Below are positions 1-64,000 of a DNA stretch of 64,000 bases, one piece after another. The notes under the pieces were generated by a model that worked only from the letters and a program-made list of their open reading frames with translations, made no database searches and was not told the DNA's origin. Made by a program: the position numbers and the translations under genes. The stretch comes from Colwellia maritima (GTDB lineage: Bacteria; Pseudomonadota; Gammaproteobacteria; Enterobacterales; Alteromonadaceae), in contig NZ_JAKKSL010000002.1 of the NCBI RefSeq assembly GCF_022669015.1, positions 248,001 through 312,000 on the forward strand. Direction: 5' to 3'. Every line of letters begins with the position of its first letter. The stretch's first letter is position 1.

Positions 1-2
1 TA

Positions 3-794
3 ATATTTGGGGGTAATACATCTTGTGTGTATGTTTGCCTAAATGATGGTAATGATGTGATTCTCGATGCCGGTACAGGTATTATTGGATTAGGGAGTAG
101 ATTATTTGAAAAGGAAAATTCGATTACTATCTTGCTAACACATAATCATTGGGATCATATTCAAGGATTTCCATTCTTCAAACCCATCTATCAGCCAAGT
201 AGAAAAATATCAATAATAACAGGAGCTGTTGATTTTGAAGATAAGGATATGATATTAAAACAAATGTCTGGTTCTAGTCATCCTGTTAAATTTGATCAGT
301 TACCTGCTGATATTGGTATTGATACGAAAATCACGCTAAATAAAAGGTTCAATATTCCAGGTTTTACGGTTGAAACACAAGCGTTAAATCATCCTGACGG
401 AGGCACCGCTTATTGTCTATATGCTGACGGTAAAAAATTGGCTTATGTAACTGATAATGAACTGAACACACCAACTACACCTACGACAAGCCGGCAACAA
501 TGGCTTGATTTTATTGCCGATGCTGATGTGCTTATTCATGACGCACAATATACCGAAGATGATTTACCCTTAAAGTTAGGGTGGGGACATAGTATTTTTG
601 AAGAGGTAGGCAGGCTTGCTCGTGAAGCAAATGTCAAAACGCTTTTCATTATTAGCCATGACCCCGAAAGAAAAGACGACGAATTATTACGCGAAGAAAA
701 AAATTACAAGCTAAGTACCGAGATGAATTACGTATATATTGCGCAAGGGAAGGTACGCTGTTTGATTTGGACAATTCAAGTTATACATGATTAA
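3..794 (+). CDS. MBL-fold metallo-hydrolase, 5' partial
   Basis: Metallo-beta-lactamase-fold hydrolase whose start lies upstream of the window: the frame is open to base 3 and already reads a GGNTSC strand typical of the extreme N-terminus of the RNase Z/PhnP/cyclic-phosphodiesterase branch, so the GTG at 27 is not the start. The signature HNHWDH (HxHxDH) is present with the LDAGTG strand before it; later His/Asp residues (LNHPDGG, TDNE, HDAQY, ISHD) fit the remaining metal ligands. Its stop overlaps the start of the downstream nucleotide cyclase by 8 bases, so the two are co-translated. The pairing suggests, but does not prove, hydrolysis of a cyclic nucleotide. Cytoplasmic; no signal peptide can be judged because the start is missing. 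Confidence 0.85.
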   Translation: MFGGNTSCVYVCLNDGNDVILDAGTGIIGLGSRLFEKENSITILLTHNHWDHIQGFPFFKPIYQPSRKISIITGAVDFEDKDMILKQMSGSSHPVKFDQLPADIGIDTKITLNKRFNIPGFTVETQALNHPDGGTAYCLYADGKKLAYVTDNELNTPTTPTTSRQQWLDFIADADVLIHDAQYTEDDLPLKLGWGHSIFEEVGRLAREANVKTLFIISHDPERKDDELLREEKNYKLSTEMNYVYIAQGKVRCLIWTIQVIHD

Positions 795-3001
795 TCATTT
801 ACGCTCAAAAGACTTTTTTGTTGGTTTAATCATCACGCTACTCGTGATTAGTTTGAATTTTATTAAAGTAGACAATATTCAAAAAGTATTACAACGTATT
901 GAAGGGATATTATACGACGCACGGCTAATAATTACCTTACCGGATGAAAAACGTCAATTTGATGAACAAGTGGTTATTATTGATATTGATGAAAAAAGCA
1001 TGAGAGAGCAGGGACGATATCCTTGGAGCCGGAGTAAAGTTAGCGAGCTAGTTGAAAAATTAATGGCGGCAGGAGTTGTCGTTGTTGCCTTCGATATCTT
1101 TTTTTCTGAGCCAGAGAAAAATCCCATTGATGTCATTATTGACAAAAATAAAGAGCTTGATGAACAGTCGCGTCAAACACTTGCGGTTTATGCAGATTCT
1201 GTCAATTTTGATAAAGAATTTTCTAACACACTTAGCCAATCAGAAGTCGTACTTGGTTTTCTGTTTGATAATAGTGCACAAACGTCTGGAGAATTACCTA
1301 AAAGTGTTATTGAGTGGAATCTAACTCCGCAAACGTCAGAAATAGGTACATTTAAACAGGTTTTAGGAAATATCGCAGTATTACAGTCTTCTGCCACGGG
1401 TGCCGGATTTATTAACTCGGTTCCTGAAAGTGATGGCTTTATTAGAAAAGCCTCATTGGTATTAAATTACCAAGGACAATTATATCCATCATTAGCCTTA
1501 GAGGCAGCCAGAGTGTATACGCCGGCAGATACTATTAAAGCTGAAACAATTAGTAGTGGTAATGCTAGTTGGTTACAAGGTCTTAGTTTCGGGAAGCATT
1601 TCATACCGACGAATGAAAAGGGGCAAATTTTTATACCTTACAAAGGGGTAAAACATAGCTTTCCTTATATTTCTGCGACCGATGTATTAAATAATCGAGT
1701 CGCGAGTGAAGTACTTGACGGAAGTATTGCTTTTGTTGGTACTTCTGCCGTGGGTTTGTCTGATTTAAGAACTACTTCTGTAGGTGTGCAATACCCAGGG
1801 GTAGAAGTGCATGCCAATGTATTCGAAGGGCTTATTCATCCTGAAATACTCCCGATAGAATTAGATATTACCCTAGCGATAGTGTTTACTTTATTACTAT
1901 TTACAGGGGTTTTACTGTCCTTATTCATGACAAAGCAAGGACCGATTAAAATTTTAATGATTTGTCTTGTGAGTTTATTTATTCACATCGGTTTGAATTG
2001 GTATTCTTTGGGCAGTGTTGAAAATAAGTCTGCCATTGTTTCAGGTATTATTACTCATTGTTGTACTTACCGCGTATTACGGTGCTACCGGGTTTTTATC
2101 TGAAAATATCAAAAGAAAGCAAATAAAGGATATGTTTAATCAATATGTACCTCCTGCCTATATTGAAAAACTCATTCATTCAGCCAAGGGAACAGAGCTT
2201 AAAACAGAGCGCAGAGAAATGTCAGTACTGTTTGCAGATATCAGAAATTTCACCACGCTATCAGAACAATTTACGCCTGAAGAGCTCAGTGATTTTCTAA
2301 AAGAATATTTAACGCAAGCTACAGGGATTATATTTGAAAACAAAGGTACCATTGATAAATATGTTGGCGATATGGTTATGGCCTTTTGGAACGCGCCGTT
2401 AGAAGATGCTGACCATGCACTGAACGCGGTTGTGAGTGCATTAAATATCATAACGCTAACAGAAACGCTAACCCCTATTTTTCTTGCAAAAAAATGGCCC
2501 GCCATACGTGTAGGCATTGGTATCAGTACCGGAGATATGGTCGTGGGTGACATGGGGTCAAACTATAGAAAAGCCTATACAGTACTTGGCGATGCCGTTA
2601 ATTTAGGTTCTCGAATTGAATCACTTACTAAATATTACGGTGTTGATATTTTGATTACAAACAGTACGTATAATGCTATTTTATCTAAAGGAATTATTTG
2701 CCGAAAAATTGATAAAATACGCGTGAAAGGGCAAAAGGCTGTTGTTGATGTGTATGAACCGCTCGGCTTTAATCATCAGTTAGATGATATGACACTCAAA
2801 GTGCTTGATATGCATCATGATGCACTTAACAAATACTTAGCAGGAAACTGGCAAGAATCCCAAGCGCTTTTCATAAAATTAAAGCAAAACACTTATTTAT
2901 CAACTATTATCTATGATATATACCTAGCGCGTATAGAAACAATGGCAAATAAACAAAATATTAAAGATTGGGATGGTGTTTATAGCCATGAAAGTAAATA
3001 A
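787..3001 (+). CDS. CHASE2-domain adenylate/guanylate cyclase (one frameshift)
   Basis: Membrane-bound class III nucleotide cyclase of about 737 residues. An N-terminal membrane helix (residues about 9-27) is followed by an extracytoplasmic CHASE2 sensor domain (to about 345), two to three membrane helices, then the cyclase domain. The cyclase core shows the metal aspartates in LFADIRNF and YVGDMVMAFW, the DKYVGD segment and the VLGDAVNLGSRIE helix, so the catalytic residues look intact. The frame changes near 2040-2055, between SVENKSAIVSG and LLLIVVLTAYYGATGF, inside the last membrane segment; reading across gives a normal protein. Overlaps the MBL gene upstream and is 2 bases from the GAF/HD-GYP gene downstream. 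Expected to convert ATP to cAMP in response to a periplasmic cue that cannot be read from sequence. Confidence 0.9.
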
Positions 3002-3003
3002 TT

Positions 3004-4612
3004 ATGAAATATAGATCACCAGAGCAAGCGGCATTCGAACATTTATTGAATATTAGTATTGAACTAAGTAAAGAAGACGATAGTGATATTTTAATGGAAA
3101 AGATTCTTTTGGCTGCGGTTGAAGTATCCAATGCTGATGCGGGCTCCATCTATTTAGTGACTGAAAGTAAAGAATTAGAATTTCGTACTATCTACAATAA
3201 AAGTTTAGGTCTGCATCTAGGGGGCAGTTCATCTCAAGAAATTACTTTTCCGCCTATCCCCTTATTTGTCGATAATGAGCCTAATCAATCGGCGATTGTT
3301 GCCCATGCAGCAAATTCTGGTGAAGTGATTAACATTGAAGATGTGTATGCAACGGTGCCATTCGATTTTAGTGCCGCAAGGAAAATGGACAGTAAGACAG
3401 GGTATAAAACGAAGTCGATGCTAACGTTTCCTCTCAAAGATCATACTGATGATATTATTGGTGTTATTCAGTTGATAAATGCAATGGATGGAGACCAAAT
3501 TACGACTTTTTCAGTCCCGATAGAACGACAACTTTTATCTTTTGCTTCGTTAGGTGCTATTGCTTTAACAAACAAAGCCTTAATTTCAAATATGGAAAAG
3601 CTCTTTGAATCGTTTGCCAAAACTATTGCCATAGCCATTGATGCAAAATCGCCTCATACGGGGGGGCATTGTAAGCGTATTCCTGAGTTAACCCTAATGA
3701 TTGCTGATGCTGTTCATGACTATAAAGAAGGACCGTTAGCCTCATTTACATTGACGGAAGAAGAAAGATATCAGCTTAATATTCTTCGGTTGGCTTCATG
3801 ATTGTGGCAAGATAGCTACCCCTGATCATGTGATTGAAAAGTCGAGAAAATTACAAACTATATTTGACCGTATTGATTACGTAACAGCTAAACTGGAAAT
3901 TGCTAGCAGAGATATAGATATTAAAGTGCAAGATGAAATTATTGCCGCATTAAAAGAAAATAAAAAGATTAGAGTTCAGCAATTAGAACGTGAAAGAGAC
4001 GTGGCTCAAAAACAATTACAACTCGATCGATCTTTTCTGCAAAGAATTAATATTGGTGGAGAATTTTTAACTGATGACCAGGCAGAAAATATTGCAGACA
4101 TTGCCTCTCGTTATCACATTTCTATCGACAGCAAAAATCAGCCATTACTAACAGACGATGAAGTGCTTAATTTAAGTATTAAGCGTGGTACGTTAAATAA
4201 TGAAGAAAGACTCATAATACAAAAGCATATGGATGTAACTCTCGATATTCTTGAAGCATTACCCTTTCCTAAGCATTTATCCAATGTTGCCGAGTATGCC
4301 TTGGGGCATCATGAAACTTTGGATGGAAAGGGATACCCTAGAGGTTTAGTAAAAGCGCAAATGTCTGTTCCTGCTAGACTAATGGCAATTGCCGATATTT
4401 TTGAGGCATTATCGGCGTCAGACAGACCTTATAAAAGTGCAAAACCGGTCAGTGAATGCTTATCAATCATGAGTAATATGGTAAAAAATAATCATCTTGA
4501 TCCTGATTTATTTACCATCTTTGTTCGTTCAAAAGTATATGAAAAATATATACAAAAGTTTGCAGATGTTGCTCAACTTGATCATGTTGATATTGACGCT
4601 ATTTTGCCTTAA
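3004..4612 (+). CDS. GAF plus HD-GYP phosphohydrolase (one frameshift)
   Basis: Soluble sensor of about 536 residues. A GAF domain (about 20-195) precedes an HD-GYP domain, which hydrolyses cyclic di-GMP. The frame breaks near 3780-3790: the first part ends after YQLNI and the correct continuation reads WLHDCGKIATPDHV, which supplies the HD metal pair. A roughly 120-residue charged, probably coiled-coil insert follows. The HHETLDGKGYPRGL signature then completes the HD-GYP motif, followed by ADIFEALSASDRPYK. All catalytic motifs survive, so the break is probably a sequence error. It is the last gene of the MBL-cyclase-HD-GYP operon, linking cyclic-nucleotide synthesis to c-di-GMP turnover. 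Confidence 0.88.
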
Positions 4613-4986
4613 ATGGCCAATGTTAGTGTTAGTGTTAGTGCGAAATCTCAAGTTGTTTACAATAATAAGATGACGTAAAGGAATAGTATTTAAAAAAAAG
4701 GACATCAATTGATGTCCTTAAAATAAAACAAGTTAATCATATAAAAACGTTTTAAAAATCGGGGAGACTTAAAAACAAGTTAATCTTATGGTTATTGCTA
4801 ACCCTTGACAAACGAGAAGAATTCATTCGACAGATTAATTTTTTTCACTTATTAAATTTTATGAGCATGTTTTATTGAACGATCGAGTTGTCGTGACAAG
4901 TTGTGCCAAAATTGTTACTTCAAGCATGTATATGACAATAATCCTTAAAATGACTCGTTCCTAGATATGATAAAAGACAACATTAT
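4613..4986. other. Intergenic region, no gene seen
   Basis: About 370 bases between the HD-GYP gene and the MHYT kinase gene. It holds a perfect 22-base palindrome (4698-4719) and, just before the next start, a near duplication (ATGATAAAAGACAACA at 4968 and ATGATCAAAGACAACC at 4987). I see no open frame or RNA gene. Confidence 0.6.
4692..4730 (+). terminator. Probable rho-independent terminator
   Basis: Perfect palindrome AAGGACATC-AATT-GATGTCCTT flanked by an A8 run on the left and only a weak T/A stretch on the right. The A-run would be a U-tract on the minus strand, but only plus-strand genes are nearby, so it most likely ends the HD-GYP operon inefficiently. Confidence 0.4.
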
Positions 4987-7900
4987 ATGATCAAAGACAA
5001 CCTTGAACTTTTCCAATATTCTAATACCAATTTACTCACGGTTTCAGAATATGATCCTTTGTTAGTTGTATTATCAATTTTTATTGCAATTTTTTCTTCT
5101 TACATGGCCATTCAAGTTGCTTCTCAGGCTGCAAGAGCCTCATTTGCACGTAAGCAAGTTTATTTATTTATTGGTAGCTTGGCGTTAGGGGGTGGTATTT
5201 GGTCTATGCACTTTATTGGTATGTTAGCACTAGAGCTCTGCACATCAGTATCTTACCAATTTGATTTGACAGTAATATCAATATTACCTGCTGTTTGCGC
5301 TTCTTGGGTGGCATTGAATTTGATTACTCGAGGTAATTTAAAATATTTTCAATTGGTTATTGGTGGAGTACTTGTTGGTGGTGGAATTGGCGCAATGCAT
5401 TATATCGGTATGGCAGCGATGGAAATGGCGCCGCTGCTTCGCTATGATTTGCCAATGTTTGTTGTTTCTATTTTAGTGGCTATTATTTTGGCTATTTTGT
5501 CGCTTTGGGTGAGGTTTGGCCTTGACGATATAGGTAAAATTCAACTCAGCCGAACTCTAAAAGTGACAGTATCAAGTTGCGTAATGGGAATAGCCATTTC
5601 TGGTATGCACTATACCGGTATGGCAGCAGCACGATTTGTTCTACCACCTGGTTTTGAAGCATCAAAACAAACGGATGATATTTCACTTTACTTAGCACTT
5701 GGTATTACTATTGTTACCACTTTTGTTATTTCGGTAGTATTAGCCGTTAATTTGATTTTTAGATATAAAAATATTTCTGCTAAAGCGCTACAAAATGAAA
5801 GACGACTTTCCGCTATTATGGAAACTGCCGTGGATGGCATTATAACTATTAACGCGAAGGGTATCATTGTTAGTGTTAATAAAATGGTGACAATATTATT
5901 AGGTTGGAAAAGTGAAGAGTTACTCGGTAATAATGTAAAAATGATCGTTCCAATGCCGTTTCAACATAACCATGATCAATATATTGAGAACTATTTACAA
6001 ACGGGTGTTGCAAAAATAATCGGTACTGGACGTGAAGTAGAAGCCATGACAAAAAGTGGTGAGAAAATACCAATGCGTCTTGGTATTGGGCACGTTGAAG
6101 TAAATGATCAACATATGTTTGTTGCTTTTATCTCGGATTTACGTGATAGATTTAAAATGGAATCAACGTTACGTGAAAATGCGACAAGAATTCGCTCCTT
6201 ATTGACTAATATTCCTGGAATAGCTTATCGATGCCTTGACACACCCGGTTGGCCTAATCTTTTCATCAGTGATGAAGTTGAAAAAATAACGGGATACCCG
6301 ACCCAAGACTTTTTGTTACCTGATCCTAAACGTAGTTTGAGTGATTTTGTGCATCCAGATGACTTTAGCATCATTGAAGCAACAGACTTACGTCATCCTG
6401 ATGGCTATCAGATTGAATTTAGGTTTATTGATCGATATAACACAGTAAAATGGATGTTGGGTTATGGTCGCGCAACTCAAATTGAAAACAGTAATAACCA
6501 CTATCTTGATGGCTTTATTATGGATATAAGCGACCGAAAAAAAATGGAATCTGAGATGGTGTCGGCTAAAAATAAAGCCGAAAAAGCAGCGGAAACACGT
6601 GCCGCATTTTTAGCTAATATGAGCCATGAAATACGAACGCCGATGAATGCTATTATTGGTTTTAGCGATATTTTGCTTGATAGCGAACTTAATATTAAAC
6701 AACATAAGTATCTTAATACTATTAATCAATCAGCTAAATCATTACTACATATTTTGAATGATTTATTAGACAGTGCAAAATTAGAAAAAGGGAAATTTCA
6801 ATTAGAATTTCGTGATTTTTCACTTGTTGAAGAGGTTGATGCCGTTGTTTCTACTTTATGGCTAGAAGCTCAGAATAAAGGATTAGTGCTTAATCTTAAT
6901 ATTCACCCTAAAGTACGAGGATATTATAATGGAGCACCTGATCGTATCAGACAAGTATTAACCAATTTGCTAGGTAATGCCATTAAATTTACAGAGCAAG
7001 GCACAATCAATATTAAAATTGAAACACTGCCAGATCAAATGATTCAATTTATTATTAAAGATACTGGTATAGGCATGACGCCCTCACAATTAGAGACAAT
7101 ATTTGATGCATTTGCACAAGCAGATGAGTCAATGAGTCGACGTTTTGGTGGAACCGGACTTGGTACAACCATAAGTAAACAATTGGTTGAATTAATGGGT
7201 GGTAACATTATGGCAACCAGTATTGAAGGAAAGGGATCTGAATTTAGATTTACACTACCTTTAAAAGCGATTGAGTCTATGGATAAGGTAACAGATCAGC
7301 AAAGTTTTCAAACATTGCCCAATCTTCACATACTTGTTGTTGATGATATTGACCAAAATATTGAATTACTCACTCTCATACTTAAACGACATGGTCATAC
7401 TGTATTTGAAGCAAGAGATGGGGAGCAAGCATTAGTACAAATGGAAAATAACTCGATTGATGTTGTATTAATGGATATTCAAATGCCAGTGATGGACGGT
7501 TTAATGGCAGCAGAATTACGCAGAAAATTTGAAACAGATCATCACTTAAAGAGAATACCTATTATTGCCTTAACAGCGAGTGTTTTACCACAAGATAGAA
7601 TTTCGGCAGAACGAGCAGGTATGGATGGCTTTGCTAATAAGCCTATTAATATACGAGAACTTTTTAATGAAATTGCGAGTGTGCTTAAGCTACAAAATAT
7701 ACCCGTTGAAACAAATGAAATCGGGGACAAGTCGACATTAAAAATCGATGTTGATATGGGCATGACTTTATGGGGTTCAAAAACTAACTTTTACGCAGAA
7801 ATAAGTCGATTTATAAAAAATGCCGAATCCGAAGTATGTAGTTTTAAGCAATATTTAATTGACAATGATTGGCAAACATTAGAACAATTAGCGCATAAAT

Positions 7901-8313
7901 ATAAGGGAAGTGTAGGAAACCTTGCTTTAAACCGTTTGATGAAGATGTTTGAGTTATTAGAACAGACAGCCAAAAACCGTGAGATTAAACCTAGTCAAAT
8001 AAACATTGCCAATATTGAAACTGAAGTACAAATTATTAAAGATTGTGTTATTAAAATGAGTGATGGCACAGATGAAATTATTCAAGTTGATCCAAATGTT
8101 AGTGACGAGAGTATAAATAGCCTGATTGAACTTTTACAACAGCTTCAATATAGTGTACAAAATAATGAATTTGATGACGCGCTTTTGGATAAGCTGCAAG
8201 CTTTAAATCCAGTAAGACCAAAAGAAATTAATGATATTATTAATGCATGTAATGATTTTGAGTTTTTAGATGCCGCCAATTTAATTAATATATTAATAAG
8301 CGAGTCGGGATAG
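4987..8313 (+). CDS. MHYT-PAS-PAS hybrid sensor histidine kinase
   Basis: Intact 1108-residue hybrid kinase. The N-terminus is a seven-helix MHYT integral-membrane sensor (about 20-250) with three repeats carrying SMHFIGM, AMHYIGM and GMHYTGM, proposed in this family to bind copper and sense O2, CO or NO. Two PAS domains follow (about 265-385 and 395-520). The HisKA H-box is MSHEIRTPMNA, followed by an ATPase domain with NAIKF, DTGIGM and GTGLG boxes. A receiver domain (LMDIQMPVMDG phospho-acceptor Asp) and a C-terminal Hpt-like domain (AHKYKGSVGN) complete a full phosphorelay in one chain. The REC/HD-GYP gene begins 15 bases downstream and is the likely output partner. Confidence 0.93.
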   Translation: MIKDNLELFQYSNTNLLTVSEYDPLLVVLSIFIAIFSSYMAIQVASQAARASFARKQVYLFIGSLALGGGIWSMHFIGMLALELCTSVSYQFDLTVISILPAVCASWVALNLITRGNLKYFQLVIGGVLVGGGIGAMHYIGMAAMEMAPLLRYDLPMFVVSILVAIILAILSLWVRFGLDDIGKIQLSRTLKVTVSSCVMGIAISGMHYTGMAAARFVLPPGFEASKQTDDISLYLALGITIVTTFVISVVLAVNLIFRYKNISAKALQNERRLSAIMETAVDGIITINAKGIIVSVNKMVTILLGWKSEELLGNNVKMIVPMPFQHNHDQYIENYLQTGVAKIIGTGREVEAMTKSGEKIPMRLGIGHVEVNDQHMFVAFISDLRDRFKMESTLRENATRIRSLLTNIPGIAYRCLDTPGWPNLFISDEVEKITGYPTQDFLLPDPKRSLSDFVHPDDFSIIEATDLRHPDGYQIEFRFIDRYNTVKWMLGYGRATQIENSNNHYLDGFIMDISDRKKMESEMVSAKNKAEKAAETRAAFLANMSHEIRTPMNAIIGFSDILLDSELNIKQHKYLNTINQSAKSLLHILNDLLDSAKLEKGKFQLEFRDFSLVEEVDAVVSTLWLEAQNKGLVLNLNIHPKVRGYYNGAPDRIRQVLTNLLGNAIKFTEQGTINIKIETLPDQMIQFIIKDTGIGMTPSQLETIFDAFAQADESMSRRFGGTGLGTTISKQLVELMGGNIMATSIEGKGSEFRFTLPLKAIESMDKVTDQQSFQTLPNLHILVVDDIDQNIELLTLILKRHGHTVFEARDGEQALVQMENNSIDVVLMDIQMPVMDGLMAAELRRKFETDHHLKRIPIIALTASVLPQDRISAERAGMDGFANKPINIRELFNEIASVLKLQNIPVETNEIGDKSTLKIDVDMGMTLWGSKTNFYAEISRFIKNAESEVCSFKQYLIDNDWQTLEQLAHKYKGSVGNLALNRLMKMFELLEQTAKNREIKPSQINIANIETEVQIIKDCVIKMSDGTDEIIQVDPNVSDESINSLIELLQQLQYSVQNNEFDDALLDKLQALNPVRPKEINDIINACNDFEFLDAANLINILISESG

Positions 8314-8328
8314 ATAAAGGAAAAGTCT

Positions 8329-9323
8329 ATGGAGAAAAATATACTACATAATAGGCCACTTGTGTTAGTGGTTGATGATGAGCCTGCTAATTTACGAGTA
8401 CTGAATCAATTATTAAATGATACCTACAAATTGGTGTTTGCAAAAAGTGGTCAAGAAGCGATACGTTTAGTTGAAAAAGAGCGACCAAATTTAATTTTGC
8501 TCGATGTTATGATGCCAGACATGACCGGTTATGAGGTCTGTGAACAACTTAAGAAAAATATAAAATTTAAATCTATTCCAATTATCTTTGTTACCGCGTT
8601 AAGTGATCCTATCGATGAAGCTAAAGGGTTAAACCTTGGTGCTGTTGATTATATCTCTAAACCTATTTCTCCTGCAGTAGTTAAAGCTAGAGTGAAAACT
8701 CATTTGTCTTTGGTTGATTTGAGGAACTTAAAAAAAGTCGATTAGAAGTTATACAGCGTCTTGGAAGGGCTTCCGAATATAAAGATAATGAAACCGGTAT
8801 GCATGTTATGCGCATGAGTCATTATTCTCGCGTTGTTGCTGAAGCTTATGGTTTTTCAAAAGCAGATACTAATAACTTATTTAGTGCGGCACCCATGCAT
8901 GATATTGGTAAAATAGGCATACCTGATAGCATTATGTTAAAACCGGGTAAGCTTACTGAGGAAGAATTTTCTATTATGAAAAAACACCCTGAGATTGGAG
9001 CAGAAATTTTAGGGGAGTCTGACTCTGGATTAATTGCGCTAGCCAAGGTAGTGTCATTAACACATCATGAAAAGTGGGATGGGACGGGCTACCCAAATCA
9101 GCTTAAAGGAGAAAATATACCAATAGAAGGAAGAATTGTTGCATTAGCTGATGTGTTTGATGCACTCACAAGTGTGCGGCCCTATAAAGACGAATGGCCA
9201 GTAGAGAAAGCTATGGAATTTATTCATAGCCAAAAAGGTAAGCATTTTGATCCTGAATTAGTTGATTGTTTAGAACAGCAGTTAGATAAAATTCTTGATA
9301 TCAAAGAACGGTGGAAGGATTAA
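8329..9323 (+). CDS. RpfG-like REC plus HD-GYP response regulator (one frameshift)
   Basis: Response regulator of about 331 residues. The receiver domain (about 10-130) has acidic pocket VVDDEPAN, phospho-acceptor Asp59 in LILLDVMMPD and the TALSD and ISKP elements. The HD-GYP domain shows MHDIGKIGIPD and HHEKWDGTGYPNQL, so it should hydrolyse c-di-GMP. The frame slips at an A7 run (about 8730-8736): LRNLKK should continue into SRLEVIQRLGRASEYKDNETG. The slip falls between domains in a homopolymer, which strongly suggests a sequencing error. Directly follows the MHYT hybrid kinase, which probably phosphorylates it. Confidence 0.9.
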
Positions 9324-9482
9324 ATTTTTGTTGAGATATAAGCTAACGTGATGATCCATACACAAACAGGGTAACAGTCGAATCAGGTGTTTTCCAATAT
9401 TACCCTAGTACTAAAGCACTGGACTTGATTAACCGCGGGTACTATTATTAATACAATAGATTCCGAAAGATATGGAGAAGTT

Positions 9483-9608
9483 ATGGTGAATCAATTTTTA
9501 CTTGTGTTATCACTTTTATTGGCCTGTTACTTTATTCGTGTTGCAGTCACGAGTGTTGCAAAACGTGTAGCATTGCCATTATCACTCTTCCAATCTATCT
9601 CTATATGA
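9483..9608 (+). CDS. Small single-helix membrane protein (41 aa)
   Basis: A short frame starting at ATG 9483 behind a GGAG ribosome site (about 9472-9477). It encodes a hydrophobic helix (QFLLVLSLLLACYF) followed by a short basic stretch (RVAVTSVAKRV). Its stop overlaps the start of the downstream GAF/PAS kinase in ATGA, which implies translational coupling. I recognise no family. It could be a genuine small membrane partner of the soluble kinase or a leader whose translation sets kinase expression. The kinase's own N-terminus begins exactly where related GAF kinases do, so this is not a lost N-terminal piece. Confidence 0.5.
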   Translation: MVNQFLLVLSLLLACYFIRVAVTSVAKRVALPLSLFQSISI

Positions 9609-11981
9609 AGGCTGAATTTCCTACAAATGAAGCTTCACGTATCGTGGCCATACACAAGTATAAGGTATTAGATACACCCCCCGAGCCTAGTTTTGATGAT
9701 TTGGTGCTGCTCGCGGCACAAATTTGTCAAACACCCATGGCGCTAATGTCGTTTGTTGATGAAAATCGACAGTGGTTTAAATCCCAGATTGGGTTGAATG
9801 TTACTGAATTTTCACGTGATGATACCCTGTGTTCGCATACTCTATTAGTATCTGATGGGATATTTGAAGTTTATGATGCGAGAAAGGATTCTCGTTTTGC
9901 CGATAACCCCTTAGTTATTGGCGATCCAAATATCGTTTTTTATCTTTGGTGTACCCTTGATAACACAAGACAATTATGTACTTGGAACAATCAGTGTCAT
10001 GGATATTAAGCCCAAAAAATTGAGTGAAGATCAAAAGCTAGCCTTACGTGCGCTAGGCCGACAAGTAATGTCACTACTTGAGCAACGTAAAAAAATCAAC
10101 CAATTCCAAGAAGCACAAAATCAACGTGATCGCTTATTTAACTATGCACTAGATTTATACTGTATTGCCGGATTTGACGGTTATTTCAAACAGATCAATC
10201 CTGCGTGGAAGCGCACTTTAGGTCGGAGCAACGAAGAACTACTTGCTAAACCGTATATGGAATTTATTCACCCTGACGATTATGAAGAAACCTTAAATGC
10301 TTTTACTACAATGAAAAATGGTAAGAATTTATTGTTATTTGAAAATCGTCATCGATGTAAAAATGGCAGTTATCGATGGTTAAGTTGGGTTGCTTCCCCA
10401 GAGTTTGAAGAAGGATTGATTTTTGCAGTTGCTCGTGATGTCACTAGCCAAAAACATGCAGAAAAACAACTTCAAAAAATAACGGAGCTTCATCGTGCTA
10501 TTCAAGAAAATGCCGGTTATGCAATTGTCAGTACAAGTTCTGAAGGCGTAATCACCTCCTTTAATCCTGCGGCAGAACACATGTTTGGATATTCTGCCAC
10601 AGAAGTGGTTAACTTGAAAACACCTGCTTTATTCCATAAATCGTCTGAGGTTGTGGCCCGTGCTCAGGAATTATCAAATGAGCTTAGTAAAACAATAACG
10701 CCAGGGTTTGAAGTTTTTACTGCGAAAGCAAGACTGAACTTACCCTGTGAAGATGAATGGACATACATACGTAAGGATGGCACGCATTTCCCTGTAATTC
10801 TTTCAATTACAGCACTACGGGATGAGTCTGGTGAGATCAATGGTTTTCTGGGCATTGCCATTGATATTACCGAGCGAAAACAAATGGAACGGGTGTTAGA
10901 ACAATTCAAATATACGTTGGATCAAACGGTTGATTGTGTTTTCATTTGTGATTCAAAAAATTTTCGTTTCGAGTATGTTAATGAAGGTGCCAAACAACAA
11001 GTTGGTTATAGTGAAGCCGAGCTGTTTGAGATGACGGTACCAGAGATTAAAACACAATATTCTTTGGACGAATATCGTGTCTTGGTACAGCCACTACTCG
11101 ATGGTAATAAACCTTCCTTAACCTTTGAGACAATCCATAAGCATAAATCTGGTCAAGAGATCCCCGTTGAAGTTACCATGCAGCTTGTGCGTCAGGAAAA
11201 CGAAAAGCCTCGATTAGTTGCGGTTGTCCGTGATATTTCAGATCGTAAACGAGTTGAAAAATTATTACGTACTAAAAATGAAGAATTAAAGAGTTTTGCT
11301 TATACCGTCTCCCATGATCTCAAGGCGCCATTGCGTGGCATTTCGGGATACGGACAAGAGCTTATTCGACGCCATCAAGAGGGATTATCTGAACGTGCCC
11401 AGTTCTGTATTGAGCAGATTATTACGGCTTCACACAACCTAGACCGTTTGATTGAAGATTTACTTATTTATTCCCGCGTTGATAGTGAAATGCCTACCAC
11501 GACAGAAATTGATCTTTGTGTATTAATACAGGGAATTATGCAAGACCGTAGTTTAGTAGTTACTGAACGGGATATTGATGTAATTATTGACGTACCCGCT
11601 ATCAAATTAAAAGTATGGGAACGAGGGCTGCATCAAGTGTTGACTAATTTAATTGATAATGCCATCAAATATAGTTGCAATGCTAAACCGCCGCGTTTAA
11701 GCATTAGTGCTAAACAAACAGCCACTCATTGTATTATTTCAGTCAAAGACAATGGTGTTGGCTTTAACATGAAATATCATGATCGTATCTTTGGATTGTT
11801 CAACCGTTTAGTGCGTGCTGATGAATTTGAAGGCACGGGAGCAGGTCTAGCAATTGTTGCCAAACTGCTCAAAAAGCTTAATGGTAAAATCCACGCTGAA
11901 TCGAAAGTAGAGCAAGGAGCAACTTTTTTTGTTGAATTACCTATTAGTGCTATGAGTGTTTTAAGGAAACCTGAGTTATGA
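9605..11981 (+). CDS. GAF-PAS-PAS-PAS sensor histidine kinase (one frameshift)
   Basis: Soluble kinase of about 792 residues. The N-terminal GAF domain (YKVLDTPPEPSFDDL, RQWFKSQIG, LCSHTLL) is of the widespread kind fused to cyclases and kinases. Three PAS domains (roughly 180-290, 300-430, 440-550) follow. The HisKA H-box is TVSHDLKAPLRGISGYG, the phytochrome-like HisKA subtype, then an ATPase domain with NLIDNAIKYS, DNGVGF and GTGAGLAI. A T6 run near 9935-9940 shifts frame within the GAF domain; the continuation GVPLITQDNYVLGTISVMD restores the family pattern. Its stop overlaps the start of the Rcp1-like receiver gene by four bases, identifying that protein as the immediate phosphoryl acceptor. 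Confidence 0.9.
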
Positions 11982-12439
11982 ATTTAGTGAAAAACTTGCA
12001 TTCATCTTTACGACCTATTCTTGTTGTTGAAGACAATGATATGGATCTAGATTTCTGCCTTCAGGCTTTTGAAGAAAATGCGGTAGTTAACCCTGTGATT
12101 GCTTGCCGTGATGGTGAAGAAGCGTTGGACTTTATTGATAGCCATTCGACATATGAAGATAAATTTTTACCATTATTGGTGTTACTCGATTTACGTTTAC
12201 CGAAAATAGATGGTATTGAAGTACTGCGACACGCGCGTCAACATCCAGTGTGGAAACAGGTTCCTTTTGTGATACTTACCACGTCAAGGGAGAACATTGA
12301 TATTAATACTGCTTATAATTTAGGGGTTAACTCATACATTGTTAAACCAGTGGATTTTGTTTCTTTCACTGAAGTGGTAAAGCATATCAAAATGTATTGG
12401 GTGCTCACTAATGAGTTACCATTTTCACCCCATATTTAA
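11978..12439 (+). CDS. Rcp1-like single-domain response regulator
   Basis: A 153-residue stand-alone receiver of the Rcp1/CheY type. It shows ILVVEDNDMD at the acidic pocket, Asp71 in LLDLRLPKIDG as phospho-acceptor, LTTS as the signalling Thr and YIVKP with the conserved Lys. Rcp1-like receivers typically pair with phytochrome-type HisKA kinases, which is the type encoded just upstream with an ATGA overlap. There is no output domain, so it probably relays phosphate or acts by protein contact, perhaps towards the double-receiver GGDEF/EAL protein that follows 11 bases later. Confidence 0.93.
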   Translation: MNLVKNLHSSLRPILVVEDNDMDLDFCLQAFEENAVVNPVIACRDGEEALDFIDSHSTYEDKFLPLLVLLDLRLPKIDGIEVLRHARQHPVWKQVPFVILTTSRENIDINTAYNLGVNSYIVKPVDFVSFTEVVKHIKMYWVLTNELPFSPHI

Positions 12440-12450
12440 TACCAAATAAT

Positions 12451-15444
12451 GTGAGTAATATGATCCACTTATTATATATTGAAGACAATTTGCAAGATGT
12501 TGATCTAACCAGAATGCATTTCGAAGAAACAACCACTGATTTTGAAATTGAAGTTGTTAGCACCGGAGAAGATTGCCTTAAGTGTTTAGCTGAACAATCA
12601 TTTGATATATTACTACTTGATAATCGACTCCCTGATATGGACGGCATCGATTTGTTAGGGCAATTACGTACGAACGGCCATATCATGCCCGTGGTCATGG
12701 TGACCGGGATGGGCGACGAAGAAACCGTGGCACAAGCATTACGCTCCGGTGCCGCCGACTATGTTTCTAAATCTGAGCCAGACTACTTGATAATGTTGCC
12801 AGATCTGCTGCGCCAAGTAGTGGCTCGTCAACATCGTCGAAACAATAGAAATGATGCTGAACAACGTAAATCCCAAATACTCTATATCGAGCCAAACCCG
12901 ATGGATGTGGAGTTGACCGAACAACATTTTGCTAGTGCTGCACCGCATTTACAGTTACATATTGTCAACTCAAGTCGTGAAGCCTTGGCAGTGTTAACGA
13001 ATGAACATAATTTTGATTTGGTATTGACAGATTTACGGGTGCCAGACATGAATGCATTAGAGTTGCTTCATGAAGCGCAACATCGTGGTATAGATCTTCC
13101 CTTTGTGGTTATTACAGGTAGAGGCGATGAGGCGACGGCTGTCGCAATATTACGTCTTGGTGCTTATGATTATATCGTTAAACGAAGTAATTATTTGATG
13201 CAACTTCCGCATGCAATAGATCATGCACTCCATCGTTTTGAGTTTGATCAAACAGCGTATCGCCTCAATACCGAGTTGACAGAACTTAACGCGTCCTTAG
13301 AGAAAAAAATAGAAATACGTACAGCCCAGTTGAGAAATGAAGTTATCGTTCGTAAAGCGGCAGAGCTAAAAGCGCGCGAACGTGAGTTAAAATTTGCTGC
13401 TGTTATCGAAAATCTGACCGAAGGACTGATTATTGCTGATCTTAATGGCCATATTGTACATTGTAATCAAGCCGCATTGAATATTCACCGTTTTAATCCT
13501 AGACAGAAATGGCATTCCTCTTTTTAGAATTTGCTGATATATTTGAATTATCGACACTTGACGGTGAACAACTTACGGTAGAGCAATGGCCGTTAGCTCG
13601 AGTTTTACGAGGTGAGACTCTAAGCGAGCTTGAGTTATGTGTTAAAAATTCGCGAGATGGTTGGCAAGGTATTTTTAGCTTTGGCGGCACAATTGTCAAT
13701 AACGATATCGGTAATGCTTTAGTGGCTATCATAACCATAAACGACATTACCGAAGAAAAACAAGCTGAAATAAATCTACGTATTGCTGCCGTATCCTTTG
13801 AGTCACAAGAAAGTATCATGATCACTGATGCAGAAAATAGAATTTTACGGGTTAATTCAGCATTTACCGAAACAACCGGTTATTCTGCAGCAGAGATCGT
13901 CGGTAAATCACCAAGTTTACTAAAATCAGGTCGGCATGATGCGGAATTTTTTCAAGCAATGTGGGAAAGTATAAATGATACGGGAAGTCGGGCAGGGTGA
14001 AATATGGGACAAACGAAAAAATGGCGAGGTATATCCTAAATGGCTTACCGTTACTGCTGTTAAGGGGGATGACGGCATTATTACTCACTATGTTGGCTCT
14101 CACCTTGACATTACTGAGCGTAAATTAACGCAAGAAAAAATTCAACACTTGGCCTTTTATGATCACCTAACAAATTTACCTAACCGCATGTTGTTAACAG
14201 ATCGGCTTAAAAAAGCATTAGCTACCTGCACTCGAAGCAAGCGAAAGGGCGCATTACTGTATATCGACTTAGATAATTTTAAAAACCTTAATGATACTTT
14301 AGGTCATGACATTGGTGATCAATTACTAAAACAGGCTGCGCTGCGATTACAATCTTGCATTCGTGAATCCGATACGGTGGCCCGTTTGGGGGGTGATGAG
14401 TTTATGGTGATGTTGTGTGATTTAAATGTTCAAACACTTGAAGCTGCAGCGCAAGCCGAAGTTACGGGCGAAAAAATTCTAGCTATGCTTGACCAACATT
14501 ATCAGTTGGGTACTTATTCACACCATTGTTCTGCAAGTATTGGTATTACCTTATTTGAAGATCATCAACAAAACACTGAAGAATTATTAAAGCAAGCTGA
14601 TATTGCCATGTATCAAGCCAAAAACGCCGGCCGTAATACCTTGTGTTTCTTTGACCCAAAAACGCAGATTAATATAGCTGCCCGAGTTTTAATGGAGGAA
14701 GAATTACGCACAGCACTTGAACTGCAGCAATTCCAATTACATTATCAATTACAAATTGATAATTTAGGAAAACCATTAGGGGCTGAGGCATTAATACGCC
14801 GGCACCATCCAGAGCGGGGGATGGTGTCACCTTTAGATTTTATCTCATTAGCAGAAGAAACTGGCTTGATTTTACCCATAGGAAATTGGGTACTGGACAC
14901 CGCCTGTGCCCAACTAAAGACGTGGGAACAAACGGCACGAACTTGTGATCTTATTTTAGCTGTAAACGTGAGTGCTAAACAATTCCACCAGACAGAATTT
15001 GTGAAACATATAAAAGCCATGTTGATGCGCTATGCAATAAAGCCCGGAAGGCTCAAGTTAGAGTTAACAGAAGGAATGTTGTTGGAAAATATTGAAGATA
15101 CTATCGCAAATATGAACGCGTTGCGAAAGGTAGGGGTTAAATTTTCTTTAGATGATTTTGGCACGGGGTATTCGTCACTTCAATACCTTAAACGCTTACC
15201 GCTTAATCAGCTTAAAATTGATCAATCCTTTGTGCGCGATATTATTACAGACAGTAATGATAGGGCAATTGTGCGTACCATTATTGCCATGGCAAAAAGT
15301 ATGAGGCTAGATGTGATTGCTGAAGGCGTAGAATTGGAAGAACAACAGCAATTATTGGTTAAAAAAGGTTGCACAAATTTTCAGGGGTATTTATTTGCTA
15401 AACCTCTACCAATAGCACAATTTGAGGCGTTATTAGGTAAATAA
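12451..15444 (+). CDS. REC-REC-PAS-PAS-GGDEF-EAL protein (two frameshifts)
   Basis: Cyclic di-GMP metabolising protein of about 998 residues. Two receiver domains (phospho-acceptors in LLLDNRLPDMDG, Asp57, and LVLTDLRVPDMNA) and a short coiled coil precede two PAS domains. The diguanylate cyclase domain keeps LGGDEF with a RESD inhibitory I-site five residues before it. The EAL domain keeps GAEALIRRHHP, DDFGTGYSSL and KIDQSF. Both enzymatic halves therefore look competent. Frame breaks occur at a T5 run (about 13521) and near 13981-13995, both inside the PAS region; reading across restores QKWHSSFLEFADIF and QGEIWDKRKNGEV. Start is GTG 12451 or ATG 12460. Last gene of the kinase-receiver operon. 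Confidence 0.9.
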
Positions 15445-15517
15445 AAATAGATAACCTCAGCTAAGCTTAGTAAACCTTTCTATAGTGGCTGTTTTTACTA
15501 ACTTCTACGTTGAATTT

Positions 15518-15552
15518 GTTGCATACTAACTCTTTGGTATGCAACATTTACT
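15518..15552. terminator. Bidirectional terminator-like hairpin
   Basis: Inverted repeat GTTGCATAC / GTATGCAAC (15518-15526 and 15537-15545) with a 10-base loop, lying between the convergent GGDEF/EAL gene and the enolase-like gene. The right flank is only moderately T-rich, so termination strength is uncertain. Confidence 0.5.
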
Positions 15553-15576
15553 TTATACTCAATACATATTAATCAA

Positions 15577-16865
15577 TTAAGAATTTTTTAGTTTTTGGTA
15601 AATTTCGCCACCAATAAATTGTGCTTTACTAGCTAATTCATGCTGTATACGTATTAACTCATTCCATTTTACCATGCGCTCACTGCGAGTGAACGAACCT
15701 ACTTTCAGTTGGCCTGAATTAGTAGCAACGGCTAAATGACTAATAAAAGCATCTTCAGTTTCACCCGAGCGGGCTGAAACAACAGGTAACCAACCGGCAG
15801 ATTGCGTTAAATGTATTGCATCAATAGTTTCACTGACGGTCCCTATTTGATTCAACTTTATTAAAACACTATTGGCTAATTTGTTTTTAATACCGTGTTC
15901 AATGCGTGTTGGGTTGGTAGTAAATAAATCATCGCCAATAATCTGTACTTTATCGCCAATTTGTTCTGTTAGTGCTTGCCACATTTTATCATCAGTATCA
16001 GCAAAGGGATCTTCAATTGACAAGACATGATATTTTTCACACCAGGTTAATATTTGTTGTAAAAACTCTTCTGAAGTGAAGGATTTTCCATCTAAAGGTA
16101 AATGATATTTATTGTCTTTATATAAATCACTGGCGGCAATATCTAATGATAACGAAACATCTTTACCTGGAATATAGTTCGCTTCCTCAATGGCTTCAAT
16201 AACAAACTCGAATATTTCATCATGAGAATTAAAGCTTGGCCAAAAGCCTCCTTCGTCAGCACAACCACCAATAAATTTCTGGATTTTAGTAATTTCTGGC
16301 CTGCTTGATATACATTGTATGTGACTTCAAGACATTCATCGTAGGTTTTTGCACCATTAACAATTAATAAAAAATCTTGAATATCGGTACGCCACTGAGC
16401 ATGTGCGCCACCACCAACAAGTTGTATCTCGGGTAATGGGATCAAGGTGTTGTCACAATTTATATCTAATGTTTGATACAAAGGTTTGTTCTGATTTTTT
16501 GCTGCTGCACTAGCAACGGCCAAAGAAATCCCTAAAATGGCATTAGCGCCAAGGCGAGATTTGTTTGCTGTACCATCTAGTTCACACATGCTTTGATCTA
16601 TTAGTCGTTGATCGTTAACATTTTGGCCAATGACTATGTTAGCTAAATCGACCTTAATGTGTTTTATTGCTTTTGTAACGGCTTTACCCGCAAAGTATGT
16701 TGAATCACCATCGCGCAATTCTAATGCTTCAAATTGACCAGTAGAAGCACCCGACGGCACCAAACCATAGCCTTTAACGCCGTTTTCTAATGTCACAACC
16801 GCTTCTATGGTAGGTTGTCCGCGTGAATCAAAAATTTGATAAGCATCAATGTCTTTAATTTTCAT
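15577..16865 (-). CDS. Divergent enolase paralogue (one frameshift)
   Basis: Protein of about 428 residues, full length for enolase, beginning MKIKDIDAYQIFDSRGQPT with GASTG and the family-typical C-terminus. The frame breaks near 16280-16300; the continuation reads IGGCADEGGFWPSF. Metal ligands (LSLDIAAS, SIEDPF, IGDDLF), the acid of ADEGG and lysines in VLIKLNQIG and LKVGS are kept. Two canonical active-site positions differ: the Glu of QEF (yeast Glu168) is Asp in DIQDF, and the His of SHRSGETED (yeast His373) is Ala in SARSGETED. The mobile loop after GGxHA is also unusual (QWRTD). It overlaps the kinase gene by 11 bases and follows an aldehyde dehydrogenase, so it looks like a dedicated catabolic enolase acting on a 2-phosphoglycerate-like substrate rather than the glycolytic one. 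Substrate is inferred. Confidence 0.85.
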
Positions 16866-17820
16866 TTTTTATCTCTTCTTGTAAGTCTGTATAAGTTGTT
16901 ATTTGCTTAGTAAATAAAGCCAGTGCTTTTGCTCGAACATGTTGGCGATCTATTTCAGATAAATATTCAACCGGTGATTTTCCGTCAATACGCGCAATCA
17001 TTAACAATGCCGTAATTTTTATAATATGTGCAAAGGCTATTTCACTGAAAAGCTCTTCACCTAGCGCTGATTTATATGCTGTTATAAAGGCGTAGCTTAA
17101 ATCTAATAAGGCGGTTTGTTTAAAGTGAAAAAATTTAATCAATAAATGATGTAGCATGAAGGCAATATCAAATGCCGGGTCGCCATACCAAGCTACTTCA
17201 CAATCAATAATTTTTATATCACCTTGTTTAACGAGTATATTTTTAGGACTGAAATCGCCATGCACCAGACAATATTTATTCTGTTGTATTTGTTTACACA
17301 AGGCTAAAATCGCTTGGCTATGTTCAGGATAAATATCCACTAAGGTCATAAAGTAAGGCGATAACCTTAACTGGTTAAAATTCTCGTCAGAATCAAATAG
17401 TGTTGCAACAACAGGATCTAGCCAACTCTTTTTATGAATAAGCCCTAGTGCTTTGCCAATCAGCTCTGCGGTGTGTATATCAAACTTGCTTTGCATGAGA
17501 TCTTGCTTCCAATCACAGTATTGGTCACCTAAATATTCCATCACAAACAAGTTTTCATTTTCAAAAGAGGCAAGCACTTTTGGCGCATAATCAGGTAGTA
17601 TTTTGTTAAGATACTTAAGGTACCTTTGCTCATACATATTACGATTAGTATCTGCAAACCAATCTTGTTTCACTTTCAATTTGGCTAATGCTTGTTTTAC
17701 CACATAGCTGTGCGAACCATCTCGAACTAAAGCAATATCACAGCTTACCCCGCCAGAAAGCGAAGTAAGTGTGGTATTTTCTGATAGCTCAAAACCTTTG
17801 GATTTGAGTAATTCAATCAT
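16855..17820 (-). CDS. APH-family small-molecule kinase
   Basis: A 321-residue aminoglycoside/choline-kinase-fold phosphotransferase. Visible are a glycine-rich N-lobe loop (SLSGGVSCDIAL), a Lys in YVVKQA, the hinge-like VMEYLGD, the catalytic loop LVHGDFSPKNIL and the metal-binding IIDCEVAWYGDPAFDIA. Members phosphorylate hydroxyl groups of diverse small molecules (choline, methylthioribose, homoserine, sugars). Its 11-base overlap with the enolase paralogue and 11-base gap after the aldehyde dehydrogenase suggest that it phosphorylates the acid made by the dehydrogenase to feed the enolase, for example glycerate to 2-phosphoglycerate. The substrate is an inference from context; no resistance role is suggested. 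Confidence 0.85.
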   Translation of the reverse strand: MIELLKSKGFELSENTTLTSLSGGVSCDIALVRDGSHSYVVKQALAKLKVKQDWFADTNRNMYEQRYLKYLNKILPDYAPKVLASFENENLFVMEYLGDQYCDWKQDLMQSKFDIHTAELIGKALGLIHKKSWLDPVVATLFDSDENFNQLRLSPYFMTLVDIYPEHSQAILALCKQIQQNKYCLVHGDFSPKNILVKQGDIKIIDCEVAWYGDPAFDIAFMLHHLLIKFFHFKQTALLDLSYAFITAYKSALGEELFSEIAFAHIIKITALLMIARIDGKSPVEYLSEIDRQHVRAKALALFTKQITTYTDLQEEIKNEN

Positions 17821-17831
17821 TTGACTACCTT

Positions 17832-19310
17832 CTAACGAATTGATGCAATAGATTGATGACGTAAATAACCTTCAAAAGTTGCCACGCTATTAACGCCACC
17901 ACCGCAACCACTTTGATTACACGCACCATAATTTAAGCCGTATTCAAAAACGTTATGAGCGTTAATCCAGGTATTGCCACCAACCAGTTTATGGGCAAGT
18001 TTAATTGCTTTGTCGCTATCTTTTGTCCAAATACTGTTTGCTAAGCCGTAGTTGTTTTTATTTGCACGATCAATAACTTCATCTTCATCGTTAAATTTTA
18101 ATAAAAAGGCAACTGGGCCAAATATTTCTTCTTGTGCCCATTGGTTGTCGTCGCTGCCGCCGAGCAAAGTAGGCTCAATAAAGTAGCCATTTTTATAATC
18201 ACCTTCGGTTAACCGGTTGCCACCGCAAAGAATAGTCGCGCCTTGTTTTTGAGCATCGTCAATACAGTGAAGCACGCGGTTTAATTGTTTTTCAGTACAA
18301 ATAGGCCCCATTTCTGCGTCTGGGTTGGCTCCGTTGTGTACCTTGGTTGCATTAAAGGTTGCAATGGCTTTTTCAACAAATTGATCATAGATATCTTCAT
18401 GAATATACCAACGAGACGCGGTACAACATACTTGGCCTGCATTTAAGGTGACAGCGCCACACAAACCTTCAACGGCAAGATCTACATCGCTATCGCTGCA
18501 TATAATTGCTGCGCCTTTACCACCGAGTTCAAGTTTTGCCGGCACCAAGTTTCTACCACACACTTCGCCCACATGACGACCCACAGCGGTTGAGCCGGTA
18601 AATGACATTAATTTAATGTTTGTGTTAGAAATTAACGCTTCACCTGCCTCATCACCAGTCCCTGGTAATACGTTAACAACGCCTGCAGGAAAACCTGCTT
18701 CTTGGCAAAGTTTAGCTAAAAATAGGGTTGATAATGGCGTTTCAGACGCGGGTTTAACTACCACGGTATTACCTGCCGCAAGGGCTGGTGCAATACCCCA
18801 AGCACATAAGGTTAAAGGGAAATTCCACGGGAATACGAAACCGCCCACACCATAGGGTATCTTAACTACATGGCTGTCAGTAGTAGTGAGATTATTGTCA
18901 CTGACATATTGATATTCTTGGGCGACATCAGCGAAGTAGGTAAAACAATCTGCGGCAAAAGGAACATCGAACCCTAGTGCTGCTGATATCGGTTTACCAA
19001 CATCAATACATTCTAGTTCAGCTAATATCTGCGCATCTCTGGTGATTAAATTGGCTAATTTACGTAAACACGTTGCTCGATATTCAACACTTTCAGTTGA
19101 CCATGTTTTAAAGGCAATAGCAGCTTTATCTACCGATTCATTGATGTCGTTTGCTGTAGCAAGTGCTATGGTTGCTATCTGTTGAGTTGTTGCCGGATTA
19201 ATAACCTCAACGGTTGAAGAAGAATTAACCCATGAACCGTTTTGGTAAAATGGCAATTGTGTTGGCTCTAAAAAATCCAAAGTAGATTGACTCAGTTCTG
19301 TCGTTTTCAT
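17832..19310 (-). CDS. NAD(P)-dependent aldehyde dehydrogenase
   Basis: Intact 492-residue ALDH-superfamily enzyme. It has FPWNFPLT (catalytic Asn), FTGSTAVGR (cofactor loop), LELGGKGA (general-base Glu) and NAGQVCCTASR (nucleophilic Cys). I place the start at ATG 19310 because GGGGAAAGAA sits directly before it; a start at 19322 would consume that ribosome site. First gene of the leftward ALDH-kinase-enolase operon, divergent from an AraC regulator. Role inferred from neighbours: oxidation of an aldolase-derived aldehyde (glyceraldehyde or lactaldehyde type). Alternative: 3,6-anhydro-L-galactose dehydrogenase, which belongs to the same superfamily and would also fit an agar locus. Confidence 0.92.
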   Translation of the reverse strand: MKTTELSQSTLDFLEPTQLPFYQNGSWVNSSSTVEVINPATTQQIATIALATANDINESVDKAAIAFKTWSTESVEYRATCLRKLANLITRDAQILAELECIDVGKPISAALGFDVPFAADCFTYFADVAQEYQYVSDNNLTTTDSHVVKIPYGVGGFVFPWNFPLTLCAWGIAPALAAGNTVVVKPASETPLSTLFLAKLCQEAGFPAGVVNVLPGTGDEAGEALISNTNIKLMSFTGSTAVGRHVGEVCGRNLVPAKLELGGKGAAIICSDSDVDLAVEGLCGAVTLNAGQVCCTASRWYIHEDIYDQFVEKAIATFNATKVHNGANPDAEMGPICTEKQLNRVLHCIDDAQKQGATILCGGNRLTEGDYKNGYFIEPTLLGGSDDNQWAQEEIFGPVAFLLKFNDEDEVIDRANKNNYGLANSIWTKDSDKAIKLAHKLVGGNTWINAHNVFEYGLNYGACNQSGCGGGVNSVATFEGYLRHQSIASIR

Positions 19311-19504
19311 TTCTTTCCCCAATGCTAATTATTATTGACTCCATCATTCTGCCATTAAGAAATTTAAAAGAAGCGGCAGAAAGTAACCAATGTCAGTCTA
19401 AAATTAGCCAGTTAGTACCATATATCACTTGAACTTTTGTAAAAAGTTAACCATATTGGAGTCCATTTCTTGTGCGTTTAATGTGTTAATTCAATTATTT
19501 TTAT

Positions 19505-20353
19505 ATGAAAGCTATAAAAGAAGATGTGTTGTATCAGTCAGGTTCATTTAGTGCCTACCTTTATGAAGGTAGCTCTTTTGATCATCCTTATCATTTTCAT
19601 ATTGAATATGAAATTGTATTGGTTGATAAAGGGGATGGTAAGTTAATAATGAATGAGCAGGTTTGCGAATTCGAAGAAGGCGACATTTTTATTTTAGGTT
19701 CAAACACCGCCCATTCATTTATCAGCAAACCCGATACCGATAATGTAAGGTCTTTAGTGATTCAATTTAGTGGTACTTGTTTTGGCGAAACGTTTTTTCA
19801 ACTGCCCGAATTTAAAAATATCGGTAAAATGCCGGAAAACTCAAAGTATGGCTTAAGAGTTAAACGCAATAAATCGCCGGTCGGCGAGATGATTGAAAGT
19901 ACATGTGCCTCTAAAGGCGCGTTATCTGTGGTGCATTTGTTAACCTTGCTGACTAATATTAGCCAACTGGATAATATTGAACAGATCATTCCAACGAGTT
20001 CATTTTCTTCTGGGCAGTTAGAGTCACATAAACTTAACGCGGCAATAGACTGGATTAATACCAATTATTTTAGCACTATTCATTTAAATGAAATTGCTAA
20101 AATTACCAATTTAACGAAAAATGCTTTTTGTCGAAGTTTTAAAAAAGCGACGGGCAAAACTTTCTTGCAGTATTTAAATGATAAACGTATAGAAGAAGCG
20201 GCGAAGAAATTAATTCAGACTGATGATTCAATTTTAAAAGTGGCTTACGATGTTGGCTTTTCGAATATTAGCAGTTTTAATCGTTACTTTAAAAAAGCCA
20301 AGGGAACGTCACCCACTTTGTTTAGAGATAACTTTCTCAAGATGGTAAATTAA
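19505..20353 (+). CDS. AraC-family regulator with cupin domain (first)
   Basis: A 282-residue transcription regulator. An N-terminal AraC-type cupin (HPYHFHIEYEIVLVDKGDG, GDIFILGSNTAHSF) should bind a sugar, and two HTH motifs form the C-terminal AraC domain (LNEIAKITNLTKNAFCRSF and VAYDVGFSNISSFNRYF). Divergent from the aldehyde dehydrogenase operon with 194 bases between, and convergent with the second AraC gene. Probably controls the ALDH-kinase-enolase operon. No clear Shine-Dalgarno precedes ATG 19505. Confidence 0.92.
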   Translation: MKAIKEDVLYQSGSFSAYLYEGSSFDHPYHFHIEYEIVLVDKGDGKLIMNEQVCEFEEGDIFILGSNTAHSFISKPDTDNVRSLVIQFSGTCFGETFFQLPEFKNIGKMPENSKYGLRVKRNKSPVGEMIESTCASKGALSVVHLLTLLTNISQLDNIEQIIPTSSFSSGQLESHKLNAAIDWINTNYFSTIHLNEIAKITNLTKNAFCRSFKKATGKTFLQYLNDKRIEEAAKKLIQTDDSILKVAYDVGFSNISSFNRYFKKAKGTSPTLFRDNFLKMVN

Positions 20354-20375
20354 ATTATTTCATTTAATTGATGAT

Positions 20376-21233
20376 TTAATTTGCAATCAATCCTAATGAT
20401 TTACGATATAAAGCAGGCGTTGTACCCATCATTTTTTTAAATCGCCGATGAAAAAAAGCCATATTATTGTAGCCACATAAAAAAGCGATATCTTCAACTT
20501 GTTTGTCACTGTTTCTCAGTAAAATACAGGCTTTACTGATACGAAGTTCATTAAGATAAGCGGTAAATGTTTTTTGAAATGTTTTCCTGAAAAACTTTGA
20601 AAATGAAGAAGGTGTTAAGTAAGTTATGCTAGCTAAATCAGCGGCGGAAATCTGATTTTGATAGTTATTCTCAACAAAATCTATTAACTTATCAATACGT
20701 TTAGACACTTGGTGATTGATAGCAAAATCCGCTTCATGACTAATTGTTTCGGTGTCGTAAGCCGAGAGTGTGTGTAAAAGATCGACAAAATGCCATAAGC
20801 GTTCAAACGGCTGAAGTTGATTGAGAGACTTTATTTTATCTATTACGTTAGCCGCTGCTTTAGTGCTAAATAATACCCCTTTATGGCTTTGGTTTAATAA
20901 ATAAGCAATGGCATGAAATTCAGGATGCTCTAACCAGTTTTCGCCTAATAAATTTTCATCCCATTGAATAAATACAGATTCTACCGTTTCGCCTTTAATT
21001 GTTTCATTTCGCCAACAATGAGGTAAATTTTGCCCAACAAGCACTAATTCGCCTTCACAAAAATTTCTAATAGTATTCCCTATATATAAAATACCTGTAC
21101 CTTTTGTGATATATGTCAACTCCCATTGTGGATGATAATGCCACGGCGAATTAAACTGTAACCCTTCATGTTTAGCACAATGAAAAGAGTGCCTAAAGTC
21201 TTGTGTGATTTGTTCTAGAACCGCTTTCATCAA
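20376..21233 (-). CDS. AraC-family regulator with cupin domain (second)
   Basis: A 285-residue AraC regulator with the same layout: cupin (SPWHYHPQWELTYITKGTG, LVLVGQNLPHCWR) and C-terminal double HTH (LASITYLTPSSFSKFFRK, IAFLCGYNNMAFFHRRFKK). It is divergent from the PfkB kinase operon across a 150-base spacer, so that operon is its likely target. Start at 21233 or at the adjacent second Met. The two AraC genes converge, each facing one half of the catabolic island, which suggests that the two operons respond to the same or successive sugar metabolites. Confidence 0.92.
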   Translation of the reverse strand: MMKAVLEQITQDFRHSFHCAKHEGLQFNSPWHYHPQWELTYITKGTGILYIGNTIRNFCEGELVLVGQNLPHCWRNETIKGETVESVFIQWDENLLGENWLEHPEFHAIAYLLNQSHKGVLFSTKAAANVIDKIKSLNQLQPFERLWHFVDLLHTLSAYDTETISHEADFAINHQVSKRIDKLIDFVENNYQNQISAADLASITYLTPSSFSKFFRKTFQKTFTAYLNELRISKACILLRNSDKQVEDIAFLCGYNNMAFFHRRFKKMMGTTPALYRKSLGLIAN

Positions 21234-21396
21234 GTTTTATTCTGTTTGAATTATGCTTTTTATTAAAGCTAATTTAAGTCAATTAGTCAATTTATTGAAT
21301 AGGGCAAAATAGTACATGTTTACCCAAAATAAGTGTTTATAAAGAAATAGCTTTTTATTTTATTGTTATAACCAGTATTTAACGGTGGGAAAAGCA

Positions 21397-22302
21397 ATGA
21401 AACGCAAAGTTATTGTTTCAGGGTTAAATGTTGTTGATTTACTCATAACATTACCTAAAGAAATAAATATTGGTGGTAAACAACAAGTTGATGATTTAAT
21501 TATTCAAGGTGGCGCCCCTGCAGGTAATGCTGCTAGCGTTATGGCGCAGCTTGGTTTGCAAACGTCATTTATTGGCTATTACGGTGAAAGTACCCTAAAT
21601 AAAATTGCGTTAGGTGAACTTGAGCGCTGTAATGTTGACACGTCATTAATGATTAGAAATGAAAATCATGATCCTGCGGTTGCGTTGGTAGAAGTTAATC
21701 CAATCAATGGTGAACGAACCGTTTTCTATTCTTTAAACAATTATCAAGCACTCGAAAAGGAAGATATTAACAATGATCTTCTTGACAATACTCAGCCGGT
21801 TTTTGTCGATGGTTATGATATTGAAGGCAATATTGCCTTGCTTACCTTGGCTAAAGAAAGAAATATTCCTACCGTTTTAGATATAGAAACAGGGGAAAGA
21901 GCGCAGCTAATAGAGATGCTTGCTTTAGGAAGCCACTGTATTTTACCCCTAGAAGGCGCGCAGTTTATTGCCCAAAGCCATGATATGAATGTGTGCTTTG
22001 AATATTTGGCAAGCATTACCTCTGGGCAAATTATCATTACCGATGGTGGTAATGGTAGTTGGGCCAACACACCACAAGGTATTCATCATCAAGCTGCGTT
22101 TAAAACAAATGTAGTTGACACCACAGGTTGCGGTGATGCTTTTCATGGCGCGTACGCGTTTGCACTTTTATCTGGCAGAGATTTACCTGCACGTATGCAG
22201 TTTGCATCAGCTTATGCCTCAATTGTTGCTCAATACCTTGGTGGCCGTACGTTTCACCCAAGCGAAGAGCAAGTTGTTAATTTTATCAATTCTAATTATT
22301 AG
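21397..22302 (+). CDS. PfkB-family sugar kinase
   Basis: A 301-residue ribokinase/PfkB-family kinase. The N-terminal GGxxxN-like region is IQGGAPAGNAASVMAQLG and the C-terminal signature is VDTTGCGDAFHGAYAFAL with the catalytic Asp and anion hole. I prefer ATG 21397 because GGTGGGA lies upstream; a GTG at 21385 is in frame. First gene of a rightward operon with an isomerase and a class II aldolase; 8 bases separate it from the isomerase. By position it should phosphorylate the ketose made by the isomerase, at C1 if the aldolase is to release unphosphorylated glyceraldehyde, or at C6 if it makes glyceraldehyde 3-phosphate. Substrate not readable from sequence. Confidence 0.92.
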   Translation: MKRKVIVSGLNVVDLLITLPKEINIGGKQQVDDLIIQGGAPAGNAASVMAQLGLQTSFIGYYGESTLNKIALGELERCNVDTSLMIRNENHDPAVALVEVNPINGERTVFYSLNNYQALEKEDINNDLLDNTQPVFVDGYDIEGNIALLTLAKERNIPTVLDIETGERAQLIEMLALGSHCILPLEGAQFIAQSHDMNVCFEYLASITSGQIIITDGGNGSWANTPQGIHHQAAFKTNVVDTTGCGDAFHGAYAFALLSGRDLPARMQFASAYASIVAQYLGGRTFHPSEEQVVNFINSNY

Positions 22303-22310
22303 GACTCATT

Positions 22311-23819
22311 ATGACCGTAGATTTTTTATCACGAAAGGGCGTTGTTGAAGATGAAATGAACGCACTGATTGCTGCGCCGAAAAAAGAAAACAAGTACCCA
22401 TTGGTTTAATTGGTATTGGTTTTGAAATGCATTTTGACTGGGCAAAAGCAAAAGAGAGTTTTACCGAAGCTGTGAGCGAAACAACGCAATTGATACCAAA
22501 AAACGCTCAGCTGCTACATGGCACAACGCCAGTTCAAACTAAAGACGACATCTTAGCGATGCTAAATGATTATAAAGCGGTAGGCGTAAAAGGGATCATT
22601 ATCTATCAAGCCTCTTATATTGCGGGTGATTTAGCATTAGCTATTGCTACATGGCTTCGCGAAAACGACATGCCGATACTAAGTTGGTCACATACGGAAG
22701 TAACGGGGGGAAATTTAACGGCGAACCGTTTTTGTGGGCAAAACTTTTTATTGAATATTTTATCCTCTATGCAAATTAAATATTCTTGGATTTTTGCTGA
22801 CTTAGGATCTGACGAGTTAAAAACACAGTTAAATCGTTTTGCGAGAGTAGTTTGCGCGAAAGCAGAAATGAAATATTCTAAATTGTTAATGATCGGCGGT
22901 ATGCGAGTACCCGGTTTTTACGATTGTGAACTCAATGAAATGTCAATTGCCAGACACTTTGGTTTGGATATTGAGCGTATTGATATTGAAACTATATGGC
23001 AATACAGCAAAAAATTTGATGCTGAGCAAGTGAATCCTGTGGTACAGAAACTGATCAATTCGCCAAGCTGTACTCAATGTCAGGTTAACGACAATGAACT
23101 ATTTTTATCGGTTCGACTGGGCGGCAATTGCCGATTATACGCGTGTTAATGGTTACCTTGGCGTTGCACTAAAAAACTGGCCTGAATTGTTCGAGCGTTA
23201 TGGTATTGCCGGCGATGGTGCAGGTGGTTTGGTACAAGATTTAGGTATTCCTGTTGCCGATGAGTCGGATATGGGCGGCTTATTAACCATGGTTACTTTT
23301 AACGAGTTATGCCAAGGGAAAAGCTTACCTACCTTAATGGATATGTCTTATTTAGATCCCAAAGGCGACAAAGTAGGTATGTGGCATTGCGGTGGTTCAG
23401 CCACTAAATTGATTAAAGAGGGTAGCCAATTTCAAGTACGTAATCACAGTATTTTAGATAATTACGATGAAGATACCTCGTGCGGTATGTTGTTTGAATT
23501 TTTACAAGAGTTAGGGCCAGTAACGATTGCCAAATACCAATACCCGCACGCCTCATCTATTTTAGCGTTTGAAGGCGATATTGTTGAATCGACCATGCGC
23601 TTTAGAGGTTGTTATGGTGAAGTTCAACCTAAAGATACGGATACCCGTTCAATTATCAACACCGTATTAAGTTCAGGCCTTGACCATCATTGGATTGTTG
23701 GTCGAGGGTATTTTATGGAAGATTTACATGAATTTAACCACTGGATTGGGGTAACTAAAACCCCGATGATGCCGTCGCAAATTAGCGGACGTAGCGTAAC
23801 TAAAAATATGGATTACTAG
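22311..23819 (+). CDS. L-fucose-isomerase-like ketol isomerase (two frameshifts)
   Basis: About 502 residues, resembling the L-fucose/L-arabinose isomerase superfamily. The N-terminal part reads PIGLIGIGFEMHFDWAKAKES and the C-terminal half holds ADESDMGGLLTM, LMDMSYLDPKGD, MWHCGGSA and GLDHHWIVGRG, which supply the acidic and His residues expected of a divalent-metal aldose-ketose isomerase. The frame slips in an A-rich run (about 22380-22391) and near a T5 run (about 23095-23105); both joins restore a continuous protein. L-fucose isomerases also act on D-arabinose and on L-galactose, which is L-fucose with a 6-hydroxyl, so L-galactose from agar or porphyran is an attractive substrate. That assignment is inference. 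Confidence 0.8.
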
Positions 23820-23829
23820 GAAAATTATA

Positions 23830-24658
23830 ATGATGAAATTAACTGACTTATTAAAACAATATCGCCGCGAGCATAAATGTTTAGGGGGATTCAATGTCAA
23901 TGATATTTACGATATGCATGCTGTTGTTGATGCGGCTAATATCATGGAACAACCCGTAATGATGATGACATACGGCCCTGTAGTTGAACTAAACTCAACC
24001 TACTTATGTCGTAAAATGGTTGATGGTTTTTTGCCCCAATCTAAACATGGAATTTACCTTCATTTAGATCACTGTACTTCGGTAGATTTATGCAAGCAAG
24101 CAATTGATGACGGATATGATTCAGTCATGATTGATGGCTCACAAGAAAGTTTAAAAAAGAATATTGCCATGACCAAAGAAGTGGTTGAATATGCTCGTAG
24201 TGCAGGCGTGGCAGTAGAAGCTGAAATTGGTAAAATAATGGGACGTGATGTGCAAGTAAACTCTGAAGAGGACTACTTGGCAAGTGTTGCCGATGTTGTC
24301 GCCTTATATGAAGAAGCGGATCCAGACTCTATTGCTGTTGGCATTGGTACGGCTCATGGCTTTACGCCAACAACCCCTAAAATTCATTTTGATCGTCTTA
24401 ACGAAATTGCAAACGCTGTACCAAAGACCGCTTGTTTTACATGGGGGAACTGGCATTCCAGATGCCGATATACAAAAATCAATTCCTATGGGGATCGCCA
24501 AAATAAACGTCGGTACCATAGTACATACTACTTATATGCGTGCTATGTATGAGGAAATAGGAAAAGATATTCAAGGAGCCTATCCTCCGTTTATCATTAA
24601 AAATATTTTACCTGAACTAACTGAAGTGATTTGTTCAAGGTTACGTGCTATTTCTTAA
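23830..24658 (+). CDS. Class II ketose-bisphosphate-type aldolase (one frameshift)
   Basis: About 276 residues of the zinc-dependent class II FBP/tagatose-BP aldolase family. Visible are LGGFNVND, the zinc-binding LHLDHCTS, VMIDGSQ, VEAEIGKI, IGTAHG and, after the frame break near 24430-24440, LVLHGGTGIPDADIQKSI and KINVGT. The break is beside a run of Gs in the sequence coding LHGGTG. Starts at ATG 23830 or 23833, about 10 bases after the isomerase. Should cleave a phosphorylated ketose to DHAP plus an aldehyde, closing the isomerase-kinase-aldolase route of this operon. Confidence 0.88.
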
Positions 24659-24715
24659 GTACTTTTTTCTTAAGTAATATTGGGAACGTGAAATAGAGAT
24701 TTAGTGATAAAACAT

Positions 24716-24755
24716 AAAAGGTGAGCGATAATAGTATCGTACACCTTTTCTTTTA
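24716..24755. terminator. Bidirectional terminator
   Basis: Hairpin AAAAGGTG...CACCTTTT (24716-24723 and 24742-24749), with an inner GCGATA/TATCGT extension and a following CTTTT. It lies between the convergent aldolase and esterase genes. Confidence 0.75.
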
Positions 24756-24783
24756 AGTTTTAATATTTAGATAAATCAAGCAC

Positions 24784-25593
24784 TTAGTTTGAATTGGTTG
24801 TTTCTATTTGATCAAAGAACCAGAGCGTTTTTGCTAAATTATTATGCCAATATGGCCATTCGTGACTGCCGGTTAATGCTTCAAACTTATAGTTAACTCC
24901 AAGGCTGTCGAGTGATTCACATAACAGTAAATTACTTTGAAATAGGTCGTCACTCTCACCGCAATCAAAACGTATTGGCGGTAATGATTTAGCATTTTTA
25001 TCAAACCAAAAATTGAGTTCAGCTTCTTGTTCAAAATCACATTGATAATCTGTTATTGGGTTTTCAATAAATGTTTGCAAATCATCTAATGACGTTACAG
25101 ATGAATGAGCTGAAATACCTTTAAATTTTTCAGGGTATTTTGCCCCTAACCTTAAAGCACCGTATCCGCCCATGGAAAGGCCACAAATGTAGACATTACT
25201 TTGCCGGCTTAACCCGTCAATGTTTTCAATAACGCCATTAATTACATCTTCGACAATCCAAAAGCGCTCAAAGTCTCCATGTTGAGTTAACGGAAGATAC
25301 CCAGAACCCTCCCATAAACTACCGTCAGAAGGCATCACCAGTACAAAATCATTTAAACCTTGTTGCTTTAACTGTTCATATACAAGATGAGCGCCACCGA
25401 GTTCCATCCAGACCCAATGAGCACCATACACACCATGTAATAATACTATAATGGGAGTGTTGTTACTTAGGTGTTTTGAGTGGTAAATAGTGATATTTTC
25501 ACGTTTGCCAAGAAAACTACTATACAAGGTTAATGTTGTTGTATTTTCCTGGGTATAAGCAGAATTAGATTTTTCTACGCGTAAAATTGCCAT
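24784..25593 (-). CDS. Alpha/beta-hydrolase esterase (esterase D / S-formylglutathione hydrolase-like)
   Basis: A 269-residue PF00756-type esterase. The oxyanion region is VLLHGVYGAHWVW, the nucleophile elbow is ICGLSMGGYGALRLG (GxSxG), the acid is in CGESDDLFQ and the His in GSHEWPYW. There is no signal peptide, so it is cytoplasmic. It is the last gene of the P450-ferredoxin-reductase-alcohol dehydrogenase set, 5 bases after the dehydrogenase. Its family includes S-formylglutathione hydrolase, which would complete formaldehyde oxidation to formate. A carbohydrate esterase role is an alternative. Function is assigned by context. Confidence 0.85.
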   Translation of the reverse strand: MAILRVEKSNSAYTQENTTTLTLYSSFLGKRENITIYHSKHLSNNTPIIVLLHGVYGAHWVWMELGGAHLVYEQLKQQGLNDFVLVMPSDGSLWEGSGYLPLTQHGDFERFWIVEDVINGVIENIDGLSRQSNVYICGLSMGGYGALRLGAKYPEKFKGISAHSSVTSLDDLQTFIENPITDYQCDFEQEAELNFWFDKNAKSLPPIRFDCGESDDLFQSNLLLCESLDSLGVNYKFEALTGSHEWPYWHNNLAKTLWFFDQIETTNSN

Positions 25594-25598
25594 AGGAT

Positions 25599-26724
25599 TT
25601 AAGCCTGTTCTTCCGTTGATGAATCAATCACGATCACGCCCTTAGCGATTCGCCCATTTAGCATATCGTCAAATCCGTCAGCAAGGGTTTCTAAGGTATA
25701 GGTTTTCGTGACTAATTCTTCAAGTTTCATGTCGCCGTTGTCATATAATTGAAGAATACGGTCAAAGTCACGGGCAGGGTTACACATGCCATAAAGTGGA
25801 TTGATATAAATTTTATCCCATTCAAACAATTCACAATCAAAATTAATGCGTTGTTCTATACCACTGACTTGAACTGCGGTACCCGCATTACGAATTAGCG
25901 CAAGTGGGGCAGACCCTAATCCGGAATGGCAGTACATTCAAAGGCGTAATCTGCACCACGGCCATTCGTTAATGCGCGCACTTGAGCTTTAACGTTAACA
26001 AAATCAATATCGTCTTTAGTTGAGATTACACCGTGAGTTGCACCAAATGTTTTGGCTTGCTCAATACGATCTTCGTTTAGATCAATAGCAATAATTTTTG
26101 TAGCACCGGATTGTTTTGCTGCTTGAATAACATTTAAACCCACGCCACCACAGCCAATAACACAAACGCTACTTCCAACGCCAACTTTGGCAGCGTTAAC
26201 CACAGAACCCCGCCCGTCATTACCCCACAACCAACGATAGACGCTGCGGTGTAGGGTATTTGACTATGTATTTTTATTGCAGCTTCTGCTTTAACCACAG
26301 CATATTCACACATAGTGCCTAAATGAAAAGAGCGCTCAATGGGGGCTTTGTTATGAATTGTACTTTCGACATGTGCATGTCCGGCTAATTCACAGCCACA
26401 AACGGGAGAGTTCTGCTCGCATATGTGCAAATTACCCTCGTGACATTGAAAGCATTTACCACAGGGGATGGCCCAATTTAAAATAACTTTGTCGCCAATA
26501 GCTAAGTCAGAAACACCTTCACCGATGCTTTCAACAATTCCTGCTCCTTCATGCCCCACAATAAAGGTTTTATCCCAATGCTGAATTGAATCCCAATCTG
26601 TGTGACAAATACCAGAGGCTTTAATTTTAACACGTACCTCGCCAATACCTGGCTTGCCAATATTTACCGTTGTTAATTCAAACTTTCCTTTTCCATTTGA
26701 AATAACTGCTTTTGCTTTTATCAT
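25599..26724 (-). CDS. Zn-dependent alcohol / formaldehyde dehydrogenase-like (two frameshifts)
   Basis: About 375 residues of the medium-chain Zn alcohol dehydrogenase family, class III-like. Catalytic zinc residues appear in SGICHTDWD and VGHEGAG. The structural zinc cysteines are in PCGKCFQCHEGNLHIC. The nucleotide fold is VIGCGGVGLNVIQAAK with DLNEDR after it. Frame breaks occur near 26205-26215 (C-rich) and 25918-25922 (at CCGG); joining gives GVMTG-RGSVVNAAKVG and CTAIP-GLGSAPLALI. Start chosen at 26724; an upstream Met at 26766 adds 14 unlikely residues. In marine bacteria with P450 demethylases, a co-clustered dehydrogenase of this type has been linked to formaldehyde removal, so that role is proposed. 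Confidence 0.87.
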
Positions 26725-26880
26725 TGTAATACACTTCTTGGTATTATATTTTTCTGATTTAATCATTCAATTCTATTAACTACGACTCTGTAGACGACGG
26801 TTGTAAACAAGAATAAAAATGAAAAAACGATCAATATATGCTTTGTTTTAAGAATTTAATAACACTGTTGCCTTATCAAT

Positions 26881-28128
26881 TTATTGACTTAATGTTTCTA
26901 GGCTCAGTGCTATATCGCTATTAGATAATGAATTTTTATTAATTATCATTTGGTTTTTTATTATTTTTGTGCCTAAAACATAGGCTTTAGCATGATTAAT
27001 GGTGTCAACTGAAAGTAATTCTTCATCTTTAAAATACCAGACAGAAAATTTTTCTTCATCATCAGCTTCTTTTCGAACAATTAAATTGTTGTAGCCTGTT
27101 GATAAACCAACAATCTGTAATTTTATGTTGAATTGATCAGACCAAAACCAAGGTAAAGCATCATAACAAGCATCTTGTTTGCATATAGATAAAGCGGCAA
27201 CTTTGGCTTGATCTACCGCATTTTGTACTGACTCTAGTCGCAACCAACAGTTATAATGTTTGTTGTGGTGGTAAGCACAATCGCCAATAGCATAAATGTT
27301 CTGGTGACTTGTTTGGCATTGGTCATTAACTACAATGCCATTATCAATGGTTAATCCCGCTTGTTGAGCTAGCGCTTGATTAACTTTAACGCCAACACCA
27401 ACAATAATTATATCATTTGGGTATTCACTGCCATTTTCACAAACAATTGTTTGAGTATTTTCTGTGGTTTTAATTGCTTGTACATTTTGTTCTGTACTAA
27501 TAGTAACGCCATTATTTTCATGTAATTGGTGAAAAAAAGCTGACATTTCAGGTGAAGTAACACGGGCAAGCAAACGAGGTTCTCGTTCTAGTACGCTAAC
27601 ATCTCCCCCCATTTTTTTTATAGATGCGGCGGTTTCAAGGCCTATATAACCGCCGCCAATAATAACAACACGTTTTTGTTCACTGGCCAGAAAAGCGGAA
27701 CGAATATTTTCGACATCTGCTTGGGTACGTAATGTAAACAGATTCTGAGCAGTGTCGATACCAGTAATGGGCGGAATGAATGGACTAGCACCTGTTGCCA
27801 AAATAAGTTTGTCGTAACTCAGTAAGTCACCGTTTTGTAACGTGATGTTGTTATTACTACTGTCAATTTTACTCACTTGCTTACCTAGCATTAGTGTAAT
27901 ATTGTTTTTTTCATAACTCGCGATGGGTTTTAATAGGGGAGGGGTAACCTCATTACTATTGGCTAAATAAGCTTTTGATAAGGGTGGTCGATGATAAGGA
28001 ACCGCAGGGTCACTATCAATCATAATGATTTCACCTTGCCAACCCTCTTTACGAAGCGCAAAAGCCGCGGTAACACCACTATGGCTAGCACCAATAATAA
28101 TACAGGTTTGAGTAACTGATAATGGCAT
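26881..28128 (-). CDS. NAD(P)H-ferredoxin reductase for the P450
   Basis: Intact FAD-dependent pyridine nucleotide-disulphide-type reductase of about 415 residues, putidaredoxin-reductase class. It shows the FAD loop IIGASHSGVTAAFALR, the PYHRPPLSKAYL segment, the NAD(P) loop VIIGGGYIGLETAASI and the second FAD motif IYAIGDCAYH. I prefer ATG 28128, since AAGGATAAAACA precedes it; ATG 28143 is also in frame. Sits between the 2Fe-2S ferredoxin and the dehydrogenase, and should pass electrons from NAD(P)H to the ferredoxin for the P450. Confidence 0.93.
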   Translation of the reverse strand: MPLSVTQTCIIIGASHSGVTAAFALRKEGWQGEIIMIDSDPAVPYHRPPLSKAYLANSNEVTPPLLKPIASYEKNNITLMLGKQVSKIDSSNNNITLQNGDLLSYDKLILATGASPFIPPITGIDTAQNLFTLRTQADVENIRSAFLASEQKRVVIIGGGYIGLETAASIKKMGGDVSVLEREPRLLARVTSPEMSAFFHQLHENNGVTISTEQNVQAIKTTENTQTIVCENGSEYPNDIIIVGVGVKVNQALAQQAGLTIDNGIVVNDQCQTSHQNIYAIGDCAYHHNKHYNCWLRLESVQNAVDQAKVAALSICKQDACYDALPWFWSDQFNIKLQIVGLSTGYNNLIVRKEADDEEKFSVWYFKDEELLSVDTINHAKAYVLGTKIIKNQMIINKNSLSNSDIALSLETLSQ

Positions 28129-28165
28129 TGTTTTATCCTTCATAGTCTATTTTGGTGGAATAATA

Positions 28166-28474
28166 TTAAACAGCAACGGTTAAAATAATGCCGTCAATTT
28201 CATCAGATACATCTATCTGACAGCATAGTCGACTATATTCGTTAACATTGTCATCAAGGGATAACATATCCTGTTCAATTTCACTTGCCGCACCTATTTT
28301 ATGTTGGTGCTCTGGTGCAACGTAAACATGGCAGGTTGCGCAAGAACAAACCCCACCGCAGTCACCGTCAATACCCTCAATACCATTTTCAACCGCAAGT
28401 TGCATGACTGACCCAGACTCTGCTTCAACAGTGATCTCGTCGTTGCTTTGTGTAATAAATGTAACTTTAGCCAT
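28166..28474 (-). CDS. 2Fe-2S ferredoxin, putidaredoxin type
   Basis: A 102-residue soluble ferredoxin. Cluster ligands are Cys39, Cys45 and Cys48 in GDCGGVCSCATCHVYV, plus Cys85 in LCCQI, the vertebrate-type/adrenodoxin spacing CX5CX2C...C. It lies between the P450 and its reductase, giving a complete class I three-component P450 system in one operon. Confidence 0.95.
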   Translation of the reverse strand: MAKVTFITQSNDEITVEAESGSVMQLAVENGIEGIDGDCGGVCSCATCHVYVAPEHQHKIGAASEIEQDMLSLDDNVNEYSRLCCQIDVSDEIDGIILTVAV

Positions 28475-28535
28475 TGTTTTTCCTTTTTAATTTTAATTGG
28501 TTTATCTTTAACGTTAGTTTTTTACGATGATCTTA

Positions 28536-29693
28536 TTAACGGTTGAATGAAACGTTGAGTGAGTGAAACCCAACCTTACGTTGAAACTGCTGTAAATCTT
28601 CTATGTTTTCTTCTTTATTGATAATATCAATAGAGCTTGTTTTTTCTGATAACGAGCCTATTAAAATGGCAAGTAATTGTCTTGCATGAGTAGCACCTAA
28701 ACAATTATGGGTACTGAAACCAAAACCCACGTGTGGATTTAATTTACGATCAAGCACTACATCATTAGGGGTTTCAAATACAGAAGCATCACGGTTTGCT
28801 GACGCCCAAGACAGTGAAATTCTGCTGTTAGCTTTTGCCGCATGTTCGCATACTTGCGTGTCTTCTGTTACTACTCTACCCATTTGAGTTAATGGAGAGA
28901 AATAGCGCACAAGTTCTTCTACTGCCTTGGTCGTTATTTCGGGTTCTTTCTTCAAGCGTTCTAACGATTCAGGGTGTTCTGCTAAATACGCAACTGTATT
29001 GGTAACCGCATTAATTATTGTGTCTCGACCACCTGCAAACGTTAGACTTAATACACCTTTTACCTCTTCTTTTGTAAGAGGTTTACCATTGACTTCACTT
29101 CCGAGTAAAAATGAATATAAGTCTTCACCTGGCGTAGCAATCGCTTTTTCTATTTGTTCATCTAAATAATCGTAAAGAACGTCGGCTTTATCTTTGTTTA
29201 ATTCTGTGTCTTTACTACGAAAAACATGTGTTCCCCAACTAATCCAAAGTTTAGATTCTTCATAAGGGGTGTTTAATAATAAGGTTAATGCCCGTGATTG
29301 TAGTTTAAGTGAAAAATCTTCGACGACTTCAATAGTATCCAAACTAACCGCTTCATCAATCAGTTCATCAATGATCTTTTTGAGTTTACGTTGGTAGTCA
29401 GCCTGCAGTGGTCGTTTAAACCATGGTTCTATTAATTTTCTATAGGAACCATGTTCCGGTGGATCCAGTTCAAATGGAATTTGGCGTGTATCTCTAATGG
29501 CTGCTTCAGAAGGCACGACGATCCGCCCAACTTCTTCTCCACCAGATTGAAATGTTTTCCAATTATGAGCACATTTGCGTACATCTTTTAAGCCTAAAAC
29601 CATTGTTACTGGATCGTTTTGATCATCAATTGTACTCGTACCCTCGTTTAGTCGAGCTTGTTCGAATGGATCAGGGAAAGTGCTTGTTGTCAT
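28536..29693 (-). CDS. Cytochrome P450, probable 6-O-methyl-D-galactose demethylase
   Basis: Intact 385-residue soluble bacterial P450. It has the oxygen-binding I-helix FAGGRDTIINA, the K-helix ExxR in EELVRYF, and the heme-ligand loop GFGFSTHNCLG with Cys331. The RQIPFELDPPEHGSYRKL segment is typical of soluble class I P450s. It heads an operon with ferredoxin and reductase inside an agar/porphyran locus. Marine bacterial P450s in that setting have been shown to demethylate 6-O-methyl-D-galactose, giving D-galactose and formaldehyde. The exact CYP subfamily and substrate are inferred from context. Confidence 0.92.
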   Translation of the reverse strand: MTTSTFPDPFEQARLNEGTSTIDDQNDPVTMVLGLKDVRKCAHNWKTFQSGGEEVGRIVVPSEAAIRDTRQIPFELDPPEHGSYRKLIEPWFKRPLQADYQRKLKKIIDELIDEAVSLDTIEVVEDFSLKLQSRALTLLLNTPYEESKLWISWGTHVFRSKDTELNKDKADVLYDYLDEQIEKAIATPGEDLYSFLLGSEVNGKPLTKEEVKGVLSLTFAGGRDTIINAVTNTVAYLAEHPESLERLKKEPEITTKAVEELVRYFSPLTQMGRVVTEDTQVCEHAAKANSRISLSWASANRDASVFETPNDVVLDRKLNPHVGFGFSTHNCLGATHARQLLAILIGSLSEKTSSIDIINKEENIEDLQQFQRKVGFHSLNVSFNR

Positions 29694-29997
29694 AAATGCC
29701 TCAATTTATTTAATAGGTTATTTTGTCAATTGTTAACCATGTTACTGCATGTCGGTAGGCTGAAATACAGTATTTTTAGTCAAAAATATCAAATTAATGC
29801 TTTTTCTTACGTTTGTTTCGCAAGTTTTTCAATTTAGTTGATTCAGGTAATAAAATTAGGTGTGCCAATCTGAACAGCACAACGTGAATTAAACTTGATT
29901 ACCGGTTATCGTTTTATAAAAAGATGACGAATTAATTATTTGAACTCGTCATCCATTGTTAATCTTTGCGGATTATTTTTTAAAGATATTTTGGTCG
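29694..29997. other. Intergenic region between SSS symporter and P450 genes
   Basis: About 300 bases with no open frame. It must hold the P450 operon promoter. The near-palindrome ATTGTTAACCAT (29729-29740) lies about 40 bases before the P450 start and resembles both the GntR-type box and the GTTAACCAT element found upstream of other catabolic genes here. Confidence 0.5.
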
Positions 29998-31566
29998 TTA
30001 CCACCAAGTACTATAGATAAGTACTAAAATAATGACGCAACCTAATGCGGCAATATTAAATGACTTCTCAGTTGCAAAATTGATCGTGTCCATATGAACA
30101 GAAGTATCGTGATCGCTTGGTTTATCAATTAAAGATACTAATACCGAAATTAAAATGCATAGAATAAAGACAACACCAATGCGATCCATAAAGGGTAATT
30201 CTGGCCATAAAAATTTGAACGCGATAGAAAATAAAGCTGAACCAATTGCAGCCGATAACGCTCCGCTTGAGGTCGTTCTCTTCCAAAACATGCCCATAAT
30301 AAATATGGCCGTAATACCTGGCGAGAATAAACCAGTAAACTCTTGAATGTATTGGAAGGCTTGATCGAATTTACCTAGTAATGGTTCAGCAGTCATTAAC
30401 GCTAAAGCAAGTGAAACCAGTGTTGCTATTCTCCCTATATGAACATAATGACGTTGGCTTTTATTTGGTTTAAGGTTTCTATAAATATCCATAGTGAAAA
30501 TAGTAGAAATACTATTGGTCATAGACGCGAGAGATGAAACGATTGCTGCGACTAAGGCCGCAAACACTAAGCCTTTAATACCGGAAGGCATTAATCCCAT
30601 CATAGAAGGGTAGGCTTGATCAGATGCTGTGAGTGTGGGGAATAATATCAAGGCAGCTATGCCTGGAAGTACTACTATAAAAGGCATTAGTAGTTTTAAG
30701 TATGCAGCAAATACAATACCCTTTTGTGCTTCTTGAATGCTTTTAGCCGCTAAAGCGCGTTGAATAATATATTGGTTAAATCCCCAATATCCTATGTTCA
30801 TTACCCATAAGCCACCAATAAGCACAGATATACCCGGTAAACTCATGTAATTTGGGTTATCTGAACTTAAAATCATATCAAAATGACCGGGTACTTTTTC
30901 TGTTAACACCTTAAACCCGGCGATAACACCTTCGCCATTTGATACTTGCGTTAGTGCAAGATAACTTAAGAATAGGCCGCCAAAAACTAACAAAACTACT
31001 TGGATAATATCGGTAAACGCAACAGCTTTTAAACCGCCATATAACGAGTAAGCAACAGAAAAAACAGCAAGAAAAATCATACCGAACATCCAATCTACAC
31101 CCGCAACCGTTTGTATTGCTAGCCCACCTAACCATAAAACAGACGTTAAATTAACAAAGATAAAAACTACTAACCAAAACAATGCTAAGGTGGTTTTAAC
31201 TCGTCCATCAAAGCGTTGCTCAAGGTATTGTGGCATGGTGAATATTTTATTTTCTAAAAATATTGGCAATAGATATTTTCCCACTAATACCAAAGTAATA
31301 GCGGCCATCCATTCATATGATGCAATGGCTAACCCAATAGCATAACCCGAGCCAGACATGCCTATGATTTGTTCTGCAGAAATATTTGCTGCAATCAACG
31401 AAGCACCAATTGCCCACCAGGGCAGGGATTTACTGGCAAGAAAATAATCCTCAGTATTTCGATCCCCTTTATGGTCGTTACGTGAAATCCATAAAGCGAT
31501 ACAGAGTAGCCCTATGACATAAGCGATAAAAACAGTGAAGTCTAAGTTGTCTAGCATTATTGGCAT
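29998..31566 (-). CDS. Sodium:solute symporter (SSS/SLC5 family)
   Basis: A 522-residue polytopic membrane protein with about 13-14 helices, of the SGLT-like branch. It has LPWWAIGASLIAANISAEQ near helix 2, GYWGFNQYIIQRALAAK, and LASMTNSISTIFTMDIY, a typical sodium-binding region. Probably imports a monosaccharide such as galactose or 6-O-methyl-galactose together with Na+. Divergent from the third AraC gene and upstream of the P450 operon on the same strand, so co-regulation with demethylation is plausible. Start may be 31566 or the Met at 31557. Confidence 0.93.
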   Translation of the reverse strand: MPIMLDNLDFTVFIAYVIGLLCIALWISRNDHKGDRNTEDYFLASKSLPWWAIGASLIAANISAEQIIGMSGSGYAIGLAIASYEWMAAITLVLVGKYLLPIFLENKIFTMPQYLEQRFDGRVKTTLALFWLVVFIFVNLTSVLWLGGLAIQTVAGVDWMFGMIFLAVFSVAYSLYGGLKAVAFTDIIQVVLLVFGGLFLSYLALTQVSNGEGVIAGFKVLTEKVPGHFDMILSSDNPNYMSLPGISVLIGGLWVMNIGYWGFNQYIIQRALAAKSIQEAQKGIVFAAYLKLLMPFIVVLPGIAALILFPTLTASDQAYPSMMGLMPSGIKGLVFAALVAAIVSSLASMTNSISTIFTMDIYRNLKPNKSQRHYVHIGRIATLVSLALALMTAEPLLGKFDQAFQYIQEFTGLFSPGITAIFIMGMFWKRTTSSGALSAAIGSALFSIAFKFLWPELPFMDRIGVVFILCILISVLVSLIDKPSDHDTSVHMDTINFATEKSFNIAALGCVIILVLIYSTWW

Positions 31567-31774
31567 TACCTTTATTATGATTAAATAACGGACAGAGTAA
31601 CGTTATTTAACTATTTATTGAAAGGTAATTGAAACATGAAAACCAAGGGTTTTATATCAACTGTCTACCTATAAATATCAAATATTTGCTATATTTATGT
31701 TGTAAGTCGTGTTATTCATAATAACTAGTATCAGATATATGTCTATTGATGTCATTTTTACTTCGAGGGTTAGT

Positions 31775-32648
31775 ATGAGCAAAGAACAAGTATATTGTGA
31801 ACCTTTTTGTATTGAAGAGGGGTATCAGTTTGAAATTCATAAAGTGCAATATGAGCCTAATGCACCTTATTCTTGCTTTATGCACTTTCATGAAGTACAT
31901 GAAATTATTATCTTTGAGCAAATCGAAGGGAATTATTTTTATAGTCAGGGTGAATCTGAACTACGCGATAATGATATTGTTTATACACCTGCGCTTGAAA
32001 CCCATGATTTTGAGTTAAACAATAAGCAAAAATCATGGTATATCATTCAGTTTACACCTGAACTTTATACGGAAGCTGAATTAAAAAAAGTCGCTAATTA
32101 TTTTGAACACGGACAGCATTTACGACTTGAAGATGATCACCTAGCCATTGTACAAAACCAAGTTAAATGGTTGCATCAAAGTTATCTTGAAAACCCTATG
32201 AGTAGTATTAGCTTAACGTTATTACGATTATTAATTCTTTGGATTGCGGAGCATGCACACCCAGTCAAACCTCCTAACACCGAAACCGATATACTCGAGT
32301 GCGGGCTATAAAAAGTTATCACCAGTTATTAATTTATTTCGTCAAAAATCCTGTGTTGAAATAACCCTAATTGAAGCAGCAGAGATGTGCTTTGTTTCAC
32401 CATCTCACTTTTCTCGCATGTTTAAAACGGTTTTTAGGTGTAATTTTTCTGAATATTGTTTACGTCATAAACTCTATAGTGCCGCAAGATTAATTAGCCA
32501 AACTGAACGTTCTATTACCGATATAAGTTATGAATTATACTTTTCTAGCCCCTCTCATTTTATTGCTCAATTTAAAAGACAATTTGAAGTAACCCCTTTT
32601 AAATATAGGCAAAATGTCCAAAAACGAACACGAACAAAGCCCCAATAA
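31775..32648 (+). CDS. AraC-family regulator (third, one frameshift)
   Basis: About 291 residues. The N-terminal cupin (YSCFMHFHEVHEIIIFEQIEGN, YTPALETHDFEL) and C-terminal AraC HTH region (LIEAAEMCFVSPSHFSRMFKT, ITDISYELYFSSPSHFIAQFKRQF) are both complete. The frame breaks near 32290-32300, around CTCGAGTGCGGG, between the domains; the continuation is SAGYKKLSPVINLF. I place the start at ATG 31775 behind GAGGG rather than at 31709. Divergent from the SSS symporter and 360 bases upstream of the first TonB receptor, either or both of which it may control. Confidence 0.88.
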
Positions 32649-33007
32649 TTTTTTTGTTTTACCTGATATTTGACATTTTTAATTTAACTACTTCTTTAGG
32701 AAGGTGGGTTATGTTATGTGACTGGTATGTAATGCATTGTTTTAATTGGTTTTATTGTTAGTCTTTTTGTTTTTCATCATTGTTTTATTTTTAGTTATGT
32801 GATTGCAAAAGCAAATATGTGTTATTTCTTGATTGTATAATGTTAGTTTTGTTTAGTGCCTCGCTATAGCATGAAATGGTGTCTGGTAATTGTTTCATCA
32901 ATTAATTTTAGGTTTTACCTAACAGGCAATGCATGACTTAAGTCATTTTTTCCATGGATTGATCAAAAAAATATTACAAATATGATGATAAAAATAGAGG
33001 GGAAGAC
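32649..33007. other. Long leader before the first TonB receptor
   Basis: About 360 T-rich bases without an open frame. It contains a strong ribosome site (AGAGGGGAAG, just before 33008) and presumably the receptor promoter. I saw no copy of the ATTGTTTACAAT box here, unlike other promoters of the locus, nor a recognisable riboswitch. Confidence 0.5.
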
Positions 33008-35800
33008 ATGAAAACATTAGGTAAATTCAATTTATTGCCAATAAGTATTGCAATTTCAACTGCATTAGGTGCATTTCAGGCTACAGCTGAAGAAGTTGAC
33101 AAGGCAAAATCAGAAGCGTCAGTAGAAGTTATCCAAGTAACTGGCATAAGAAGTAGTTTAACGGAAGCGATGGATTTAAAGAAAAATGCTTCATCAATTC
33201 AAGACAGTATTGTTGCTGAAGATATTGGTAAATTTCCCGATCAAAACGTTGCAGAATCATTACAGCGTATTCCTGGGGTAATGATTTCTCGAACGAATGG
33301 TGAGGGTACAGCGATTACTGTTCGAGGTTTAGGTCCTAAATTCAATGCAGTTAAATTAAATGATAGAACTATGGCTACTTCTGAGCGTGGTCGTGAGTTT
33401 GATTTTCAAATACTGCCTTCAGAGCTTATATCGGGTGCGAATATAATTAAAGCCTCTCGTGCCAATATAGCAGAAGGTGGCATTGGCTCTTACGTAACTA
33501 TTGATACGGCAAGACCATTGAATAGCCCAGGGCAACATATTGCAGGTTCAGTGAATTTAAAGTATAACGATTTAGCTGAAGAAACCACACCAAAGTTTTC
33601 AGGTATTTATAGTAATACGTTTAATGACGATACGGTCGGTTTCTTATTTGGTTTTTCTCATGTTGAAACCACTAATCGCATTGATGCGCATGAAACTGCT
33701 TTTTGGGATAATTTCCAAGTGGGTGATACTCAAAGAGCGCCTGGTCCTGTTCAATATGAAGACGGTACAGAAGTTACATCAGGTTCTACTGTATGGTATC
33801 CAGGTCGTGCGCAATTTATGAGTGATGAAGAAGAACGCTCACGAACCAGTGCTAACTTAACATTACAGTGGTCACCAAACAGCGATATTATTCACACAAT
33901 TGACACTTTCTATACTGATTTCGACCGTGATGCCTTTAGTAATGGAATGCAAGCACCACTGCACCGAGATGGTTTTGAAGATGTTGTAATCTCTGAAGAT
34001 AATACAGTACTTGCTGCTACAAAAAGTGCAGATCCACTTGATGGCTTATTTCAAACACGTTCTGAAGCATCAAAAACCTATGCATTTGGTTATAATGTTA
34101 TGTTTTTCTATGATAAATGGACATTTGAAGGGGATGTTTCTTATTCAAAATCTGAATCTACCCCACAAAGGGATTGGTATGTGCCAAATATTATCAATGA
34201 AGGTGGTTTAACTGACGCAGATTATATTCGTTTTGATAGCCGAGGCACAGATGTTATAAACATCGACTCTTCTATTGCTTGGGATAATCCCGCAGGTGCA
34301 AAAGCCCATTGGAACTCGATTACTGACGATAAATTAGAAGATGAAGTTACTGAAGTTAAATTTGATGCAAATTACGAACTAGATACGGGTATATATCGCT
34401 CTGTTGACTTTGGTATTGCTTATACAGACCGTACAAAAACGGTTGATAAATATGATTCAATAGATACGCAATGTGGCTCAGTGGTTAACACGTGTGGAAC
34501 ATTGATTGATATGAGTGATAGCATATTCTCTGTTAATTCAATGGGTGACTTCTTGTCTGATGTGGATGGTGAATTCCCTCGTGATTTTCTTTTCATCAAT
34601 AACCTATCTGACTACGTTGCTGAAATGAAAACTATTTCTCAAGATAATGCTTGGGGTGATGCTTTATTACAACAAAATGCCTCAGTAGAAAATACCGAAG
34701 AAATTTTAGCGCTATATGCTCAATTAAATCTTGAAGGTGAAACCGACAGTTTTGCTTGGCACAGTAACCTAGGTTTACGTTATGTCGACACGCAAAGTGA
34801 CTCGAATGGTTATGCTATTGAAGTATTAGATATCAGCATGAATGATCAAATACAAGATGATGGTGAAATTATCGATGTTACCACGTCTGCTCCAGTGTTT
34901 ACTGCTGCAAGTAACTCATACACTGAACTTTTACCTAGCATTAACGTTAGCCTAGATTTCTTTAATGGTATCTTTCTTAAAGGTGCCGCGGCGAAGGTAA
35001 TGACACGTCCTGCGCTTGTAGATGTGGGTGTTGATATGACCGTTGCAGGCGTACGTTTAACCGATTATAGCCGTACTCAGGGTAATCCATACTTATCGCC
35101 TTATACTGCTAATCAATTTGATTTGTCACTTGAGTACTACCAAGAAAATGGTAATAGCTACAGTGTGAATGTTTTTTACAAAGATTTCAGTGATTGGATT
35201 TCTACACAAACGTTTGTTCAAGATTCTGAATTTATGGTTGACCGAGATTTTGATGGTACGGATGATTGGGTGGTTAAAGAAACCGTTACACAAAAAAGTA
35301 ATCGTAGCGGTGTAACCCTGAGTGGTTTTGAGTTAGCAGCATTACACTATTTTGATTATTTACCGGGTTGGTTAAGTGGCTTTGGTATTCAAGCTAACTA
35401 TACTTACACTAAAAGTAAAGACAGCGAAGCAGATGTGTTTGAACAACCTGGTGTAACTTCTCCAGGTAGTGGTGTAGAAGGTTTCTCACCTAATGCTTAT
35501 AACATTATCGGTTTTTACGAAAAAGATGAATTTCAAGCTCGTCTTGCTTATAACTGGCGTGAATCATTCTTAATACAACGTCAAAGTGACGTAGGCGGTG
35601 GTTTACCGAAACACGCAGATGATTATGGTCAGTTTGATTTTAGTGCTTCGTATGATCTTAATGAAAATTTAACTGTAAATGTTGAAGCAATTAACCTAAC
35701 AAATGAAAACATCCTTGAATTTGCCGATGTTCGTGACAGAGTTACGTTGATTCAGTACTCAGGACGACGTTTCCAAGTAGGGGTTTCATTTAAGTTCTAA
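33008..35800 (+). CDS. TonB-dependent receptor (first)
   Basis: Intact 930-residue outer-membrane receptor of the large Alteromonadales/Xanthomonadales type used for oligosaccharides. A signal peptide (about 1-27, ending ATAEE) precedes a TonB-box-like EVIQVTGIRSS. The plug domain contains IGKFPDQNVAESLQRIPGV and ITVRGLGPKFNAVKLN. The beta-barrel ends in the terminal aromatic strand VGVSFKF. It stands alone between an AraC gene and the GH2 gene, with its own terminator. Expected to take up agar- or porphyran-derived oligosaccharides. Confidence 0.95.
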   Translation: MKTLGKFNLLPISIAISTALGAFQATAEEVDKAKSEASVEVIQVTGIRSSLTEAMDLKKNASSIQDSIVAEDIGKFPDQNVAESLQRIPGVMISRTNGEGTAITVRGLGPKFNAVKLNDRTMATSERGREFDFQILPSELISGANIIKASRANIAEGGIGSYVTIDTARPLNSPGQHIAGSVNLKYNDLAEETTPKFSGIYSNTFNDDTVGFLFGFSHVETTNRIDAHETAFWDNFQVGDTQRAPGPVQYEDGTEVTSGSTVWYPGRAQFMSDEEERSRTSANLTLQWSPNSDIIHTIDTFYTDFDRDAFSNGMQAPLHRDGFEDVVISEDNTVLAATKSADPLDGLFQTRSEASKTYAFGYNVMFFYDKWTFEGDVSYSKSESTPQRDWYVPNIINEGGLTDADYIRFDSRGTDVINIDSSIAWDNPAGAKAHWNSITDDKLEDEVTEVKFDANYELDTGIYRSVDFGIAYTDRTKTVDKYDSIDTQCGSVVNTCGTLIDMSDSIFSVNSMGDFLSDVDGEFPRDFLFINNLSDYVAEMKTISQDNAWGDALLQQNASVENTEEILALYAQLNLEGETDSFAWHSNLGLRYVDTQSDSNGYAIEVLDISMNDQIQDDGEIIDVTTSAPVFTAASNSYTELLPSINVSLDFFNGIFLKGAAAKVMTRPALVDVGVDMTVAGVRLTDYSRTQGNPYLSPYTANQFDLSLEYYQENGNSYSVNVFYKDFSDWISTQTFVQDSEFMVDRDFDGTDDWVVKETVTQKSNRSGVTLSGFELAALHYFDYLPGWLSGFGIQANYTYTKSKDSEADVFEQPGVTSPGSGVEGFSPNAYNIIGFYEKDEFQARLAYNWRESFLIQRQSDVGGGLPKHADDYGQFDFSASYDLNENLTVNVEAINLTNENILEFADVRDRVTLIQYSGRRFQVGVSFKF

Positions 35801-35825
35801 CCTTATCTTTCTCAATCAATTAAAG

Positions 35826-35857
35826 CGCTTTGTTCATTTGAATTAAAGCGTTTTTTT
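35826..35857 (+). terminator. Rho-independent terminator of TonB receptor 1
   Basis: Hairpin CGCTTT...AAAGCG with inner TTC/GAA pairing, followed by T7, 25 bases after the receptor stop. Confidence 0.8.
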
Positions 35858-36042
35858 GATCATTTCTACTTGCTAAAACCTCCAACGACATCTTTATTTA
35901 ATAATAGAACAACTCGTTATTGAAATAAATGCCTTGTATTTAGCGATTTTTTCAACAGGTTAACCATGTCTTAAGCCGAGTTCAGGTTAATTAACATTTT
36001 TCTAGATAATTCAGCATTGTAAAAACGTTCATGGATGTGTAT

Positions 36043-36062
36043 ATTGTTTAATGTTAACAATT
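36043..36062. promoter_or_regulatory. Imperfect operator-like dyad before GH2 gene
   Basis: ATTGTT-N7-AACAAT dyad, containing ATGTTAACAAT, about 26 bases before the GH2 start. One base differs from the TTGTTAACAA core seen elsewhere in the locus. Confidence 0.4.
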
Positions 36063-36087
36063 TATATTAATCATACCGGTGATTCAA

Positions 36088-38634
36088 ATGAAAGCAATGA
36101 TAAAAAAAATACTTTGCGTGCTACTGCTCGTGCAAATTTCTTCACAACTTCAGGCAAGTCATTTTGATACTAGTCAGCATATCAGAGAAACTGACTTTAA
36201 TTTTGACTGGAAATTTACCTTGGTTGAAAACACTTCTTTACCCGCCAATATACCGTTAGCTGATACTAGCGGCGAGAAGTTCGTTTACCTCATGACTGGA
36301 GTGTCGAAGCCTCTTTTGATAAAAACCTTGAAGGAGCAACGGGGTATTTACCGGGAGGGGTTGGTGTTTATCAAAAACATTTTCTTACCCCTAAAAAGTC
36401 TGAAAATAAAAGTACCTATATTTTATTTGATGGTGTTTATAACAATGCAACTTTTTGGTTAAATGGTCAGTTGCTAGGAGAAAACCCTTACGGATATTCT
36501 CCTGTTTATTTTGATTTAAGTAAACACCTAAAAAGCGATGGTAGCGATAATGTGATAACGGTACATGTAGACCATTCTCGTTATGTTGACAGCCGTTGGT
36601 ACACCGGAAGTGGCATATATCGTAATGTAAAACTGATCACAGTGAGTAAATTACATATTCCCATTTGGGGAACTTTTATTACTACGCCTGAGGTATCGAG
36701 TAAACAAGCGACAATAAATTTATCAGTCGAGATTAATAATGAATTTAACAATAGAAAATCACTGACTGCTACAACTCATATTATCGATAACCAAGGTAAT
36801 ATAGTTGCTAATGCAAGCAAAAAATAAGCGTGAAAAGCAAAAGTAAAAAGGCGTTAGCGCAAAAATTTGTAGTGAACAATCCTCAACTTTGGGATGTTGA
36901 TAGTCCTACCATGTACAAGGCGATAACCGTATTAGAAAATGATGGACAAGTACTTGACCAATATGAAACCCCCTTTGGCATTCGTAGTATAAAATTTGAA
37001 GCTAAAAAAGGGTTTTTCCTTAATGGCAAGTCAACCCTAATGAAAGGGGTTAGTTTGCATCATGATGGTGGTTTAGTTGGATCCGCTGTTCCTAAGGGAG
37101 TTTGGAAACGCCGTTTACAAGCTTTAAAAGATCCGGCGTTAATGCGATAAGAACCACTCATAATCCTTATTCACAAGAGTTTTTAGATTTATGTGATGAA
37201 ATGGGATTTTTAGTACAAAATGAATTTTTCGATGAATTTGATTATGCCAAAGATAAGCGATTAAATTATCACGAAAGACATGATGATGAAATATCCAAAG
37301 GTTATGTTGAGCATTTTCAAAAATGGGCAAAAAGTGACTTAACCAGAACTATGTTGCGTGACAGAAATCACCCCAGTGTAGTGCAATGGAGCATTGGTAA
37401 TGAAATAGAGTGGACGTATTTACATTATCGTTACGTTACTGGTTTTTGGGAAGATCCAAATGATCCTCAAAACTCTGGAAAGTATTGGGGCAGTGCACCA
37501 ATCTTTTCACCAAAAGAATTAAAAGAACGCTTTGAAGCCTCTAAAAAAGGTGAATACATTCTGGCAGATACAGCTAAAAAGCTAAGTGCTTGGGTAAAAG
37601 AACTAGACACTACAAGACCAACAACCGCTAATATGATCGTTCCGCAAGTTAGCCATGTTAGTGGCTATGCTGACACCGTTGACATTGCCGGTTATAGCTA
37701 TCGTAATGTCACTATTCCATGGGCGCAAACACATTTTCCGGATAAACAAGTAACTATTAATGAAAATCCCGGCACTTGGGATGATTGGAAAAACGTATTA
37801 GAGAATCCGGGGGTTTTCAGTATTTTTATGTGGACAGGCATTGATTATATTGGTGAGCGCGACCAGAAATGGCCTGAAAAAAGTGGTTGGGGTGACATAC
37901 TTGATTTATCTGGTTTTAAACAACAAGGCCGGAATTATTTTAAAAGTATTTGGGTCAATGAGCCGCACCTTTCCATTGGCACGCTTTCACTAACTAAGTC
38001 AGGTTTTAGCGCTGATAAGTTATCAGGGTTAGCTGTTGCTAATGATCAAGGAAGTTATAGATGGAGGCAATCTAATGAGCACTGGAATTATAGTAAAGGT
38101 GAGCCAATTTTAGTTGAAGTGGCTTCTAATCATGCCACGGTTGAATTATTTATTAACGGTCGTTCATTAGGCTATCGAAGTATGTCAGAAAGCCCAGACC
38201 GTTTATTGCGTTGGGTTGTACCATTTGAACAAGGTACACTGACCGCTAAAGCGGGGTTTAAGGGACAAGAAATACAAACTCAAGTTGAAACGACATCTAA
38301 AGTTGTTGGTTTTAATTTAACGGCAGACAAAGCTACGCTAAGTGCTGATGGTTATGATGTTGCGCATCTTGTTGTTCAACTACATGACCAAAAAGGTCGA
38401 GCAGTCAAAACAAGTAACGCAAAAGTATCTTTCGAAATACAAGGAGACGTCAGATTGTTAGGTGTTGATAATGGCGCGCCAGATAATATTCAAAATTTCA
38501 AATCAGATACCTTAATCACGTCAAAAGGTAGGGCCTTAGCTATTATTCAATCAAACCGATCTGGTGGGGTTGCTAAAGTTACTGCGAAAATAAAGGGGCT
38601 AAAAGCGCAATCGGTGTTCATAAACGTGGACTAA
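36088..38634 (+). CDS. GH2-family beta-galactosidase (three frameshifts)
   Basis: Exported glycoside hydrolase family 2 enzyme of about 849 residues. A signal peptide (MKAMIKKILCVLLLVQ..., cleaved near LQA-SHF) precedes the sugar-binding jelly roll (LPHDWSVEASF, GVGVYQKHF, GVYNNATFWLNG) and an Ig-like domain. The TIM barrel keeps GVNAIRTTHNPYS, the acid/base WSIGNEIEW and a nucleophile candidate in TINENPG before FSIFMWTGIDYIGE. C-terminal Ig-like/DUF4982-type domains follow. Frame breaks fall near 36270-36280, at an A6 run near 36825 and near 37130-37137 beside CCGG; all joins restore family sequence. Likely removes terminal beta-galactose from agaro- or porphyran-oligosaccharides in the periplasm. 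Confidence 0.88.
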
Positions 38635-38799
38635 TTCTATTTTATTTTAATCAAAGAAATAACAGCTCAATAAAATATTAACGGAATTATTTATAATTGA
38701 GCGTATATGCATTGTCAGATTTAAAGCTGCTTGCTATTAGATACACTAATCCCATCCAAACGGATGGGATTATGTTGCTCTTGAGTTAGCGGTTGATAA

Positions 38800-39870
38800 T
38801 TAAATCAGCGATAATTTAAAAGGGTAACTTTGGTTACCGCGCCATTGACCCACATATAAGTTACCTTCGTCATCAACACACATACCATGGCAATGTTTGA
38901 ATACATCCCAAGTGCTTGACATGGTTTGTAATTTACCATTTTGATAAACTGGCTCTGTGCCACCTAAATTAGCAACAACCTTGTTATTTTTATCAAATAC
39001 ACTGATAAAACCAGAATCTTCAGCATTTTCATCATTAATATGTGACCAACATACCGGTGCAAAAAAATTATCACCACTAAATACCGGACCATGAATATAA
39101 GCGCCCGGCGTATCTATACGGCCGCGATAACTGCCATCAAAATTAAATAGTTTTAAGCACTGCTCCCAACGAGAGCTAACAATTAAATGAGTGTCATCTG
39201 GATTACGAATATCAACACCTATACCATGTGTGTTGATTAAGTTGTAATTTGTGTCTTCATTTTTCTGCCCTCCCCAATGGTGAATATAACGGCCATGACA
39301 ATCGTATTGAATGACAAAGTCTGAACCATAGCCATCAGTAACATAAATATCACCGTTAGGTGCTACGGTAATATCTGAAGGACGAAAGGGCATATCTGGC
39401 TGATAAATACCAATGGTCATTGGATGACCAATGGTATAAACCAAACGACCATCAAGGGTAAGTTTGGCGACAAAACCTTGTTGAGCAATTACCTTATTGT
39501 AATGAGAATCCCACTCATCGGTGCTTTTTCCATCCCAATGACGATTTAATACCCGACCATGATCGACAACATATAAAAATTCTTCGCCATTCTCATTCAC
39601 AATTTCTATGGAGTGCGCTCCAGGAAATTCACTGCCCCAAGCTTCAGCCAAACTGCCATCTTTGTTATAAACAATAAAGTTGTTTTTCGTGTTATCCGTT
39701 AACATGATAATACGACCTTTCGCGTCTATTACCATATCGTGGCAGTTTTCCACAGGGGTTTGGTTTGGGTCAAGTTGTCCCCAGTGAGCATCTACCTTAT
39801 ATTGAAAATTGCCTTGGCCAACAATTAATCCGTGTGGGTCTTTTTGCGACTTTGGAAAATAGCTCGTCAT
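38800..39870 (-). CDS. NHL-repeat six-bladed beta-propeller protein
   Basis: A 356-residue protein with repeated NHL/YWTD-like blades, for example HDMVIDAKGRIIMLTDN, PSDITVAPNGDIYVTDGYGSD, HGIGVDIRN and HGMCVDDEGNLYVGQW. No signal peptide is visible, so it appears cytoplasmic, unlike many propellers in polysaccharide loci. Only 1 base separates it from the PhyH dioxygenase gene upstream, so they are co-transcribed and probably co-function. Propellers of this type can be lactonases, lyases or binding scaffolds; I cannot choose between them. Confidence 0.85.
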   Translation of the reverse strand: MTSYFPKSQKDPHGLIVGQGNFQYKVDAHWGQLDPNQTPVENCHDMVIDAKGRIIMLTDNTKNNFIVYNKDGSLAEAWGSEFPGAHSIEIVNENGEEFLYVVDHGRVLNRHWDGKSTDEWDSHYNKVIAQQGFVAKLTLDGRLVYTIGHPMTIGIYQPDMPFRPSDITVAPNGDIYVTDGYGSDFVIQYDCHGRYIHHWGGQKNEDTNYNLINTHGIGVDIRNPDDTHLIVSSRWEQCLKLFNFDGSYRGRIDTPGAYIHGPVFSGDNFFAPVCWSHINDENAEDSGFISVFDKNNKVVANLGGTEPVYQNGKLQTMSSTWDVFKHCHGMCVDDEGNLYVGQWRGNQSYPFKLSLI

Positions 39871-39871
39871 A

Positions 39872-40633
39872 CTAAGATGCTTGCCAATTTATTATTGCAT
39901 CGTCATCGACACGGTTTAATGGATAATAAACTGCTTCATTTTCTTGCCAAGGTTGATTGGTCATAGCGTTATAAGCACTGATCATAGACCATCGCGGATG
40001 ATCAGATTTATTTTGGTTTGATTTATGTAATAAATTACAGTGAAAAAACAAAGTATCGCCAGGTTCTAATTCAACAAAAACTAACTCGTGATCTTTCATT
40101 GCTTGTTCAACAAACATTAATTCAGCGCCTTTTTGATCACCGGTTTTATTGTGATTTAAACGGCCCAATTTATGTGAGCCTTTTAATACCTGTAAGCAAC
40201 CATTTTCTTTCGTTGCCTTATTAATAGCAATCATGCAGCTTATCGCTTTCGGATGAAGCATTAGGTTGTCGTGATGCCAGTAACCAAAATCTTGATGCCA
40301 TTCCCAAGCACCACCAACCTTTGGTTCTTTCATCATAACTTTGGTACTCGTGTGATACATTTCTTCACCGATAATCGCTTCACATGAATCAACTAAACGA
40401 CGACTGCGTGAAAACATGCTATATAAATCGTCAGTGGTTTCTTGCCAAATACATACTTTACTGACGGCACCTGTACCATCTTTTTGAAGCCAAGCATTGT
40501 TATGCAAACGAGGATCATTAAAAGCGGTTTCAGTTAAACGATCTATTTCAGCTTTATTGAAATAACCACGGGCAATAACGTAACCGTCATCATTGAATTG
40601 TTTAATTTGTTCGGGTGATAATTTTATGCTCAT
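39872..40633 (-). CDS. Phytanoyl-CoA dioxygenase-family Fe(II)/2-oxoglutarate oxygenase
   Basis: A 253-residue PhyH-family enzyme. The iron facial triad is His113 and Asp115 in EWHQDFGYWH plus His203 in FFHCNLLHKS, with Arg214 in HPRWS as 2-oxoglutarate anchor. The N-terminal FNDDGYVIARGYFNKAEI is the family opening. It leads a two-gene operon with the NHL propeller inside the agar locus. PhyH enzymes hydroxylate diverse small molecules, and hydroxylation of a methyl ether would be a second, P450-independent demethylation route. That role is speculation; the family assignment is firm. Confidence 0.9.
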   Translation of the reverse strand: MSIKLSPEQIKQFNDDGYVIARGYFNKAEIDRLTETAFNDPRLHNNAWLQKDGTGAVSKVCIWQETTDDLYSMFSRSRRLVDSCEAIIGEEMYHTSTKVMMKEPKVGGAWEWHQDFGYWHHDNLMLHPKAISCMIAINKATKENGCLQVLKGSHKLGRLNHNKTGDQKGAELMFVEQAMKDHELVFVELEPGDTLFFHCNLLHKSNQNKSDHPRWSMISAYNAMTNQPWQENEAVYYPLNRVDDDAIINWQAS

Positions 40634-40818
40634 GGTATGTCCTCTCTAATAATGGAACCGAGAAATAATAAAGGAATGTTAAGCGCTAATTATAAAATAA
40701 ATTTAATAAAATATAAATGAATTATTCATATAAAAATACTTTATTTATATTTAAATCTTCGTTTGAGTGGGGTATATTCATTTTTATTGTTTTTTATAAG
40801 ACTGCTCTCTTTAAATAC

Positions 40819-40849
40819 AAAAGGCTTTTGATCTAATCAAAAGCCTTTT
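40819..40849 (-). terminator. Terminator after MFS sugar porter
   Basis: Perfect 14-base stem AAAAGGCTTTTGAT / ATCAAAAGCCTTTT with a 3-base loop, located just downstream of the leftward MFS gene and ending in TTTT on that strand. Confidence 0.8.
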
Positions 40850-40881
40850 ATTCGGTTCTTATTGTTTGTTCGTCGTTATTA

Positions 40882-42513
40882 TTAACCTGCTGCTCGTGCT
40901 AATTTAGCGGCCTGTTTTTCATTTTTATGGGCTAAACGGCCGCCGAACATTTCTTCTATTTCTTCAATCGTTCTGCCTTTGGTTTCTGGCATCATTTTCG
41001 CCACGAACAGTAAACCACTGACACAAAAGCCTGCGTAAATCAAAAAGGTGGTTGCTGCGCCAAAGTTTTCTAATTGCCAAGGGAAAAGAGTTGGAACCAA
41101 AATACCACCAAAAATAGTAGCAATAAGTGCACTTGACGTTATGGCAACCGCACGAACTTTTGTTGGAAATATTTCAGAAAATAATATCCATAAAATAGGA
41201 CCTAGCGAGAAGTTAAAAGAGCAGACAAAAACAATAATACCAATAAGTACTAACATGCCTTGCATATGAGTTGAAGAAACTAATAATGCATTTTCTATTA
41301 TTGAAAAACTATCTGCACCTGTTAAGGCTAAAACTGCCTGTTTGAACGCAACATCATTTGTATATTCAATTCCCACAAGTGATGTTAACACTGAGGTATC
41401 TATCATAGGTGCTAAGCTAGTTAATGATTCTGAAGTAATCATGTAGGTTGCTTCATAAAAGCCATAGCCGACAACAGCTAAGCTTAATGTACATACTATT
41501 AAACCACCAATTAACATAATTCTGCGGCCAATTTTATCAATATACATTAAGGCTAACACGGTAAAAAACGCACCAATAAGATTTACCCAAATTGCTTGTG
41601 CAAAGGCAGACTCCCCCGCACCTACTTGCTGAAATATCATCGGTAAAAAAGTTAATATTGCATTCATGCCAGACAAGGCTTGTACTGCGGCCATTAACAT
41701 TCCTATAGTTAAGGCAATGCGAATGTTTTTACTAAACAATAATTTTATTTGCTCAACATAACTTAATGAATGACCTGTATCTTTGAGGCTGTCTACAATT
41801 TGATTAAATTCAACGTCAACCTGTGCATCATCTTCCCTAGAAGAGGTGAGTTGATGGATAACCTTACGTGCTTGTTCCTGTTTATTGTTAAGCACTAACC
41901 AACGAGGGCTTTCTGGAATTAAAAATAGTAAGGCAAACCAGATAACAGCGGGTAATGTTTCAATGCCTAACATCCACCGCCATACATTAGCATCTGTTAG
42001 GTTAATTGCTTGGGTCCAAGTTGCGCCTGAGTTTGCAAATGCAACGAAATAGTAATTCAATATAGCAGCAACCAAAATACCTATAACGATATTTAATTGG
42101 TTAAGGCCAACTAATTTTCCGCGTATTTGAGGTGGCGCGATCTCACCAATGTACATAGAAGCTAAGCTCAATGAAGTGAACGCTAAGCCACCGATTAATC
42201 GGGCTGAAAATAGCCATGCATAACTGGGTGCTAATGCCGAGCCAACCGCTGATACTATATATAATGCCGCAATGATCATTAATGTTTTTTTACGGCCCCA
42301 ATGTTCACAAAAATATCCGCCTACAATTAAAGCAACTAATGCGCCGTAACCCGGTGCAGCCCCAATGTTACCTTTTTGTATCGCGGTTAAGCCAAATTCG
42401 ATAGTGGTATACTCAAAAGTACCTGATATCAACATGATATCGAGTCCAAAGATAAAACCACCTATGGATACGATAAATGCGTATAAAAACGCTTTGTGAT
42501 TTGATTGATGCAT
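40882..42513 (-). CDS. MFS sugar porter (XylE/GalP-like)
   Basis: A 543-residue major facilitator of the sugar porter family with 12 predicted helices. Signatures seen are GRKKTLMIIAALY, GEIAPPQIRGKLVGLNQ, PESPRWLVL before the central loop, DKIGRRIML and the C-terminal PETKGRTIEEIEEMF. It has an enlarged extracytoplasmic loop (about residues 355-400) between helices 9 and 10. Likely imports galactose or a related monosaccharide by proton symport. Divergent from the GH50 agarases; the shared 530-base spacer holds two operator-like palindromes, so they are probably co-regulated. Confidence 0.95.
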   Translation of the reverse strand: MHQSNHKAFLYAFIVSIGGFIFGLDIMLISGTFEYTTIEFGLTAIQKGNIGAAPGYGALVALIVGGYFCEHWGRKKTLMIIAALYIVSAVGSALAPSYAWLFSARLIGGLAFTSLSLASMYIGEIAPPQIRGKLVGLNQLNIVIGILVAAILNYYFVAFANSGATWTQAINLTDANVWRWMLGIETLPAVIWFALLFLIPESPRWLVLNNKQEQARKVIHQLTSSREDDAQVDVEFNQIVDSLKDTGHSLSYVEQIKLLFSKNIRIALTIGMLMAAVQALSGMNAILTFLPMIFQQVGAGESAFAQAIWVNLIGAFFTVLALMYIDKIGRRIMLIGGLIVCTLSLAVVGYGFYEATYMITSESLTSLAPMIDTSVLTSLVGIEYTNDVAFKQAVLALTGADSFSIIENALLVSSTHMQGMLVLIGIIVFVCSFNFSLGPILWILFSEIFPTKVRAVAITSSALIATIFGGILVPTLFPWQLENFGAATTFLIYAGFCVSGLLFVAKMMPETKGRTIEEIEEMFGGRLAHKNEKQAAKLARAAG

Positions 42514-42691
42514 TTTAATTTTACTCTTTTTATTATGGTGGCAAATCTAGTTAACTAGCAGCAAATATAGAAATTGTTTATTCATAATTTCATGCATTAA
42601 CATCAATCTTACAGCTATCAATATTCTAAACCTTTTTAGAACCTGAAATGTATCGGAAAAATATAAACATTTAAAAACAAATTAACATTAT

Positions 42692-42703
42692 ATTGTAAAC
42701 AAA
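42692..42703. promoter_or_regulatory. Operator-like box ATTGTAAACAAA
   Basis: Reverse complement TTTGTTTACAAT, one base from the exact 12-mer found three times at 54463, 60726 and 60795. Core TTGTAAACAA fits the FadR-subfamily GntR pattern TNGT-N(0-3)-ACNA. Confidence 0.5.
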
Positions 42704-42986
42704 ATACAATTAATATCGTCGCTATTCAAGTTATTAATATAAATAAGCCAATAGCGAACTAAAATTGTGGACGATTAAATCATATTACAGGTTATAAATT
42801 CCTAACTGATTTACAGCATTGGAGCATAAATTCTGCTGATGTTTGATGGTGTTTTACCGCTTGTATTAAGTGTTTTTATTAGCTCTACTGATAATTTTTA
42901 TTATTAAACTAATTTATTAAAAATGTAATTATTAACGCAATATACTAGCATGAATATAAGATTAAAAAAAGTTATGTTGACTGTTA

Positions 42987-42998
42987 ATTGTTAACAAT
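42987..42998. promoter_or_regulatory. Operator-like palindrome ATTGTTAACAAT
   Basis: Perfect 12-base palindrome, 48 bases before the first GH50 start and just after a TTGACT hexamer. Differs from ATTGTTTACAAT by one central base. Confidence 0.55.
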
Positions 42999-43046
42999 GT
43001 AATGTGTTGAATAATTAATTATCGCTAATTTTATAAGAAATATTTA

Positions 43047-45411
43047 ATGAATATAAATAATAATTTAACAAAAAGAACCGTTTTAAACACGCTGATCGGC
43101 GGTTTAATTTTTGGCCTATGTTTGTCTGGTTGTAACAGTGCATTGCCAGGAAATAAAAGTACCGTTTCTAAAGCGGACCAAACCGATGCCTTTGCCAATG
43201 AACAAGTGATAACCACATTGGTTGATTTTGATTCATCAAAGCAGCAATCATGGATAAATTCAACAACGGCTAAGACGTTAGTTAACGAATTGAAAAGTAA
43301 TAGTCAGTTAAATATTAATTTTCTGGCAAGTGATAACATTTCCAAGGTGACGATTAAACCAAGTCAGCCGTGGCAGATGACAAAATATCAAAATTATAAT
43401 CTTGCGTTTGATGTAACTAATGAACAAAATAAGTCTGTTCATTTTTATCTTAATGTTGAAAATGAACTAGGCCAATATCAAAGTCGCTCTATCAGTTTGC
43501 CGGCCTAATTTCTCTGGTACAGTCTATTTCCCACTGACAGGTAAAGAAGCTGAGACTGAAGCAGGTTTATGGGGGGATGCGCCGCCATGGCAAACAAAAA
43601 ATAAACTGATGATTTGGCGCTCATGGCGCTCTGATAATATTAATTTAAATGAAATAGCAGCACTTAGCTTTTTTTCTATTGGTTTATTAGAAGATAAAAA
43701 AATTGAAATTGATAATATTCGTATCAGAAAGAATCCTAAATCTGATCCTAACTGGATGAAAAACATTATTGATAAATTTGGTCAGAATGCCAAGTTACAA
43801 AGTTCAATGAAAGTAGAATCTCAAGCGCAACTTCATGAAAGAACCACTAAAGAACTTGAACAACTTTCTCGTTCTAAAGGAATGCCTGATCGATCAACCT
43901 TTGGCGGCTATAACGCAGGGCCAAAATTAGAAGCCACTGGATATTTTCGAACACAGAAAGTTGATGGTAAATGGTGGATGGTGGATCCAGAAGGGTATTT
44001 ATACTTCTCTCATGGACCCGCCAATGTTCGTATGGCAAATTTATCAACACTTACCGGGGTAGATTTTAAAGATGACAATGTTCGCATTCGTCATGACCAC
44101 GAAGTAACACCCGAAGATTCTATGGGTATAGTAAATGTTTCAGATGATGTTAGAAAAACACGTTTTATTCGTTCAAAGATTCGTAATGATATGTTTTCAT
44201 GGTTACCTAATTACAATGACCCATTAGCAAAACATTACAGTTACCGCCGTTCTACCCACAAGGGACCTGTACCTCATGGTGAAACTTTCAGTTTTTATCG
44301 TGCTAATTTAGAGCGAAAATATGGCGAACAATATCCTAATTCTTTTGAGGATAAATGGCGTGATGTAACGTTAGACCGCATGAAGGACTGGGGGTTTACC
44401 TCGTTTGGTAATTGGGTTGACCCAATGTTTTATCCAACTAACAAAGTACCTTATTTTGCAAATGGTTGGATTATCGGCGATTTTAAAACCCTTTCAGGAA
44501 AGAAAAACCACTGGGGTTTAATGCCTGATGCCTATGACCCATTTTTTGCTGAGCGGGCGCAAATCACTATAAAAGAAATTGCTCAACAAGTTAAAAATTC
44601 ACCTTGGTGTGTTGGTATTTTTATTGATAACGAAAAAAGTTGGGGAGAGCGAGAAGGTAGTATTGAAGCTCGATACGGAGTGATCCTCGACGCACTTTCA
44701 AAAAGCGAACAAGAAAGCCCGGCTAAAAGTGCTTTTATGACGTATTTGCAAACAAAATATAAAAATATTGGGCAATTGAATCGTTCATGGAATACTCAAC
44801 TGGCAAATTGGCAACAACTTGCTAGCGGAGTTGAGTTTACCCAATTTACCAAAAATCATGAAAGTGATTTATCCACCATGCTTGAAATGTTGGGTGAGCA
44901 ATATTTTAAAGTGGTACATAATACTTTAGCAAAAGTACTTCCTAATCATCTATACATGGGAGCCCGTATGGCTAATTGGGGAATGCCAGATGAGATTATT
45001 AAAGCTTCTGTTACTTATTCTGATGTACTCAGTTTTAATATTTATGAAGAAGGTGTGCAAGATCACTTTTGGAAGTTTCTTGAAAAAGTAGATTTACCTG
45101 TAACCATAGGTGAATTTCATATTGGCACAGCGACCGACTCGGGTTTATTTAACCCCGGCATTGTTCATGCGAGCACACAAAAAGATCGCGCTGAAAAATA
45201 TAAAGCGTATATGGAAAGTGTACTTAACAAACCTTATATGGTGGGTGCCCACTGGTTTCAATATGTAGATGAACCTATCACTGGTAGGGCTTTTGATGGT
45301 GAAAATGCCAATATTGGTTTTGTTGATGTCACTGACACACCTTATCCTGAGCTCATCAATGCGGTTAAAGATGTCACCTCAACAATGTACCAAAAAAGAT
45401 TTGGAAAATAA
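43047..45411 (+). CDS. GH50 beta-agarase lipoprotein (first, one frameshift)
   Basis: About 788 residues. The N-terminus carries a lipoprotein signal with lipobox LSGC (GLCLSGCNSA), so it is membrane-anchored. A carbohydrate-binding-like beta domain precedes the GH50 catalytic barrel, recognised by MVDPEGYLYFSHGPANVRMAN, PHGETFSFYRANLERKYG, WGFTSFGNWVDP and FANGWIIGDF. WCVGIFIDNEKSWG provides the likely acid/base Glu and TIGEFHIGTATDSG the likely nucleophile Glu. The frame breaks near 43500-43507 at GCCGGCC; the continuation ANFSGTVYFPLTGKEAE restores the beta domain. GH50 enzymes cleave agarose exo-wise to neoagarobiose. One base separates it from a tandem paralogue. Confidence 0.92.
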
Positions 45412-45412
45412 C

Positions 45413-47743
45413 ATGATAAATAATAAGTACTCATTAACTATAGTTCTTGGCGCTATAATAGCATTGATGGGCTGTTCAGATAATTCATCGCCTAAAATAG
45501 ACAAGACGATAGCAGCCGTTGATTCAAATAGCGTTATTTATTCATTTGAACAAAGTGATGAATTAGCCGATGTTAACTTAGTCAATGCCCGTAAGGTGTT
45601 GCATAATGTAGATGGCAATCAGGTCTTAAAAATCGATTTTCTAAGCCAATCTAATCACGAATCTTCAGTTGAATTTTCTGCCCAACAGCCCTGGAACTGG
45701 AACGAGTTAGGTGATTTTGGTTTAGCTTTTGATATTACAAATCCGTTAACCTCCTCAACTCATGTTTATGTTTCAGTTACTGATAGTGATGGTAAAACCC
45801 ATAATAGAAGCTTTGCGGTGCCTGCACAATCAAGTGACAGTTATGTTGTGGAATTAAAAGGAGCTGAACTTAACCAAGAAGCCGGTATAAGAAGTAATCC
45901 TGACAGTTGGAAAGACAAATACACACCGATAATTTGGCGTTATGGTACTAAAGAAATTAATTTAGCTGAAGTAGATAAAATTACCTTTAAAGTGATTGGC
46001 GTGCCAGAAGATAAGTCTCTTACGTTTGATAATATTCAGCTTGTGACGCCTAAGGCAAAAGATAGTAATTATCTTGTTGGTTTAGTGGATAAGTTTGGTC
46101 AAAATGCCAAATTAAACTTTGACAATAAAGTATCGACGGTTGAAGAACTGATTGAAATTTCAAATCAAGAGCAGAAGACATTGCAGAATACGGTTATTCA
46201 AGGTCGTTCACAATTTAATGGTTGGGCTGACGGTCCTAAGTTAAAGGCCACGGGTTTTTACCGTGTTGATAAGTATCAAGATAAATGGACGTTGGTTGAT
46301 CCTGAAGGTTATTTGTTTTTCTCTAATGGTATAGCCAATGTTCGCATGGCAAATACTTCCACCATTACAGGATATGATTTTGATGCTAGCCTGATCAAAC
46401 AACGAGAAGCAGGTGATTTAACCCCTGAAGACTCTATTGGGTTAAATCGTGCCCCGCAAGCAGCATGGTCAAGTAGGCATGTAAGCTCAACGCTGCGTGC
46501 TGAAATGTTTAATTGGTTACCAAAATACGGTGATCCCATGGCAGATCATTTTGGTTACCGAAGAGAAGTGCACTCTGGTGTTATTCCTCATGGTGAAACC
46601 TATAGTTTTTATCAGGCTAATTTAGCAAGAAAATATCAGGCTAATGACGGTGTTGAAATAGATAGTTTAGAAATAGATAAGCAATGGCGAGAAACCACGA
46701 TAAAACGTATGCAGTCTTGGGGATTTACCTCATTTGGTAATTGGATCGATCCTAAGTATTACGATATGGAGCAATTTCCATACTTTGCTAACGGTTGGAT
46801 AATTGGTGATTTTAAAACAGTGAGTAGTGGTAACGATTATTGGGCACCATTACCAGATCCTTTTGATCCTAAATTTAAAGAACGTGCGTTTGCAACCGTT
46901 AAACAAGTTGCAAGCGAAGTAAAAAATAGTCCTTGGTGTGTTGGCGTGTTTATCGACAACGAAAAAAGTTGGGGACAAATGGGCAAAGTTGAATCTCAAT
47001 ATGGACTTGTGATCAGTGCGTTAGGTTTAAAAGCAAATAATAGCCCTGCTAAAGCGAAATTTAGTCAAATGGTTAAAGAAAAATACCAAACCATTGGGGC
47101 GTTAAATACTGCTTGGCAACTTAACCTACCATCATGGGAGTTATTTGATCAAGGTATTGAGCTGAAGGTGTTTAATGAGGCAATCATTGCCGATCTTTCA
47201 AATATGCTTTATGTCTTTGGTCATCAATATTTCAGTATAGTGAATAATGCTATGGATGCGTTAATGCCAAATCATCTTTATATGGGGGTCAGGTTTGCTG
47301 ATTGGGGTATGACGCCTGAACTTAGAGCTGCGGCAGCAGATGTTGTTGATGTGGTTAGTTATAATTATTACAAAGAGTCAATTAATGAAAGTTTTTGGGC
47401 TTTTTTAGCTGAAATAGATCGCCCAAGTATTATTGGTGAATTCCACAATGGCGCTCTAGACTCAGGCTTGTTGAACCCCGGTCTTATTCATGCATCAAGT
47501 CAAGCAGATCGTGGCAAGAAATACGCAGAATATGTGAATAGCGCTATTGATAATCCGTATTTTGTTGGCACACATTGGTTTCAATACATAGATTCTCCGC
47601 TCACTGGGCGGGCACTCGATGGTGAAAACTATAATGTTGGTTTTGTTTCTGTTACTGATATCCCTTACCAACCATTAGTTGATGCGGCTACCCAAGTAAA
47701 TAAAAACATTTATCAAAGAAGGTTTGGTAAAAATGGAAAATAG
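45413..47743 (+). CDS. GH50 beta-agarase lipoprotein (second)
   Basis: Intact 776-residue paralogue of the preceding gene. I place the start at ATG 45413, because only there does a lipoprotein signal begin (MINNKYSLTIVLGAI..., lipobox ALMGC); an upstream in-frame Met at 45269 is buried in the first agarase. It shares LVDPEGYLFFSNGIANVRMAN, PHGETYSFYQANLARKY, WCVGVFIDNEKSWGQ and IIGEFHNGALDSG, so both catalytic glutamates are present. Tandem duplication with divergence in the N-terminal domain suggests different linkage, chain-length or sulfation/methylation tolerance. Ends just before a strong bidirectional terminator. Confidence 0.95.
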   Translation: MINNKYSLTIVLGAIIALMGCSDNSSPKIDKTIAAVDSNSVIYSFEQSDELADVNLVNARKVLHNVDGNQVLKIDFLSQSNHESSVEFSAQQPWNWNELGDFGLAFDITNPLTSSTHVYVSVTDSDGKTHNRSFAVPAQSSDSYVVELKGAELNQEAGIRSNPDSWKDKYTPIIWRYGTKEINLAEVDKITFKVIGVPEDKSLTFDNIQLVTPKAKDSNYLVGLVDKFGQNAKLNFDNKVSTVEELIEISNQEQKTLQNTVIQGRSQFNGWADGPKLKATGFYRVDKYQDKWTLVDPEGYLFFSNGIANVRMANTSTITGYDFDASLIKQREAGDLTPEDSIGLNRAPQAAWSSRHVSSTLRAEMFNWLPKYGDPMADHFGYRREVHSGVIPHGETYSFYQANLARKYQANDGVEIDSLEIDKQWRETTIKRMQSWGFTSFGNWIDPKYYDMEQFPYFANGWIIGDFKTVSSGNDYWAPLPDPFDPKFKERAFATVKQVASEVKNSPWCVGVFIDNEKSWGQMGKVESQYGLVISALGLKANNSPAKAKFSQMVKEKYQTIGALNTAWQLNLPSWELFDQGIELKVFNEAIIADLSNMLYVFGHQYFSIVNNAMDALMPNHLYMGVRFADWGMTPELRAAAADVVDVVSYNYYKESINESFWAFLAEIDRPSIIGEFHNGALDSGLLNPGLIHASSQADRGKKYAEYVNSAIDNPYFVGTHWFQYIDSPLTGRALDGENYNVGFVSVTDIPYQPLVDAATQVNKNIYQRRFGKNGK

Positions 47744-47845
47744 TACTGCTGTTATTTAACACAAAGCAGCGCTAACAACACGAGTACACTCTAGGTATCA
47801 TCAAGGGGTATTACCAAAAGGTATCATCACATAGCCATCATGTTT

Positions 47846-47877
47846 AAGCGTCATTTTGTTAATACAAAATGACGCTT
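47846..47877. terminator. Bidirectional terminator, GH50 / dgoK
   Basis: Perfect 14-base stem AAGCGTCATTTTGT / ACAAAATGACGCTT with loop TAAT, between the convergent second GH50 and 2-keto-3-deoxygalactonokinase genes. Confidence 0.8.
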
Positions 47878-47891
47878 AATTCAGCTAACGA

Positions 47892-48815
47892 TTAGTTTTT
47901 GTTAAAGCTTAGGTTTTGTTTTAGCCTTATCATCCCTGAGATAAAACAGTCATCTCCATTCAAGCAAGTTGCGGGTATTGCCAAAATATCACAGGCAAGC
48001 TGATAACTATTACACAGGTTAGGGCTACCAATTAAATAAACAGGTTGTTTGGCTACGTGTTGAAGTTCATTCCCGATCAGTAAACCAGATAAGTAACTCT
48101 CAACATACTCATTCTCAATAATATTAAATAGCTTATGTGTTCGTGCTTGAAATAATACGCGGGTTAACTGTGTTGTTTGACCTTCTTTAACACCTAAGCT
48201 AAAAGCATCAGAGTTGAAGTGCTGAACTGAGAGATCTTTACTTAATATGGTGTGTTGACTAATAACTGAAAATAATTCTCCTGTCATGAATGAGGATATT
48301 TCAGTAATTTCATCTTGATATACGCTAACATGCTTACTATGTGTACCGGGTAATATGGCGGTTAAGCTATTAGTTTTACGATTATTAATGCCGATGTGTT
48401 CAAGTAAACCAAAAACTTGTACTTCCTCACCACGCATAACGTCTTTAGTATTATTATTACAATGCACAATACCGGGCACAATGGTGGCAGGCGCAGACCA
48501 CGGCAGATCAAAATGATAACTTTTATTACTTAATTTACGTAAATTAACGTGAGTTTCAACATAATCTACAGCAAACCAACCGTTAGCTGATCCAACCATG
48601 CCGGCCATGAAAATTGGAAGTTTGTGAAAATTTGGTAACCAATCCATAAGAATGCTTTCTAGCACGGCGGCAAAGTTACCATTTTCTACTTTTAACAAAC
48701 CCATTACCGATTCTTTTTTACTGAGCAAGGTATCATTGTCGCTCATTAAGAAAATGCGTAGGTTGCTAGTTCCCCAATCTATAATTAAATATTCAGGGGT
48801 GTTTTTGTTAGTCAT
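47892..48815 (-). CDS. dgoK: 2-dehydro-3-deoxygalactonokinase
   Basis: A 307-residue DgoK-family kinase. It shows the N-terminal phosphate loop IIDWGTSNLRIFL, MAGMVGSANGWFAVDYVE, IVPGI with DVMRGEEVQVFGLL, and LPGTHSKHVSV, all family hallmarks. It phosphorylates 2-keto-3-deoxygalactonate, the intermediate reached from 3,6-anhydro-L-galactose in agar catabolism, or from D-galactonate. The following aldolase step and the anhydrogalactose dehydrogenase/cycloisomerase are not evident in this window. A GntR regulator lies immediately downstream on the same strand order, and an operator-like TTGTTAACAC (48870-48879) is upstream. Confidence 0.93.
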   Translation of the reverse strand: MTNKNTPEYLIIDWGTSNLRIFLMSDNDTLLSKKESVMGLLKVENGNFAAVLESILMDWLPNFHKLPIFMAGMVGSANGWFAVDYVETHVNLRKLSNKSYHFDLPWSAPATIVPGIVHCNNNTKDVMRGEEVQVFGLLEHIGINNRKTNSLTAILPGTHSKHVSVYQDEITEISSFMTGELFSVISQHTILSKDLSVQHFNSDAFSLGVKEGQTTQLTRVLFQARTHKLFNIIENEYVESYLSGLLIGNELQHVAKQPVYLIGSPNLCNSYQLACDILAIPATCLNGDDCFISGMIRLKQNLSFNKN

Positions 48816-48869
48816 ATTTTTATTCGCTCAAGTTTAAGGTTTGAGATAAAACAAAAATATTAATAGTTA

Positions 48870-48879
48870 TTGTTAACAC
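48870..48879. promoter_or_regulatory. Operator-like site before dgoK
   Basis: TTGTTAACAC, one base from the TTGTTAACAA core, 55 bases upstream of the dgoK start in the gap between dgoK and the GntR gene. Confidence 0.35.
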
Positions 48880-48903
48880 AGACTTTAATGCAATGATTGA
48901 AGC

Positions 48904-49566
48904 TTATGAATGTCTCGACCAGTATTTTCCGCTATTAGAAATATGTTTTTTTAATATGGATAAAGACAAGTCAACATCTCGACTTTCAATTGCAGACATA
49001 ATTTCTCTGTGTTCAATTAAACTTTGTTCGACTCTAGCTTGGCTTATAGGTAAATTAACATGCATAATTTGCAAAACAATTCTCTTTTGTCGCCATAACT
49101 CAACCGCACTTTTATTATAGTGTTGGCTATACATTGTCCAATGAAAATAGGTATCTAAATTACGATAGGTAACATGGTCGCCTTCCTCAATCTTTTCCAT
49201 CTCACTTAATATTTCTTCAAGTGTTTGTATTTGCTCTTTAGAGTGTTCTAAAACAAACCACTCAATAAGGTAAGGGTCGAGCAACTGTAAAATTTCAAAA
49301 ACATCACGCATAGCATTGTGTTCAAACTTAGTTACTCTCGCACCGCTATTAGGGCTAACCGTAACAAAACCCTCGCCTTGAAGTTGCTTTAACGCTTCTC
49401 GAATAGGATTGACACTCGTGTTATATCTTTTCGATAATTTTGTGGTTACTAATCTGTCCCCGCCGACGAAAACACCATCCGCTATATCTTTGATTATTAG
49501 AGTATATATTGATTTGTCATCAAACAATAATGGCGACAACAAACCTTGATCTTTGGCTAAAAACAT
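48904..49566 (-). CDS. GntR-family regulator (FadR/FCD subfamily)
   Basis: A 220-residue repressor-like regulator. The N-terminal winged HTH contains GDRLVTTKLSKRYNTSVNPIREALKQLQGEGFV and the GARVTKF wing. The C-terminal helical FCD ligand domain has metal-type His residues (YFHWTMYSQHYN, EHREIMSAIESRD). It is adjacent to dgoK and divergent from TonB receptor 2. The predicted DNA pattern of its subfamily, TNGT-N(0-3)-ACNA, matches the TTGTTTACAA cores found upstream of GH50/MFS, dgoK and the FG-GAP and PhoD genes. It is therefore the best candidate for locus-wide control, with a 2-keto-3-deoxygalactonate-like inducer. That link is inference. Confidence 0.92.
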   Translation of the reverse strand: MFLAKDQGLLSPLLFDDKSIYTLIIKDIADGVFVGGDRLVTTKLSKRYNTSVNPIREALKQLQGEGFVTVSPNSGARVTKFEHNAMRDVFEILQLLDPYLIEWFVLEHSKEQIQTLEEILSEMEKIEEGDHVTYRNLDTYFHWTMYSQHYNKSAVELWRQKRIVLQIMHVNLPISQARVEQSLIEHREIMSAIESRDVDLSLSILKKHISNSGKYWSRHS

Positions 49567-49822
49567 ATTTTCAAATATTAATATTTATTTTGTAAATAAA
49601 TATTCTAACAAAATTACTAAATTAACAACCATTAACTTTGTTTTATCCCTTAATAATTAATCTTCATTGTTTGGTTTTGTATTTATAGCACATAAATAAA
49701 CCATATTATACAACAAATATATATTTGAATGGTTGATTTGTTTAAAATTGTGTGCAATATTGTATTGGAATATATGTTAAGCATTTACTTAGTCACATTA
49801 AAAATATAAATAATGGGGAATT

Positions 49823-52654
49823 ATGAACAACTTTAGTTTGAGACTTAAATATAACAAGGTAGCTTCAGCGATAGCATTAGTAACGTTGGGGGCTATCGCG
49901 CCATCGTCTTATGCGTTTACTGAAGATAATCAAGAGACAGAAGTCATTGAAGTGCGTGGTATTCGGGGCGCTTTAGCAAGTGCAGCTAATATTAAACGTG
50001 AATCGAGTGGTGTCGTTGACGCGATCACCGCTGAAGATATTGGTAAATTTCCAGATACTAACTTAGCAGAATCTTTACAACGCATCACGGGCGTTTCTAT
50101 TGATCGTGCTAATAATGAAGGGAATCAAGTGTCTGTACGTGGTTTTGGTCCAACATTTAACTTGGTAACATTAAACAACAGACAAATGCCAACCTCGTCA
50201 ACTTTATTATCAAATGGCATTAATCGCAGCTTTAATTTTAGAGAAATTGCAGCAGAAAGTGTCTCTGGTGTTGAAGTTTACAAAACAGGTAAAGCCCATG
50301 TAGCCTCGGGTGGTATTGGTGCCACAATTAACGTGCAAACGGCTAAACCGTTTAATTATGATGGTTTTAAAGCTGTTGCAAGTGTTAAAGGGGTTGTTGA
50401 TACCAGTGTAGATAAAGGTGATAGCGTAACACCTGAGATGTCGGGCATGATAAGCAATACATTCATGGACAGTAAGTTTGGTGTTTTACTTGCTCTATCT
50501 CATGCTGAAAGAGATAGTCATAAAGAAAGAGTTGGTTCACAGGGGTGGATTCCTGAACGTGGTTCAAATGTCAATAAAAGTGGTATCGATTCTTCTTTAA
50601 ATCCAAATGGAACCCATTGGGCGCCATTGACTATGGATGCTGATAATCATGATTACGAACGCGAAAGACAAAATGGGCAGATAGTACTTCAATATGCCCC
50701 TACTGATACGTTAACAGCAACAGTCGATTATACAATGTCTCGTTTCAAAGAAATAGACAATATGACGCGAACTAGCTTTTGTTTGGATGGTGATACAGGG
50801 GGGGATGCGGATGCAAATGGCACCGTAACTAATCCATTTAGAAATGATGATGAATTAAACTTTTGGGCGTTTCACTTTCTTAATGAAACAGAGAATGATT
50901 CAATTGGTTTAAATTTAGAGTGGATTGCCTCTGATTCCTTGAGCTTTAATTTTGATTATCACGACTCAACATCGCATGCTCAACCTGATGGACAAAATTC
51001 AGAATTTATTATTAATTTAAAAAATCCGCGCGTCAACGATACAAATAACGACGGAATACCAGATAGAGGCGGTGTTGATGTTGGTTATACAACAAGCCCT
51101 GATGGTCGTCCGAGTGTTTTTTTTGATGCTGCAGATTTACCAGGTCAAGATCCGTTTGCAAAAGAAAATATTGAATTTGATTTATTTCAGAATCGTGGTT
51201 TAGAAATTGAAAATAATATTAAGCAATTTCAACTGCAAGGCGAATGGGTTAATAACGGTGATGGTGCACTGGCAAAAATTAGCTTTGGTGTGATGAATAC
51301 TGATTATCAAATTGACACTAAAATGAGACGTACGATTGCATTTGTACCGGTAGATATATCGACACTCGATCTTCAGTTTAGATCAAGTGAAGGATTTGGA
51401 AGTCAAATTGGAGGAAACCAAAATCTTTTTCCTTTACTTGCTGATTTTAATGCACTTGAAGCGTTGGATTTAGTCAAAGAACAAGGTCATTTTTTTGAAT
51501 TAGACCCAGTATTTAACTCTGTGCAAGAAGAAACTTTTTCAGCCTTTGTCGCCTTTGATTTTATCGGGGATTTCAACGACATTCCTTACACGCTGAATGT
51601 TGGTGTACGTTGGGAAGATACCGATGTTAAAGCCGTGTCATTACAACGTGAAATAACAGCACTTAATTATGTGAATACTGTTGGTAGGTTTAGTGAAGTC
51701 TTTACACCCGATGTAAATAGTGTGAGCCTTGAAGGGGGCTATACACGTTTATTGCCGAATGTTGATTTCAGCTTAGAACTTACTGATGAAATAATGGCAA
51801 GGTTTTCTTATAGTTCAACATTAAGCCGACCGGATATCTCGTCTTTGTTCCCATCAACAACTATCGATGCGCGTCCTACAGGGCCTTATAATGCTTCTGT
51901 CGGTAATCCTAATTTAAAGCCGTTAGATTCTCAGAATATAGATTTAAGTCTTGAGTGGTATTACGACGAAGGAAGCTATATTTCTGCAGGATACTTTATT
52001 AAATACGTAGAAAACTTTATTGGAGTTACGACTAGAGAAGGCACAATGCCTGATGTCAATGGTAATCCGTTAACTGATCCGAGTATTAATCCTCGTCCTG
52101 GTTGTCCAGATGAAGTGGTAGGTGGTAACCCTGCTTGTTTCTCGACCCAAGATGATCCTGCTATAAACTTTCAAATTGCAACACCGGGTAATCTAGATGA
52201 TGCCCAAATTGATGGTTGGGAATTGAACTTACAGCATATGTTCGGAGAATCGGGCTTTGGTGTTGTTGCAAACTATACCGCGGTTGATGGTGATGTTGTA
52301 TACGACGTATATGATGTTAATAATACTTTTGCGTTAACTGGTTTAAGTGACTCAGCTAACCTTATTGGTTTTTATGAAAAAAATGGATTGCAAATTAGGC
52401 TTGCCTATAACTGGCGAGATGATTTTTTATTAGCTTTATATCAGCCACAACGTGGCGAACCAACCTTTGTTGAAGAATATGGCCAATGGGATATCAATGC
52501 GAGTTATGAGGTATCTGAAGCAGTGTCTGTTTTTGTCGAAGGGATAAATATTACGGAAGAAGTTACAAGACAGCATGGACGTTTTAAAGATCAATTATTA
52601 AGTTATGATCAATACGGTGCTCGTTATAACGTAGGTGTTACAGTTAAATTTTAA
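49823..52654 (+). CDS. TonB-dependent receptor (second)
   Basis: Intact 943-residue outer-membrane receptor. A signal peptide (about 1-31, SSYA-F) precedes a TonB-box-like EVIEVRGIRGAL, the plug domain (IGKFPDTNLAESLQRITGV, VSVRGFGPTFNLVTLNNRQMP) and a barrel ending VGVTVKF. It differs clearly from receptor 1 in the loops, including a Cys-bearing loop near RPGCPDEVVGGNPACF. Divergent from the GntR regulator and upstream of the sulfatase, so it probably imports a sulfated or desulfated galactan oligosaccharide. Confidence 0.95.
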   Translation: MNNFSLRLKYNKVASAIALVTLGAIAPSSYAFTEDNQETEVIEVRGIRGALASAANIKRESSGVVDAITAEDIGKFPDTNLAESLQRITGVSIDRANNEGNQVSVRGFGPTFNLVTLNNRQMPTSSTLLSNGINRSFNFREIAAESVSGVEVYKTGKAHVASGGIGATINVQTAKPFNYDGFKAVASVKGVVDTSVDKGDSVTPEMSGMISNTFMDSKFGVLLALSHAERDSHKERVGSQGWIPERGSNVNKSGIDSSLNPNGTHWAPLTMDADNHDYERERQNGQIVLQYAPTDTLTATVDYTMSRFKEIDNMTRTSFCLDGDTGGDADANGTVTNPFRNDDELNFWAFHFLNETENDSIGLNLEWIASDSLSFNFDYHDSTSHAQPDGQNSEFIINLKNPRVNDTNNDGIPDRGGVDVGYTTSPDGRPSVFFDAADLPGQDPFAKENIEFDLFQNRGLEIENNIKQFQLQGEWVNNGDGALAKISFGVMNTDYQIDTKMRRTIAFVPVDISTLDLQFRSSEGFGSQIGGNQNLFPLLADFNALEALDLVKEQGHFFELDPVFNSVQEETFSAFVAFDFIGDFNDIPYTLNVGVRWEDTDVKAVSLQREITALNYVNTVGRFSEVFTPDVNSVSLEGGYTRLLPNVDFSLELTDEIMARFSYSSTLSRPDISSLFPSTTIDARPTGPYNASVGNPNLKPLDSQNIDLSLEWYYDEGSYISAGYFIKYVENFIGVTTREGTMPDVNGNPLTDPSINPRPGCPDEVVGGNPACFSTQDDPAINFQIATPGNLDDAQIDGWELNLQHMFGESGFGVVANYTAVDGDVVYDVYDVNNTFALTGLSDSANLIGFYEKNGLQIRLAYNWRDDFLLALYQPQRGEPTFVEEYGQWDINASYEVSEAVSVFVEGINITEEVTRQHGRFKDQLLSYDQYGARYNVGVTVKF

Positions 52655-52690
52655 TAGTTAGCTTATAGCATGTGCCCTAGCATGCTTTTT

Positions 52691-52723
52691 GAGGTTACTA
52701 CATTGGTGTAGTAACCTCTTTTT
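52691..52723 (+). terminator. Rho-independent terminator of TonB receptor 2
   Basis: Perfect 12-base stem GAGGTTACTACA / TGTAGTAACCTC with loop TTGG, followed by T5. Confidence 0.9.
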
Positions 52724-52782
52724 ACTCAATTACGACTACCAACGTTGTACCATTATTTCTAATGTACGCAGTAAATAGGACA

Positions 52783-54247
52783 ATGAATATGAATAAAAAG
52801 CCTTATACATTTCGAACCTTATTAAAACTTATTAGCTTGTTAAGTTTTGTTTTTATTTTTTCAATTCAGGCACAAACACAACCAAATATCATACTAGTAA
52901 TCGCTGATGATTTAAGTTGGGATGATTTAGGTGCGTATGGTCATGAAACTGTAAAAACACCTAATTTAGATAAAATGGCTGAAAAAGGAATGAAATTTGA
53001 CAACGCCTACTTGACTGCTAGTTCATGTAGCCCTAGCCGTTCAAGTATCATCACAGGCAGATATCCTCATAATACTGATGCAGAACAGCTACATTGGGCG
53101 TTACCTGCTGCACAAATAACCTTTAGTGAAAAGTTACAAGAGGCGGGTTATTGGACTGCTGCTGCAGGTAAATGGCACTTGGGTGATGAAGTTGTTGACC
53201 GGTTTGATGTTGTTCATGAATCTCGTTTCGGTAAAGATGAACCTTCAGGAACTGATAAGTGGTTAGGTTTACTTGATGAACGCCCTAAAGATAAACCATT
53301 CTTTCTTTGGTTAGCTTCTTGGGATGCACACAGACCCTTTTTTGAAGGAGAACATCCGGTTAAATACACTCAAGAGGATGTAAGAATGCCACCTTATTAT
53401 CCTGCAACTGAATTATACCTAAATGACTTTGCCGCTTATTATAATGAAGTGTCTCGTTTAGATTATGTTGTTGGTCAAATTGTTAAAAAATTAGAAAACC
53501 AAGGAGTAGCGGATAATACATTAATTGTATTTATTGCTGATAACGGCAGGCCATATGCTCGAGATAAAGCAACATTATATGATTCAGGTGTAAAAACACC
53601 TTTTATTGCTTATTGGCCTAATGGGATCTCTCTTTGCCGGTACAGTCAGCAAAAGTATCATTAGTTCAATTGATATTGCGCCTACCTTTCTTACTTTAGC
53701 GAATGCTGAACTATCTTCTACACTAGAAGGTAAAACACTAACGCCATTATTTAAAGCACCAAATACACCTTTTAGAAAATATGCATTTTCTGAACGTAAT
53801 TGGCATGACTTTGAAGATCATGGTCGCTCTGTTCGATCAGAAAAATATCGTTACATTCGCAATAATTATAACGATTTACCTGCAACTCCAAGTGCAGACA
53901 CTGTATATCATAAAACATGGGCAGAACTTGTTAGATTAAATAAGCAAGGAGCTTTAACTAACGCCCAGTCAAGACCATTTTTAGCACCTCGTCCTAAAGA
54001 AGAGCTATACGATCTTACAAGTGATCCTTATGAGTTAAATAACTTAGCAAGCAATAAAGAATATTCAAATATTTTAATGGAGCATAGCGAAGCACTAGAA
54101 CAATGGATAAAACAAACAAACGATTTTATTCCAAGTTTTAGAACCCATGATGATTTTGATAGAGAAACGGGGGCTATTACTAAATATAGAAAAAGAAATC
54201 CTCGTCCTTCAAAAATGCAAATGTATAAGGCAACAGGAAAATATTAA
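52783..54247 (+). CDS. S1-family sulfatase (one frameshift)
   Basis: About 487 residues with a Sec signal peptide (FRTLLKLISLLSFVFIFSIQA-QTQ). The formylglycine motif is Cys82-Ser-Pro-Ser-Arg in SSCSPSRSSIITGRYP. Metal residues Asp42 and Asp43 are in VIADDLSWDD, with a later metal/substrate site in VFIADNGRPYARDK. The frame breaks near 53625-53638 at TTTGCCGG; the continuation FAGTVSKSIISSIDIAPTFL restores the fold. The C-terminal YDLTSDPYELNNLASN is standard for the family. It needs a formylglycine-generating enzyme, not seen here. Start taken at ATG 52783; 52789 is equally possible. Probably desulfates agar/porphyran units such as L-galactose 6-sulfate; the exact target is inferred. Confidence 0.9.
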
Positions 54248-54363
54248 GCGATTATATTAATGGTCAATTTATTGTAACAACGATGAATTAACAGGATAGC
54301 TGTTAGCTAAAATAGTTACTGTAAAAGAATGTCAGAACAGAGTATATAGCTATTGTTGAAAGT

Positions 54364-54401
54364 AAAAAAAGGGAGTATTCAATAGATTACTCCCTTTTTT
54401 T
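54364..54401 (+). terminator. Rho-independent terminator after sulfatase
   Basis: Stem GGGAGTA / TACTCCC (54371-54377 and 54388-54394) with A-run before and T7 after. Confidence 0.88.
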
Positions 54402-54462
54402 ATATTTATTTTACAGGTTGATTTTATAAGAGAACATATTGTTCATTTATATGTATTGTTGT

Positions 54463-54474
54463 ATTGTTTACAAT
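54463..54474. promoter_or_regulatory. Operator-like box ATTGTTTACAAT
   Basis: Exact 12-mer, 32 bases before the FG-GAP protein start at 54506. Two further exact copies lie at 60726 and 60795. Core TTGTTTACAA fits GntR/FadR-type operators. Confidence 0.6.
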
Positions 54475-54505
54475 TAATAGTTTTCAATATGTCAAAAGGT
54501 TATTT

Positions 54506-56453
54506 ATGAAAACCAAAAAACACTTTGTCGTTTCTATTATTGCACTCTCAGTGTTATCAGGGTGTCAATCTAGTACGGTAAATCAAGATAAAAGCCAAAA
54601 GATAAATACAGATATTTCCTTTATAGATGTTTCTAAACAGATAGGTCTTATTTCACAACCTGCTTGGAAATACGGAGGGCCTTCCGTGTCGGATATTAAT
54701 AACGATGGATACTACGATTTTCTCCTAACAAATCATGATACCACGCCAATTCGTTTGTTTATGGCAAACGGTGATAATACCTATACACGTGAAAATGATA
54801 TTTTTAAAAAGGCTGATTTGCATGGTATTTCGGCAGGTGATTATGATTTAGATGGTGATAATGACGTACTTATTTCGTTGGGGGGAGGAAACGGAAAAAC
54901 ACCTCAACCACAACGTTTACTACGTAACGATAACGGCAATTTTGTGGATGTAACGGTTGGCCGGTATTTCTAAAATGGGGGCTCGTGGGCGTTCAGTAAG
55001 ATGGGTTGATTTGGATAATGATGGCGATTTAGATTTTTTACAAATTAATGCTGAAAAAATGGTGAATGAAGCAGCGCCACGAAATATCTTATTTGAAAAT
55101 AATGGTGATAGTACCTTTACTTATCGAAAAAATTCAACATTTGAAGATATTGATGCAGAACGTGTATTAATAACGGATATTAACAATGATAATTTTGCAG
55201 ACATGATTGCATTCAACACCTATGCAGAGGCAAGTGTATGGTTAGGGAATAATGATTTTACTTTTAAAAACGTAACTGAAGATTATTTTCCCAAAGCATC
55301 AGATAACTACACTGGCGTTGTATCAGTTGCACAAGCCGATATTGATAATGATGGTGATTTAGATTATTACTTTGCTAGAGGCAAACTGCTTTACACTATT
55401 GCTAACAACAGTCTATCGTTTAACAAGGAAGAAGGGAGATTAGATATTCGTGATGAAGGCAACAAAAGCCATGATGGTATAACGCTGCATGCAAAAAGTG
55501 ATATAGACTTATCAGGCTTCTATCATTTTCCGCGTGCGAGACGGTTAAAAAGTATGCCTGTGTTTATAGGCGCCACTAAAACAGAAATTGACACACCCGT
55601 TAGTACCGTTAAAATCACCCAAAAGCAAGCATTAGGCTTCCCTGAGAAAATAGATAAAACGGGATGGTATTTAGGATACACAGGTAATGGTACATGGCGC
55701 TTAGAATGGATGCTTACAGATAATGTTGCGTGGGATGTACGAGCGTCTATTAAAGGATTAACTCATTATACCCCAGACTGGACACCACAAAACAGAAACA
55801 TTCAAGATGTACTTTTACGTAACGATGGCAACAAATTTACTGATATTTCATCTGTTTTACCGCCAGAAACCAATCATAACAATTGGGGCGTAACCCCAGG
55901 CGATTTCAATAATGATGGCTTTAATGATTTTTTTGTTTATCGATTTGGTGAACTAAAAGAACGTATCGCAGATGTGATGTTACTTAATAACGGAGACGGA
56001 ACATTTACAACACAAGTGATGATAAATGCGACAACTGAAATAGGCCAAAACTCTCATGGTGATATGGGAACGGCATTTGATTACAACTTAGATGGTAAAA
56101 TAGATTTGTTGAGTGGTGATGACGATAATGGCTTATGGCACTTATATGAAAATAACACACCGATGGATGATAATCACTTTTTACTCACACGTATCGGTTA
56201 TTCAACAACTGGAATTGATCCTCTTGGTGCAAAGGTAACGATAGTTACTGATTCTGGCCTGCAAACAAAACTTATAGGCTCTACGAGTGCATCACATTCT
56301 CAAAGTGTATTAAACATTGCTCATTTTGGTTTAGCTAATGACAACCTGGTGAAATCTGTCAATGTGCGGTGGCGTGATGGTAGTGAAATTACTCTTAACA
56401 ATGTGTTAAGTGATCACATAAGTAATATTGGAAATATTAATCCTAAAAAATAA
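54506..56453 (+). CDS. FG-GAP/VCBS plus ASPIC-UnbV lipoprotein (first, one frameshift)
   Basis: About 648 residues. Lipoprotein signal MKTKKHFVVSIIALSVLSGC sets the start at 54506. Repeated FG-GAP/VCBS blades carry calcium-loop motifs (DINNDGYYDF, DYDLDGDNDV, DLDNDGDLDF, DIDNDGDLDYY, DFNNDGFNDF, DYNLDGKIDL). A roughly 110-residue insert domain (GWYLGYTGNG, NRNIQDVLLRNDG) interrupts them, and an ASPIC/UnbV domain (DPLGAKVTIVT, VNVRWRDGSE) ends the protein. The frame breaks near 54955-54963 at GGCCGG; reading VDVTVAGISKMGARGRS restores it. Probably a surface-anchored seven-bladed propeller that binds galactan; no catalytic residues are recognisable. Own promoter with operator box. Confidence 0.85.
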
Positions 56454-56911
56454 ACGATTGATTAGTAAGATATATTTTGTGTGGTTAACTAGGGGCTGTT
56501 GAGCTTTCGAGATTGTTTTTGCAGCATTTTTGTTGGGTATTTATACAAGGCTGAGCCTTTGTAATGTGGTTGTTCCACATAAAAAGGCGATAACGCCGTA
56601 AAAATGACCAACAAACGCTGTCCGAAGGATTCGGCTAAAAACGTTTTACTCTTTGTTGAGTAGTATTTGCTTAGAATGACTAGGCTACACACTACTCGCC
56701 GCGATTAAAACGTTTTTATCTCGAATAAAATTTAACCGCGAAAGATCAACAGACCCTAGTGTTTAATAAATAGTTGACTGCACTATTTAATATTGTTTTG
56801 TAAACTGAATTTTTGTTGAATCTAATTATACTTTCCCAGATAAAATATTCCTGCTAAGTTAACGCTGAAAAGTTAATCCTGTTAAGTTAATCGTGAAAAG
56901 TAGGGAGTTGC
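56454..56911. other. Intergenic region holding a MITE-like element
   Basis: About 460 bases between FG-GAP gene 1 and the GNAT gene. Most is the inverted-repeat element at 56489-56759. The rest is AT-rich, with TAAGTTAA/GTTAATC-type short repeats just before the GNAT start (56870-56895). Confidence 0.65.
56489..56759. mobile_element. MITE-like non-coding inverted-repeat element, 271 bp
   Basis: Terminal inverted repeats: left end CTAGGGGCTGTTGAGCTTTC and right end, read on the minus strand, CTAGGGTCTGTTGATCTTTC, matching at all but two of these 20 bases. The inside has no credible gene; a 67-codon minus-strand frame is part of the repeat. Similar elements with GGGTCTGTTGATC ends are, to my recollection, widespread in Alteromonadales genomes. 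Possible TA or CTAG target duplication is embedded in the ends and cannot be separated from them. No second copy was noticed in the window. Confidence 0.65.
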
Positions 56912-57418
56912 ATGAAAGGAATAGTTGAAACAGATAGATTGGTTATCAGACCATTCAACCTCGATGATGCAGAGTTTATTGTTAAATTATTAAATGAAGA
57001 ATCTTTCATTCGTTATATAGCCGATAAAAATGTACGTACGAATGCTGATGCGATCAACTATCTAATCCAAGGTCCTATTGCTAGTTATCAAACACATGGG
57101 TTCGGTTTAAAACTCGTGCACTTAAAACATTCAGGCCCGCCAATAGGTATGTGTGGTTTACTTAAACGAGCTGAGTTAGATTATCCTGACTTAGGTTATG
57201 CTTTTTTACCTGAATTTTGGGGGTGTGGATATGCAAACGAGGCGGCGAATTTTATACTTAAAGAAGAGGTTGATACTTATTCTTTACAAACTGTTTTGGC
57301 ATTAACCTCACGTGACAATCATAGCTCTAACAACCTATTAAAAAAGGTTGGTTTCACTTTAATAGGAACCCAAGAACTCTATGGTTTACAAAACAACTTA
57401 TATGAATACCAATCTTAA
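56912..57418 (+). CDS. GNAT-family N-acetyltransferase (RimJ/RimL type)
   Basis: A 168-residue acetyltransferase of the RimJ/RimL-like group. It shows ETDRLVIRPFNLDDAEFI at the N-terminus, GMCGLLKRAELDYPDLGYAFLPEFWGCGYANEA as the acetyl-CoA binding core and LTSRDNHSSNNLLKKVGFT at the end. Preceded by AGGGAGTTGC, a good ribosome site. Substrate unknown. It has no evident link to agar use and sits beside a MITE, so it may be a recent insertion between the two FG-GAP genes. Confidence 0.93.
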   Translation: MKGIVETDRLVIRPFNLDDAEFIVKLLNEESFIRYIADKNVRTNADAINYLIQGPIASYQTHGFGLKLVHLKHSGPPIGMCGLLKRAELDYPDLGYAFLPEFWGCGYANEAANFILKEEVDTYSLQTVLALTSRDNHSSNNLLKKVGFTLIGTQELYGLQNNLYEYQS

Positions 57419-57453
57419 ATCACACTCGTTAATTTTGATGTTGAATATAAAAT

Positions 57454-57485
57454 AGCAGTGTAAAAGTTACACTGCTTTTGTTTTA
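57454..57485. terminator. Bidirectional terminator, GNAT / FG-GAP 2
   Basis: Perfect 10-base stem AGCAGTGTAA / TTACACTGCT with loop AAG, followed by TTTGTTTT, between convergent genes. Confidence 0.8.
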
Positions 57486-57498
57486 CAGATTTTAATTA

Positions 57499-60400
57499 TT
57501 ATTTATCATTACTAATAATAGTAATAGGGTAGATATGATTGTTATACATATCGCCATTACTGGAGGTAAATGAAACATTTAGATAATAAAAGTGACCTGT
57601 CGGCAGTTCAGCTGTTGGTGTTAACCCTTCAAGTGAAAAGGTCATACTTGAGCTACCTGATTCAGTATTTAACGCGCTCGCATCTGTTTTAATGATGTCT
57701 TTAGCGGGTATCCATTTATACTTGAACTCGCGTAACCAATAACGTATGCCACCTTCATCAGCGGAGATAACATGGTTATCTATACCCGCATGATAATTCG
57801 CCGTTAATTTTATATTGTCTCCAACCTTAAAGGCAGTGTTCTTGATTTTATCTGCATCAACAATTTCAATGTAAGGTTTAATTAAAGGTGCTACTGTCAG
57901 TTGAATTTCATCTTGAATACGTTCATCACTTTGTGATGTAGCCTTAATTGTGACTGTACCGGCAGTGATGGCAGTGACATTACCGTTGGGGGTAACTGTG
58001 GCAATGTCCTCGTTAGTGCTTGTCCAATGTAACTTAGCGTTATCTGGAAATTCAGGCGTTATTGTAGTGTTGAGTTGTAGCGTGTTTCCAAAGCAACTAA
58101 ATGTAACTTATTGGTTTTTATAGCGACGGATTCTATGGGTTTTGGATACCATTTAACCACACGAACTTCATTACTAGTTGACAAGTTATTGGCAGGACTT
58201 GTCGCGGTAATCGTTGCTGTTTGGTCAACGATATTGCTTGCAGTATCGTTAATCGAACCTGTCGCGGATAGTACACCATGCTTATCAATAGTGACGATGG
58301 ACTTGTTACTTGAAGACCATATTATACTTTGATTCGCATTTTTGGGTTGAATATCAGTAGATAATTTAATTGATGTGCCTTGACGAATTTCTTGTATCGG
58401 TGTTGTTATGTTAATAACGTCTGGATCTACCTTGTCTGTAGCAAAGAGTTGATTGGCTTTTTTATTTTCAATTACAACAGTTTCACCATTTCGCCACCTT
58501 ACCTTGATACTTTCAATTAAAGTTTCTGTTCCAAGTCCAAAATGGACGATATTTAGTAAACTTTGTGAAAAAATAGCACCTGCTGAGCCAACGCGTTTGC
58601 GATACTCTTTTGTAGACGTTTTAACAATAACTTCTGCAGAAATAGGATCTATGTTAGATGTTGGCGAATATCCAACTTTGACAAGTGCATAATGATTATT
58701 ATTCTGCTCAGTGTTTGTAGTAGGGGAAGAATTGTTGAGATTTATTTCATCATTAGCATACAAATACCATTCACCATCTTCGCTACCATTGAGTAAATCA
58801 AGATCGCCATCTAGATCAAAATCAAAAGCCTGACCCATATCACCATTACCTGGTCCGCCAACATCATTAGCGCCATGCATAGTGACTGTTTCAAAATGTC
58901 CTTTACCTGTGTTTAATAACATGAAATCAGAGATTCTTTTACCGATTAACCCCGATATACAAATAAGTCTTGATAACTGTCGTTATTGAAATCACCTGTA
59001 GTTACACCTAATGCATTGCCGCCAGAAGGAATATTCCATGCTTTTGTTACATCAACAAATTTACCATTGTCATTGCGCAATAATACGTCAGAAATATTTC
59101 TATTTTCAGGTTCAAATTCAAGATTTACGTTGTTAACACCTGACAAACTAAATTTAAAAGTCCAAAAAATATTATCGTTACGTACTAACGCGGCTTTCCA
59201 CTGTTTAGTACCGTTATCGTTATCTCCAACGTAACCAAAATACACACCATTCGCTGAGATATCGTCAGGCCAACCTTGCGCGTTTGTCGCTTCAATATTG
59301 AATTCTTCACCTGGAGAAAGTACAAATGCAGATTTTTTTCTGCCTAAATAGATTGGGTAATCTTTACCCTTGAAAACGCCTTGAGTTAAGTAGTTATATT
59401 GATGAAACTTTATTGTGTCGTTGGTAGTAAATTCAAATTTATCCACCCCTTTGTAACCACGAGGTTTTATCGAAAATTCTTTTGTTATTGGGTCATGGTC
59501 AACTGAAGGTGCTTCGCCAAAACCATGTTCAAAAACTTTGCCTCTAGCGAGGTACAAGTCAAGATCGCCATCGTTATCTATATCAATATCCGTTAGTGCC
59601 ATAATATTACTCATTTGGGCAATATTTCCAGGAATTTGCTCTGTTATATCAGTAAAAGTAAAGTTACCGTTGCCTTGCCAAATAGACAACGGACTATAAA
59701 GAATAATATCGTCTATATTGTCGTTATTAATATCAGTGATTAGCGCGCGAGATGGCTCTTGATCTTGTAACCCTTGCCTACCGATGTATATTCAAATGTG
59801 CCGTCACCTAAATTTTTATAAAAAAAATGTTGAGGTTTAGCATGCTTAAGACTTGCTTCATTAATCAGCATTAAATCCAGATCGCCATCAAGATCCATAT
59901 CTGACCATTTTGCACCTCGACCTCTGCCACCTTTGTCAATGTTAACATCGCCGGTATTAAGAACTAGTTTTCCGTTTTTGTTAGTATAAAAAAGCGCCTT
60001 AGATGGGTTAGTGCCATTACCACCACCCATAGTTAATACAAGGTCTAGATCACCGTCGTTATCATAATCACCCATTGCTGTGCCATGTAAATCATGCATA
60101 AACCAAGCGCGATAGGTTTTTATTGTGTTTGGTCACTGTACCATTACCATTGTTCCAATACAGTTTGGTTTCTTTATTATGATTATTGACGATAAAGTCA
60201 TAATCCCCATCGTGATCAATATCAGCAATGGTTGGGCCGCCATATTTAAGTGAACTAACTTTATCGATCCCCGCTTTAACTGAAATGTCTTTATAGGAAG
60301 GTATAGAGAAGTCATTCACGTCTTCTAACGTTAAGCTTTCTATGGTTAAGGCTGCATTAGTTGTTTTTAACGTTAAATTAATATCACCTAAGGTACTAAA

Positions 60401-60696
60401 TTGCACAAGTGCATTTAAGGTATGCTGCCCCTTTGATGGCACGTTTAAGTTGTCTATCAATAAAATGTCATTTTCATATAAACTAAGTTGTGCATAGGTT
60501 CCAGGGTTATTTAGATGAATATTAATTTTTTTAATAAACTACCACTCGCGGAGTAATTTATGGTTACCGGCTCATTCGGTTTAACCACTGTATTATGGGA
60601 GATTACTGTTGAGTTATCACAGGCAGTTAATGTGAGCGCACATAAAAAAAACCAAATGTATTTAGTGATTTGAAAGGGGGTGTTTTTATATATCAT
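57499..60696 (-). CDS. Large FG-GAP/VCBS, UnbV and Big-domain lipoprotein (second; five or more frameshifts)
   Basis: About 1065 residues when joined. The lipoprotein signal ends in LTAC (FLCALTLTACDNS). After an N-terminal beta domain come VCBS/FG-GAP blades (DIDHDGDYDF, DYDNDGDLDLVL, DMDLDGDLDLML, DIDNDGDLDLYL, DFNNDSYQDLFV, DFDLDGDLDLLNG), an insert domain (GVYFGYVGDND, NRNISDVLLRNDN) and ASPIC/UnbV (DPISAEVIVKT, IKVRWRNGETV), as in FG-GAP protein 1. Unique to this copy are two bacterial Ig (Big_2-type) repeats and a roughly 100-residue end domain reaching the TAA at 57499. Frame breaks lie near 60510, 60110, 59755, 58950 and 58080; each flank stays in register with the family. It could be a degraded gene, but the even domain conservation favours sequence errors. 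Confidence 0.75.
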
Positions 60697-60725
60697 GTTT
60701 AATTTAAACTTATTGTTTATTATTT

Positions 60726-60737
60726 ATTGTTTACAAT
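60726..60737. promoter_or_regulatory. Operator-like box ATTGTTTACAAT (FG-GAP 2 side)
   Basis: Exact 12-mer, 30 bases upstream of the leftward FG-GAP 2 start. Confidence 0.6.
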
Positions 60738-60794
60738 TTATACCTATAAATGTGGTGGTAGTCCGGCGTTAAATCATCGAACTGTTTATTGTTG

Positions 60795-60806
60795 ATTGTT
60801 TACAAT
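60795..60806. promoter_or_regulatory. Operator-like box ATTGTTTACAAT (PhoD side)
   Basis: Exact 12-mer, 54 bases upstream of the rightward PhoD-like gene, in the same divergent promoter region as the copy at 60726. Confidence 0.6.
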
Positions 60807-60859
60807 TTGTGTAGTATGTTGTGGTCACAATTAAAGCGCATAAATACATGAGTTACATT

Positions 60860-63252
60860 ATGGATAAAAACATTTCACGCCGATCGGTTTTAAAGTTTGT
60901 TGCTCTTTGGGGTTGCAGCAACAGGGGTGAGTAGTTGCACAAATTTATCAAACCCTCATTCGTCAGTGGACCGTAAAAAGGCATCGTCTATCAAAAATGG
61001 CATTTTGGCTGTAAAAGATAATTGGGCAAATACCCACGACCGAGTATGGTTAGGTGGCGAGTTTTGGGCTAACCCCATGGAAAACTGGTGTGTAAAAAAT
61101 GGTGCTGCTGAATGTGTATCTCGTGGAGGCAATCGTAGTATTCACTCATTAACCCATCAATTGGCTGATTTTACAAAAAATTTCGAAGTATCTGTTGTTA
61201 TTCAACGCTTAGAAGAAAATAAAAACGATGGTGGTCTTGGTATTCGTTTAGGTGCTCGCAGTGATATAAACGAATATCGAAGTAACTGTTTTGAACAAAG
61301 TGGTTATGATCTTGGAATTAAAAATAATGAGTTAGTGTTAGGAGATAAAAGTACAGCATTAAGCGATAGTATTAATGATAATGACATAAAATTGCAGTTG
61401 ATTGCAAAACCCGCCTAGGTGCTGTAATACTGTCCTTAACCGCAAGTTTTGCCGACACTAATCAAGTAATTGGTCAACTGGAGCAGTTAGCCTCGGTTGA
61501 TGAATTACGTGGCAATATCGCATTAGTCAGTAATTTTGCTATACCAAACACTGGACATTCCTAATGCCCCTGAAGATAAATTAGGTTGTCGATATCGATT
61601 TAGTGACTGGATAATGCAAGGCGAAGCGTTTTCAGTGAATGAGCAACAAAAATTTGGTCCTATTTTATGGACCATGTATACCTTGAGTGATTCACGAAGC
61701 GAAGAAGGTTTTGTGATGAACCTCAGTGCGTTTACTGGTCCAATGGGAGTATATGACAATAACACCATAAGTTTGCAAGTTATTAAAAATGGTGCTTGGA
61801 CAACATTGGCGACTGAAAAATTAGATCCTGATGCTTGGGTGGCAACTTTCCGCGTGCCAAATTGGAATGAAACAGTAGTAACACCTTATCGCGTTGTATA
61901 CCTCGAAAAACAGCGTGATGGTAGTGAAAACCTTGATATTTATTTGGGTAATATTCAAGCAAATCCCGTTGGCAAAAAATTGCGTATGGCATCATTAACT
62001 TGTCAAAATGATTATGCTTTTCCTTACGCACCTGTCGCAGACAATGTTGTAAAAATGAAACCTGATTTGGTGTTTTTCTCTGGTGATCAATTGTATGAAT
62101 CACACGGTGGTTTTGGTGTTGTACGAGCACCAAGCAAGCTTGGCTATACTTAATTATCTGCGTAAGTATTATCAATTTGGTTGGGCATTCCGCGAGGCAA
62201 TGCGTAATCAACCCACTATTTGTTTGCCAGACGATCACGATGTATTGCAAGGTAATTTATGGGGGGAGGCGGGCGCACCTATGCCACAAGAGGCGCCGGC
62301 AAATAATCATGTAGATAAATCAGGTGGTTATATTGAACCTATTCGGATGGTAAATGTGGTTCATCGTACGAATACCGCTCATCACATGGATCCGGTTGAC
62401 CCAACTCCGGCCTCGTGGGGATTAAGTGTCTATCATGGTGAAATAATTTATGGCAACGTGGGTTTTGCAATTGTTGCGGATAGACAGTGGAAAAGTGGGC
62501 CAGAGAACTTAAACATTATTGTTGGTACATCAGGGCAAGAAGAAGATCCAAACGTATTTAATCCGACTTATGATGATCCAAATCTTAATTTATTAGGTAA
62601 AAAGCAAGAAAATTTTTTAGCAAAATGGAGTAAAGACTGGCGAGGCCATGAACTTAAAGCACTATTAAGTCAGACTATTTTTGCCGCCCTTGCAACACAT
62701 CAAGCAAATCCAGATTTTTATCTTAAATATGATTTTGATAGTGACGGTTGGCCTGCATCGGGACGAAATAGGGCAGTAGAAGCAATACATGAATCGATGG
62801 CATTACATATTTGCGGTGACACACATTTAGCCAGTGTTTCTCAATATGGGCTTGATAAATCTCGTGATAGTAATTGGGCATTTTGTGCTCCTGCAATCGC
62901 GGTAGGGTGGCAACGTTGGTGGAAGCCTGATAGCGTTGATTTGTTGTATAAAAACAGACCAACACACGGATTAGATAACACCGGAGAATATCAAGATAGT
63001 TTTGGAAATAAAAACTATGTTTATGCGGTTGCAAACCCTATTTATAGCACAGCGAAAAATCGTTATGTTAAAGCCCATGAAAAGGCCAGTGGTTTTGGCT
63101 TTATCACCTTCGACACTCAAGCTAAAACATATACTTTGGATGCGTATAAGTTTTTGGTTGATGTAACTGATTCAAACCCAAACAATCAATATGAAGGTTG
63201 GCCAATAACCATTCATCAAAAAGAAAATAAGGGTGAAAATATTATAGGTTAA
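60860..63252 (+). CDS. Tat-exported PhoD-like phosphoesterase (four frameshifts)
   Basis: About 797 residues when joined. The true start is ATG 60860, giving a twin-arginine signal (NISRRSVLKF, then a hydrophobic stretch ending VSSC). A long N-terminal region (laminin-G-like or FN3-like; not recognised) precedes a PhoD-type metallophosphoesterase domain. That domain has LVFFSGDQLYESHGG, TICLPDDHDVLQGNLWGE, VADRQWKSGP, and a late HICGDTHLASVSQYG carrying metal-ligand His/Asp. Breaks are near 60895, 61410, 61530 and 62135. PhoD enzymes are calcium/iron phosphodiesterases folded before export, consistent with Tat. Its role beside galactan genes is unclear: phosphate release or an unrecognised esterase activity. 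Divergent from FG-GAP 2 with two shared operator boxes. Confidence 0.85.
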
Positions 63253-63284
63253 TACTTAATTTACGTATTTTGTTACTTAAAACG

Positions 63285-63316
63285 AAAAAGGAAAGCCGTG
63301 ATGACTTTCCTTTTTT
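63285..63316. terminator. Bidirectional terminator, PhoD-like / Usp
   Basis: Stem AAAAAGGAAAG / CTTTCCTTTTTT with a 9-base loop between convergent genes; U-tracts on both strands. Confidence 0.88.
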
Positions 63317-63339
63317 ATTATAAATTTTATGTTAAATTA

Positions 63340-64000
63340 CTATCGCAACACTATCAGTGGTACTGGTGTTTTTTCTAACATTTTCATAGTATTACTACCA
63401 ACAAAAAATTGTCTAATTTTAGAATGTCCAAATGCTCCCATGATGACGAGTTCAATATCATGGCTTTTTTGATAGGTCATCAATGCTTCGTTAATATTGC
63501 CCTCTAAAAATGCAGTGGTAACGGTAAAGCCTTTTGTCTGTAGTTTTATTTTGGCGCTTTCAAATTTACTCATTAAAGCCGGTTCGTTATTTTTTACTGA
63601 CACTAAATGACAATCAACGCCATTTAATAGGCCAGAATCGAGCACTTTTTGTAATGCTCTTTCGGCAGATGCTCGGCCATCATAGGCAATCATAAAAGAT
63701 TTTGGGGCCGAAAACGTCTTTGGAACAATAAACACAGGTTGTGCAGATTTTCTTAATAGCGTTTCAATATGAGATCCTAACGCTTTAAAATCACTATTGT
63801 GCTGTAAACCGCTTCGACCGATAACAATCAGCCGAGTGTCTTTTTCTAAATCTAATAAGGCTTCCACAACATCGCCATGGCGCTGCAGTGTTTCTATGTG
63901 CTCAATACCAGACGTTTTAGCGGATGAAGCAACGAATTCAAGTAACTCTGATCCTAATTGCAATGCTATTTTACTTTTTTGCTCATCTAGCTTGGTCATT
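63340..64000 (-). CDS. Universal stress protein, tandem Usp type, 5' partial
   Basis: At least 220 residues, running off the right edge. The first part (residues to about 95) is the back half of one Usp domain (RLIVIGRSGLQH, PVFIVPKTF). A full second Usp domain follows (SFMIAYDGRASAERAL, ELVIMGAFGHSKIRQFFVGSNTMKML, PVPLIVLR). The ATP-binding G2xG9xGS/T pattern appears as MGAFGHSKIRQFFVGSNT. The Met at 63999 falls in mid-domain, so the true start is probably outside the window. Cytoplasmic stress-response protein, unrelated to the agar locus; it marks the likely edge of that locus. Confidence 0.9.
   Translation of the reverse strand, partial: MTKLDEQKSKIALQLGSELLEFVASSAKTSGIEHIETLQRHGDVVEALLDLEKDTRLIVIGRSGLQHNSDFKALGSHIETLLRKSAQPVFIVPKTFSAPKSFMIAYDGRASAERALQKVLDSGLLNGVDCHLVSVKNNEPALMSKFESAKIKLQTKGFTVTTAFLEGNINEALMTYQKSHDIELVIMGAFGHSKIRQFFVGSNTMKMLEKTPVPLIVLR

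Follow-up and report, generated by a model that had tools for sequence, protein, structure and literature searches.

The L-fucose route consists of an isomerase, fuculokinase and fuculose-1-phosphate aldolase. Glycolytic enolase, which is among the most conserved enzymes, is specific for one enantiomer (the D form). The published sulfo-EMP2 set comprises SqvD, SqiK and the class II aldolase SqiA, as given in the accessible part of its description (PMC12890257). SqiK is a kinase of the PfkB family. L-galactose itself is catabolised in Luteolibacter by an oxidative L-galactose/L-glucose pathway (Lgu), a dehydrogenase route via D-tagaturonate, D-altronate and KDG, with no isomerase, L-glycerate or enolase paralogue mentioned in the excerpted text (PMC12632266). 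Fungi cleave L-KDGal, the bacterial intermediate of 3,6-anhydro-L-galactose, to L-glyceraldehyde and reduce this to glycerol, according to the available sections of that report (PMC11219438), whereas in the locus described here the same aldehyde is proposed to be oxidised towards PEP. This locus lies in a 64,000-nucleotide stretch of the Colwellia maritima genome (the window; GCF_022669015.1, contig NZ_JAKKSL010000002.1, positions 248,001 to 312,000) and consists of eight genes, two encoding AraC regulators, flanked by an aldehyde dehydrogenase (ALDH)-kinase-enolase operon on one side and a PfkB-isomerase-aldolase operon on the other.

Organisation of the locus

The features, with their Pfam families, are as follows.

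15577..16865, minus strand: enolase paralogue (proposed 2-phospho-L-glycerate enolase; Enolase_N and Enolase_C on two fragments), with one frame change giving fragments 16143-16865 and 15577-16023
16855..17820, minus strand: APH-fold kinase (proposed L-glycerate 2-kinase; APH)
17832..19322, minus strand: ALDH (proposed L-glyceraldehyde dehydrogenase; Aldedh)
19505..20353, plus strand: AraC regulator 1, divergent from the ALDH-kinase-enolase operon (AraC)
20376..21233, minus strand: AraC regulator 2, divergent from the PfkB-isomerase-aldolase operon (AraC)
21385..22302, plus strand: PfkB-family sugar kinase (proposed L-tagatose 1-kinase; PfkB)
22311..23819, plus strand: aldose-ketose isomerase of FucI/AraA fold (proposed L-galactose isomerase), interrupted by two frame changes
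23830..24658, plus strand: class II aldolase (proposed L-tagatose-1-phosphate aldolase; class II F_bP_aldolase), split into 23830-24552 and 24284-24658
24784..29693, minus strand: neighbouring set outside the pathway, comprising an esterase, an alcohol dehydrogenase (fragments), a ferredoxin reductase-type flavoprotein and a cytochrome P450

Families, frames, gene order and conservation are read directly from the sequence, as are the invariant alteration of the enolase pocket and the position of the genes in agar/porphyran clusters elsewhere. The kinase frame (16855-17820) overlaps the enolase frame (16143-16865) at the enolase start, and the AraC genes are convergent, tail to tail, with 183 or 152 bases from the AraC start to the start of the diverging operon. 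This geometry and the Pfam families confirm the gene set, and the two operons facing outwards from paired AraC genes, that a first-pass annotation had described. Regulator 1 is 58% identical to the AraC of the isomerase operon in Vibrio hannami (L119) and 62% to that in Alginatibacterium (L118); regulator 2 is 49% identical to the AraC of a flavobacterial porphyran-cluster copy (L197) and 41% to that of L152.

Frame changes, which the first-pass annotation did not mention, break three of the genes (enolase, isomerase and aldolase). Intact relatives align along the enolase at 16865-15580 with one frame change and along the isomerase at 22311-23816 with two, at identities of 86 and 96% for the enolase fragments, 87% for the kinase, and 90 and 91% for the isomerase fragments, and the intact relatives of these three genes appear to share one 9,397-base metagenome contig. 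Since other genes in the window are also split (e.g., the alcohol dehydrogenase at 25599-26766), assembly indels seem a likelier source of the frame changes than gene decay, and a pseudogene reading is held less likely because close relatives are intact. An ordinary enolase is encoded in the same genome, on another contig.

Predicted pathway and the altered enolase

We moderately favour the reading in which the eight genes together encode an inducible route for the use of L-galactose freed from porphyran or agar. The isomerase would convert L-galactose to L-tagatose, the PfkB kinase would form L-tagatose 1-phosphate, and the class II aldolase would cleave this to DHAP and L-glyceraldehyde; the ALDH would then yield L-glycerate, the APH-fold kinase 2-phospho-L-glycerate, and the enolase paralogue PEP, the final two steps bypassing the ordinary D-specific enolase. 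We infer each enzyme's substrate, the L stereochemistry, the inducibility and the direction in which the pathway runs; the reaction order and PEP as the likely end product, as first proposed, are supported. The path would run, as for L-fucose, from aldose to ketose, ketose 1-phosphate, and DHAP plus a hydroxyaldehyde, with a predicted isomerase fold in common. It would differ in its kinase and aldolase families (PfkB and FBA-type class II here, presumably distinct from those of the L-fucose route), in an isomerase that falls outside Pfam models, and in a C3 aldehyde carrying a group that would allow PEP formation. L-fucose was rejected as the substrate; its aldehyde would give lactate, with nothing to eliminate, leaving no task for the kinase and enolase. 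Such a pathway was not found among the matches listed in the open-access literature on sulfosugars, enolase residues, L-galactose/porphyran and L-tagatose, and only CpgD lipid work was found among those listed for L-glycerate kinase, L-2-phosphoglycerate, sulfolactate kinase and phosphosulfolactate lyase.

The isomerase had been called FucI-like, a description that holds for the predicted fold and not for the FucI sequence family of Pfam. An intact relative was predicted to match AraA and FucI about equally, and the fold search did not separate the two; Pfam gave nothing for the fragments at E 0.001, and nothing for the intact V. hannami homologue at E 0.1. The sole NCBIfam match of the fragments is the sulfoquinovose isomerase SftI (NF048012), at 59.5 and 69.0 bits against a cut-off of 700, and the best score of this model in 20 other genomes (178.6 bits) is also below the cut-off.

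The enolase paralogue carries the Enolase_N and Enolase_C domains of glycolytic enolase, and the best 60 PDB matches shown for its V. hannami homologue are all enolases. Its fragments have Asp and Ala where the Glu of QEF and the His of SHRSGE stand in normal enolase, residues that we take to be yeast Glu168 and His373, which hold the leaving water. The Glu-to-Asp and His-to-Ala/Gly changes occur in all 64 aligned paralogues, accompanied nearby by Gly-to-Ala (62), Ala-to-Trp (58) and Thr-to-Val (60), whereas Glu and His are kept in all 11 housekeeping enolases parsed from 20 enolase loci (that of C. maritima plus 19). Among the nearest database relatives, a motif count gave Asp in 120 of 120 and Ala/Gly in 119 of 120 (one sequence fell outside the His pattern and one outside the DEGG pattern), and ten of ten further copies checked by motif, two of them haloarchaeal, have Asp and Ala. 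Unlike the leaving-water site, the features that presumably serve as metal ligands, the two catalytic Lys, the phosphate-site Arg-Ser and the acid Glu are shared with glycolytic enolase and retained in the 63 tabulated paralogues. Most paralogues also have an Arg near the site, which is absent from the Flammeovirga, Flavivirga, Microbulbifer and Persicobacter forms. The changes would enlarge the site that we take to receive the C3 group in D geometry, and alone they predict no L specificity. The earlier proposal that the kinase and enolase salvage glycerate is refined; the pair, which stands at the end of the path, is not read as plain glycerate salvage.

The same enzyme classes could process plain D-galactose, a main sugar of agar and porphyran, via D-tagatose 1-phosphate to D-glyceraldehyde and D-glycerate, with the enolase a divergent duplicate acting on 2-phospho-D-glycerate. 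We consider this unlikely; replacement of both leaving-water residues in 64 of 64 paralogues, and in nearly all of the database relatives counted above, is unexpected for a plain duplicate, at least one further Enolase_C match is present in all 20 genomes checked, and the C. maritima genome encodes galT, galK and a probable galE.

The SftI match, the opened C3 site and the order of isomerase, kinase and class II aldolase shared with sulfo-EMP2 would fit a sulfosugar route with a new end, in which a 6-sulfohexose gives DHAP and sulfolactaldehyde, then sulfolactate, 2-phospho-3-sulfolactate, and finally PEP and sulfite by the enolase paralogue. The best PDB matches of the V. hannami aldolase (7ncc, 8q57, 7nc7 and 8q58), which we take to be sulfofructose-1-phosphate aldolases, point the same way. 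However, the SftI scores are far under the cut-off, the window set adds the ALDH, APH kinase and enolase paralogue to the sulfo-EMP2 enzymes, and the enolase Arg is missing from the four forms named above. The TauE sulfite exporter is the usual companion of sulfite-releasing sulfonate pathways; TauE-family genes occur in 20 of 20 genomes, but in none of the 20 does one share a contig with the enolase paralogue at a distance of up to 50 kb (several contigs being short). The neighbours identified, a part of all those present, included neither a sulfonate transporter nor a sulfoquinovosidase. Because no TauE gene was found nearby and the modules are placed in porphyran/agar clusters, we regard the sulfosugar route as unlikely.

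Agar and porphyran context

The window encodes GH2 and Agarase_CBM proteins and a sulfatase, which fits a porphyran/agar utilisation locus. Some 90-100 kb away are a split porphyranase and a GH43-type gene; galT, galK and the probable galE (~100 kb) belong to the same stretch. The neighbouring esterase, alcohol dehydrogenase, flavoprotein and P450 genes resemble the published 6-O-methyl-D-galactose demethylation set, 6-O-methylgalactose being demethylated by a P450 system in the accessible text (PMC10033563). L-galactose is left as the remaining sugar because the genome has other means of handling D-galactose (galT-galK) and 6-O-methylgalactose (P450); these routes and the agar/porphyran clusters support the earlier suggestion of L-galactose, which we regard as the likeliest sugar.

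Red-algal galactans also contain C6-substituted D-hexoses (e.g., 6-O-methyl-D-galactose, D-galactose 6-sulfate), from which the enolase paralogue might eliminate methanol or sulfate at the stage of a 3-substituted 2-phosphoglycerate; the changes of His to Ala, Glu to Asp and Ala to Trp would suit a bulkier leaving group and the D configuration. This is very unlikely, as the 6-O-methylgalactose-type P450 set adjoins in both the window and the flavobacterial genome G1324, a sulfatase gene is present in the window, and such a substrate would hardly account for the wide occurrence of the kinase-enolase pair in soil and rhizosphere organisms.

The L-galactose reading is consistent with the placement of each operon in other genomes. 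In Microbulbifer HZ11, where no SftI-like isomerase was found in the genome, only 280 bases separate the start of ALDH-kinase-enolase from a porphyranase (PF18206, PF18040), with an agarase and a sulfatase near; given that fungal L-KDGal cleavage yields L-glyceraldehyde, a module for this aldehyde might be of use in agar clusters that lack the isomerase. In the Vibrionaceae genomes G1099 and G1144, which lack the enolase paralogue, a kinase-isomerase-aldolase-alcohol dehydrogenase-symporter operon has Agarase_CBM genes at distances of 0.5 and 4.2 kb. Amongst 217 Vibrionaceae genomes, the isomerase occurs in five, Agarase_CBM in six and both in three (one-sided Fisher p 1.2e-4, which overstates independence since G1099 and G1144 resemble each other closely in gene content); two of the five isomerase carriers are without Agarase_CBM, and three of the six Agarase_CBM carriers are without the isomerase. 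In G1324, AraC-PfkB-isomerase-aldolase stands between homologues of the P450, flavoprotein, alcohol dehydrogenase and esterase genes and a flank of GH2 (63% identical to that of the window), agarase-like, transporter, mandelate-racemase-family, ALDH and sulfatase genes, and homologues of the same P450 set flank the kinase-isomerase-aldolase operon of L197. Other observations weigh against the reading. A porphyran cluster holds only one of the five Flavobacteriaceae isomerase loci viewed (20-40 kb each, with neighbours named by similarity to reference genes), and the isomerase carriers include organisms not named for agar, one being named for fucoidan. GH29 is the family of the published porphyran alpha-L-galactosidase; it was found in three of 16 genomes (Flammeovirga, Flavivirga and the verrucomicrobial G251), and searches found none in the C. 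maritima genome or in eight Vibrionaceae.

Distribution of the two modules

The full set of six enzyme genes was found in seven other genomes, three of them from Bacteroidota (V. hannami, Persicobacter, Flammeovirga, Flavivirga, Alginatibacterium, and the Vibrionaceae G1121 and G1137). The two operons are thus co-conserved; the opposite was an outcome that the first-pass annotation had named as refuting its reading. At least the isomerase, ALDH, kinase and enolase stand in line in the verrucomicrobial locus L035, where PfkB and the aldolase were not identified. Chance clustering is rejected, the set being conserved across several phyla. The two operons behave as modules, each also being found without the other.

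The kinase-enolase pair extends to many bacterial loci, soil and rhizosphere organisms among them, and to two haloarchaeal plasmids, the enolase paralogue being called in 63 of 80 kinase loci. In Paracoccus and Roseibium the pair is followed by a hydrolase, its closest model being 2,4-didehydro-3-deoxy-L-rhamnonate hydrolase (352 and 342 bits; cut-off 500). On an L-hexose, this enzyme would yield L-glycerate directly, and the annotation has no ALDH within 7 kb in Paracoccus or across the 21 kb viewed in Roseibium. In Rhizobium, PEP carboxylase is encoded two genes upstream of the kinase. D-2-hydroxyacid-dehydrogenase-type genes account for seven of the 101 neighbours scanned near the kinase (from 205 listed; figures from the 25 commonest families), and a CtBP gene is found near the kinase in some loci. 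These neighbours would suggest a D-configured acid at those loci, which counts against the L reading, and the dehydrogenases would fit (S)-sulfolactate in the sulfosugar route.

The upstream routes to the kinase and enolase would appear to be swapped freely (isomerase-kinase-aldolase, oxidative dehydratase plus aldolase, or diketo-acid hydrolase). It is about evenly balanced whether the distinct enolase subfamily and the APH-fold kinase form a mirror image of the end of glycolysis, producing PEP out of 2-phospho-L-glycerate, or out of a different non-standard 2-phospho acid, and serving general assimilation of L-glycerate from L-sugars. 2-phospho-L-glycerate is sold commercially, appearing as a listed reagent in the indexed portion of one article (PMC13228409). 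If the proposed pathway is correct, it would provide a means of using L-galactose, one of the major porphyran sugars, and the kinase-enolase pair would represent a second way to PEP, stereochemically or chemically distinct from the first and hidden in databases as 'phosphopyruvate hydratase'.

Gene set and its occurrence in other genomes

The eight genes of the proposed L-galactose pathway form two enzyme blocks with AraC genes between them.

Genes of the proposed pathway
within 15577-24658, minus strand: enolase paralogue, APH-fold kinase (hereafter the kinase), aldehyde dehydrogenase (ALDH)
within 15577-24658, between the enzyme blocks: two convergent AraC genes
within 15577-24658, plus strand: PfkB kinase, isomerase, class II aldolase

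The distance from AraC start to divergent operon start is 183 bases for one pair and 152 for the other. Frame changes split the enolase paralogue, isomerase and aldolase, and since close relatives are intact and other genes in the window are also split, these are likely assembly indels. The unbroken relatives share 86 and 96% identity with the enolase fragments, 87% with the kinase, and 90 and 91% with the isomerase fragments, and the intact enolase, kinase and isomerase relatives are each listed on a contig of 9,397 bases. The window genome also contains an ordinary enolase on a different contig.

Vibrio hannami carries ten genes in line (sugar-binding protein, ATPase, permease, isomerase, PfkB, aldolase, DUF4432-like, ALDH, kinase and enolase), of which the DUF4432-like assignment is a weak match and the aldolase frame is broken close to its start. 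The same core is present in two further Vibrionaceae (G1121 and G1137), with an SSF symporter replacing the ABC transporter in G1137. The six genes occur in Persicobacter as two divergent blocks with a single AraC and every frame intact, and Flammeovirga, Flavivirga and Alginatibacterium have both blocks at separate places. Vibrio hannami has two PfkB-isomerase-aldolase sets (L152 and L119), one with an alcohol dehydrogenase and an SSF symporter, the other with the ABC transporter, DUF4432-like gene, ALDH, kinase and enolase; the upstream genes of the window resemble the first and its downstream genes the second.

A close kinase is absent from all 245 other genomes of the window genome's family (best other match E 3.6e-11, 23% identity), and matches are found in 2 of 393 other genomes of the order (53% identity) and 5 of 368 of the class (34-38% identity). 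This rarity makes the set look horizontally acquired.

The kinase-enolase module

Scanning GTDB contigs with a kinase alignment returned relatives encoded in at least 571 of at least 590 stretches, the best 80 of which were retained. Of these 80 loci, 63 yielded a call for the enolase paralogue and 66 one for the kinase gene; those lacking a call are short contigs or cases missed by the gene caller. Where both were called, they share a strand in 49 of 53 loci, and 48 of these 49 pairs lie no more than 500 bases apart. By record title, the best 80 loci belong to Verrucomicrobiota, Acidobacteriota, Pseudomonadota, Bacteroidota, Chloroflexota, Actinomycetota and Armatimonadota, and plasmid records extend the range to Rhodococcus and two haloarchaea. 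Four loci from Opitutaceae or other Verrucomicrobiota encode a protein of ~1190-1280 residues directly upstream of the kinase (L050:895, L056:1490, L061:6097, L064:6293). An Enterobacter plasmid (L106:9938-10993) encodes a distant kinase homologue with no enolase annotated alongside, in a perhaps biosynthetic cluster with U32 peptidase, aminotransferase, iron-containing redox enzyme and transporter genes.

In yeast enolase, Glu168, His373 and Glu211 hold the catalytic water. The first two presumably correspond to the positions altered in the paralogues: in 64 of 64 aligned sequences Asp replaces the QEF-motif Glu, and Ala (59) or Gly (5) replaces the SHRSGE-motif His. Among the nearest database relatives, Asp is found in 120 of 120 and Ala or Gly in 119 of 120 (the remaining one is unmatched by the His pattern), and a motif check of 10 copies, two of them haloarchaeal, gave Asp and Ala in all 10. 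All 11 parsed housekeeping enolases keep both Glu and His, as do all 3 additional enolases from paralogue-carrying genomes, and at least one further Enolase_C match is present in 20 of 20 genomes checked. Glu211, both Lys, the metal ligands and the phosphate-site Arg-Ser are retained in the 63 tabulated paralogues. Judged from these kept and altered residues, the substrate probably retains the carboxylate, 2-phosphate and alpha hydrogen and differs around C3 or in C2 configuration. The residues are also compatible with 6-O-methyl- or 6-sulfo-oxy-D-galactose as the sugar, with methanol or sulfate eliminated by the paralogue, a reading that we consider quite improbable.

The neighbours of the module are varied. 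A gene for PEP carboxylase, found two genes upstream of the kinase in Rhizobium, fits PEP as the product. Paracoccus and Roseibium have kinase, enolase and then a hydrolase most similar to 2,4-didehydro-3-deoxy-L-rhamnonate hydrolase, which, given an L-hexose, would release L-glycerate and make ALDH unneeded. Dehydratase and aldolase genes surround the module in Haladaptatus and Halomarina, and a D-lyxose-isomerase-family gene lies upstream in two acidobacterial loci (L072 and L054), accompanying ALDH, kinase and enolase; L072:2197-12294 also includes PfkB and an FAD/Fe-S oxidoreductase, these genes all being collinear on the same strand. Speaking against an L-acid substrate, several loci carry a gene for CtBP or a D-2-hydroxyacid dehydrogenase close to the kinase. 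Plasmids of Rhizobium (L104), Rhodococcus (L105) and Sphingobium (L160) combine kinase-enolase with a dehydrogenase (CtBP in two) and a cupin, variously adding fumarylacetoacetate-hydrolase, VOC/dioxygenase and PEP carboxylase genes, probably as another entry route into kinase-enolase.

Red-algal galactan context and the candidate sugar

Genes in the window include GH2, agarase, sulfatase, KDGal-kinase and P450, and 50-60 kb beyond its end (90-100 kb from the set) are a split porphyranase, a GH43-type gene that we take to be GH117-like, an aldose epimerase, galT, galK and a probable galE. In Microbulbifer HZ11, 280 bases separate a porphyranase from the start of ALDH-kinase-enolase, which is also beside agarase, MFS transporter, SMP-30 lactonase and sulfatase genes; the SftI-like isomerase is absent from this genome. 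Two Vibrionaceae (G1099 and G1144) have a PfkB-isomerase-aldolase operon with alcohol dehydrogenase and symporter 0.5 and 4.2 kb from agarases; both genomes lack the enolase paralogue, and the triose could instead be reduced to glycerol. In a flavobacterial genome (G1324), AraC-PfkB-isomerase-aldolase is flanked by homologues of the window P450, flavoprotein, alcohol dehydrogenase and esterase, as well as by GH2, agarase-like, transporter and sulfatase genes. GH2 homologues (44-68% identical) near the isomerase in three Bacteroidota (Persicobacter, G1418 and G1324) are candidates for the enzyme freeing the sugar.

GH2 homologues near the isomerase operon
L108:21917-24457
L195:13079-15589
L198:6920-9400

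Among 217 Vibrionaceae, the isomerase is found in 5, Agarase_CBM in 6 and both in 3 (p 1.2e-4, ignoring kinship, with G1099 and G1144 looking alike). Counting against the link, two of five isomerase carriers there lack Agarase_CBM, three of six Agarase_CBM carriers lack the isomerase, and a porphyran cluster surrounds the isomerase in only one of five Flavobacteriaceae isomerase loci viewed. Carrier names include agarivorans, agarilyticus (partial name), Agaribacterium, Aliagarivorans and carrageenivorans, as well as fucoidanivorans and many without a polysaccharide-type name.

In the window and in a Vibrionaceae genome, agarase genes have neighbours encoding FG-GAP/UnbV_ASPIC proteins (some with Big_2), and a homologue adjoins the isomerase operon in a flavobacterial genome. 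Window 38800-40633 encodes a PhyH-type oxygenase next to an NHL-repeat protein, and homologues of the two are also adjacent in G1099 (L188:7407-9420; 24.6% and 29.8% identity).

FG-GAP/UnbV_ASPIC proteins
window 54464-58922
L184:9969-13073
L198:1-2472

Passages of PMC10033563 give the porphyran sugars as D-galactose, 6-O-methyl-D-galactose, 3,6-anhydro-L-galactose and L-galactose 6-sulfate. In the window genome, D-galactose is covered by the galT-galK set and 6-O-methyl-D-galactose by the P450 set (24784..29693, minus strand); 3,6-anhydro-L-galactose goes via L-KDGal, yielding L-glyceraldehyde in fungi (passages of PMC11219438). Since the other porphyran sugars have their own routes, L-galactose is left over, and by elimination we infer it to be the sugar of the pathway. 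Plain D-galactose is quite unlikely, given the presence of galT-galK and the invariance of the enolase changes. L-galactose would yield L-glyceraldehyde via isomerase, kinase and aldolase; this triose, as the common C3 product of the L-KDGal and L-galactose routes, would account for the presence of ALDH-kinase-enolase in agar clusters that have the isomerase as well as in those that lack it. A sulfosugar route finishing as PEP and sulfite is unlikely, being weakened by the genomic context and with no TauE nearby; if true, it would be more surprising still.

Novelty

Oxidative L-galactose catabolism has already been described (in passages of PMC12632266). Among the open-access papers listed, we found no isomerase route for L-galactose, and neither an L-glycerate 2-kinase nor an enolase using 2-phospho-L-glycerate. 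The upstream half of the set is like known isomerase-kinase-aldolase pathways, and the new part is the kinase-enolase end.
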